Source: a virus. Taken from it: a stretch of 39,802 nucleotides of DNA. A program made the translations under genes and the position numbers. Numbering within the stretch: the stretch's first letter is position 1; every line of letters begins with the position of its first letter. Below the pieces are notes generated by a model that did not search any database, was not told the DNA's origin, and saw only the letters and a list, made by a program, of their open reading frames with translations. Below are positions 1-39,802 of the stretch, in pieces. Where the stretch lies: positions 1 through 39,802 of the IMG/VR virus record IMGVR_UViG_3300037882_002393. One strand, written 5' to 3'.

Positions 1-1
1 A

Positions 2-109
2 GAACCTAAGGTAGAACCTAAGGTAGAACCTAAGGTAGAACCTAAGGTAGAACCTAAGGTAGAACCTAAGGTAGAACCTAAGGTAGAACCTAAGGTAGAA
101 CCTGAGGCG
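2..109 (+). repeat. 12-bp in-frame tandem repeat (minisatellite)
   Basis: Eight perfect copies of the 12-mer GAACCTAAGGTA occupy 2-97, followed by a degenerate ninth copy at 98-109; the array may continue left of the window. The unit is a multiple of three and encodes Glu-Pro-Lys-Val, so gain or loss of units changes protein length without breaking the frame. Copies are identical at the DNA level, which points to recent expansion rather than old conserved protein repeats. The array could also explain why a sequence assembly stops here. Confidence 0.95.
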
Positions 110-658
110 GAAATAGATCAGAAGATACAGAAAATCAATAGGGAAATACTAGCGGATATTCTTCCGACAGAACCTAAGGCAGAAATGGGTCAGAATATAC
201 AGATACCTTTTAAGGCTGAACATAAAAAAGATGATGGTACTACTTTTATAAAATGGGAAAAGAAGCCCGTTAGTATTTTTGGTACCATCGATGAAAAAGA
301 ATATGAAAAGCTATTACTAACGTCAGAACCTTTGGTTTCTGAATTAGTTGACTTTACTGGATATGTGACGACATTCAATGAACTTACCGACAATGCGATA
401 TTAAAAAGCAGTCCCTTATACGAAAAGAGGTCAGCATATATCTTAGCACATACTGACGAAAATATCTTTAAGTTTGCTTTAAGAGAGAATATGGTTCCAG
501 ATGAAAAGATAAAAGAGTTTGAAGCAAAAATAGAAAAAAGAGAAATGAAGTTATTGACCCTTTATGCTTATCTAAAGATAAAGGACTTCCCTAAACTATT
601 AATGTATTTCCACAAAATTAGTCAAATACACAAAGAAACTGATAATATTGAAGTATAG
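2..658 (+). CDS. EPKV-repeat protein, 5' end outside window
   Basis: The frame is open from the left edge to the TAG at 656-658, so the Met at 185 is probably internal and the true start lies outside the window. The visible N-terminal part is eight exact tandem copies of the tetrapeptide EPKV, a ninth degenerate copy, a short linker, then another EPKA at 170-181. The remaining 158 or so residues are charged, lysine- and glutamate-rich and probably largely helical, with no motif I recognise. It sits 8 bases upstream of the DUF2800 gene on the same strand, so it probably belongs to the replication/recombination operon. A proline-lysine-glutamate repeat is likely a flexible extended linker between an unseen N-terminal domain and this C-terminal domain. 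Function unknown; coding status is well supported by the long open frame in register with the repeat. Confidence 0.75.
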   Translation, partial: EPKVEPKVEPKVEPKVEPKVEPKVEPKVEPKVEPEAEIDQKIQKINREILADILPTEPKAEMGQNIQIPFKAEHKKDDGTTFIKWEKKPVSIFGTIDEKEYEKLLLTSEPLVSELVDFTGYVTTFNELTDNAILKSSPLYEKRSAYILAHTDENIFKFALRENMVPDEKIKEFEAKIEKREMKLLTLYAYLKIKDFPKLLMYFHKISQIHKETDNIEV

Positions 659-666
659 GTGTTGTT

Positions 667-1917
667 TTGAAACAAGTGAAGGTAGATAAAATAAAGCTAA
701 GTCCAAGTGGAGCAGACGCTTGGACAAAGTGTACTATGTCACCGTATGTAGAAGAAGTTAATACTATTAAAGACTTTGGAAATAAAAATTATACGATAGA
801 GGGTACTATACTACATAAAATATTGGAAAATTTTTATAAAAATAATGTTCCATTGCCAAAAATAGGAGACGTAATAGACGGGTTGGAATTAAACGATGAG
901 CATATAGAATCCCTTTTGATTTGCATAAACACCGTTAGCGACTATACCGAAGACGATGATGTTTTAGAATCAGAAGTACAAGGGGTTTTAGATATGGGGT
1001 CGGATTTCGATGACCTATTAAAAGCCCCTATAAGAGGTACTGTAGATTTAAGGGTAAGAAGACCTGATGAAACTATTATAATAGACTTTAAGTTTGGGGT
1101 TGGTAAAGAGGTTAATGCTGAATGGAATCTACAAGGTATATGTTATGCCCTAATGGCGACCAAAGACATAGACGACTTTGATAATACACATGAAATTACA
1201 ATCTTAATTATTCAACCTAGATTGTACAGTGGATCAAACATATCGTCATGGACAGTACCTCTTAAGGATTTAAGGGTTTTAGGGATGCCTTTAATATCTT
1301 CAAAACTGCATGAGATTAAACATAATCCCCAATATATCATAGGTTCTCATTGTCAATTTAAAAAATGTTTACCTATATGTTCTGCCTTTTATAAACAATT
1401 TGATGATCTTTTAGACTATGGAGGAAATATGGCACAAATAATCGATGTTTTGGATAACGAAGAATTATTTTCTATGTATAAAAATGCGAGTTTATTTAGA
1501 AAGTTTTTTGATAGTATTGAAGAATTACTTATTGGATACATAAGAAATAACGAAGATAAAGAATTAAAACTAAAAAACGGAATGGCTATCTATTTGACAG
1601 AAGGTAGGCAAGGTAAACGGTTTTTTGATCCTTTGAGTACAGATAAGATAAAAGAAAAATTATTAGAATCTGGTTTTCAAGAAGAAGAAATATTGACAAG
1701 TCCAGAATTAAGGACTATAACTGAACTAGAAAAAAAATATAACAAAAAATTCTCGAAAGGAAGATTTATGATAGACCTAAGGGAATACATAAGTCAAAGT
1801 GAAGGCGGCTTGTATATCGTCGATACTTCAAGTAAAAAACCAAATGCTTTGACGAATGTTAATAATTCAGACACGTCTTTTATCCCAAAAGATTTTGACG
1901 CAGATGAATTTTTGTAA
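667..1917 (+). CDS. DUF2800 family protein, PD-(D/E)XK nuclease-like
   Basis: A 416-residue protein starting at TTG (667) behind AGGTG. The N-terminus reads LSPSGADAWTKC, the usual opening of DUF2800 proteins. The core has the nuclease pattern of the Cas4/AddB-like PD-(D/E)XK fold: Asp127 in GTVDLRV, then Asp140-x-Lys142 in IIIDFKFG, followed by a Q-x3-Y helix (NLQGICYAL). Cys22 plus Cys229, Cys234 and Cys238 could ligate an iron-sulfur cluster as in Cas4/AddB nucleases; that part is inference. In phages this family travels with DUF2815, a family A polymerase and an SNF2 helicase, exactly as here, so a role in DNA recombination or replication-end processing is likely. It is followed by an untranslated 152-base gap carrying a TnpB-type right-end repeat. 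Confidence 0.85.
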   Translation: MKQVKVDKIKLSPSGADAWTKCTMSPYVEEVNTIKDFGNKNYTIEGTILHKILENFYKNNVPLPKIGDVIDGLELNDEHIESLLICINTVSDYTEDDDVLESEVQGVLDMGSDFDDLLKAPIRGTVDLRVRRPDETIIIDFKFGVGKEVNAEWNLQGICYALMATKDIDDFDNTHEITILIIQPRLYSGSNISSWTVPLKDLRVLGMPLISSKLHEIKHNPQYIIGSHCQFKKCLPICSAFYKQFDDLLDYGGNMAQIIDVLDNEELFSMYKNASLFRKFFDSIEELLIGYIRNNEDKELKLKNGMAIYLTEGRQGKRFFDPLSTDKIKEKLLESGFQEEEILTSPELRTITELEKKYNKKFSKGRFMIDLREYISQSEGGLYIVDTSSKKPNALTNVNNSDTSFIPKDFDADEFL

Positions 1918-1982
1918 TAAATATTCTTTACCTTAAACTATGAAATTAGGAGGTCGGCATGGAAATTGCTTAGATAAGAACA

Positions 1983-2020
1983 GTTATACTTTAAAAACTA
2001 AGTTTATTAATAAAGATAAC
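1983..2020 (+). other. imperfect hairpin in the 1918-2069 gap
   Basis: GTTAT-A-CTTTA at 1983-1993 pairs with TAAAGATAAC at 2011-2020, giving a ten-base-pair stem with one bulged A and an AT-rich loop. It lies just upstream of the right-end-like repeat at 2027-2052. A hairpin with a bulge is what a left end of an IS200/IS605-type element looks like, so the two together may mark a short element without a transposase gene. With so little information this could also be chance structure in AT-rich DNA. Confidence 0.35.
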
Positions 2021-2026
2021 TTATCG

Positions 2027-2052
2027 CCACCTTTAGGTGATGGGTAGCTCAC
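2027..2052 (+). mobile_element. orphan IS200/IS605-type right-end copy
   Basis: These 26 bases are identical to the reverse complement of 39677-39702, the right end directly downstream of the tnpB fragment at the other edge of the window. The core CACCTTTAGGTG with flanking GGGTAG and a terminal TCAC is the pattern of right ends of TnpB-carrying IS200/IS605 elements. No transposase or TnpB reading frame is present on this side. The upstream arm lacks the GAAGCCC portion that lengthens the stem in the right-hand copy, so this hairpin is weaker (four base pairs, a mismatch, then about three more). Upstream sequences of the two copies do not resemble each other. Best explained as a deletion remnant or a tiny non-autonomous element between the DUF2800 and DUF2815 genes. 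Confidence 0.75.
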
Positions 2053-2075
2053 TCACTCAATGAAAGGACATGATT

Positions 2076-3209
2076 ATGAGTAAAAAATTTGATTTTAATA
2101 TGAAGGTTTCTACAGGAACAAAAAATAATATAATTTTTAAAATAGGGGATAAAGACCCAACAACGGGAGAGTTTGTTAATAGTAAACCATTTGTTTCTAA
2201 CCCTCTAATTGTGACGCAATGGTTCTTAACAGATTTGATTAGAGATTTTAGAGGTCAAAAATTCAGGAGTGATAAACACAATTTTTTTAAAACTCTAAGC
2301 CCAACATCAGATTCAAAATCTGATAGTAAAACCATAGACCAAAGTGTTTGTGCCTATAATAAAAACCCTAATAGGCTTGAACCCCCCATCTATGCTTTTT
2401 ACAAAAATTTAAAGAAACAAGTTATAGAATATCTATATGAAAATCAAGAAAAATTTACAAAAGATAAGGATTTGCAAACATTTGCTTTATTTTTCAAAGG
2501 GGCTAAAACGGCTACAGATAAGTTAAAAAATATTGAAGAAGACCCAAAGGGGAGCTACGATAGAGTTGTACTGTTACCCCCAAATCACAAAGATATGTTT
2601 TTCAACATAGACTTAGATAAAGCAAAAGGTTTAGAACAAAAATATGCTGGGGCTGGCGGGTTCACGTCTGTATTCGATAAATTTCAGGACGTAGAAAACG
2701 CCGTTTTGGTAGAATTTCAGATATATACTGATATTCTCAAATCAGACCCTCGATTGGAGACTTTTGATAAACAACTATCGGACGTAAAAATCTATGACGT
2801 ATCAAATCATGGTGTCGAGTTCGTTAAAAAGACAGTCGCACACCCTAATGGTGCTAAAGGCATAATCGGTGATCAAAAACCTATGGATTTTGACCAAATT
2901 CAAGGGCTTTATAATGGTATGCCGATTGCCGTCACTCACGTACCGTACATTATATTGATGAAAACCGCACAAGGGGATATAAATCTTATCATTAAACCTA
3001 GAATTGTAGAAATATTTATTTTAAGTTTTGATAAAGAACGTTTTCCTGAAATCAAAAAGACTTCATCTCAATCAGCTAGAGAGTCTGATACAAGTTACGT
3101 TGAAGATGAGATAGACCCATATGAGGGACTAGTATTGCCACAATCTGTTGTTGCCCCTACGGCTGACAATTTAGAAGCAAGTACTCAAAGTGAAGATGAC
3201 TCGTTCTAG
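2076..3209 (+). CDS. DUF2815 family protein, ssDNA-binding-like
   Basis: A 377-residue protein. I chose ATG 2076 over the in-frame ATG at 2070 because the AAAGGA at 2063-2068 is seven bases from 2076 but only one from 2070. Family recognition rests on the N-terminal FVNSKPFVSNPLIVTQW-type segment, the length and above all the position between DUF2800 and family A polymerase genes, where DUF2815 proteins are normally found; these are generally considered single-strand-binding-like. A segment around MPIAVTHVPYIILMKTAQG is well structured, and the C-terminus is acidic and disordered-looking (ending EDDSF), a tail type typical of phage single-strand-binding proteins that recruit partners. The exact biochemical role is inference. 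The tail overlaps the next small gene. Confidence 0.7.
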   Translation: MSKKFDFNMKVSTGTKNNIIFKIGDKDPTTGEFVNSKPFVSNPLIVTQWFLTDLIRDFRGQKFRSDKHNFFKTLSPTSDSKSDSKTIDQSVCAYNKNPNRLEPPIYAFYKNLKKQVIEYLYENQEKFTKDKDLQTFALFFKGAKTATDKLKNIEEDPKGSYDRVVLLPPNHKDMFFNIDLDKAKGLEQKYAGAGGFTSVFDKFQDVENAVLVEFQIYTDILKSDPRLETFDKQLSDVKIYDVSNHGVEFVKKTVAHPNGAKGIIGDQKPMDFDQIQGLYNGMPIAVTHVPYIILMKTAQGDINLIIKPRIVEIFILSFDKERFPEIKKTSSQSARESDTSYVEDEIDPYEGLVLPQSVVAPTADNLEASTQSEDDSF

Positions 3210-3378
3210 TATAGACGAACTCATAGAAAAGTTAAGCATTGCTAAAGAAGAAATGTCTTTAGCAACTGCAAAAGTCAACGAAATAATACATACTTTAAAA
3301 ATTTTAGGATTGAGCAAAGAAGAAATCAATGTCAAACTTACATTACAAAACAAAAGTAGAGCCGTTAAAAAGAATTGA
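3196..3378 (+). CDS. small coiled-coil protein, unknown
   Basis: A 60-residue frame from ATG 3196 (a GTG at 3190 would add two residues). It overlaps the end of the DUF2815 gene by 14 bases and the start of the polymerase gene by 50. The polymerase needs its start at 3329 because its exonuclease Asp is only at residue 23, so both overlapping frames could be used. The sequence alternates hydrophobic residues in a heptad-like way (IDELIEKL...MSLATAKVNEIIHTL) and ends in a basic tail, as a small helical adaptor or dimeric coiled coil would. The Shine-Dalgarno match is weak. No known family; gene status is moderately supported by its filling the gap between two real genes. Confidence 0.5.
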   Translation: MTRSSIDELIEKLSIAKEEMSLATAKVNEIIHTLKILGLSKEEINVKLTLQNKSRAVKKN

Positions 3379-5971
3379 TAATGTATTCTTAATAGATTTT
3401 GAAACAAGATCGGATGTTAATCTAAAAAAAACGAATTCCTATGTTTACGCCGAAGGTAAAGAGACTGATGTTCTATGTTTAGTTATAAAACAAAAGGATA
3501 AAATTTTTAAATGGTCTCCACATCATATATGTGATGAATTTAATTATTGCCCCAACAACATCTCACACAAAGAATTAAAAGAAATAACTGATAATCCATA
3601 CAATGTTTTCTTTGCACATAATGCGACGTTTGAAAGAGACATATTTGAAAAGGTTATGACCCGATATGGGTACAGATGCCCGAATATAAATCAGTTTAGA
3701 TGCACGCAAGCATTAGCTGCTTCGAGAGCTTTACCGAGAGTATCGTTGGCAGAGGTTGCAAAATTTATGTCATTGCCAATTCAAAAGAACGACTTAGGTG
3801 GAAATCTCATAAAGTTACTCTCAATCCCTAATGTTGATAAAATACCCTTCATAAATAAGAAAACGGGGCTTGCAATACCAAAAAAGAGGTTAATAGGGTC
3901 TAGCTTAAAAAAATATAATGCTAATTTATTATTAGAAAAATGGAGACGAGGTCGGGTTTCTGGAGTCATAAATTTTAAAACTCAAAATCTTTTTGTTGCC
4001 CTAGATAGTGTTTCTGAAAATTTCAATGTAGATATTGTATGCGATTATCTTTTAAAAGGGGACTATAGGTTAAAAGATTTCATAATTGAAAAGTATAGCT
4101 TATCATTACAAGAATATTTGTTTAATTTCAATGATCCTGAAAAAGAAATTCTTAAACAGTATGAAGAATTTTATGAAGGACTAGAAGAATTAGCGATTGA
4201 CCTATCTACGAAAACGATCATGAATGGCGAAGATTTTCTTATTAATAGAAGTGGGTTTTTGTCCCACAGATTATCTTTGAAGCAAATGATTGATTATTGC
4301 ATACAGGACGTTTTAGTTTTAGAAAACATATTAAAAAAGATGCCATACTTAGATGAATACTCACAACGTATCCATAACTTATATATGGATATGAACGCAA
4401 GGGGTATGAAAGTCGATGTAGCAATGGTTGACGGTATTTTATCTATAAAAGAGCCTATTGTGGAATCTATATCCGAAGAGTTAGCTCACCTTACAGAAAA
4501 TAAGATAGAAAAACCGACACAAAAACAACGATTATTAAATTATGCTAAGTCTCGGTTTAACGTCACTTTAGAAAATGTTACAAATACATATTTAAAAGAA
4601 TTTATGGATGCAAATACTTTTGCTGATGAAACCCTATTACAAATTATGGATTTAGTTTTAGAGGGAGGAGGAAACTCGTCTCTCGCAAAAGTGGATGCGT
4701 GTAAAAATCTAACATCGTCTAAAGGGAGGGTTAATAATTATCTTAAGTGGCATGGTGCTGCTACTGGTAGGGCTGGAGGTTCTGGTTTCCAACCCCAGAA
4801 TTTACCAAGAGGCATGGCTCATCCTATACCTGAAATTGATAATATTTTAAAAGGTATGGGTGCGGGTCATGGAGATAGGGAAAACGCCCGTCAAGTCTTA
4901 ACGGACGCATTATGTAAAAGCCTAGCATATAACGCAGAAGGTTTTAATGATATATTGTTTGATTGCAACGGTAAAAAAATAGCAATTTTGAAATCTTTAC
5001 TTAGGAGTATTATCATCCCTGATAATGGGAAAGTTTTTGTTATTGCGGACTTAGCGTCAATAGAGGCGGTTCTTATAAATTGGATGGCGGGGCAAGAAAA
5101 TGTCGTACAGGCTTTCAGGGAGAAAAAAGATGTCTATTGTATGTTCGCTAGTCAAATATATAACAGACCTATCGTTAAAGCAACGCATCCACTAGAAAGA
5201 AAAGTAGGAAAGGAAGGGGTTTTGGGTTGTGGGTATAGTATGGGTGCTAGAACCTTTTACGGGCGTTTAATTGGACAAGGTTTGAGATTTACTGCTGAGA
5301 ATTGTCTGAACGATATTCCAGAAGAACATTACAATCAAATTCTATATAAAATAGAAAATATGCCCGAATGGTTTATTGATTCTAAGACCAATCAAATAGA
5401 AGATTTACATACAATGGTATATGCAAAATTTGTCGTTGATAAGTACCGTCAAGCCCACCCGAAAATTGTAGAGTTGTGGTCTAATTTAGATAACGCATTT
5501 AAAGTCGCAGTTGGTGGTCGTCGAACATTTATACCTATTCACGGCAACGTTGGGTTAGAGTTTGGATATTGTAAAAACACAAAAACAGTTTATATTTCGC
5601 TACCTAGCAAACGAAAAATATGGTATCCTAATACATATATAGGTTCGGATGGAACGGCGTATAGAAGCAAATACTATCAAGGTAAAATGGTGAAAGATAA
5701 AATATATGGGGGTAAACTCGCTGAAAATATTTGTCAAGCGATGGCTACAGACATCGCTCATGAATGGGGTATAAAAGTTGTAGAACAGCATGAAAATACT
5801 GATTTTATACTACAGATACATGATGAAAATATATGGAGCTTCCCACTTGCTACAGAAAACAAATTAGAAATAGTTGTTCAAGCATTGCAAGAGCTAGGTG
5901 AGTGGACAAAAACTATACCATTAAGTTGTTCCGCTTTCGAAGCAATTAGATTTATGAAGGACGCAGGATGA
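3329..5971 (+). CDS. family A DNA polymerase with 3'-5' exonuclease
   Basis: An 880-residue phage replicative polymerase. The exonuclease domain shows Exo I DFET (Asp23, Glu25), Exo II in FFAHNATFERDIF, and Exo III in YCIQDVLVLENIL, so proofreading looks intact. The polymerase domain has the R..Y..HGAATGR and PQNLPRG segment, motif A (IADLASIEAVLINW), motif B (RKVGKEGVLGCGYSMGARTFYG region, with Arg and Lys of the O helix) and motif C (QIHDE). Motif A reads DLASIE where E. coli Pol I has DYSQIE. There is no 5'-3' exonuclease domain at the N-terminus, as usual for phage enzymes of this size. Its stop overlaps the helicase start as ATGA, implying translational coupling. This polymerase type accompanies DUF2800/DUF2815 in phages and prophages. 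Confidence 0.95.
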   Translation: MSNLHYKTKVEPLKRIDNVFLIDFETRSDVNLKKTNSYVYAEGKETDVLCLVIKQKDKIFKWSPHHICDEFNYCPNNISHKELKEITDNPYNVFFAHNATFERDIFEKVMTRYGYRCPNINQFRCTQALAASRALPRVSLAEVAKFMSLPIQKNDLGGNLIKLLSIPNVDKIPFINKKTGLAIPKKRLIGSSLKKYNANLLLEKWRRGRVSGVINFKTQNLFVALDSVSENFNVDIVCDYLLKGDYRLKDFIIEKYSLSLQEYLFNFNDPEKEILKQYEEFYEGLEELAIDLSTKTIMNGEDFLINRSGFLSHRLSLKQMIDYCIQDVLVLENILKKMPYLDEYSQRIHNLYMDMNARGMKVDVAMVDGILSIKEPIVESISEELAHLTENKIEKPTQKQRLLNYAKSRFNVTLENVTNTYLKEFMDANTFADETLLQIMDLVLEGGGNSSLAKVDACKNLTSSKGRVNNYLKWHGAATGRAGGSGFQPQNLPRGMAHPIPEIDNILKGMGAGHGDRENARQVLTDALCKSLAYNAEGFNDILFDCNGKKIAILKSLLRSIIIPDNGKVFVIADLASIEAVLINWMAGQENVVQAFREKKDVYCMFASQIYNRPIVKATHPLERKVGKEGVLGCGYSMGARTFYGRLIGQGLRFTAENCLNDIPEEHYNQILYKIENMPEWFIDSKTNQIEDLHTMVYAKFVVDKYRQAHPKIVELWSNLDNAFKVAVGGRRTFIPIHGNVGLEFGYCKNTKTVYISLPSKRKIWYPNTYIGSDGTAYRSKYYQGKMVKDKIYGGKLAENICQAMATDIAHEWGIKVVEQHENTDFILQIHDENIWSFPLATENKLEIVVQALQELGEWTKTIPLSCSAFEAIRFMKDAG

Positions 5972-7509
5972 TAACGAAAAGAGAACACCAACAAAAAGAA
6001 TTTGACGGACATAAAGACTCTAAATTAAGGGCTTTATTTTGGTATATGCGGGCTGGTAAAACAAAAGCAGCTATTGATTGGCTGCAACACAATTATACAC
6101 AAAATAGAATAAAGTGGGCTGTTGTTTTAGCACCAAATGGGGTGCATGAAAATTGGGTAGTTCAAGAATTGCCTAAGCACATGACAGTACCATATACTGC
6201 TATAGCGTTCCATAATGACTTAAAGAAACACCAATGGTTTAATATTAAGATTAATCGAGAACTATTAGATGGTAAAGACGATTTAAAGATATTTTGTATC
6301 CCAAAATCAGCACTTTCTTCCCCTTTTTCTAAGCGTCGTGTAGATGGTACGCGGGACGATAGTCTGATATATAGTGTTATAAAAGAATTAATAAAGATAT
6401 ATGACAAATCAAAATCTACAAAAACAGGTGCGTTGATCGTAGACGAAAGTCATAATTTTGGAGAGGTGAAAGCACTAACCGCTTTAAATGCTGCAAAGAT
6501 GTCTGAATGGATGGAATATAAAATGATCTTATCTGGAACTCCTATACATGAGGGTTTATATAAGGCATACTTACAATTCAAAATTTTAAGCCCCGACATA
6601 TTAGGGGCAAAAACATACGAAAGTTTTAAAGAAAAATTTGTTATAGAAGAAATGGTAGGAAAATCACGATTAGATAAGGTGACACAACAAGTTAAACGCA
6701 TAGTTCACCCTAAGATAGTAGGATACAAAAATGAGAGTGTTTTGCATGATTTGGTATCTCCGTATACGTCAGTTGTTACCCGACAAGACATAGGTTTATG
6801 TGAACGTGAATGTATTTATAGAAAAGGTAGGATGTCGACTGTAACACTTGCTTTTTATAACAAATTAGTAAAAGATAAAATGCTAGAAGGTATTTATTTA
6901 GACAATGAAGTTATAAATCAAAAATTATCACAAATATCATCGGGATTTATATATATCGATACGCTGGGAGGTAGAAAAACACACGTTATAGAAAAGCCAA
7001 AAGATAATATAAGATTTCAAATGCTCGAAAATGATATTGATAAAGAGCAAAAGACAATTGTATGGGTATTATACCAATATGAGGTTGAAGCAGTAACAAA
7101 ATATATAAATGAAGTTCTTGAAATAGAAGCAATATCATTTACTGGATCAAACGAAGAACGGTTGAAGAAAAAAAATCGTTTTCTTAATGTTAAATCATGC
7201 AAAGTTTTAGTTTCGCAGCCCAAAAGGTTACAGGAGGGACATGACCTTTCAAAAGCGGATACTATGATATGGTTCAACGCACCCACTTATCCGTTAGCAA
7301 GTTTCACGACATATGACCAAGCAAATGAACGGTTGAGCGATATTAGTTCCAAAACTGTAACTATCATACATTTCCAAGTAGAAGAAGCAGAAGATGAAGC
7401 TAAGTTCCTACTCATCCAAAATAAACAGGAAGCAAGTGTTGAAAATATCCAAGCAATAAAAACAAAAGCTATAAAAGGTAATTTGTTAGGTACTCCCAAC
7501 GATTTTTGA
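5968..7509 (+). CDS. SNF2/DEAD-like superfamily 2 helicase
   Basis: A 513-residue ATPase. Walker A is MRAGKT (residues 27-32), motif II is DESH (159-162, in ALIVDESHNFGE), motif III is ILSGTPIHEG, and the C-terminal RecA-like lobe holds a VLVSQPKRLQEGHDL segment with motif V/VI features around NAP and ANERLSD. The layout matches the compact SNF2-type helicases of phage replication modules. It probably remodels or unwinds DNA at replication or recombination intermediates together with the polymerase just upstream, whose stop codon it overlaps by four bases. The second Arg of the usual motif VI QxxGRxxR is not obvious: the equivalent is QANERLSD. The 3' end overlaps the oppositely oriented VRR-NUC gene by 24 bases, the meeting point of the two transcription blocks. 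Confidence 0.9.
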   Translation: MITKREHQQKEFDGHKDSKLRALFWYMRAGKTKAAIDWLQHNYTQNRIKWAVVLAPNGVHENWVVQELPKHMTVPYTAIAFHNDLKKHQWFNIKINRELLDGKDDLKIFCIPKSALSSPFSKRRVDGTRDDSLIYSVIKELIKIYDKSKSTKTGALIVDESHNFGEVKALTALNAAKMSEWMEYKMILSGTPIHEGLYKAYLQFKILSPDILGAKTYESFKEKFVIEEMVGKSRLDKVTQQVKRIVHPKIVGYKNESVLHDLVSPYTSVVTRQDIGLCERECIYRKGRMSTVTLAFYNKLVKDKMLEGIYLDNEVINQKLSQISSGFIYIDTLGGRKTHVIEKPKDNIRFQMLENDIDKEQKTIVWVLYQYEVEAVTKYINEVLEIEAISFTGSNEERLKKKNRFLNVKSCKVLVSQPKRLQEGHDLSKADTMIWFNAPTYPLASFTTYDQANERLSDISSKTVTIIHFQVEEAEDEAKFLLIQNKQEASVENIQAIKTKAIKGNLLGTPNDF

Positions 7510-7974
7510 GTGGTTATACTCCTGATTTAATAGGTTTATTAAGTCAGACATCTTCCATTGGCGTGGTAGCTTCCATTTAGCATAGTCGTTCAGGAGTACG
7601 CCCCATTTCAACGTTTTGAGAACGGATAGCTCATAAAACGGTATGACGAATATCTCTTTATCCCGTGCATTACCCACCAACAGGAAAATGAAGCATTTAG
7701 TTCCAGCATTATGCCAAGTGGTTAATTTTTCTATTTGGCTATCCCTAAAATCAATTCTAGGTTTAGCATTCAAGCTAACGTAATCGCTTGCTTTACCCTC
7801 GACCATAAAGAGCTTACCCTCAAGACACATTATTAAATCAGGCATGCCGCTACCAACGGAATTCTCTATCCGTTCAAAAACACATATATACTCATTATCT
7901 TTATTTAAAGATAACCAATTTTTGTATTTTGTGCGTAAATTCGTCCATAGTGTTGTTTCTCTTTTTTTTGGCAT
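7486..7974 (-). CDS. VRR-NUC domain nuclease
   Basis: A 162-residue protein from ATG 7974, chosen over an upstream ATG at 7995 because a GAAGGG ribosome site lies seven to eight bases before 7974. The VRR-NUC type of PD-(D/E)XK site is visible: Glu35 in FERIEN, Pro45-Asp46 in GSGMPDLI, and Glu59-x-Lys61 in FMVEGK, followed by a Q in the DSQIEKL helix. Such phage proteins act as structure-specific (Holliday-junction-like) nucleases or help at replication forks. In related modules VRR-NUC is cotranscribed with polymerase and SNF2 helicase; here it lies on the opposite strand, tail to tail with the helicase, and is the last gene of the minus block. The reduced length is normal for the phage stand-alone form. 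Confidence 0.9.
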   Translation of the reverse strand: MPKKRETTLWTNLRTKYKNWLSLNKDNEYICVFERIENSVGSGMPDLIMCLEGKLFMVEGKASDYVSLNAKPRIDFRDSQIEKLTTWHNAGTKCFIFLLVGNARDKEIFVIPFYELSVLKTLKWGVLLNDYAKWKLPRQWKMSDLINLLNQEYNHSKIVGST

Positions 7975-7999
7975 AAGGTATCCCTTCAAAAACAAAACT

Positions 8000-8028
8000 A
8001 CTATAGCACATATTTTATTTAATATAAA
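8000..8028 (-). promoter_or_regulatory. weak candidate promoter for the VRR-NUC gene
   Basis: On the minus strand TTTATA (8023-8028), a 17-base spacer and TATAGT (8000-8005) precede the VRR-NUC start by about 25 bases. Only the -10 is good and the region is very AT-rich, so chance is a real possibility. If real, it would give the nuclease its own expression apart from the late transcript. Confidence 0.25.
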
Positions 8029-8471
8029 GGTTTATAAATTTCTATATAGTTAGATAAATTAATTAAATGTTTTCGCATAAGAGGTTCGACTTCCTCCCAA
8101 TTTAAACCTCCAAGTCCGCACCCTAATGCAGGTATAGCAATGGATAAATCAGGTCTGTTAGCTAATATCGAGGATAACATCGTTAAAGAATTTTCCACCA
8201 ATAATAAAGACGATTTTTCTACCCATTTATCTTTTGTAACAACATGGAAAATAATTTTTCCATTTTCTTGTTCCAGAGATACATATATAGGATTATAAGG
8301 AGATATTGATCCATTTAAACATTTTTCTCTATAAACTCTATAATTTATAGGGAATTTTTGTTTAAACTTTAAGGCAAGACCAGCACCCATGACCCCTTCA
8401 CAATTTACAGGGTTTACTAATGCTTCACATTTTGATTTAAATATATCACCTTGTTTAAGTATAATTGTCAT
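8019..8471 (-). CDS. DarG/TARG1-like macrodomain protein
   Basis: A 150-residue single-domain macro protein predicted to bind ADP-ribose and possibly remove it from nucleic acid or protein. Seen in the sequence: the ALVNPVNCEGVMGAGLALKF phosphate-binding segment, a TKDKW motif with Lys80 at the place of the catalytic lysine of DarG/TARG1-type macrodomains, and the second loop AIPALGCGLGGLNW. These features are closer to the DarG antitoxin macrodomain than to MacroD enzymes. No DarT toxin gene is nearby, so it is a stand-alone version. DarT ADP-ribosylates thymine in DNA and DarTG is a known anti-phage system, hence a counter-defence role is a reasonable inference. Its start overlaps the DUF4326 stop (ATGA), so the two are coupled. 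MGAG here replaces the MGKG common in DarG. Confidence 0.9.
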   Translation of the reverse strand: MTIILKQGDIFKSKCEALVNPVNCEGVMGAGLALKFKQKFPINYRVYREKCLNGSISPYNPIYVSLEQENGKIIFHVVTKDKWVEKSSLLLVENSLTMLSSILANRPDLSIAIPALGCGLGGLNWEEVEPLMRKHLINLSNYIEIYKPLY

Positions 8472-8764
8472 TCATCACCTTTTTTAATTTCTAAAAATTT
8501 TGCTACCAAGATGTCTCCATGACATTTTTGAGGTTTACAAAAACACACTAGATTTTTACCTTCTAAGTTTAAAATATCTTGTTTTGTTATGTTTCCCATC
8601 TCTATCTGTTGGTCTAAAAAACCCCTGTATTTAGCTATAACCTGATCTCTACAGGTACTTTTATCTAAAACAAATGGATTCCCAAATTTACTTGGTCGCC
8701 CAATATAAACATCGTTATTTTCTGGTATGTGTTTATATTTATTTACAACTTTAGGTATTGTCAT
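8468..8764 (-). CDS. DUF4326 family protein
   Basis: A 98-residue protein with both family hallmarks: VYIGRPSKFGNPF near residue 20 and the C-terminal LVCFCKPQKCHGDIL segment with its conserved Cys and His. DUF4326 proteins are common in phages; their activity is not established as far as I know, though the conserved Cys/His pattern suggests a metal site or catalytic center. It is followed without a gap by the macrodomain gene (four-base overlap), which makes a shared pathway, perhaps nucleotide or ADP-ribose chemistry, plausible but unproven. An AGAGGTG ribosome site precedes ATG 8764, inside the end of a possible short upstream peptide. Confidence 0.9.
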   Translation of the reverse strand: MTIPKVVNKYKHIPENNDVYIGRPSKFGNPFVLDKSTCRDQVIAKYRGFLDQQIEMGNITKQDILNLEGKNLVCFCKPQKCHGDILVAKFLEIKKGDE

Positions 8765-8767
8765 CCA

Positions 8768-8824
8768 TCACCTCTTTGTTTCTAGCATTGTGTTTACCTT
8801 TAAAATATGATAATTGTCTGACAT
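8768..8824 (-). CDS. possible 18-aa leader peptide upstream of DUF4326
   Basis: The only untranslated gap in this tightly packed stretch (8765-8835) holds an ATG at 8824 preceded by AGGA at a proper distance, followed by 18 codons (MSDNYHILKVNTMLETKR) and TGA three bases before the DUF4326 start. That spacing fits translational coupling with DUF4326. Too short for any statistical support from coding pattern, so it may be fortuitous. Confidence 0.3.
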   Translation of the reverse strand: MSDNYHILKVNTMLETKR

Positions 8825-8835
8825 TGTTTCCTAAA

Positions 8836-9522
8836 TTAAAAATCATAATTGCCCTCTGTTTCTAAAGGATATTTTAAATCGCATCCAATAAAATTTCTAT
8901 TAATTTCTTGACATATTTTCAATATAACTCCGCTTCCCATGCAAGGATCGAGTACCAAATCATCTGGATCAGTTACGGCTTGAATAAGCTCTTTTTGAAT
9001 ATTATAAGGTTTTTGATGAGTATGTATTTTATCAGTTATTTTTTCTGATAAGACATTCCTGATATTATGTAACTTCCAATTAGCCTTTGATAAAGATTTC
9101 TTTATTGGGGTTTTTTGTACTATCAGACAATATTCGGCTACATTTCTGAGTCTATAGCCCATCCCCATCTTTTCTTTATTCCAAGTTAATAAATCTACAG
9201 TTTTTAAATGCGTATCTTCGAACCAATGCTGTACACCCTCCACAAGATGGAATTTGTCTACCCATAAAAATAGATACCCATTTGGTTTTAAAACCCTATT
9301 TATTTCTTTTATATTGGATTTAATTGTGTCGTCTGACATTTGCTTGAGGTCAACACGTTCTTTCCCTCTATTTTCCCCTTCATTACCATATCCCATTTTG
9401 TCAAGAATTCCACGATATTGTGGATCGAACACTGTTAAAGATATTGCTTCATTATCAATAAGTGAAAACAACCCACTACAATCCATAATATTATATTTAT
9501 TGATTAGACTGCCTATATCCAT
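8836..9522 (-). CDS. DNA N6-adenine methyltransferase, beta-like order
   Basis: A 228-residue methyltransferase with the catalytic motif IV first, DPQY (residues 33-36, in place of the usual DPPY), a central region that would hold target recognition, and the S-adenosylmethionine-binding motif I late, DPCMGSG (192-198), preceded by the HQKP segment normal for this class. The order IV...I is that of beta-type adenine or N4-cytosine methyltransferases. No partner restriction enzyme is visible, so this is an orphan phage methyltransferase, probably protecting phage DNA against host restriction. Recognition sequence cannot be read from the protein. The ATG overlaps the stop of the upstream gene (TAATG). 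Confidence 0.9.
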   Translation of the reverse strand: MDIGSLINKYNIMDCSGLFSLIDNEAISLTVFDPQYRGILDKMGYGNEGENRGKERVDLKQMSDDTIKSNIKEINRVLKPNGYLFLWVDKFHLVEGVQHWFEDTHLKTVDLLTWNKEKMGMGYRLRNVAEYCLIVQKTPIKKSLSKANWKLHNIRNVLSEKITDKIHTHQKPYNIQKELIQAVTDPDDLVLDPCMGSGVILKICQEINRNFIGCDLKYPLETEGNYDF

Positions 9523-9824
9523 TAAAATATTCCTGATAAAAATGTTATTTTCTCTACTTCTGAGAGTGTTCTTTTTAATACACTATTCATTTCTTTTAAA
9601 TCAGCTACTGGTTTATACCGCAACCTATCCGACTGGAAAGTTGCAAATTCCCTTTCTAAATGGGTTAAGACCCCATCAACTAAAAGAATTATATTTTCGT
9701 CCTTGAGGAGTGAAAAAAGTTTCTCATGTTTATATCGAACCCCTTTTATGGATTCTATCAATTCAAAATTTTCAGTAAATAGGGAATTATATTCATTTAT
9801 ATCTAAAAGACGTGTATTTAACAT
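9522..9824 (-). CDS. hypothetical protein, 100 aa
   Basis: A 100-residue frame between DHFR (two-base gap) and the methyltransferase (one-base overlap), so it is almost certainly translated in the same unit. It is hydrophilic and mostly helical in appearance, with one hydrophobic strand-like stretch (NIILLVDGVL) near the middle and no cysteine, signal or membrane segment. I do not recognise a family. Confidence 0.75.
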   Translation of the reverse strand: MLNTRLLDINEYNSLFTENFELIESIKGVRYKHEKLFSLLKDENIILLVDGVLTHLEREFATFQSDRLRYKPVADLKEMNSVLKRTLSEVEKITFLSGIF

Positions 9825-9826
9825 AA

Positions 9827-10306
9827 TTAGTTCCTCGTGAATTTATAAAAATTTGCATTATCGGATTTTTTAGACAGCTCTCTCACTGTCTTTTTCCAAC
9901 CCTTAAAATCATAATCAAAAACAGTATCGCCCGAATATTCGCCATACACTTCTGTAACATATGCCTTTTTTATAAATGGAAGGAATGTATTGTATGTTTT
10001 AGCACCACCTATGACAAATAAATCCTTGTCACTATGATTTTGCTCATACCATGACAATATATTTAAATATGACCAAGACGTAAAGTCGGCTCCTACTATC
10101 GTCTTTGAGGAAAGAACTATATTAACCCTATCTTTTAAGGGTTTTTTAGGCAAACTTAACCATGTATTCTTACCCATAACAACAACATGACCTTGTGTTA
10201 GTCTTTTAAAATCATCTAAATCTTCGGGTAAATCCCATAAAAGTTTATTTTCGTTGCCAATTACGCCATTTGTCGTTCGTGCTACTATCAGTTTTATTTG
10301 TCCCAT
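9827..10306 (-). CDS. folA: dihydrofolate reductase
   Basis: Reduces dihydrofolate to tetrahydrofolate with NADPH, supporting thymidylate synthesis during phage DNA replication. The 159-residue length is typical. Visible landmarks are GVIGNENKLLWDLPEDL with the active-site acid at Asp29, VMGKNTWLSLP for NADPH binding, NIVLS, and FVIGGAKTYNTFLP near the C-terminal part. I start at ATG 10306 behind AGGAG; a TTG just before it is less likely. A thymidylate synthase is not in this window, so the host's or one outside the window would be used. It follows the tail-tip gene by about 40 bases and shares its direction, so it is probably expressed from the late transcript. Confidence 0.95.
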   Translation of the reverse strand: MGQIKLIVARTTNGVIGNENKLLWDLPEDLDDFKRLTQGHVVVMGKNTWLSLPKKPLKDRVNIVLSSKTIVGADFTSWSYLNILSWYEQNHSDKDLFVIGGAKTYNTFLPFIKKAYVTEVYGEYSGDTVFDYDFKGWKKTVRELSKKSDNANFYKFTRN

Positions 10307-10347
10307 CAATGACTACTCCTTTTACGTATATTAAGCAATTTTTATGC

Positions 10348-12753
10348 CTAAATCGCGGTAAACGTTCTATGCTCAAAAAACAATGATTTAATCGAATTTA
10401 ATTCAGCGTATACTTTTAAATCTATGACACCAGTGGCAAAAACTACGGACGCACTTGTACCAGTACCTAGATTCTGAGTATTCAAAGACCCCCCGTTGAC
10501 AGTCCACTCGGCTATATAGTTGGTTGTTGAAACAGGTGTTTCGTCCCCGTCTCCAGCTCTATGTAATAATGTTTTAGATTTTTCCCTACGCTCCCATGTA
10601 AGTGGTATTGACCCAGCCGTCACAGAAAGTGGGTGACTAACACCATCGACCGTTAGACTTGTTGGACAGTATGCCCTCGATGCCCTAGCGTCTAAATCTA
10701 TTGTTCTTATAGTACAACTTGTTAAGTCCAACGACTGTGTTGCGGTATTAGGTCTGAGTTTTACGTCCATACTAGAAGACCCTACACTTAGGTTCTCTGC
10801 GAAGCGATTGCTTAGATCGTCTAAAAACCAAACCCTTGAATCAACAATATGAGCCTCCTTAGCAGTATCCATTAACGCCCTCCAAACATTGTTGAGGGTA
10901 TAAGTACCATTAAGATTATCTGTAAAACTTTCGTAAGAAAAAATCTCATTATTTATTTTTATAAGATTTGTTCCGAACTCCCGTATTTCGCTCGGAGTTG
11001 CTGTGTTGAAGCTAGTAATGTTAGATACATCTTTTAAAATTATAGATGATCCATAATAGTTCCCAGTTATGGGTACTGCAGTATGAACCCTCGCATGTGA
11101 AGCGAAAACGACATTCTCTAAATCCTCTAAGAAAATAGAATCAGCTTCATAATAAGTATCAAATGTCGATTGGGTCGCATTTATCGCTAACGCATTATAT
11201 ACTAAATAGCTGCCTTCTACAGCATAGCTAGACCCAGTCATATTGTTCCGTAGTGCTAATAGCCATCTTGGAGATTCAAAAATATCGTAGTTGCTAATAT
11301 CTATAGGAGTGAAGTCTTCCTCTATAAACCCACTGTTAGGCAATGAAAATCCAGAACTATCAGAGAAAGTATCCTCTGCAAATTCTAAATAAATGTTAGG
11401 AGAAGAATCATCTCCATAATCAATCTTAGATACCCTACATATCAATTCCGAAATAGAATATTTAGCATAGGTTAATTTAAAAACGCTACCCGGTAATAAA
11501 GAATGTGATTTTCTATTAACAACCAATCTACCTTTAAATCTAGGTTTCTGGTAATTCACGATTTGTCTAGCAGCAAGTTTAGCAGCAATTGTCTTGTCAT
11601 ATACCAAATCAAATGTTGTAGAGTAGGTTTCTATCTTATTCTGCATAGAAATTATAGCATCGTTCTGAAAAACGACCGTCTTTTCAAAATAACTATCAGA
11701 CCGATCTTTAAATTGGGCTTGGATGCGTCCTTTCATATTATTCCAAGTCTCAATTGATATGTCAGATAGAGATACTATTTGATCGTCATCAATTATGGGT
11801 AGGCTAGAAGGTACATAATCATTACGGATTAACTTTATCTCTATTTTACCAGTTCTAAAATTTTCATAAAGAATACCATCTATAATTTCTAATATTTTAT
11901 TGGCGACTGTTTCGAAAGAATCAGATGTTGGTACAAAACAACTCAACCAAATATCTTCACTTATCAATGTAGAAACGGCATCTCCCCAACTGACGCTATC
12001 GATCCTGCTGTTGGCAATTCCAACCCTACCAGTGGGGGATATAAGTAAGTTATATAGTATTTCCATAGGACTTAAATCATTACCATCTGGAGAGGTTCCA
12101 GCACCTAAAACATTCGGTAATGATTGTACTTCCGCCGAGATTGTAGGTATAACAATATTGCCTCCGCCAAACCCAGCTTCTAAAAGTAAAGGTTGCTCAC
12201 CGACAAGATACATTATATTTCTATAGCCGACTTGAAAACCTGATTTTGTCGTTAAATATGTATTATCAGGTTGAGATGGTGAACCAGAATAAAACCTAAA
12301 ATTACCAACTACCCCACCGCCTTTCTTATATCCACCTAAAACATTTGGGGCAGAAACATTAAATAACGACCCGTTGCCAATTTGGCTACCAGACCAAATT
12401 TGTTTATCTTTATTAACAAATATTTTCTTCAAAGACGCTGTGGTTGGGTAATTAGATATACCAAGTGCTAACGCAAATCCTAGATAAATCTGTTGAGCCA
12501 CATCAACTTTAGTACTACTGAATAAACCAGTCTTATGTTTCTCTCTTATTATAACCGACCTAAAGTCGCCATGCCACAAGAAGGTGGGGTTTTCAACAAG
12601 AACTGTCCCCAGAATAATATTAACAGGCACGCCCTGATCTATTTTCGGAACGTCCACGTCTTTAAAGGTCGATGCTCTAGCTCTATTCGTTTTTGGTTTA
12701 GGGGCTAATAGACTTAATATAAGTGAAGCGACGAAAAATATAATAGCGAACAT
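10348..12753 (-). CDS. tail tip / central tail hub protein
   Basis: An 801-residue tail protein of the phage-tail family that includes gene transfer agent and lambda J-like hub proteins. The N-terminus has a hydrophobic stretch (residues 1-16) followed by a basic region and then VPVNIILGTVLVENPTFLWHGD, the signature of this family. The middle part has beta-rich baseplate-hub features and the C-terminus looks immunoglobulin-like, as in receptor-contacting tail tips. It is the last gene of the tail operon and follows the Cys-rich gpL-like protein with a one-base overlap, the same order as in lambda-type and gene-transfer-agent tails. Likely role: tip of the tail, host contact and start of DNA delivery. 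No peptidoglycan hydrolase motif seen in it. Confidence 0.8.
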   Translation of the reverse strand: MFAIIFFVASLILSLLAPKPKTNRARASTFKDVDVPKIDQGVPVNIILGTVLVENPTFLWHGDFRSVIIREKHKTGLFSSTKVDVAQQIYLGFALALGISNYPTTASLKKIFVNKDKQIWSGSQIGNGSLFNVSAPNVLGGYKKGGGVVGNFRFYSGSPSQPDNTYLTTKSGFQVGYRNIMYLVGEQPLLLEAGFGGGNIVIPTISAEVQSLPNVLGAGTSPDGNDLSPMEILYNLLISPTGRVGIANSRIDSVSWGDAVSTLISEDIWLSCFVPTSDSFETVANKILEIIDGILYENFRTGKIEIKLIRNDYVPSSLPIIDDDQIVSLSDISIETWNNMKGRIQAQFKDRSDSYFEKTVVFQNDAIISMQNKIETYSTTFDLVYDKTIAAKLAARQIVNYQKPRFKGRLVVNRKSHSLLPGSVFKLTYAKYSISELICRVSKIDYGDDSSPNIYLEFAEDTFSDSSGFSLPNSGFIEEDFTPIDISNYDIFESPRWLLALRNNMTGSSYAVEGSYLVYNALAINATQSTFDTYYEADSIFLEDLENVVFASHARVHTAVPITGNYYGSSIILKDVSNITSFNTATPSEIREFGTNLIKINNEIFSYESFTDNLNGTYTLNNVWRALMDTAKEAHIVDSRVWFLDDLSNRFAENLSVGSSSMDVKLRPNTATQSLDLTSCTIRTIDLDARASRAYCPTSLTVDGVSHPLSVTAGSIPLTWERREKSKTLLHRAGDGDETPVSTTNYIAEWTVNGGSLNTQNLGTGTSASVVFATGVIDLKVYAELNSIKSLFFEHRTFTAI

Positions 12754-13556
12754 TATCCGATACCCCCTATAGCTGGATTTTTGGTGGGTAGAGTAGGCAT
12801 GCCTCCAAAATTAAGGTTATTACCCCGAGCAGAGCATGTAGTGTATGATCGATCGCACCCCGCAGTTAATGTAACACTTAATCCATTAAACGCTCCTTTA
12901 AGTGGAGCATTTAAGATCAGATTATTAGAAAGCTGACTCAGTATTAATCTTTTTTCACCATTTGAAGTATTCCATATAACTCCGTTATCAAAAAACCCAT
13001 CAGGCTTACCCCCAGTGCTAGATACTGTTATAGAGGTAGACTGGACGAAGGTTATATCCGATATAACGGTATATGATGCCATATTGATGGCACAATTGCT
13101 GCCCCCAAATATATGATTACAACTTGTTGTAAAAAGAAAATTAGGTATTTCCTGATTATATGCTATACCTAAAATTGATCCCACTGTCACTTTTCCTATA
13201 TTATTTTCCAAAGCATTAGAAAGAACTTCGCCAGTAAAATATGTTATGACTTCTGGATCAGATAGGTGTTTTCTATATATGTTTACCACTATTCTAGCTG
13301 GGGCAGTCGCTATAACCTGTTCCTTACAATAAGAACAATCGTAAGGTAGTTGAATCTCCATTGTATCTAAAGCATCATTAGAGGTCATCACCAGCTCATT
13401 ACGAGTAATAGATAGTGGCAAATAAGTATTACCTAAGTATGTTTGTGAGGCAACGTATGATGTATATCTATAGGTTTGTCCAGTAGAACAAACAAATTCA
13501 TACATCTCTATAGGGAGACCACCTTCTAAACTCTCTTCAACTGAATTATAGCTCAT
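12753..13556 (-). CDS. BR0599/DUF2163-type tail protein, gpL-like
   Basis: A 267-residue tail assembly protein. The C-terminal half has the family signature: Cys146 and Cys155 in SCNHIFGGSNC and Cys234 and Cys241 in GCDRSYTTC, followed by NNLNFGGMPTLPT. Lambda gpL, the functional counterpart, holds an iron-sulfur cluster on four cysteines, so the same is inferred here. The N-terminal half is beta-rich and includes the Y.LGNTYLPLSITR segment common to the family. It lies between the 564-aa tail protein (four-base overlap, ATGA) and the tail hub (one-base overlap), which fits a baseplate component joining the distal tail ring to the hub. Confidence 0.85.
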   Translation of the reverse strand: MSYNSVEESLEGGLPIEMYEFVCSTGQTYRYTSYVASQTYLGNTYLPLSITRNELVMTSNDALDTMEIQLPYDCSYCKEQVIATAPARIVVNIYRKHLSDPEVITYFTGEVLSNALENNIGKVTVGSILGIAYNQEIPNFLFTTSCNHIFGGSNCAINMASYTVISDITFVQSTSITVSSTGGKPDGFFDNGVIWNTSNGEKRLILSQLSNNLILNAPLKGAFNGLSVTLTAGCDRSYTTCSARGNNLNFGGMPTLPTKNPAIGGIG

Positions 13557-15247
13557 TGATTGATCCTTGTAACATCAAAATTAATAGAAAACCTACCACC
13601 ACTATAATGTGTAACAGATATATTGTCACTGGATTTCGTTATTTGTAAGAAAGAAATTCTACTTATATTAACTCCATTGACAGTATTTGGTAAATTAGCA
13701 TCTAAAGTTAATACTGTATAGCCCGCTACATCATTAACTGCTGTTAGTACTTTTCTAGCAATGAAAGTAGTTGTACCAGTTTCGGCATTCATGATAGCTA
13801 AGCGTACATGGTTGGGGGACGTATTAAACCAATTTGTAAAACGTGGGCTTTGTTTTATTTTTATACTACCTGAATTTAGAGGGGGTATCTCGTACAGCTC
13901 TAAGTCATACCTCCACGTAGACATGAGAAATTTTTTACCACCACCTTTTACTGTATAAAAAAACTGTTTCCAAAATCTATAAGACGAATTTACAGATGAA
14001 AACTCTATACTTTCTTGGATTTCAGGGTATTCCCAAAAAGTATATCGAGTTTGTTTCTGGTTGAAGTCTATCACCTCTTGATTTATTTCAAACGTTTCAG
14101 TGGAGGTATCCCCACTATAAACATTTTGCATATAGAGTATAGGCATACTATCATATGTCGGTACCGCCGTTGTGTTCGATAAATCCTTACTTTCCTGATC
14201 TACACCAGATAAAGACACCACAGACGCATTAATCGGATAATATTCTAAACTAGGGGATGACTGTGGTATTCCCGTAGCTGTATAATAGATATATGTGGTT
14301 GATGCAGGATATGTTGCTTGTAGTGGGTTTTTTATTGTAATGGATGATCCACTTACTACAATATTGACTATTACGATTTCCCCAGTCCTCGTTGCAGTAT
14401 TGTATATGAATAAAGTTTGATTTGGTAAGACTTTAAAGTCAGTATTTATAAAGTTTATTGTACTAGTAGATATTAAAGCATCACTTGTTATTTGTTGAAA
14501 GTCGTCCCATAAAGGTACTGATTGAAGAGATTTTAGGTTAGAAAGGAGTTTCTCATATAGCACCCGCATATCCGCAGTTTTAGAAAGCACGATCTGGTAA
14601 TCATAAGAAATTCTAGGAAATTCTCTTCTGGAAACTCTCTGTTCGGTCTGGTTATTTGATTTAGATACCTCCGTTAAAAATTCCCATCCTATCTTTATAG
14701 GACTTTCTGGTAGTTGCGATATAAGCCTACTAGTAGTTGCTTCAAAATTTAAAGTCCCGAACCCGTATGTAAAATAAAATAATATAGTTTCTTGCGTATA
14801 GGGTGCGGCATTTCCTGTCAACGATAAACTCACGGTCTTCATAAACAAAGGCAAATATCCGTCAGGAGGTGTTATGTTTACGATCAAACCGGGAGAAGTA
14901 ATCGATGATATTCCAGTTAATACGTTTGTTCTTCCATAAGCATTCCAAATTTTAAATTCAATTGGTATATTGATTTCAGGATTGGTTACGTTTAAAATGC
15001 TTGGTACGACCCATATCCTTTCATAATATTGATTATTACTATTAAAAGGTTCGTAAAATGATTCACCCGATAATGGCGAAAATACTGATGTTACGGAAAA
15101 AGTAGCGGGAGTAGTACCACTTGATACAATCCCAATAGGTACAACACTCCTGTTACTATAATTATCGGACGCATAGTCTCTATCTGTTGAAGGATAGGGG
15201 GGTGCTGGTGGGCTGGGGTCTACGGTCTTATAAAAACCCGCCGTCAT
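13553..15247 (-). CDS. distal tail protein, large
   Basis: A 564-residue beta-rich protein that I place only by context and a few family traits. The segment VSRREFPRISYDYQIVLSKTA followed by a SVPLWDDFQ stretch recalls the tail proteins found upstream of BR0599-type proteins in proteobacterial siphophages, which form the distal tail ring or baseplate. The N-terminal 180 or so residues are Pro/Ser/Thr-rich, extended and Ig-like. The start follows directly after the fibre-like gene (15249) and its end overlaps the BR0599-type gene by four bases. Function as a distal tail or baseplate component is inference. Confidence 0.65.
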   Translation of the reverse strand: MTAGFYKTVDPSPPAPPYPSTDRDYASDNYSNRSVVPIGIVSSGTTPATFSVTSVFSPLSGESFYEPFNSNNQYYERIWVVPSILNVTNPEINIPIEFKIWNAYGRTNVLTGISSITSPGLIVNITPPDGYLPLFMKTVSLSLTGNAAPYTQETILFYFTYGFGTLNFEATTSRLISQLPESPIKIGWEFLTEVSKSNNQTEQRVSRREFPRISYDYQIVLSKTADMRVLYEKLLSNLKSLQSVPLWDDFQQITSDALISTSTINFINTDFKVLPNQTLFIYNTATRTGEIVIVNIVVSGSSITIKNPLQATYPASTTYIYYTATGIPQSSPSLEYYPINASVVSLSGVDQESKDLSNTTAVPTYDSMPILYMQNVYSGDTSTETFEINQEVIDFNQKQTRYTFWEYPEIQESIEFSSVNSSYRFWKQFFYTVKGGGKKFLMSTWRYDLELYEIPPLNSGSIKIKQSPRFTNWFNTSPNHVRLAIMNAETGTTTFIARKVLTAVNDVAGYTVLTLDANLPNTVNGVNISRISFLQITKSSDNISVTHYSGGRFSINFDVTRINQ

Positions 15248-15248
15248 A

Positions 15249-16298
15249 TTATGTCACCTTTTTTACTAAAAGGGCAAAATATTGAGATGAATTTCTAATA
15301 GTAGACGAAACTTCCCCACTAGGTATTTTTATAACTGAATCTTTTTTCCTAAAAGGAAATATTTGATAAGTATCGCTTCCATATGTTATTTCATCTCCGG
15401 GATTTTGATTTTTTATATTGCCAACACCGATATTGGGGGCAGAACCAACATGCCAATAACTTGTCGCTAAACTAGGAAATTTTACATTAAATAGAATGGG
15501 GAATATGGCTGTTGATCCGGTATGTGATACAATACCACCAACCATACCTAGAGACCAATAATTCATCCGGTTATATAGGAGATTGCCGTATATATAATCT
15601 CGATCCATTAGCCCTTGACAAGCGTCCCCAAATGCAAATGGGGTCGCATACTGTCCCCCACCACCATATGCTTGTTGTCCTTTATAGTTTACGCATACAT
15701 TCGCAATTTGATCTAAATAATCTCCGACAAAACGGTGTACTGACCCCCTAAAATCAGCATCATTCCTAGAACTATAAGTAAGAGACGTAGCCCACCAAAC
15801 GTAATAACTCGCAAACATATATGCCCCAGCCCCTGCTGCGGTAACGTTACTAGATGTCTCGGACAATCCAAAGGAAAAATGTGTCCAATGCCCTGCTCTT
15901 GTCTCCACAAAAACATGGACGTAAGGAAAGGTAGCTCCCGACCCACTGGTATGGATATGATATGTCATATTAATATTCGCTAAATCATTCGCCCTAACAA
16001 CGTTCGATGCTGTTGTTGATGTTACATTACTTTCAGGCTGAGACGTGAAACTCGTTCCTGAAAAAGACGTGCTTAGTGCCATGACTACCCTACCATCTGT
16101 TCTGGAGATGGAATAAGCGTCATTAAAAGTACTAGATACATATTGAAACCTTGCGTATACTGTTCCAATAGACAGTCCCATCATACCACCGGAACTAAAA
16201 TTATCTACAAATACAGACCATCCGTCTGTAATAGCCGCATTCTTAACCTGTAGCATTAACGCATTTATATCTGCTGCGGTACCTGTATAATAAGCCAT
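15249..16298 (-). CDS. virion structural protein, fibre-like paralog A
   Basis: A 349-residue protein rich in Ser, Thr, Gly and aromatic residues, with no charge clusters or known catalytic motif. It is related to its upstream neighbour: both start MA..TGT and place a Gly-Trp pair about 27 residues in, both have a PI.LFNV-like motif in the last third, and both end with a GSDTYQIF / GANTYRVF segment and a short hydrophobic C-terminus. The composition suits an exposed tail or tip appendage. The ATG is coupled to the upstream stop by a one-base overlap. Exact role unknown; similar tandem genes occur in tail modules of siphophages. Confidence 0.6.
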   Translation of the reverse strand: MAYYTGTAADINALMLQVKNAAITDGWSVFVDNFSSGGMMGLSIGTVYARFQYVSSTFNDAYSISRTDGRVVMALSTSFSGTSFTSQPESNVTSTTASNVVRANDLANINMTYHIHTSGSGATFPYVHVFVETRAGHWTHFSFGLSETSSNVTAAGAGAYMFASYYVWWATSLTYSSRNDADFRGSVHRFVGDYLDQIANVCVNYKGQQAYGGGGQYATPFAFGDACQGLMDRDYIYGNLLYNRMNYWSLGMVGGIVSHTGSTAIFPILFNVKFPSLATSYWHVGSAPNIGVGNIKNQNPGDEITYGSDTYQIFPFRKKDSVIKIPSGEVSSTIRNSSQYFALLVKKVT

Positions 16299-17242
16299 TA
16301 TGCCTCCAGAATCATATATTTATTTGCAATAGGTTGTCCCGTAGCCGCCCCTTGAAATACTCTATAAGTATTAGCACCAATGGTTAAAGTACTCTCAGCT
16401 GCTTGAGGCTCAAAAGCATGATACACCCCCTCCAACATACCGTAAAATGATCCATTTTCTAAGACATTAAACATAACTAATGGTATAACTGGGAAAGACG
16501 ATACCGACGCACCAAATGCAGCATTTTGTAAGTTGAAAGAATAAATGTAATTAGTTCCTCCATACTGCCCATAATATGCGTTCATAGACGGTATAATCGC
16601 CCCACCATCCGTAGAACCAAAAATAGATCTATTGCTATAACCGGAATCAAAATTTCTTATACTCTGCCAGATACCAGCAACATCTCTTAAATATACTTGA
16701 GACTCACCGGGACAAAAAAACCCTCTACGTTCATCAATCAAAGTATCTGAAAACTTTTTTATAGTAGATGTCCCCTGACTACCGATACAAAGAGGGAACG
16801 GATATTCTACGGGCGTACATAATGGTTTATAAAACCCAGCATAAAGGGCTGAATATGATGTACTAGATTTTATGACAACGATAAATCTTGTATTTGATAC
16901 ATAAAACCAATAAGTCATAGTCCCATTTGTGGTGGGGAACACCGCATATTGTGTAGCCGAAGTACCGAGCTGTAAATCAATAGCTACACCACTTGTATAG
17001 CTAACAGCCCCAAAAACATCAAACCCATATGTTTGAGTTGTATTATTTCCATACGTTCTAATATTAATATGAACAGGAGTACCTATGGAGGTACCAGTTC
17101 CTTTTAAAAAAATAGTATCTGGGTCTTCTACAGTCGCACCAACAGTATGGCTGAGCGATGTCCAGCCATTAGCCAATAAAAAAGTTTTTAGCTTTCCTAA
17201 TAAATCTTTTAAGCCTGTTGAAGTACCTGTCTGTACTGCCAT
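16298..17242 (-). CDS. virion structural protein, fibre-like paralog B
   Basis: A 314-residue Ser/Thr/Gly/aromatic-rich protein, paralogous to the next gene in its first 30 and last 100 residues but diverged in the middle. The central part contains the Cys pair PLCTPVEYPFPLC. The beta-rich, low-charge composition and place in the tail-tip operon indicate a virion component such as a tail-side appendage. It begins eight bases after the small membrane protein gene ends. No known function. Confidence 0.6.
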   Translation of the reverse strand: MAVQTGTSTGLKDLLGKLKTFLLANGWTSLSHTVGATVEDPDTIFLKGTGTSIGTPVHINIRTYGNNTTQTYGFDVFGAVSYTSGVAIDLQLGTSATQYAVFPTTNGTMTYWFYVSNTRFIVVIKSSTSYSALYAGFYKPLCTPVEYPFPLCIGSQGTSTIKKFSDTLIDERRGFFCPGESQVYLRDVAGIWQSIRNFDSGYSNRSIFGSTDGGAIIPSMNAYYGQYGGTNYIYSFNLQNAAFGASVSSFPVIPLVMFNVLENGSFYGMLEGVYHAFEPQAAESTLTIGANTYRVFQGAATGQPIANKYMILEA

Positions 17243-17250
17243 TTATAAAC

Positions 17251-17469
17251 CTATTTTTTAGAGTTTTTTGCTTTCCCATAATTATCTGCAACGATATTCA
17301 AAATATTTAAAATAATTTGTAAATATTTATTTTTAGAATAGCTAGGGATCAACGTCATTAATAACGCAATTATTTTAGTTATAATTAAAACTGCTGTAGA
17401 AATTACAAGAGTTTCTTCATTTATGCCAACCGCTTGTATAGTTGTACTTATTTGTCCCAAAAAATCCAT
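17251..17469 (-). CDS. small membrane protein, holin candidate
   Basis: A 72-residue protein from ATG 17469, chosen because AAAGGA lies seven bases upstream; an upstream start at 17493 has no such site. It has one clear hydrophobic helix of about 23 residues (TLVISTAVLIITKIIALLMTLIP), a second amphipathic, hydrophobic stretch (LQIILNILNIV) and a basic tail ending in NSKK. Size, topology and charged C-terminus are those of a holin or other small inner-membrane protein. No endolysin gene is adjacent, the GH24 lysozyme being 16 kb away in the head module, so the holin assignment is tentative. It is the first gene after the candidate small RNA terminator. Confidence 0.65.
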   Translation of the reverse strand: MDFLGQISTTIQAVGINEETLVISTAVLIITKIIALLMTLIPSYSKNKYLQIILNILNIVADNYGKAKNSKK

Positions 17470-17514
17470 GTCTGTATCCTTTATCAATACCAATACTATA
17501 ACATAGATTTAAAG

Positions 17515-17543
17515 ATAAAAAAAGCGGCATTTTATAAACCGCT
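17515..17543 (-). terminator. Rho-independent terminator
   Basis: On the minus strand, AGCGG (17539-17543) and CCGCT (17523-17527) form a GC-rich five-base-pair stem around an 11-base AT loop, followed at once by a run of T (A run on the plus strand at 17517-17523). Read toward the tail genes this is a normal intrinsic terminator about 40 bases beyond the predicted start of the 17593-17621 promoter. The A-run to the right also gives T residues on the other strand, so weak bidirectional activity is possible. Confidence 0.75.
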
Positions 17544-17586
17544 CGAGTTTTTTGAAAGGAGATGATATTAATAACAGAGTATTAAC
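17515..17586 (-). ncRNA. candidate ~70-nt phage small RNA with anti-SD seed
   Basis: The promoter at 17593-17621 would start transcription near 17586. Within about 70 bases the transcript would meet the terminator at 17515-17543. Between the two there is no start codon with a usable ribosome site. The predicted RNA has three parts: a 5' hairpin from TTAATA and TATTAA, an unpaired pyrimidine-rich stretch containing AUCAUCUCCUUUC, and the terminator hairpin. The middle stretch complements Shine-Dalgarno sequences of the form GAAAGGAGA. That is the usual arrangement of a regulatory small RNA. It could instead be a leader with an attenuator for the tail-tip operon, relieved by antitermination. 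Confidence 0.5.
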
Positions 17587-17592
17587 TTGACT

Positions 17593-17621
17593 ATAATAAT
17601 ATGGTAAATCTTAGATGTCAA
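17593..17621 (-). promoter_or_regulatory. sigma-70 promoter at the end of the NrdJ gene
   Basis: On the minus strand: TTGACA (17616-17621), a spacer of exactly 17 bases, and TATTAT (17593-17598). The -35 matches the consensus fully and the -10 in five of six positions. The TGA stop codon of the NrdJ gene (17618-17620) is inside the -35 box. It points to the candidate small RNA and the tail-tip operon. Confidence 0.75.
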
Positions 17622-20600
17622 GAACATCCTGTCGTAACTCCACAAGTATTACATTTTTTACAAGTCCCATTCATGACAAGAGTGAAATTGCCACATTCAG
17701 GACATGCGTCACCAGTATACCCTTGTTGTTTTGATAACTCGCTCTTTGATGGTTTTAGGAATTTTCCTATACTATGCTCAGGTTTTACTTGGGCTACATC
17801 ATATCTACCTAAATAGTTCACGGCAAGGTCTCGCATAACTAAATCTATAATTGATTGTGCGGACTTTATATTTTCATGACATTGAACCATACCTGCTGGC
17901 TCAAATTTCATATTTAATAGTTTATCAACAATTGCGTCTAGTGGTACTCCATACTGTAATGCGATGGAAACCGTTATGGAAAAAGCACTTAAAATACCTT
18001 TCAAAGCACTCCCTTCTTTATCCAAGTCTATAAATACCTCACCAAGCTCGCCGTTGTCGTACTCGCCTGTTCTAATATAGAATTTTTGCCCCCCTAGTTT
18101 AACTTTTTGAGTATATCCTTTTGTTCTTTTATTTGGTAAATTTTTCCTCGTTAAGATATGTTCAATATTCGATGCAACATTTTTTATGATTTCACCTGCG
18201 TCTTCAATAGCTTCATCGAACTTAGCGTTCAATGGTTGAGATAACTTAGATCCATCAACATATAAAGCCACAGCTTTCAGTCCGAGAGCATGTGATTTCA
18301 AATAAATATCCAGACAATCTTTTGGTGTTGCGGTTGAAGGTAGGTTGACTGTTTTAGATATTGCACCAGAAATAAATGGCTGAGCAGCCGCCATCATTTT
18401 TATATGAGCATCCGCAGATAAAAACCTACGTCCTTCCACGCCACACTTATTCGCACAATCAAAAATAGATAAATCGGAATCCTTTAAGTGGGGTGCATTT
18501 TCAATCGTCATAGTACCAAAAAGGAATCTGTTAATTTCTTTTATTTGTTCAGATGTTAGATTGAAATAATCGAGTATTCCACGACCTAAATCTGATTTTT
18601 TTGTGACGTTGTCGGGTATTTTTGGTAAAGGAACAAAAGAAATATCAAAACTTGTCTCTAAATTATTTTGGAATTCTCCTATCCATTCTGAGCTAAATCC
18701 CAACTCCATGAGGCTTATAGGATTTATATGTGGGGATTTCATAAATTGTTGAGGGTTTCCAATAATGTACCCTATTATATCCCCAATCTCTTCGGAGTTA
18801 TACCCTTTAGTCTGTAAAGCTGGAGTAACTGATTGATTGACAATCTTTCGATAACCACCACCTGCAAGTTTTTTGAATTTTACGAGAGCGAAATCGGGTT
18901 CTATACCTGTAGTATCGCAGTCCATGACTAAACCTATAGTCCCTGTTGGAGCAATGACGGTTGCTTGAGCATTCCTAAATCCATATTTACTACCGTCTAA
19001 GACAACTTTTTCCCATTCCCCTACCGCTAACTCAAACAGGTGGTGGTTTTCCGATTGTGTGTCTTGTTGTCGTAGCATCCGTTTCATGACCGTACTGTGG
19101 TTATCCATAACATCTAACATAGATACCCTATTCTGCTCATATCCTTGAAACGCTCCCAGTATCTTAGCCATCTCTATGGACGCATTGTAACTACTAGAGG
19201 TCATTATAGATGATACCAAACTACAGAAATCTCTACCGTAGTCACTATCATATGGTACACCCCACTTCATTAAACAACCTCCTATGTTTGCAAAACCAAG
19301 CCCTAAAGGTCTGAATTTGTAAGACATCTCTGCAATATTTTTGGTTGGGAATTGAGCCAGATATACTGATATTTCTAAGACGTAAGTCCATAGACGACAA
19401 ATATAAATGAAGTCTTCTATGTCTTCATTTTGAATATTCTTACGTTTAAAAACATTCGATAAATTAATTGATGCTAGATTACAAGCAGTATTATCTAAAA
19501 ACAAAAATTCCGAGCATGGATTAGATGATTTTATTTCATCGGTCGCTTTACAAGTATGCCAATATTGTATTGTATCCTTGAAATGAATACCGGGATCAGC
19601 ACTTCTCCACGCAGCGTACCCTATAGCCTCAAATAGTTCTTTAGATTTTAGTTCCTTAAATAATTTGCCGTCTGTTCGGTTTTTTAACTGTATTGTTGCA
19701 GCATCCCCTAAATCGATATAATCCTGAATTACTTTATTACTTAAACGTACCGAATTATTAGAGTTTTGACCACTGACCGTAGCGTATGCCTTGCCCTGCC
19801 AATCTGTAGTCACGGTATCTATATCCAGAAAAGTCTTATTTAAATCATATTGGTCTTTTGCTGTCTGCATAATTCGAGCTGGGACTCCATCTTTTACAGC
19901 ACGACTAGCGATATGTTTAAAGTTCTCAGGATTGTTCTTAAATTCAGTTAAATATTTTCTTATAAGATGAGACCCCGTAACCATCATTGCGACTTTATCT
20001 TCTTCTTTTACTTTCCAATTGATAAAATCTAAAATTTCTGGATGGTCTTCATCCAAAACGAGCATCATAGCACTGCGTCTCGTTGTTCCACCCGATTTTA
20101 TAGCACCGCCCGCAGCATCACGCACGTCTAAAAAGCTCATTAAACCAGATGATACGCCACCACCACTTAACTTTTCACCTTTACCTCTGATAGTAGAGAT
20201 GTTACTTCCAGCACCCGATCCATGTTTAAATAACCGTACTTGAGTCTCAATCCAACTAAATATTCCCTCTTCACCTACTAAATTATCTTTCACTGGAGTA
20301 ATGAAACAAGCATGTGGTTGCGGTCTTTCATATTTACTTGTAGATTTAACAGCTTTACCTGCCTTTTCGTCATAATAGTAGTGTCCGTCACTAGGGGTAT
20401 CTATACCATAAGCCCAATGTAAACCCGTATTAAACCATTGAGGAGAGTTAGGGGCTACTATTTGAAAATATAACATATAATAAATTGCATTATAAAACTC
20501 GTCTGCAGATTGTTGATCCGTAAAGTACCCACCTTTACAACCCCAATACGTCCATGCTCCTGCAAGGCGATGAAATACTTGATGTGCTGAGGATTCACGA

Positions 20601-20908
20601 GTAAACCCAGTTTCTTTCCAAGATTCTCCGTTTTCATGCTCTAACATCTTTTCGTCTGGGACTGACCTCCAATACCTTTCTGGTATGCCCGCTTCTTTTA
20701 CTTTCTTAGTGTATCTTGGGACTCCAGTTCTCCTAAAGTATTTTTGAGCTAGTATATCTATAGCTGTTTGAGACCAATGTGCTGGTGCAGTTATACCTTC
20801 TTGATTAAAAACGATGCTACCGTCAACATCTGTAATCCTACTAATAATATTATGATTGTAGTTACCCGCAAGATTTATATCAAATCTTTTTTCAACTTTT
20901 AAACCCAT
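17618..20908 (-). CDS. nrdJ: B12-dependent ribonucleotide reductase (class II)
   Basis: A 1096-residue adenosylcobalamin-dependent ribonucleotide reductase, making deoxynucleotides from ribonucleotides without oxygen dependence. Landmarks: the first redox cysteine at Cys201 in HACFITP, the radical site Asn463-x-Cys465-x-Glu467 in SNPCSEF, the substrate-phosphate loop APTGTIG, and a C-terminal Cys-rich region CPECG...CKKC...CG...GCS that relays reducing power. Full length for the family. It starts at ATG 20908 behind AAAGGAA and stands between the tape measure and tail-tip genes, an odd place for a metabolic enzyme. It implies that the host imports or makes B12. Expression with late genes or from its own weak promoter in the 20909-21032 gap is possible. 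Confidence 0.95.
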   Translation of the reverse strand: MGLKVEKRFDINLAGNYNHNIISRITDVDGSIVFNQEGITAPAHWSQTAIDILAQKYFRRTGVPRYTKKVKEAGIPERYWRSVPDEKMLEHENGESWKETGFTRESSAHQVFHRLAGAWTYWGCKGGYFTDQQSADEFYNAIYYMLYFQIVAPNSPQWFNTGLHWAYGIDTPSDGHYYYDEKAGKAVKSTSKYERPQPHACFITPVKDNLVGEEGIFSWIETQVRLFKHGSGAGSNISTIRGKGEKLSGGGVSSGLMSFLDVRDAAGGAIKSGGTTRRSAMMLVLDEDHPEILDFINWKVKEEDKVAMMVTGSHLIRKYLTEFKNNPENFKHIASRAVKDGVPARIMQTAKDQYDLNKTFLDIDTVTTDWQGKAYATVSGQNSNNSVRLSNKVIQDYIDLGDAATIQLKNRTDGKLFKELKSKELFEAIGYAAWRSADPGIHFKDTIQYWHTCKATDEIKSSNPCSEFLFLDNTACNLASINLSNVFKRKNIQNEDIEDFIYICRLWTYVLEISVYLAQFPTKNIAEMSYKFRPLGLGFANIGGCLMKWGVPYDSDYGRDFCSLVSSIMTSSSYNASIEMAKILGAFQGYEQNRVSMLDVMDNHSTVMKRMLRQQDTQSENHHLFELAVGEWEKVVLDGSKYGFRNAQATVIAPTGTIGLVMDCDTTGIEPDFALVKFKKLAGGGYRKIVNQSVTPALQTKGYNSEEIGDIIGYIIGNPQQFMKSPHINPISLMELGFSSEWIGEFQNNLETSFDISFVPLPKIPDNVTKKSDLGRGILDYFNLTSEQIKEINRFLFGTMTIENAPHLKDSDLSIFDCANKCGVEGRRFLSADAHIKMMAAAQPFISGAISKTVNLPSTATPKDCLDIYLKSHALGLKAVALYVDGSKLSQPLNAKFDEAIEDAGEIIKNVASNIEHILTRKNLPNKRTKGYTQKVKLGGQKFYIRTGEYDNGELGEVFIDLDKEGSALKGILSAFSITVSIALQYGVPLDAIVDKLLNMKFEPAGMVQCHENIKSAQSIIDLVMRDLAVNYLGRYDVAQVKPEHSIGKFLKPSKSELSKQQGYTGDACPECGNFTLVMNGTCKKCNTCGVTTGCS

Positions 20909-20948
20909 GATGTAATTCCTTTCAATTGTTCTAATTAAGACTTACTAC

Positions 20949-20969
20949 TTTAAAACATTCTGTTTTAAA
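20949..20969. repeat. 8-bp perfect inverted repeat in the nrdJ upstream gap
   Basis: TTTAAAAC (20949-20956) and GTTTTAAA (20962-20969) are separated by five bases in the 124-base gap between the tape measure stop and the nrdJ start. It may end or slow transcription from the tail genes, or act as an operator or leader hairpin for nrdJ. It lacks GC pairs and a T run, so an ordinary intrinsic terminator is unlikely. A possible weak promoter further upstream (TTGCAT, 17 bases, TAATAA on the minus strand) is too poor to annotate. No riboswitch-like B12 motif is apparent in so short a leader. Confidence 0.5.
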
Positions 20970-21032
20970 AATCCACTATTAAATGGAATATTATTATCTT
21001 ATTTTCCTCTGTCATGCAAAACAAGTGCCAAG

Positions 21033-24000
21033 CTAGTTTAGAAATCGTTTTACTTCTTCTTTATTGGCTCTTAGAGTATTCATAATTGCATTTTTACCTA
21101 AAGGAGTACCTAGCATCCCTATCATCTGTTTTGGATCAACAACAACATTATTAATAACATTCGGAGCTTTAACAGTCACTGGTTGTAATTTTTGATTATC
21201 GGTTTTTTGTTCTGGACGTGTTATGCTAACCCGCTCCCCACCTGAAACCCTAAAAGCAGCTACTTTATTATCAATACCGGGATTAGCCTTCGGTACCTCA
21301 AAACTACCTCCAGTATTAAAGCCTGATAAAAGGGATAGTCCACCAGACAAAAGTCCGCCAATATCAAAACCTCCGCCGCCAGACGAACCACCAAATAAAG
21401 ACCCGACACTACCTATTATAGATTGCAAGGCAGATCCGAAACCACCGCCAACATCTAAGATAGAACTAGAAGCCTTGTCCCCAGCATTAGCAATTTTCTC
21501 CCCTGCTTCTGTTAAAGGATCAGCAAGATTTGTACCACTAAAATCGAATAATTTAGGGAGGGTATCCTGAGCTGGTAAGTTTACGGCAGTACCGTTCACA
21601 AACACTGTTTGGGCTTGAATAGTTTTATCCTGTTGTAACAGACTTGGATCATTTATGTTACCAAACCCTAAAGACTCAGTCACCGAACCTAGAAGCCCCT
21701 GTTCCCCAAATAAAGAATTTTGAAGGGCATTAGCTCCTTGTTTAAATAGTCCTCTTGCAGCTTCTTCTTGTATTCCTTTTAAAAGACCGGTTATGGTGTC
21801 GAGAGAAATGTCGCCAGTTGTTGCCAGCTCTACAAAAGCATCTTCGATGTTATTAACAGCATTAAGGACTATATTCTCAGATACTTGAGCAACATTTAAT
21901 AACTCTTCCTGCACTTTTACTAACCCCCTCAAATACCCCGATTTCTCATCTAATTTAGTATCTAAAAATGCTCTTGTTAATTCGAGTTGTTTGGGGAGAG
22001 TTTGATCTAAAGTTAGTTTATACCTATCTGTCGCTTGATTTAAATCCTGCATACCCTGAACATAATCTTGAACAGGATTAACAATATTTCTATAAATATC
22101 GTCTTGAGCTTTTATTCTATTCGCAAGTTCTTCGTTAAACACAATTCTTTGTTTTATCTTTTCGATTTCTTCTTGACCAACTTGGTTCAAACGTAGTCCA
22201 GATTGTTCAACTGCACGTTCTGCTTGTTCTTGAACCCTACGAGCTTCAACCCCTAACTTAATTGCTGTGGTTTCCCGATCCAGCTCGGTAGTAATATCTG
22301 ATAGTGCTTTTGGTACTACAGTCGCCTCTATAGCTTTAAGCTGTTTATAAAACCCAGTAAAAGCATCCTTTGATATAACGCCCCTTTTCTCGGCGGATTC
22401 TATTTTATCAAAGAGAGAATTCAACCCTTGTAATGCTTTTTTAGGAGTATCTACTTGAGTCTGCAAATCTATTAAAGATTTATTAAAACTCTCAATAAAC
22501 TTTTCTGAATCAGACTTCTTTGGTTTCCTAGCTTTTTTGGGACGTGAATCTTTAACCGCTTTACTAAACTTATCGTCAGCCCCAATCTCATCGATAATTT
22601 TATTTACAGTCTCAATATCTTTTGTCAAGTCCTCTAAATTAAAGCCTTCCGATAAACCAAACTGTACAACCCTCTTAGCAACATCTGTACTTATTTTACT
22701 ATTCTTTGCTAAGTCAGTAATAAATCCCCTTCTTTTACTATTATTTGTAATGACGGTCTCGAGGTTAAGTTTTGTTAGTTTTTCAGAGTCAGATAAGAAA
22801 GACTGTAAATTCTTTTGCTCATTTTGTAATAACTGTCTTTCCTTAGACCCTAAACTAGGATTAGATAAATTCTTACTAATATCAGATAAAGCTACCTCTG
22901 CTTTTTCCCTACCACCTTTTAATTCAGATCCACTAACCGATCTACCTAGCCCAAGAGCTTTAGCCAGCAACGCATTTTTTGCAAATAACTTTGCAGATGT
23001 TGAAGCATTATTATATTGTGTCTGTATAGTTAAAAGGGCAGAAGAGTTTGCGTCTATAGCAGCCGCCGCTTCATAGGATATACTTTTAACATCGTTTAGT
23101 GCATTGCCATAAAGTTCAGATTCAATTTTTGACTTATCACTTTCTTCTTGTGATTGTGTTAATTTGTCGATCTGATCTACAATAGAATCATTTGCTTCGC
23201 TTAAAGATTGTGCCAGTAAAACAGATTGCACATCAGCTAATTGACTGGATTTATCGGCATAATCCTCGATCGATAAAGACCCCTCTTGAGCTTTTGTGAA
23301 ATATTCGTCCTGTGCGTCTGTGACGATTTTATATGCTTCCGATAATCCTTTTAAATTATCGTCAAAGTCCAAAACTTTGTCTTGTAATTTAACAATTAAC
23401 TCTTCGGCTTCAATTAATGGTTTCGTAAAATCTTTAATAGCATTTTTAGCACCCTCTGATTCTATACTTGCTAAATCTAATTTTGGGATTTTCCTTTCAA
23501 CAGGTGCTGATCTATCCTCGATAGATGCCCCTAATATCTCGTTTTCTCTTTGAAGTTTCTGTAGCTTTTCGTCTATCTGTTTAGACTCTACATCATTTAA
23601 CGAATTTTTTATTTTCTGTAAATTTATAATTTCTTTTTGATTAAATAACAATTGGTCAGCGTCTCTAATTTTACGGGCATCCCTATTGGCAGTATCAAGC
23701 CCACCAGTCAAAAGAGATGTTTGAATCCCAGTCTCTTTATTAACCTCCCGTAAATATTCTTGTAGCTCTTTTTCTTTTGCTTTTAATACCTGTAATGAAG
23801 CAGAGCTACCTTGAATATCACCTGATTTTGCTAACTTTGCCCCAGCCGCCGCTAACTGCGAATATTCATTTTTAAGAGTTTTTAGTTTAGAAGTTTGTTC
23901 GTCACTTAAAGCAGTGATGGCTCTACCAAATTTTTCGGTACTTTCAGTTGCATCGTCAACAGCAAAATAATATCCAGCTATCGCTGATACAGCCAATGCC

Positions 24001-25586
24001 GCCAATGCTGGTATGGCTGTTAGGGGGTTTGATAACAAAGCTAGTGTAAAACCTTTTATTGCAACCGCCGCCCCCAAGAAAGCTGTAGAAAGACCAGCCA
24101 ACGAAATCGACGATACAGCACTAGCCGCACTAGACGCTAATAGAGCCAACCTATTTGATCCCAATAAAGTTGTATTGGTCGTTATTGCCCCACTATTTGT
24201 TATCTTAGCACCACTATTTATAGCAGTAGCCGCAGCGTCAGATATAGCCGCCGCCTTAGAGGCATTAACTGCTACTGTATATGCGACAGCTCCCGTACGT
24301 AATGCCCCATAAATCCCCACAATTGCAGTGTACCCTACAATAATAGACTTATAAAGGATGGTCACTGCCTTAAGACTAATCCATGCCGCCGTTATGCCTG
24401 TTAAAGCAGATATAACAATGTCAGAATTGTCAATAACAAGATCAAATATACCCTGTATCAATCCTATAATTTGCCGCCCGTCAACAGATAATAGTGATTT
24501 TTGAATATTATTTGTGAGCTGAGTAAACTGATCACCAATAGATGGTATAGTACTAGCAAATTCAAAATTTATTTTATCTGTCTGGGTCTTTAACGCTTCA
24601 AATACTAACTCTGTCTGTAATACGCCCTCACTACCTAGCTTACGTAAATCCCCCAATATAATATCACTATCAAGTCCTTGTTTTATATTTTCTATAACGC
24701 TCTGTAATTTCTGCGAAGCCTGACCATCACCGACTGCATTCAACCCATCAACTAACGCTTGTCCGATTCTAGGGGCTTGTTCCAAAACAGAACGTAGTTC
24801 GTCACCACCTAACCTATTAGACGCTAAACCTTGAGAAAACTGTACAATTGCTGCTTCGGTTTCCTTCGAAGAATTACCATAAACCTTAGATGCTTTGATT
24901 AGGGCTTCTGTAACGTCCAATACTTGGTTGGATGCCTTACCATATGCTTCCGTACTTCTCGCTAAACGAGAATAGATTTCCCCTGTCAGAGTTAAGCTCG
25001 TTCTTGCTCTACTAGATGCCTCATCTAAACCATTGAATAATCTTATAGACGCTTCTTGACTTCCCGCTAAAGTCCTGATTCTATTTTCTAACCCAAATGA
25101 AGCATCTACAACATCCGTGAAAATACGTGCTATTTGTATGGCTGAATACGCCTTAGCTATTGTATTCAAGTTGACAAAAGACGATGATACATCATTCACT
25201 TTTGTATTAAGGGCATCAAGTGAACTCAAAACAGGTTTTACTTCAACGTCTTGTTTTCTACGACCACCTCCAGATGCCCGTGACTCTGTCCGTTTCTCAA
25301 CAGTCTCTACTTCTAACTTTATTTTCTTATCGGAAAATTTTTGACTTTTTGTTAATTCAACCACCTTCTTGTATTCCGCTTGAAATACTTTAAGCTCGTC
25401 TACGTTCCCTTTTATCGCAGAATTAAAAGTATCAATATTTTGATTTTGAAATTTTAGAGTCGATAAAGTATTACTAAGATTCAAAGCAGTCGTAGCTGTT
25501 TTCTCAAGAGTCGCCGTTAGTTTCTTTAAGTCTTTATCTGCTTTTTCTAATCCTAAAGCCTGTACTTTTATGGTTATATCAGTCAT
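21033..25586 (-). CDS. tape measure protein
   Basis: At 1517 residues the longest gene of the window, setting tail length and running inside the tail tube. The N-terminal 350 residues carry the tape-measure domain: FGLENRIRTLAGSQEASIRLF, then a stretch with SRARTSL, LYSRLARS-like and QFSQGLASNRLGGDELRSVLEQAPR. Hydrophobic, Ala-rich membrane-like segments lie around residues 390-560, a long helical coiled region follows, and the C-terminal 120 residues are Gly-rich and end with the FRVSGGERVSITRPEQ segment shared by many siphophage tape measures. Its ATG overlaps the stop of the gp10-like gene (25583-25586). By the usual rule of about 1.5 angstrom per residue the tail should be roughly 0.2 micrometres long. 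Confidence 0.95.
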   Translation of the reverse strand: MTDITIKVQALGLEKADKDLKKLTATLEKTATTALNLSNTLSTLKFQNQNIDTFNSAIKGNVDELKVFQAEYKKVVELTKSQKFSDKKIKLEVETVEKRTESRASGGGRRKQDVEVKPVLSSLDALNTKVNDVSSSFVNLNTIAKAYSAIQIARIFTDVVDASFGLENRIRTLAGSQEASIRLFNGLDEASSRARTSLTLTGEIYSRLARSTEAYGKASNQVLDVTEALIKASKVYGNSSKETEAAIVQFSQGLASNRLGGDELRSVLEQAPRIGQALVDGLNAVGDGQASQKLQSVIENIKQGLDSDIILGDLRKLGSEGVLQTELVFEALKTQTDKINFEFASTIPSIGDQFTQLTNNIQKSLLSVDGRQIIGLIQGIFDLVIDNSDIVISALTGITAAWISLKAVTILYKSIIVGYTAIVGIYGALRTGAVAYTVAVNASKAAAISDAAATAINSGAKITNSGAITTNTTLLGSNRLALLASSAASAVSSISLAGLSTAFLGAAVAIKGFTLALLSNPLTAIPALAALAVSAIAGYYFAVDDATESTEKFGRAITALSDEQTSKLKTLKNEYSQLAAAGAKLAKSGDIQGSSASLQVLKAKEKELQEYLREVNKETGIQTSLLTGGLDTANRDARKIRDADQLLFNQKEIINLQKIKNSLNDVESKQIDEKLQKLQRENEILGASIEDRSAPVERKIPKLDLASIESEGAKNAIKDFTKPLIEAEELIVKLQDKVLDFDDNLKGLSEAYKIVTDAQDEYFTKAQEGSLSIEDYADKSSQLADVQSVLLAQSLSEANDSIVDQIDKLTQSQEESDKSKIESELYGNALNDVKSISYEAAAAIDANSSALLTIQTQYNNASTSAKLFAKNALLAKALGLGRSVSGSELKGGREKAEVALSDISKNLSNPSLGSKERQLLQNEQKNLQSFLSDSEKLTKLNLETVITNNSKRRGFITDLAKNSKISTDVAKRVVQFGLSEGFNLEDLTKDIETVNKIIDEIGADDKFSKAVKDSRPKKARKPKKSDSEKFIESFNKSLIDLQTQVDTPKKALQGLNSLFDKIESAEKRGVISKDAFTGFYKQLKAIEATVVPKALSDITTELDRETTAIKLGVEARRVQEQAERAVEQSGLRLNQVGQEEIEKIKQRIVFNEELANRIKAQDDIYRNIVNPVQDYVQGMQDLNQATDRYKLTLDQTLPKQLELTRAFLDTKLDEKSGYLRGLVKVQEELLNVAQVSENIVLNAVNNIEDAFVELATTGDISLDTITGLLKGIQEEAARGLFKQGANALQNSLFGEQGLLGSVTESLGFGNINDPSLLQQDKTIQAQTVFVNGTAVNLPAQDTLPKLFDFSGTNLADPLTEAGEKIANAGDKASSSILDVGGGFGSALQSIIGSVGSLFGGSSGGGGFDIGGLLSGGLSLLSGFNTGGSFEVPKANPGIDNKVAAFRVSGGERVSITRPEQKTDNQKLQPVTVKAPNVINNVVVDPKQMIGMLGTPLGKNAIMNTLRANKEEVKRFLN

Positions 25587-25987
25587 TTAAATTTACCCAT
25601 AAACGTACTAGTAGCATTATTAATAAAACCACTATTTTGCGACGAAACTCCACTCTCTAAACCACTAATATAACTAACATTATTAGAGATAAATAACCTT
25701 TCATCTCTTTTAACATCCCAAACGTCTATTACAGCGTCCGCAGCTAAAACGGTAGGTGTAAGGTTTCTCCTCTCGGAAAATTTTCCTCTTTTGCCAGTTA
25801 TCTTCAAATAGTCATAGTATGGTTTCCTAATTGTCTCATCAACACTACCGATGTTGACATTCCAATTTGATCGAGCATTACCAGTTCGCAAAGGTGTTCC
25901 TTTAACGATCTCTCTGACCATTGCTGAGGTTTCTTTCTTTATCCTCTTTTCAATGGACTGTATTACTGTCTCAAAACTCTTAGCCAT
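25583..25987 (-). CDS. HK97 gp10-like minor tail protein
   Basis: A 134-residue protein with two traits of the HK97 gp10-like family: the segment GTPLRTGNARSNWNVNIG and the later ISNNVSYISGLESGVSSQNSGF with its Y..LE.G.S.Q pattern. Members of this family are head-tail or tail completion proteins and are usually found among the connector genes; here it is placed between the chaperone frame and the tape measure. It overlaps the 3' end of the GT frame by eight bases and the tape measure start by four. A tail-completion or tail-initiator role is inferred. Confidence 0.75.
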   Translation of the reverse strand: MAKSFETVIQSIEKRIKKETSAMVREIVKGTPLRTGNARSNWNVNIGSVDETIRKPYYDYLKITGKRGKFSERRNLTPTVLAADAVIDVWDVKRDERLFISNNVSYISGLESGVSSQNSGFINNATSTFMGKFK

Positions 25988-26941
25988 CTTTTATGTATTT
26001 CTTCCGTTCACTCAAAAAAAAGTTATCTAAACTTATCATAAGATTTAAAAAAGTCCTAACATTTTCTATACCCATCAATTTAGCATAATTAATAATGTTT
26101 GTCGAGGGTATTACGAGTAATTCCCCCGAAAATCCATGTATAGGTCTATCCCTACTTAAATACCAAAAATGGTCATAAAATTGTTCTATTAAACTATCAT
26201 AAAAGATACTACCCGAGCTATATCCAGCCTTAGGTTTCAAAGAATCTAACTGATTATATAACTTCAATTGTACATATTCATGGAAAGTCACGTCTCTATA
26301 TTCTGGAGCGTTGGCGAGTTCTAAATCTCGCCTAAGTCTTTTTTTAAGTGTTCATCCATTAAACGAGATTCCTCTGGGGTTAGCTCCGCAAACAAAATCT
26401 CTTTTGAACAAAAGAATGTTATAGCCTTAACTAAATCTGTGTATGAATACAACATTCTTTTTATATTTTGCATGGTACTTTCGGCAACATAGTATTCCCC
26501 ATTACTATCTGGTAATACAACACCCGATTTCCACTCATCATTCGCTGAATTTCTATAACAAACACTGTCTGGTATAATACAGTATTCAGTCAAAATAGCA
26601 AAATCGTAGTCAAATTGAGCTTGTTCGATCGTCTTTAAATTATCACCTCTTTTAGCCGTTTCACAAATACTCTTTAATATACCGAATTCAGCCGCCCTTT
26701 CCAGATATTGGCTCACTTTTATAGGTGGGGACGCTGGGTTAAAATATCGTACTTTAATCTTCAGAAAATTATTTACTAATACTTCCTTGCCGTCTACTGC
26801 TAAAGACCCTTTTTCTAACCTAGCATGGTGCCTTAGGGGGTTTAATATTTTTTCTTTTTTAGCCACTATCGCTTCTTCACGATCAATAGTATTACTTTTC
26901 GAATCGACTGAATTTTTATTCGTCTTGTTTTTTGTGGTCAT
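25980..26941 (-). CDS. tail assembly chaperone GT (-1 frameshift product)
   Basis: Predicted product of programmed -1 frameshifting at 26339-26345. Translation of G from ATG 26941 reaches TTA AAA AAA GAC; slipping back one base gives LKKRLRRDLELANAPEYRDV and continues open to the stop at 25980. The extension is 119 residues, for about 320 in total. The extension frame alone would have to start at a GTG (26291) with no good ribosome site, but is open all the way back to the slippery site, as expected for a T domain. In lambda-type phages G and GT in a fixed ratio coat the tape measure and bring in tail-tube subunits. The length, order (tube, G/GT, tape measure) and slippery site all agree. Confidence 0.85.
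26321..26941 (-). CDS. tail assembly chaperone G
   Basis: A 206-residue protein from ATG 26941 with AAAGGAG five bases upstream; a TTG at 26956 lies within the same region and is less likely. The N-terminus is Lys/Asn-rich and disordered-looking, the rest is acidic and helical with ITFFCSKEILFAELTPEESRLMDEHLKKDLGEI at the end (only part quoted as motif: TPEESRLMDEHLKK). It stops five codons after the slippery site. It follows the tail-tube gene by 25 bases. Most ribosomes should make this short form, as in other siphophages. Confidence 0.85.
   Translation of the reverse strand: MTTKNKTNKNSVDSKSNTIDREEAIVAKKEKILNPLRHHARLEKGSLAVDGKEVLVNNFLKIKVRYFNPASPPIKVSQYLERAAEFGILKSICETAKRGDNLKTIEQAQFDYDFAILTEYCIIPDSVCYRNSANDEWKSGVVLPDSNGEYYVAESTMQNIKRMLYSYTDLVKAITFFCSKEILFAELTPEESRLMDEHLKKDLGEI
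26339..26345 (-). promoter_or_regulatory. -1 ribosomal frameshift slippery site A AAA AAA (G)
   Basis: In the G frame the codons are TTA AAA AAA GAC; the heptamer A AAA AAA is followed by G. Both tRNALys anticodons can re-pair after a -1 slip, and the new frame is open from here through the T domain. The stop of G follows 15 bases later. No strong downstream stem is obvious by eye. Confidence 0.85.
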
Positions 26942-26965
26942 AACCACTCCTTTCAATTGTTAGTA

Positions 26966-28516
26966 TTAAAACATTATAACGTCATCATATGCCGATGGGG
27001 CATATAAAAACATACTGATGACAACATTTGTATCAATAATATCATCTTTATTAGCCGTAAATTCATAACTGTTTTTTATTGGATCATTCGCATTCAACTG
27101 TAAGTCTACTGTCGTTATAGCATTTGGTAGGTAGAAGGTAACCCCAGTCCCATTACGTATTGCTCCATAAAACATCGCCCCTTGAAACGTGTCTTTTGTT
27201 GATTTCTGCAAACTCAATATGTCTTTATGAAAAGCAGACATGGTGGCTTTTACATCCAAGCTACCGTCTACTAAACCGATACCAGAATCAGTACCATGAG
27301 CCTTTATGTTAGATGAGTTATTGTTGATCGTTAATGAAAAGTCATCAACAGCTATAATTAGAGGTGTTTCTGTCGCATCGCCTCTTGCCTTTAAAGATGT
27401 CCATTTTGCATGACGAGATGCTTTAATCCTATCATCTGACGATTTATTCTTAGTAGGGAATACACCACTAATCCTTACGTCATTAGGGGCTGCTATGCCA
27501 GTACCACGCTCGGTTTTAGATTGTGAAATAAAAGTCGTACTCAACTTTATAAAATCATCTTGTGCAATATTGACAGACAATTCACTCGGTTCTGCGTTAT
27601 TATGGTAGATATATTGATCTGCTGCTAATGCTACTTCTATTTTAAATTGAGTATGGGTAACATTTGACAATTGTGTTCTTGGTTGTATTTGTAAACTTGT
27701 ATACATACGGATTGTTTTACCAGTAGCAGTGTCGTTAGACCAAACAATAGATGTATCTATAAACTCTATAGCATTTGTTGACACTGACTTTACAATTGCT
27801 TTAGAAGCCAATGCAGGTACCGTCGATCCAAGAATAAATGCAGGAACATGAGACGCATCATTGTCATAAAATAGTACTGTTTGTCCCGGTACTAAACCTA
27901 TTGTTGTAAGGTCATATGTAGTTGTAGTAAGTTTTGCTGGATTGCCACCAGATGGAGCTACGAAAACAGCATCTCCTGAGGTAAATTGTACCCCAACTTT
28001 ATGGAGTTTAAAGTCTGCTGGTAATGTTTCATCAACTAAAGTACTGCCAGACGCTCGCATATCAGTACCTGACGTAACTGTTGTTATAACATGTAAGCCA
28101 TTATTAGCGGCATTTACTGCCCCTTTTGTAAAAACAAGGTCTCCAACTTTAAAATTGGTATTAAGACCAGAAGCCGCACCAAAAACCGAATTTGTTGCGG
28201 TTGTAGATGTTATTTGCACAGGATTAAACTTAGACGCTGAGCCAACGAAACCAGTACGACATATAGACTGAATCAAATCCATATGATCATCATTTAAAAA
28301 TTCTAATTCTATCTGTGGATTATAGTTAGTACCAGTAACAACTGATTGTTCAATCATCCTACTGGGCGAAAACGCCTCAGAATTTTTTATATCAGTCTGC
28401 CCTATTAAAGACTGCAATGACGTTGGTTTTACAATCTCAAACCTAGACGACCCATTAACAGGTTCTTTCGCTAATCTAACTTCTAGAGAGTTCGACGGGT
28501 ATGTGGTAACTGGCAT
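26966..28516 (-). CDS. major tail (tube) protein
   Basis: A 516-residue tail tube subunit. The N-terminal part carries EAFSPSRMIEQSVVTGTNYNP followed by IELEF, DHMDLIQSICRTGF, and the C-terminal part has ADDFSLTINNN with GLVDGSLDV and FYLPNA, which together are the pattern of phage tube proteins of the two-tandem-domain type (TubE-like, gpV-related). Internal repeats of beta strands are evident in the length. A strong promoter (28547-28575) is directly upstream and ribosome site AAGGAT precedes the ATG, so it should be one of the most abundant products. It is followed by the G/GT chaperone genes as usual. Confidence 0.9.
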   Translation of the reverse strand: MPVTTYPSNSLEVRLAKEPVNGSSRFEIVKPTSLQSLIGQTDIKNSEAFSPSRMIEQSVVTGTNYNPQIELEFLNDDHMDLIQSICRTGFVGSASKFNPVQITSTTATNSVFGAASGLNTNFKVGDLVFTKGAVNAANNGLHVITTVTSGTDMRASGSTLVDETLPADFKLHKVGVQFTSGDAVFVAPSGGNPAKLTTTTYDLTTIGLVPGQTVLFYDNDASHVPAFILGSTVPALASKAIVKSVSTNAIEFIDTSIVWSNDTATGKTIRMYTSLQIQPRTQLSNVTHTQFKIEVALAADQYIYHNNAEPSELSVNIAQDDFIKLSTTFISQSKTERGTGIAAPNDVRISGVFPTKNKSSDDRIKASRHAKWTSLKARGDATETPLIIAVDDFSLTINNNSSNIKAHGTDSGIGLVDGSLDVKATMSAFHKDILSLQKSTKDTFQGAMFYGAIRNGTGVTFYLPNAITTVDLQLNANDPIKNSYEFTANKDDIIDTNVVISMFLYAPSAYDDVIMF

Positions 28517-28546
28517 CGTATATCCTTATTTATAAATTTAAGCTCT

Positions 28547-28575
28547 AATATAGATTATTAATGAATAATTGTCAA
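28547..28575 (-). promoter_or_regulatory. sigma-70 promoter for the tail tube gene
   Basis: On the minus strand TTGACA (28570-28575), exactly 17 bases, then TATATT (28547-28552); the -35 is perfect and the -10 matches at five of six. The TGA stop of the upstream tail-terminator gene (28572-28574) lies inside the -35 box. The spacer holds a 6-bp inverted repeat (ATTATT/AATAAT). The predicted start is some 25 bases upstream of the tube gene ATG. Confidence 0.8.
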
Positions 28576-29036
28576 GTCACTACTTTAAAAGTTATATCGA
28601 TTGAATACCCTAAACCAGCATTGATAATTTCCATATCTTTTACTTGAGAAACTTCTAATACCCAAGCACCACTCACAGGTAATACTGATTGCTTAATAAG
28701 ATTATTGACAATTTTATCCCTCATATTTGACATAGCTTGTATAGTGATAGTATCACCACTACTAAGAGTAATTGTAGGAAAGAAAATATACGCACGCATC
28801 TTATGTATATTCTCGACAAGAGGATCGAAACCATGCGATATAGCCTCACTTTTTGAACTCACATCATAAATTGATAAAAAAGGGGTTTTAAAATCACCTT
28901 CTGTTTGTTCTGATTGTTCGTCGACTAATCTTATCTGATTAATAGAATATGGTATTTCAGTAAATGTTTCTATGTATGTCTGCCATACGTTATTTAACAA
29001 ACTCGCTATCTCTTTATACGCCGCTAGCATCGCCAT
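28572..29036 (-). CDS. tail terminator / completion protein
   Basis: A 154-residue protein located just before the tail tube gene, where gpU-type tail terminators stand. The sequence has a helical start (YKEIASLLNNVWQTYI), the DFKTPFLSIYDVSSKSEA strand region and a C-terminal beta stretch ending in YSIDITFKVVT, compatible with the small alpha/beta terminator fold. It probably caps the completed tail tube and joins it to the head. The identification is by position and size; sequence similarity to a known family is not clear to me. Confidence 0.6.
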   Translation of the reverse strand: MAMLAAYKEIASLLNNVWQTYIETFTEIPYSINQIRLVDEQSEQTEGDFKTPFLSIYDVSSKSEAISHGFDPLVENIHKMRAYIFFPTITLSSGDTITIQAMSNMRDKIVNNLIKQSVLPVSGAWVLEVSQVKDMEIINAGLGYSIDITFKVVT

Positions 29037-29039
29037 CTA

Positions 29040-29411
29040 TCAAGCCTTCCCACCTAAAAATAATTTAAACAATATATCCGTGTTGTTTTTTAAAGAAATT
29101 GATTCCCATCTTATTATCTTATATGTTTGCCCTTCTGTTAAAACATCATCATCTTGATTGGGGGTAAATGGGAGCGTTTTTGCACTCACTAAAATAACAG
29201 TCGCCTTTGAATCAATACTCTGCCTTTTAAACTTTTTTGATTCTGCCGGTAGCACGACCCCTACAGTAGTAAAATCCTGCGTAATAGTTGTTAGAGATGT
29301 CAAATCGGATGGGTTTTTTGTCTTAGTACGCCTTCTGACAATAACGTCTGTTGACCCAAATTCTCTTGCTAATTCTTCTATAGTAGCAAAAAATTCGTCC
29401 TCTAAAGCCAT
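29040..29411 (-). CDS. head-tail connector, stopper-like protein
   Basis: A 123-residue protein with the pattern of small head-tail joining (stopper) proteins: an N-terminal helix with the LAREFGSTDVIVRRRTK segment, a central GVVLPAESK loop region and a beta C-terminus with the YKIIRWESISL strand. It lies between the DnaT-like adaptor (no gap: stop TAA then ATG) and the tail terminator, the usual order adaptor, stopper, terminator. Role in retaining DNA and attaching the tail is inferred from context. Confidence 0.6.
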   Translation of the reverse strand: MALEDEFFATIEELAREFGSTDVIVRRRTKTKNPSDLTSLTTITQDFTTVGVVLPAESKKFKRQSIDSKATVILVSAKTLPFTPNQDDDVLTEGQTYKIIRWESISLKNNTDILFKLFLGGKA

Positions 29412-29954
29412 TTATAAGACCATACACATAGGGGTTAGTAAATTAGTCCTAGCCATTAAAGAGTCCCCTTTCCTTACGTGTTCATTCTTTTTCAATTGTT
29501 GTCTAGCCTTAGGATCATATCTAACCTCTTTTTCTAGTACATCTAATTTCTTTCTTTCATAGATTAAAGATTTACTAGAATTATCTTCATAAAGCACACC
29601 CAAAAGAGAAGCAATAGCATATTCAGCAACTGCCTCTTTAAACCTCGTCGTTATATCGCCAACCAATATGTACGAACCATTGACATATGCTTGTGTTTCA
29701 ACTCTAGGCATTTCTGTAGACTGCCCATTCGCTTTAGGTGAAGATATGAATCTACCACCAGTATATTGTCCCGTATATGCGTATTTATTATCAACATAAC
29801 TACTGGCTTCAATACATGCTGCTTTCTTCTTATCAGTTGTCCATGCCGCATTATTCAAAGCCCTATCTGTAAGATAAGACCCTAAATAAACATCATCTAT
29901 ATATGCGTTTGCGTCTAGTACAGTTCCAGTATTGTCTTGTAAAATTAACGACAT
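29412..29954 (-). CDS. head-tail adaptor, DnaT-like phage family
   Basis: A 180-residue protein of the family often labelled DnaT-like single-stranded-DNA-binding protein in phages, whose place in the genome is that of the head-tail adaptor. Family traits: LILQDNTGTVLDANAYID at the start, then W..K...CIEASSYVDNKY and GQYTGGRF. It is followed directly by the stopper-like gene and stands two genes after the capsid. The DnaT label is historical and a replication role is unlikely; it most probably binds the portal ring. Confidence 0.8.
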   Translation of the reverse strand: MSLILQDNTGTVLDANAYIDDVYLGSYLTDRALNNAAWTTDKKKAACIEASSYVDNKYAYTGQYTGGRFISSPKANGQSTEMPRVETQAYVNGSYILVGDITTRFKEAVAEYAIASLLGVLYEDNSSKSLIYERKKLDVLEKEVRYDPKARQQLKKNEHVRKGDSLMARTNLLTPMCMVL

Positions 29955-29977
29955 ATTAACCCTCTATCTATAATAGA

Positions 29978-30739
29978 TTATTTAGCTTTATTGTCTACAG
30001 TTTTAACATCGGGTGCTTTCTCACCTTCTGAATCAACTTTTTCTAAAGTAGGTTCTGGTTTAGGAAATAGTTTACTGAAAGAATCATCTATTTTTCCACT
30101 TTCCACTACACTATCTATTTTAATAGACGCTTTACTTTTTTTCCTTTTTTCAGATTGAGCTAACTCCTCTTGTAATATTTTATTCGCCATCTCTTCGATT
30201 TCAACTTCTCTCAATTGAGCTAGAGCTTTCTCTTTAGCAATCGCTATGGCAGCATTTCTCTTATCGATAGCTCGAGTATATCCCTCAAGGATTTCAGATA
30301 TTTTTCTTGATTCTTCAATATTAGAAGCCCTCTTCTCTATGCCTAATGTAGCCATAGTTTCTTTTAGTTCTTTTGAAAGTTTTAATATGCCTTCAAGAGC
30401 GTTTGCGTTAGAATTGTCTGTAAATATAAAATTCATTTCTATTAATGCAAATTGTATCTTCATATAGTCTTCTACAGTAACATTACCCATAACATATACA
30501 TCAGTATCAGCATGTTGTACTATAAATTCTTTACCTTGTCTTTGCTCTTCTGGCAATAGCCCATTATTGATAAATTGAAAGAGATGGTTCCAAGACCTTA
30601 AATCAAAATTTAAATGAGCGGCATAGTTCCTCTGTACCATGTATATCTCATATCTTTGTGTAGTTGCATATGTGCTTTTTTTAAAATCAAATTGAGAATA
30701 TAAATCAGGTATTTGGGCGTAGGTTGTATCGTTTGTCAT
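29978..30739 (-). CDS. structural-region protein with coiled coil
   Basis: A 253-residue protein between the capsid gene and the head-tail adaptor. The first 110 residues are globular and Tyr/Phe-rich; residues about 120-195 form a long charged helix likely to be coiled (IEESRKISEIL...LAQLREVEIEEMANKIL); the end is Lys/Glu/Pro-rich and disordered. No catalytic motif and no signal peptide. The place and build suggest a virion or assembly protein such as a head decoration or internal protein, or an assembly factor, but I cannot name the family. The ribosome site AAGGAG precedes the ATG. Confidence 0.6.
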   Translation of the reverse strand: MTNDTTYAQIPDLYSQFDFKKSTYATTQRYEIYMVQRNYAAHLNFDLRSWNHLFQFINNGLLPEEQRQGKEFIVQHADTDVYVMGNVTVEDYMKIQFALIEMNFIFTDNSNANALEGILKLSKELKETMATLGIEKRASNIEESRKISEILEGYTRAIDKRNAAIAIAKEKALAQLREVEIEEMANKILQEELAQSEKRKKSKASIKIDSVVESGKIDDSFSKLFPKPEPTLEKVDSEGEKAPDVKTVDNKAK

Positions 30740-30767
30740 TGTAGTCTCCTTATTCAGTATAATATTA

Positions 30768-30797
30768 ATAGTCTAAACCTAGCATGGTTTAGACTAT
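30768..30797. terminator. 12-bp perfect inverted repeat after the capsid gene
   Basis: ATAGTCTAAACC (30768-30779) and GGTTTAGACTAT (30786-30797) flank a six-base loop between the capsid stop and the next gene. The stem is strong for this AT-rich genome. There is no T run after it, so it may act as partial terminator or as a 3' stabilizer of the capsid mRNA. It overlaps the candidate promoter at 30776-30805. Confidence 0.6.
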
Positions 30798-30805
30798 GAT
30801 GTCAA
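30776..30805 (-). promoter_or_regulatory. candidate promoter overlapping the capsid hairpin
   Basis: On the minus strand TTGACA (30800-30805) with 18 bases to TAGGTT (30776-30781). The -35 is perfect, the -10 poor. The hairpin of 30768-30797 covers the spacer and -10, so this looks either like a regulated promoter or like a -35 lookalike beside a terminator. Confidence 0.4.
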
Positions 30806-30815
30806 CTATTTATTG

Positions 30816-32045
30816 TTATGTTACAACGATACCTTTTAATTGAACTAGAGGTGTCATTGACACTAAGTTCATAGATAAAAATAGATATTGAATTTCATCT
30901 AATCTTGCAGCATCAACTTGTTTACGACCATCAAACCCTTTAGAGAATAAGATAAGTTGTAAAAATCTTATAAAGTCTTGTGACCAAATACCCATAGTGA
31001 TAGCGTTTAAGTCAAATGGTATTCTGAAAGTGCCAGCATTACCAGTAGCGTTCATTAAAGCAATAGGTAAAAGTCCAGTTAAAGCAGCTCCGCCAATAGA
31101 AACTCCCGGAAATGTTCCAAAATATAAACTTGTTGTATTTGTAGAAGTTCCTTGAGATATACCATTTGGGATATGGTCTGTTCTAAAAGTAGGGATACCG
31201 TTTAAAATACCATAATCTACAGTGCCTGCTGCATCTTGAAGGGTATAGTGGTTTACTATAGCATTAACGCCATCAGTAGCCGCCCTTAACCCCTTACCAT
31301 TACCTGCAACGAAGACTCCAGTTTGTATAGCTAAAGCGTCTGCTATGCTAATAGAGGTTTGTCCTTGATTTCCAGACCCTCTAACCATTCTTAACATAAT
31401 ATCAGAGCCAACCATGCCATGAGCATCAGTTAATTGTCTTACGGCATTTGTAATATCAGCTTTCGTAGGAGAACCTCCATTAGGGTTACCACCATTTGCA
31501 ACAAATGATAAACCAGCTCCAACATGAGTTCCTAATCCATTGATTTGAGTACCCACACCAGTTCCAATAGCAATATGTTCTCCAAGTTTAGCAAGTAACC
31601 CAGCTATAGCACCCATAAGTTGCTGATAATAACCAGAAGGTACGTTTGGAAACCCACCTGCACCTTGATTAAGAGTCATTCTATTTTGGAAATAGATTTG
31701 CTCTTTTATGTCAGTTGTTAAATTGGTTTGATATTCTTTAAGGGTTTCAGCAGTTCTTGTACCCATAACAGAAGGAGATGCAGTTAATGTACCACCAATA
31801 GCCTCATTATACGCATTCTTTTTCTGACCGATGGTTTGATATGACCATGTATCGCCCTCTGTAACAAAGAGGTTGGTCATCATGTCGCCAGCCGCACCAT
31901 TTCTATTTCTTGTATCTATAGTAGCACCAAATAAACTTGGTGTGAAAACGTCGATCGGGTTTTGAGTTGGATCAATTTTAAAACCATTTACTCTTGAAAC
32001 GAGTGCAGGGTTTATACCTTTGAAACCTGCGAAATAAGTCGTCAT
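30816..32045 (-). CDS. major capsid protein
   Basis: A 409-residue protein assigned as capsid because it follows the scaffold gene, precedes the connector genes, has its own promoter and an abundant-protein composition with few charged clusters (many Gly, Thr, Asn, Ala). The N-terminal YFAGFKGINPALVSR and the LTTDIKEQIYFQNRMTLNQGAG region are not a motif I know well, so the HK97 fold is an inference. It ends with LVQLKGIVVT. No visible cleavage signal or separate protease gene in the head module. The ribosome site AAAAGGAA before ATG 32045 lies beside one arm of a 14-bp inverted repeat. Confidence 0.75.
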   Translation of the reverse strand: MTTYFAGFKGINPALVSRVNGFKIDPTQNPIDVFTPSLFGATIDTRNRNGAAGDMMTNLFVTEGDTWSYQTIGQKKNAYNEAIGGTLTASPSVMGTRTAETLKEYQTNLTTDIKEQIYFQNRMTLNQGAGGFPNVPSGYYQQLMGAIAGLLAKLGEHIAIGTGVGTQINGLGTHVGAGLSFVANGGNPNGGSPTKADITNAVRQLTDAHGMVGSDIMLRMVRGSGNQGQTSISIADALAIQTGVFVAGNGKGLRAATDGVNAIVNHYTLQDAAGTVDYGILNGIPTFRTDHIPNGISQGTSTNTTSLYFGTFPGVSIGGAALTGLLPIALMNATGNAGTFRIPFDLNAITMGIWSQDFIRFLQLILFSKGFDGRKQVDAARLDEIQYLFLSMNLVSMTPLVQLKGIVVT

Positions 32046-32054
32046 GTTTAATTC

Positions 32055-32095
32055 CTTTTCTATCTATGTATTAATTTTTACCATAGATAGAAAAG
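32055..32095. repeat. 14-bp perfect inverted repeat before the capsid gene
   Basis: CTTTTCTATCTATG (32055-32068) and its exact reverse complement (32082-32095) flank 13 bases. In a transcript reading through from the scaffold gene the hairpin would take up part of the AAAAGG ribosome site of the capsid gene. A transcript begun at the 32075-32103 promoter would start inside it and leave the site open. So the repeat could let the promoter, not the read-through, set capsid translation. It could also be a terminator or operator. Confidence 0.75.
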
Positions 32096-32103
32096 TTAGT
32101 CAA
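32075..32103 (-). promoter_or_regulatory. sigma-70-like promoter for the capsid gene
   Basis: On the minus strand TTGACT (32098-32103), 17 bases, TAAAAA (32075-32080), in the 66-base gap after the scaffold stop at 32112. The -35 matches five and the -10 four of six positions. Its spacer carries one arm of the 14-bp inverted repeat and its -10 lies in the loop. Confidence 0.55.
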
Positions 32104-32111
32104 CGGGTATT

Positions 32112-33041
32112 TTAACTATTTTTAATTTTCTGGCTATTTGGTGTTAAAAACTCCATAGCATAATTTGTTACAGTATTGTCTGCTGTACTAGATTGTGCCG
32201 CTTGTGGATTGGTTTTTTGTTGAACTGTTGTAACAGTTGACCCACCGTTATTAAAATTCAAAGAAAGTGTAGAACGCATATCGGTACTAGACGCAGACGA
32301 TTGCGGTGTTCCAATTCCTAACTTCTGTGCATCCGTACTTGTTAGTGTTTCGTTTTGAGGTTTAAATAAAACCGAAAAATCGTTATGGCTTTTATATGAT
32401 GTTATAAAATCCCCTAGTCCTGCAGGTTCACTCTCTGAATTTAAAAGTTGTAAAGATGGGTTGTCAGGGTTTTTAAAAATGATCTGTGGTTGGTAGACGT
32501 TTTTAGGGTCTACCTTAACATCTATAAGGTCTTTTAACGATGAAATCGCCAAATTTTTACTAGCGGGATTGCCTATCTCACGTAATGCTTCTTCAATATA
32601 GCGGTTTTTATAGCTTTCATTTAAAGCAGATAATAATCCTTCATTCGATTTCCCTGCGGCAGAAATATCAGCTTTGTATTTCTCCTCTAATGATTTCACG
32701 CTCTCTGTATGTGTTTTTTGTAGCTTCACTAAATCTTCCGATGAGTTACCATTCAATTTATCAGTTAAAAATTCATAAATAGCGTCTTCTGCATTATCCT
32801 CTTTATTTTCAAATCCAAATTTCGACAATATTTCGTTAAAACGATTTATTTGTAATTTCTGATTTTCTAGTTGTGTGGTTAGTGATCCAATCTTGGCATC
32901 AGATGTTTGTTTAGCTTTTGCATGCTTTTGACTAATAGCAGCTATCTGAGCTTGAATATCTGGTTCCACAGAAGTACCCTCTGGATTTTCCACTGGAGCT
33001 TGTGATTGTTGTGTTTGTTGTGGTTGTGATGATATAGTCAT
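32112..33041 (-). CDS. capsid scaffolding protein
   Basis: A 309-residue protein directly before the capsid gene. It begins with a Gln/Pro/Ser-rich disordered segment, then a helical coiled-coil zone (IAAISQKHAKAKQTSDAKIGSLT...QKLQINRFNEIL and SVKSLEEKYKADIS), and ends in a Ser/Thr/Gln-rich region. That build and position are those of scaffolding proteins that guide procapsid formation. No protease motif is evident, so it does not appear to be fused to a maturation protease. Its ATG overlaps the lysozyme stop by four bases. Confidence 0.75.
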   Translation of the reverse strand: MTISSQPQQTQQSQAPVENPEGTSVEPDIQAQIAAISQKHAKAKQTSDAKIGSLTTQLENQKLQINRFNEILSKFGFENKEDNAEDAIYEFLTDKLNGNSSEDLVKLQKTHTESVKSLEEKYKADISAAGKSNEGLLSALNESYKNRYIEEALREIGNPASKNLAISSLKDLIDVKVDPKNVYQPQIIFKNPDNPSLQLLNSESEPAGLGDFITSYKSHNDFSVLFKPQNETLTSTDAQKLGIGTPQSSASSTDMRSTLSLNFNNGGSTVTTVQQKTNPQAAQSSTADNTVTNYAMEFLTPNSQKIKNS

Positions 33042-33736
33042 TTAGTTGTCCTTTCTTCAAAACTTCTATAAACGTCGTTTGTTAAAATATTTGCATATCT
33101 TAATTTAAATCTTTTAATATTGTCCGATTTCTGTCCCCGCTTACCTAACCAAGTTGTCCCTAAGAAACTTTCTTGAGCTTTTTCTCTAGCCTCCTCGTAT
33201 GGTTTGAATCGAGGATCAGAAAATTTTTGCATTTCAGTAATATCGCTATATAAATCAGCCATATGATATGCTTCTATAAATCGTCTAATAACTAAACCTT
33301 TTAATACCTTACCATCACCTTTGATATACAGCATTATGTGCGATAAAACAAATGGTAAATCAGTATTTTTACCCCCTAAAACTTTGTCTCGATATGAATC
33401 TAATATATTTAAATATGCTTTATTACCTAAATTATAGCTTAAGGATACAAGAGTATCAAAATGATTTTGCGGTATAATAACTCCGCCCAAATCCTCACGG
33501 ACTTTTTCTATACTCTTACCTAAAACAAAAAAGAATAAATCAATAGCTTCATCATAAGATATAATATCGCCTTGTTTTACTTTTTTACCATTTTGATAAA
33601 AAGTATTACCAAAACCTATTGTCCATACATTGGCGGGACATTTATATGCCGATAGTTTTTTATCCCCAATATCACGGGCAAACTCCTCGAATGCCGCTAT
33701 TAATAATAGCATATCATGGCTTATTGTTTGTTTCAT
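33038..33736 (-). CDS. GH24 (T4-type) lysozyme
   Basis: A 232-residue muramidase-like protein that would cut peptidoglycan. The catalytic region reads IAAFEEFARDI...LSAYKCPANVWTIGFGNT: Glu17 is the general acid, Cys33 stands where T4 lysozyme has Asp20, and Thr39 matches Thr26. Cys at the second position occurs in other GH24 enzymes and a T4 D20C variant is known to be active, so activity is likely. There is no signal peptide or signal-anchor, so it needs a holin or is delivered with the virion. The gene lies between portal and scaffold, overlapping the portal gene by 23 bases, at the place where a head maturation protease usually is. The C-terminal 80 residues extend beyond the usual GH24 length. 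Confidence 0.85.
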   Translation of the reverse strand: MKQTISHDMLLLIAAFEEFARDIGDKKLSAYKCPANVWTIGFGNTFYQNGKKVKQGDIISYDEAIDLFFFVLGKSIEKVREDLGGVIIPQNHFDTLVSLSYNLGNKAYLNILDSYRDKVLGGKNTDLPFVLSHIMLYIKGDGKVLKGLVIRRFIEAYHMADLYSDITEMQKFSDPRFKPYEEAREKAQESFLGTTWLGKRGQKSDNIKRFKLRYANILTNDVYRSFEERTTK

Positions 33737-35156
33737 TCATGTTACCTTGTTGCATATCTACCGCAATGGCGGTGGTTTGTTCATTCACACTTGATGGTTC
33801 AAAATCCTTAGGGATAGCACCCGTATGCTTTGCTAGTTTGATAAAATCATTTGAACTAACAATATTTGCGTCAAGTAATTTCATCAATAGTTGTGTCTGG
33901 TTTGCGTCTACAACAGAAGCGTCTACGGCGTTATCTAGCTCTATAGCGTGTTTTTCTTTTATAAATTTAACACCATATTTTTCATATGTCAACTCTAAAA
34001 TTTTATTTAAATAAGTTTCTAAAGTTTTTAGGTAACCAATAAAAGGGCTAATTGAAAGCATTAGACTATTTTGGACGGAAGCAGCCGTCTCACGGTCTGG
34101 TCTTTGTCCAGTAACGCTCAACCCATAAGATAGCATCTTACCTTTCAATTCGCTCAAATGCCTCTCTGGGTGGGTAAGTGCGTTACCATGTAATTCTATG
34201 TATTCAGGCTTGACTGAACTAGCCGTTATGCCTCTTGGAGTCAATGTATCGTTTTTAAATAATTCTTTTATTTCATCTTCGTCAATTGTTTGGACGTGTA
34301 GCATAGGCGTACAAGCAACGCTTAGAATATTGACATAACAAGATAGCGTTCTTGTATATTGTATATTCAGTCTCGCTAATTCTAAATATGGCACAATTGA
34401 CGATAGGTGATCCCGTTTTTGTACATAGCATTCAAATACTTGAACGTACCCGTCATAAACATACTTTGTTCCCTTAAATTCTTCTTCATCATATAGATTT
34501 AAATAAGTTTTACCGTCAATGGTCTCAAAAAAATGATAATAATTTACTGTTTTTTCCTCAATTCTATCACTATAGTCCACCATAGGGGTTTGGTAAACAA
34601 AAGACGTGACCCTTCCTAGAGTATCCTTCCTCATATTATAAATACGTTTTGTAGAAACATAATCCCATATAACTGTATTCTCAGATTTCAAATTCACCAG
34701 ATGAACCGTTACCATGCCCCTCAAAATAAAATCCATAACAAGAGAAGCTATAAATGCTTCTAAATCCAACCCTTGCCCGTTGACATCTTTATAAAATTTT
34801 TCTAATTTCTTAGGCGGTTCAGGTATCTTAAATCCTTTAGAATAAACCCTTGAAAATAAAAAGTCTATTGTCTGCATGAAATAGTCTTCATGGTTAGTAA
34901 TGGATAGCCTTGCCACATATGCGGGCGGACTCTCCCTATGAATAGGGGGTAAAATATATTGCCATATAAATGGTATCTCATTAACTCTGTAGAAAGACGG
35001 GCAGTGGGGGTCTGTTTTATCTAAAGTAAATTGACAGTAATAATTGGGCGTGGGTGATTGTGACGCTTCTATGAGGGCATCTATATCAACGTACATTTTT
35101 TGCATACGCTCAATATTTTTATTCTTAAAATTTTTTGGATGATCCATAGTTTCCAA
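33714..35156 (-). CDS. portal protein
   Basis: A 480-residue portal of the DUF4055-like type, forming the dodecameric ring through which DNA is packaged. Visible traits: the RESPPAYVARLSIT-like entry region, the middle segment with RRIYNMRKD-like wing and DGYVQVFECYV, followed by the long stem helix zone LELARLNIQYTRTLSCYVNILSVACTPML, and the later ERHLSELKGKMLSYGLS..., typical of this family. It follows TerL and precedes the lysozyme and scaffold genes. The C-terminal tail (QGNMNETNNKP) is hydrophilic and disordered and overlaps the lysozyme start. Confidence 0.85.
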   Translation of the reverse strand: METMDHPKNFKNKNIERMQKMYVDIDALIEASQSPTPNYYCQFTLDKTDPHCPSFYRVNEIPFIWQYILPPIHRESPPAYVARLSITNHEDYFMQTIDFLFSRVYSKGFKIPEPPKKLEKFYKDVNGQGLDLEAFIASLVMDFILRGMVTVHLVNLKSENTVIWDYVSTKRIYNMRKDTLGRVTSFVYQTPMVDYSDRIEEKTVNYYHFFETIDGKTYLNLYDEEEFKGTKYVYDGYVQVFECYVQKRDHLSSIVPYLELARLNIQYTRTLSCYVNILSVACTPMLHVQTIDEDEIKELFKNDTLTPRGITASSVKPEYIELHGNALTHPERHLSELKGKMLSYGLSVTGQRPDRETAASVQNSLMLSISPFIGYLKTLETYLNKILELTYEKYGVKFIKEKHAIELDNAVDASVVDANQTQLLMKLLDANIVSSNDFIKLAKHTGAIPKDFEPSSVNEQTTAIAVDMQQGNMNETNNKP

Positions 35157-35167
35157 CTATACAAGGT

Positions 35168-35326
35168 TTATCGATGCTTTTCAAGCTGTTTTTGGATGGT
35201 TCCCAGTGTTTCTACAAAATTATCGGTTTTTTCTTTTATGAGCGTCACATTTGAGCCGATGAGGATCAAATTTAACATGATGGAAAGTAGAGCTAAAAGA
35301 ATAAATATTTCTTCAAGAATTTTCAT
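35168..35326 (-). CDS. 52-aa membrane protein between TerL and portal
   Basis: ATG 35326 to TAA 35168-35170 gives 52 residues: a short polar start (MKILEE), one hydrophobic helix of about 20 residues (IFILLALLSIMLNLILIGSN), then a charged helical tail ending LEKHR. AGGTAG is six bases upstream of the ATG. It ends 11 bases before the portal start, so a packed reading frame is exactly what the gap needs. The design, one N-terminal anchor and a cytoplasmic or periplasmic coil, resembles small spanin-like or holin-like phage proteins, but no family is recognised. Confidence 0.65.
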   Translation of the reverse strand: MKILEEIFILLALLSIMLNLILIGSNVTLIKEKTDNFVETLGTIQKQLEKHR

Positions 35327-35349
35327 TATGAGCTACCTATATGTTTATT

Positions 35350-35400
35350 GGGACGTAGGCTATGTTACAACAGGAGGTTTGAGGAGATGACCTGCGTCCC
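35350..35400. other. long hairpin between TerL and the small membrane gene
   Basis: GGGACGTAGG (35350-35359) and CCTGCGTCCC (35391-35400) pair over ten positions with a single T-G wobble in plus-strand RNA (a C-A mismatch in minus-strand RNA), around a 31-base loop. On the minus strand the loop contains TCATCTCCTCAAACCTCCTG, i.e. two anti-Shine-Dalgarno runs; TCATCTCCT is also present in the candidate small RNA at 17515-17586. It would be the 5' leader of a transcript from the candidate promoter at 35402-35429. Confidence 0.55.
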
Positions 35401-35401
35401 T

Positions 35402-35429
35402 TTAATATTAAAAGCAATTTCTATGCCAA
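35402..35429 (-). promoter_or_regulatory. weak candidate promoter near the end of TerL
   Basis: On the minus strand TTGGCA (35424-35429), 16 bases, TATTAA (35402-35407), just after the TerL stop at 35433. The -35 matches five and the -10 four of six. It would start transcripts at the 35350-35400 hairpin, before the small membrane gene and the portal. Confidence 0.35.
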
Positions 35430-35432
35430 GTC

Positions 35433-36995
35433 TCAAAAAGTTCTGTAGTGATTTTTAATATCGGACATATACCCTTCGTCAATCGTTGCGATTTTTTGAC
35501 TTGTTAGAAAATAACGTATCGCATCAGGTATGTGATCTTCAACATGAGTGGTTAGACAGTCATCGGGGTTTTTTTCGTCTTTTTGTAACTCTCTTAATGT
35601 TCGTATAGAATGGCTACAAACATTAAATATACGATAACAAGGATGTACCCTGTAACTATGGTGAGCCTCTTTAGCTGCTTTAAGATAAGTTAATAAAAAG
35701 CCCCATCCTGTTATCCTCGAACCCTTCCCTTTATAAGCCTTAACAAAAGTAGCCTTATAAGGTTTAAGCATCGCATTCAAACTTTTCTCTTTTAGATCAG
35801 GATTATGCGTAAATAAATTCAGATCAGCCGCTCCGGGACGAACTTCTCTGCGAAGGATATTTTTCTCAATATGATGAATGCCTTTACCTATTTCTGGCAT
35901 AGATAAGCCCAAACCCTTCATGGTGTTAGAAGGATCGCAGCCATACCATTCATAAATTAAAAATACATCACCCGGTATCGTATGTACAATCTCACGGTCA
36001 TTCCCGTTTTGCCATACATAAGGAGTACCATCAGATACTGCATGCCATAAAATTGCAAAAGGGGAACTTTGCCCGTAATCCATAGACCTATAAATCTTCC
36101 AAGATTCTGGGACGTAAAACGGATCAATCATAACATTATCTGTTATATAATCCCCAAACATCGTATCGTCCACAGTCCCCCAAACGTTTTTAACCCAAGC
36201 ATTTGCTTTGTCTCTATCTGATTGTGTCGCAAATAATAAACGCTCGTCATATGCAGACGATGCCGCCTTCAAAACGGTATTCTCATCCCTCAACAGCTCT
36301 ACGTTCATAACACTCAACTCTTTAAGTTGCACTTCACCTTCCGTGACGTGATTAAATTTAGGATAAAAAATTTCATTCTGCATCTGGGGCAGTTGAAACA
36401 TACGATTTACCCAATTTTTACCCTCTCCAGTAGCATTAGATGTTGCAATAAGAACCGTTGGTACATCAGGATGTACAGTCCTTTGAGCCGATAAGATAGC
36501 TTGTAAAAATTCAGGAGATGGAAAAAGGGTCAACTCGTCTAAAACCGCAAAAGGTACTTGTGATCCTGTAGGAGACATATCCCCATCTTTAGTCTCCGAT
36601 ATTTTATATTTTAAAGTCTCACCAGTCGAAAACGTCCATTCTTTTTGTGTTTTATTAAAGGTTGCGTCTTTAAATAATTTAGGTATAAGCCTATGACTCT
36701 CCAAGATAAGTGATGCTAAATCGCCGCTAAACCTTCGATAAAATTCCCCATTCCAAAAATTACCAAGCCCCGTCCCCACAAACATTAAAAATGCCATAAG
36801 AGCAGTAAATGATTTACCACCACCCCTATTACCGTTTAAAAATATAATACCCGGTCTATCTCTTTTTTCTACAAGTAGGCTTTGCAGAACAAGCATTTGT
36901 GTGTAAGATGGTGTTATTATCGTAGCCATCTGTCCTATGTGAGACTTAGCGGTATTAAAATCACAATGTATTTGTTCATTAAAATTAAGAGCCAT
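35433..36995 (-). CDS. terL: terminase large subunit
   Basis: A 520-residue packaging motor. ATPase: Walker A GNRGGGKS (residues 55-62), Walker B FAVLDEL with Asp153-Glu154, and a coupling motif IATSNATG. Nuclease: Asp306 in RSMDYGQSSPF, a second acidic site in the GAADLN region, and the closing HVEDHIPDAIRYF acid. All key residues appear intact. It overlaps the end of the upstream small-terminase-like gene by 11 bases and is followed by the hairpin region and portal operon. Which packaging mode it uses (pac or cos) cannot be told from this alone. Confidence 0.95.
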   Translation of the reverse strand: MALNFNEQIHCDFNTAKSHIGQMATIITPSYTQMLVLQSLLVEKRDRPGIIFLNGNRGGGKSFTALMAFLMFVGTGLGNFWNGEFYRRFSGDLASLILESHRLIPKLFKDATFNKTQKEWTFSTGETLKYKISETKDGDMSPTGSQVPFAVLDELTLFPSPEFLQAILSAQRTVHPDVPTVLIATSNATGEGKNWVNRMFQLPQMQNEIFYPKFNHVTEGEVQLKELSVMNVELLRDENTVLKAASSAYDERLLFATQSDRDKANAWVKNVWGTVDDTMFGDYITDNVMIDPFYVPESWKIYRSMDYGQSSPFAILWHAVSDGTPYVWQNGNDREIVHTIPGDVFLIYEWYGCDPSNTMKGLGLSMPEIGKGIHHIEKNILRREVRPGAADLNLFTHNPDLKEKSLNAMLKPYKATFVKAYKGKGSRITGWGFLLTYLKAAKEAHHSYRVHPCYRIFNVCSHSIRTLRELQKDEKNPDDCLTTHVEDHIPDAIRYFLTSQKIATIDEGYMSDIKNHYRTF

Positions 36996-37599
36996 CGCCC
37001 ACGTCCTCTACTGTATCTACAGGAGGATTCTCGACTTTACCACCACCCATAGCTTTTAAGCCCGCACGAATGCTATTAATTCCATCTTGTGGTTTCTCAA
37101 TCAATATAACAGATGACGTATTTACATCTTTTTTCTCTATTTCATGGTGTTTTTTAGCTACCATCTCCGTACTTATTTCATTGTAAATCTCTGGCTTACG
37201 ATGTTTAAGAGTGGTAAGCGTTGCTGCTAAATTAAATTTACGTACAGTAGAATATGCGGCACCTATCGTGCCATCGGCATTTATGATAGGTATGGGGTTA
37301 CCTTTTTTATCCAATAAGAGTTCTTTTGTTCCCCTCATGGCGACCTGTATTAAAGCGTCTTCGGCGACATCCACGCGAGAATTTATAACTCTTTCCAATT
37401 TTTCCCTGAAATCTTTATACTCGGGGTCTCTTAAGTACTCATTAATTTCAAAATAAGGTATTCCTAGTTCTTTAGCGGCGAGTTCTCTTGGTAAGTCTGG
37501 GTCTTCAATCATCAAACTTAAGAATTTCTCTAGAATCCATTCGGCTTTCCGAACGGATTTATAGCTACCATCATCATACTCTATATCTATGATATTCAT
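36985..37599 (-). CDS. putative small terminase subunit
   Basis: A 204-residue protein directly upstream of terL. Near residue 38 it has a helix-turn-helix-like stretch (LAAKELGIPYFEINEYLRD), followed by a long helical central part with EYKDFREKLERVINSRVDVAEDALIQ and an acidic C-terminus, as expected of TerS (N-terminal DNA-binding domain, central oligomerisation core, C-terminal terL contact). Position, length and build support the role; I did not see a clear family signature. Confidence 0.7.
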   Translation of the reverse strand: MNIIDIEYDDGSYKSVRKAEWILEKFLSLMIEDPDLPRELAAKELGIPYFEINEYLRDPEYKDFREKLERVINSRVDVAEDALIQVAMRGTKELLLDKKGNPIPIINADGTIGAAYSTVRKFNLAATLTTLKHRKPEIYNEISTEMVAKKHHEIEKKDVNTSSVILIEKPQDGINSIRAGLKAMGGGKVENPPVDTVEDVGDGS

Positions 37600-37600
37600 A

Positions 37601-38047
37601 TTACCCTAAAGCCCTCACAACGGCATTCGAGTTTGATCTTATTTTTTCATTTGGTAATAGGTAATCTTTATAATATAAAAATATTCTTAAGGCGTAGCAT
37701 GCCTCTTTAAAAAGACGGGTTGTAGAAATAACTCTATTGCACCTTAGTCGGTCTACTCCATTCATTCCGGGTTCTGCCTCTGACATACCCATCGCTTTTT
37801 CTAGGTTTTTAAAAGCAGAATCAAAATCTTTTGAAAATTGGGACTCTATTTCCCAATTTGACGCACCTTTATCGTATTGAAACTTTTGACCTCTAAACTT
37901 ATCTCCGGTATCTCGTCTCAAAGCAACAAAGCATTCTATTTCGTCATTAGAATTTTTGTACCAATGAACAAAAAGGTCTTCTGGGTCTCTAGGTCGTAAT
38001 GGTGGGTGGTTATCTCCATTTAATAGGACGGCTGTCTGTGTCTTCAT
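37601..38047 (-). CDS. hypothetical protein upstream of terS
   Basis: A 148-residue protein with no known motif. It stands first in the terminase operon behind the promoter 38086-38114 and ends next to the terS start. The sequence is mixed alpha/beta, with three cysteines and an aromatic core stretch YALRIFLYYKDYLLP. Being the first gene of a packaging operon it may serve in packaging or its control, but nothing in the sequence proves it. Confidence 0.65.
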   Translation of the reverse strand: MKTQTAVLLNGDNHPPLRPRDPEDLFVHWYKNSNDEIECFVALRRDTGDKFRGQKFQYDKGASNWEIESQFSKDFDSAFKNLEKAMGMSEAEPGMNGVDRLRCNRVISTTRLFKEACYALRIFLYYKDYLLPNEKIRSNSNAVVRALG

Positions 38048-38085
38048 GTTATGTTTGACCTTATTAATGTAGGTTTAATACTTGA

Positions 38086-38114
38086 ATACTACACTAAACC
38101 ATAATAAATGTCAA
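38086..38114 (-). promoter_or_regulatory. sigma-70-like promoter of the terminase operon
   Basis: On the minus strand TTGACA (38109-38114), 17 bases, TAGTAT (38086-38091); perfect -35, -10 four of six. It lies between the outer-membrane protein stop (38126) and the ATG at 38047. GGTTTA (38072-38077) and TAAACC (38095-38100) flank the -10 and could be an operator, since similar halves occur in the capsid-downstream hairpin. Confidence 0.65.
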
Positions 38115-38125
38115 ACTACCAACGT

Positions 38126-38854
38126 TTAAAACTCAAATTTTGTTGTCAATAAAGCTACAATATCACCTTTATTGTTTGCAGACCCTATTAAAACTTTAGG
38201 TTCTAATTTTATGGTGACATCCTCTGCTTTTATTTTAAAGTATAGTCCGCCACCAGTATAATAACCGTTGTTTGTTATATCATAATAATTTTCACCAACT
38301 ACATCTGTTGTAAAAATATCGTCTTGGTATATAGGGTACTTTATCTGATTATTAACGAAATAAACAGTATCTGCATGACTATCTGTTATGGGTTCGGTAC
38401 CGCCAATATTCGTAACAAATACGAAATCACCTACGCCCCATTGTAATAACATTTCAGCCGTTACATATTGATTATTATCATTGAAATCTTTTGTATAACC
38501 CACTCTTATGGCTGATATGGGGATTAGTGTATTCTGTTCTTCATTGAGTTGTATGGTTGTCCTAAAACGGATATTTGAAAATTCGGGCTTCTGATTGTTC
38601 TTGTCCTGAGCGTCTGTTGCTACATCAAAGCCCAACCAATTACTGATACCAACCCCCAGTTCTGTTTTTGATTTAAGAACTGTACTTTTATTTTGTTCAT
38701 ACTTAAAACCAGAATCCTCTTTTATGGTAAGTCTGTCTTTTTCTACATTTGGACTGGACACCGTCTGTGCTTTTACCGCCGAAAAAGTAGATAAAAATAA
38801 TAACATTGCCAATAAAAGCGATAACATCAGTAACGATTTTTGCATTTTAGTCAT
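38126..38854 (-). CDS. phage-encoded outer-membrane beta-barrel candidate
   Basis: A 242-residue secreted protein. The first 29 residues are a Sec signal peptide (basic start, long Leu-rich core LLMLSLLLAMLLFLSTF, cleavage after AVKA before Gln30). The mature part of about 213 residues shows alternating hydrophobic/polar strands, aromatic belts and polar loops and ends in ...TTKFEF, a terminal Phe of the kind that signals outer-membrane insertion in Gram-negative bacteria. No lipoprotein Cys and no enzyme motif. The start is ATG 38854 behind AAGGAG. A phage that places a barrel in the host outer membrane may mask its own receptor (superinfection exclusion) or change permeability; both are inference. 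Confidence 0.7.
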   Translation of the reverse strand: MTKMQKSLLMLSLLLAMLLFLSTFSAVKAQTVSSPNVEKDRLTIKEDSGFKYEQNKSTVLKSKTELGVGISNWLGFDVATDAQDKNNQKPEFSNIRFRTTIQLNEEQNTLIPISAIRVGYTKDFNDNNQYVTAEMLLQWGVGDFVFVTNIGGTEPITDSHADTVYFVNNQIKYPIYQDDIFTTDVVGENYYDITNNGYYTGGGLYFKIKAEDVTIKLEPKVLIGSANNKGDIVALLTTKFEF

Positions 38855-38896
38855 AGGGTACTCCTTAAATTTATTTAGGTTTTATTAAAGGTCGAA

Positions 38897-39610
38897 TCAC
38901 CAACCCGGTTCTCGCATAAAACGATAAATATTCGCTTTTGCTAATTTAGATCGAACAACATCGTTTATATCGAACTGAACAATATGCTCCATCGAGTTTC
39001 TATCTCTCTTTACCATATTTATGTACTCTTCAAATGGACATATATTAACTTTACTCATTGAATCAGAGAAGTTTTTCTGATCGGTACTCCCTAAAAGAAC
39101 CATAGTACTGTTCTCACCTATCCTCGTAACAATCATTTTAAGAATAGGTCTGGATAGGGATTGACATTCGTCAATTATAATAATAGAATCAGAATAAGTT
39201 TGTCCTTGAATATACTCAACTGCTTCAACCTCTATCATATTCCCACGCTCCATCCATTGAGATACTTCTGCATGAGATTTTCTTGTAAAGTAACAGACAT
39301 AACTGACAATATGGGACACGAGTTCTAGCATCTTTTCCTGTTTACTACCGGGAGTGAACCCCAAAGACTGTGACCTTATTTCTGTTTTAGGACGTACAAC
39401 CACTAACTTTTTAAATTCTTTATTTTTGATACGTTCTAGGGCAGCTCCTACAGCTAGAAAGGTCTTACCAGTTCCAGCAAACCCCTCCCCTATAACGAGT
39501 CGTTCTTTTTCTTTGTTTTTTGGTTTCAAAGCCGTTAAGAACAATTTCTGATTTTCAGTTTTAGGTGAAAATGGCGTAATTGTTATATTTTTTAAGAAAT
39601 CTTTTTCCAT
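38897..39610 (-). CDS. phoH: PhoH-like ATPase
   Basis: A 237-residue ATPase of the PhoH family. Walker A is GFAGTGKT (43-50), Walker B IIIIDECQS with Asp147-Glu148, plus the family's VVRPKTE and LGFTPGSKQEKM segments and the GSTDQ-like sensor region. PhoH-like proteins are widespread in phage genomes, commonly outside tail and head modules; the cellular PhoH proteins are linked to RNA metabolism, and the phage role is unclear. The ATG follows AAAGGAG by four to five bases. It is the first gene after the transposon right end and thus may open the minus-strand block. Confidence 0.9.
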   Translation of the reverse strand: MEKDFLKNITITPFSPKTENQKLFLTALKPKNKEKERLVIGEGFAGTGKTFLAVGAALERIKNKEFKKLVVVRPKTEIRSQSLGFTPGSKQEKMLELVSHIVSYVCYFTRKSHAEVSQWMERGNMIEVEAVEYIQGQTYSDSIIIIDECQSLSRPILKMIVTRIGENSTMVLLGSTDQKNFSDSMSKVNICPFEEYINMVKRDRNSMEHIVQFDINDVVRSKLAKANIYRFMREPGW

Positions 39611-39633
39611 ATAGCTCCTTTAAGGGACAGTTA

Positions 39634-39662
39634 AGATTAACACATTCTAGTAGGTAATTCAA
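39634..39662 (-). promoter_or_regulatory. weak candidate promoter upstream of phoH
   Basis: On the minus strand TTGAAT (39657-39662), 17 bases, TAATCT (39634-39639). Four of six and three of six matches only. The -35 is also the left arm of ATTCAA (39657-39662)/TTGAAT (39671-39676), an inverted repeat that directly touches the transposon right end at 39677. Confidence 0.3.
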
Positions 39663-39676
39663 TAAATATGTTGAAT

Positions 39677-39715
39677 GTGAGCTACCCATCACCTAAAGGT
39701 GGTGGGCTTCAAGAC
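39677..39715 (-). mobile_element. IS200/IS605-type right end with hairpin
   Basis: Read on the minus strand it goes CTTGAAGCCC, ACCACC, TTTA, GGTGATGGG, TAGCTCAC and ends at 39677. CCCACCACC and GGTGATGGG form a long stem (one C-A mismatch) around TTTA, the recognised right-end hairpin of TnpB-carrying IS200/IS605 elements, ending in TCAC. It overlaps the 3' end of the tnpB-like frame, as those right ends do, and would form the 3' scaffold of the omega RNA. The last 26 bases have an exact inverted copy at 2027-2052. Confidence 0.85.
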
Positions 39716-39802
39716 CTATGTCTATCTCTTTTCCTGCTTCACCGATGACTGCTTGGTTTAAGGTTTCCCTTAAGCCTAGTCTTACATTATCTCCACAGGC
39801 TA
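39693..39802 (-). CDS. tnpB: TnpB-like protein, C-terminal fragment (edge)
   Basis: The minus-strand frame enters from the right edge and codes for 35 residues, beginning ACGDNVRLGLRETLN and ending GLEAHHL, before the TAG at 39693-39695, which lies in the right-end hairpin. An ACGD.VRP/L-type segment after the zinc finger, with the stop inside the terminal hairpin, is the normal ending of TnpB, the RNA-guided nuclease of IS200/IS605 elements. The catalytic RuvC and zinc-finger parts are outside the window, so intactness cannot be judged. A tnpA gene is not visible. Confidence 0.75.
   Translation of the reverse strand, partial: ACGDNVRLGLRETLNQAVIGEAGKEIDIGLEAHHL

Follow-up and report, generated by a model that had tools for sequence, protein, structure and literature searches.

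A candidate small RNA with an anti-Shine-Dalgarno-like stretch in the 3' untranslated region of a phage nrdJ gene

Background

Does the short gap behind the ribonucleotide reductase gene of a phage give rise to a small RNA (sRNA) that acts on ribosome-binding sites (RBSs), or does it contain no more than the end of one message and the signals for the next? The question is raised by a virus record of 39,802 bases, analysed in full and referred to here as the window, in which the 148-base gap between nrdJ and the gene for a 72-aa protein, on the minus strand, holds a predicted short RNA with a stretch resembling the anti-Shine-Dalgarno (anti-SD) sequence. Outside lambdoid prophages, only a small number of phage sRNAs have, to our knowledge, been described. 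If the RNA exists as predicted, a seed resembling the ribosomal tail and carried on a nucleotide-metabolism gene would tie enzyme supply to translation control.

Results

The gap belongs to an insert carrying nrdJ

Plus-strand genes span positions 185-7509 of the window, and every gene beyond, from 7.5 to 39.6 kb, is carried by the minus strand. There, an insert of about 3.8 kb comprises, in order, a 124-base gap, nrdJ, the 148-base gap and the 72-aa gene (Table 1). The NrdJ protein is 45% identical to its counterpart in Bradyrhizobium phage BDU-MI-1, and the 72-aa protein had no tblastn match among phages. Three related phages, Sphingomonas phage Birtae, Burkholderia phage AH2 and Brevundimonas phage Fanboy, encode structural proteins with 28-33% identity to the one encoded at 16298-17242; in each of them the structural gene begins 1-6 bases after the tape measure gene, without an insert at that place. 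An earlier, sequence-only reading of the locus had described a promoter and a terminator with no gene between them; the gap is indeed free of genes, and what that description left out is the nrdJ insert around it.

In the 124-base gap upstream of nrdJ, TGGCACTTGTTTTGCA (21030-21015) agrees at every position with TGGCAY-N5-TTGCW, used here as the sigma-54 -24/-12 consensus. With this sigma-54-like promoter before nrdJ and a terminator after it, the insert looks, by sequence, like a self-contained cassette. Phage morons are extra genes that sit within a late operon, each equipped with a promoter and a terminator of its own. The nrdJ insert is similar to them in that the gene stands between adjacent late genes, is missing from that place in relatives and has a putative promoter and terminator, and unlike them in the sigma-54 type of the promoter before nrdJ and in the presence of a second predicted promoter inside the 3' UTR.

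Table 1. Features of the nrdJ insert and of the predicted RNA (all on the minus strand of the window)
Feature	Positions	Strand	Basis or remark
Insert between tape measure gene (21033-25586) and structural gene (16298-17242)	17243..21032	-	Missing in three relatives
Sigma-54-like promoter TGGCAC-N5-TTGCA, upstream of nrdJ	21015..21030	-	Consensus match
nrdJ, B12-dependent class II ribonucleotide reductase	17618..20908	-	Pfam PF02867, PF08471, PF12637
Putative -35, TTGACA	17616..17621	-	Shares TGA with nrdJ stop codon (17620-17618)
Putative -10, TATTAT	17593..17598	-	17-nt spacer from -35; RNA start presumed near 17586
Predicted RNA of ~70 nt, 3'-UTR-type sRNA candidate	17517..17586	-	Fold, z -3.26
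Weak A/U-rich 5' hairpin, predicted	17567..17586	-	Fold; alone no better than shuffles
Unpaired AUCAUCUCCUUUC, anti-Shine-Dalgarno-like	17554..17566	-	Fold; 12/13 identity to 16S 3' tail
Intrinsic terminator (GC stem, 9-11-nt loop, seven U), common to nrdJ	17517..17544	-	Fold and strict search
TGT-TATAGT, possible extended -10 promoter candidate for 17251-17469 and tail genes	17495..17503	-	By eye
72-aa small membrane-like protein	17251..17469	-	Weak PHROG match phrog_15362; ATG at 17469

A promoter at the nrdJ stop codon and a terminator behind it

The near-consensus promoter of the sequence-only reading is present on the minus strand, where TTGACA-N17-TATTAT at 17621-17593 agrees with the consensus at 11 of 12 letters. 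Sites of this quality number four in the whole window, both strands included, against 1.8 expected; taken alone, the score is unremarkable, and the position is more telling. Although gaps make up only about 4% of the sequence, 4 of the 14 minus-strand occurrences of TTGACA touch an intergenic gap, and a twin 11/12 site at 28575-28547, standing ahead of a structural gene, likewise overlaps with its -35 the TGA stop of the gene upstream. The chance of finding such a site inside this stretch of about 60 nt is about 0.1%.

The intrinsic terminator also holds, with a GC stem at 17544-17522 and a seven-U run at 17523-17517, giving the predicted RNA the length of about 70 nt that had been proposed. 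It begins 74 nt past the nrdJ stop codon and ends about 76 bases past the -10. A strict search, for perfect stems of 5 or more pairs followed by 6 or more T, gave no other terminator on the minus strand, and for the two strands combined 0.29 would be expected; an automated promoter and terminator scan had missed this one because of its 9-11-nt loop. The terminator is most readily accounted for as the place where the inserted nrdJ cassette and its message end, which would make any RNA from here a 3'-UTR-type sRNA and not a free-standing gene in an otherwise unoccupied gap. The seven-U 3' end of the predicted RNA is compatible with Hfq binding. From these elements we infer that promoter and terminator are probably functional, in which case the promoter would fire and a short RNA would be made and accumulate.

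Fold of the predicted RNA and likeness to the 16S tail

Folding of 17586-17510 gave -11.5 kcal/mol against -4.6 +/- 2.1 for shuffled sequences (z -3.26), whereas the predicted RNA without its terminator had a z score of -0.2. The whole RNA therefore folds better than shuffles mainly because of its terminator, and the 5' hairpin is called weak because the remaining part folds no better than they do. With that qualification, the weak 5' hairpin, the unpaired AUCAUCUCCUUUC and the terminator hairpin are all predicted as previously described.

The usual 3' tail of 16S rRNA is ATCACCTCCTTTC. In the window, ATCATCTCCTTTC is identical to this typical tail at 12 of 13 letters. A match of this quality is expected 0.045 times per shuffled whole window and was seen at a frequency of 1e-4 (1/10,000) in shuffled 77-mers of the same composition; both figures are upper limits of surprise, since the comparison was picked after the sequence was known. 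The bare 7-mer CTCCTTT occurs at chance level, with 7 copies in the window and 6.6 expected. By reading the sequence, no peptide with an RBS was found inside the RNA of about 70 nt. In the read-through RNA 17586-17470, no antiterminator or RBS-sequestering fold was better than shuffles, the alternative long-range helix having a z score of -1.6.

Pairing with ribosome-binding sites

The seed had been said to complement AAAGGAG sites before many genes, among them the G chaperone and phoH. Both were rightly named, but AAAGGAG stands before only 3 of the 37 genes (9827, 26321 and 38897); the shorter AAAGGA is found before eight. The longest unbroken complementarity to the unpaired region is that of the G chaperone RBS (10 nt, UUGAAAGGAG), followed by the nrdJ RBS with 9 perfectly complementary nt (UUGAAAGGA), that of phoH extending over 7 nt only. 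Two matched letters beyond the SD sequence are, for their part, to be expected somewhere among 37 genes. Over the phage start regions, the mean duplex energy was -8.6 kcal/mol against -7.7 +/- 0.45 kcal/mol for shuffled seeds, 4% of which paired as strongly with these regions. Such energies suit an anti-SD RNA in general and only hint at specific targets.

Searches for relatives of the RNA and of the phage

The predicted RNA had no match at gathering score among 4227 Rfam families. Two DNA patterns derived from it gave 2 and 44 matches in IMG/VR, none with the layout of promoter, seed and terminator; most lay inside or adjoining long open frames, and the few matches examined closely resemble ordinary RBSs of the opposite strand. 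No DNA similarity of the window to phages was detected, and peptide-based searches of IMG/VR for close relatives of the structural protein, the 72-aa protein, NrdJ, the terminase and the capsid yielded none that were useful. Within GTDB genomes, in a set chosen by the search peptides, NrdJ matches showed about 45% identity and came mostly from Bacteroidota; a host assignment on this ground was dropped because of the bias that those peptides introduce.

Discussion

A 3'-UTR-type small RNA and its rivals

We tentatively favour, as a reading that falls somewhat short of probable, an sRNA of the 3'-UTR type that is transcribed from a promoter of its own, ends at the terminator of nrdJ and exposes an anti-SD stretch able to pair with SD sequences. 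According to this model, the sigma-54-like promoter would transcribe nrdJ and the terminator at 17544-17517 would stop its message, while the TTGACA/TATTAT promoter at the nrdJ stop codon would initiate within the 3' UTR and, using the same terminator, yield the RNA of about 70 nt. The exposed AUCAUCUCCUUUC would then pair with SD sequences and reduce translation of the best-matched messages, the candidate phage targets being nrdJ itself and the tail-assembly chaperone, with host genes possibly included. Action in trans on translation, likewise an inference, is the more doubtful part of the scheme and rather less likely than not. The promoter (11/12 letters), the preference of TTGACA for gaps, the twin site at 28575 and the sole strict minus-strand terminator argue for this reading, as do the fold (z -3.26), the 12/13 match to the 16S tail, the 10-nt and 9-nt complementarity to RBSs, the absence of the cassette from Birtae, AH2 and Fanboy, and a layout known from DapZ/MicL and from alphaR8/SisA. 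It is weakened by the roughly two such promoters expected per window, by pairing marginally above that of shuffled seeds, and by searches that found no RNA homologue, close phage relative or Rfam match. What survives of the idea of an sRNA acting on ribosome sites is that promoter, terminator and exposed anti-SD stretch make a short RNA plausible; a stand-alone gene is the less likely picture.

The main rival, possible though somewhat doubtful, is that the TTGACA/TATTAT promoter serves the 72-aa gene and the tail genes past a leaky or antiterminated terminator, the short RNA being a by-product or an attenuated leader that plays no part in trans. The tail operon is uninterrupted in relatives, but here the insert puts a terminator inside it, so that the essential tail genes beyond, about 7 kb in all, require either a promoter or read-through, and the other TTGACA promoters of this phage directly precede structural genes. 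A promoter ahead of a strong terminator would, however, be a poor means of downstream expression, and the possible extended -10 at 17503-17495 sits past the terminator, where it could serve the same genes; moreover, the read-through RNA has no antiterminator fold, and the anti-SD stretch is left unexplained.

The promoter might instead be a chance match in an A+T-rich gap, with the nrdJ terminator alone functional and the anti-SD stretch plain 3'-UTR sequence. The number of equal-quality sites expected by chance (about 1.8 per window), the chance frequency of CTCCTTT and the shuffle-like folding of the terminator-less RNA are in line with this account, which the gap-enriched TTGACA, the geometry shared with the twin at 28575 and the probability of about 0.1% for the stretch of about 60 nt render unlikely. 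We consider it very unlikely that the locus is a fossil or unused plus-strand RBS, the relic of a lost gene, in which ATT occupies the start-codon position, correctly spaced from GAAAGGAGATGAT. Nearly all of the 44 IMG/VR copies of the same 17-mer do lie beside or within long open frames, those examined closely resembling RBSs of the opposite strand, but no plus-strand gene or remnant is found downstream, in a region whose genes are all on the minus strand.

Comparison with known regulatory RNAs

The favoured sRNA arrangement has precedents. Salmonella DapZ, whose promoter lies just upstream of the stop codon of its parent gene, is, like E. coli MicL and Vibrio MicX, a 3'-UTR-derived sRNA with its own promoter (PMC9438474). 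As in these cases, the predicted promoter of the phage locus sits where the preceding coding gene ends, and mRNA and sRNA would have one terminator in common; the locus differs in that the parent is a phage nrdJ, the seed resembles the 16S tail and the RNA is a predicted one. The alphaR8 RNAs (SisA-D of Caulobacter) consist of a weak 5' hairpin and a Rho-independent terminator with a single-stranded anti-SD core between them, the conserved 5'-UUUCCUCCCU-3', and by pairing near start codons they repress translation (PMC12559287). The predicted phage RNA has the same succession of weak hairpin, single-stranded anti-SD stretch and terminator, whereas its core is AUCAUCUCCUUUC and not UUUCCUCCCU, it is phage-borne, and it shows no Rfam or sequence kinship; membership of alphaR8 was rejected on the missing UUUCCUCCCU core. 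Other short phage RNAs are the anti-sRNAs AsxR and AgvB, which antagonise sRNAs (PMC4104026), and the c4 RNA of P1/P7, which pairs around the RBS of defined targets and blocks translation (reviewed in PMC12197685); in the parts of these accounts consulted, they lack a 16S-tail-like stretch.

Further sequence elements of the window

Sigma-54-like sites, defined by at most one mismatch to TGGCAY-N5-TTGCW with GG and GC intact (GG-N10-GC), number four in sense gaps against 0.005 in shuffled gaps. They lie at 1955-1970 (+), 10334-10349 (-), 21015-21030 (-) and 35413-35428 (-), preceding gene 2070, the DHFR gene, nrdJ and the 52-aa ORF/portal genes, respectively. None was found in the gap stretches examined in three relatives, and a literature search on sigma-54-dependent phage genes returned nothing relevant, its partial coverage making this weak evidence. 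Promoters of this kind indicate a regulatory input that is apparently little studied in phages.

At about +3 of the promoter 35428-35413 begins a stable hairpin, GGGACGCAGG...CCTACGTCCC (35350-35400, minus strand, z -3.94), the loop of which contains TCATCTCCTC and CCTCC and has the 9-mer TCATCTCCT in common with the seed of the nrdJ 3' UTR. By its sequence it may be a second anti-SD element. It is distinctly unlikely, in our estimation, that two or more RNAs of the phage, one from the nrdJ 3' UTR and one with this hairpin loop, expose a 16S-tail-like sequence that includes TCATCTCCT and serve to lower translation of SD-dependent messages during infection.

A perfect 26-base inverted repeat, CCACCTTTAGGTGATGGGTAGCTCAC, occurs at 2027-2052 (+) and 39677-39702 (-), the minus-strand copy coming after an open frame that ends in ...GEAGKEIDIGLEAHHL; the arrangement resembles a TnpB C-terminus and its omega-RNA end, a likeness that no family or tblastn match confirmed. 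At 1-184, eight copies of the 12-base tandem repeat AGAACCTAAGGT encode EPKV repeats in frame with the ORF at 185-658, the start of which therefore probably lies past the contig end. A macro-domain gene at 8019-8764 (-) adjoins a DUF4326 gene. Ahead of the gene at 29978-30739, TTGACA precedes an inverted repeat, AGTCTAAACC-ATGCTA-GGTTTAGACT (30740-30815, minus strand), an arrangement that looks like an operator. Finally, the hairpin CTTTTCTATCTATG/CATAGATAGAAAAG at 32046-32111 (-), immediately ahead of the major capsid gene, overlaps the AAAAGGA ribosome site, which makes translational control of that gene possible.
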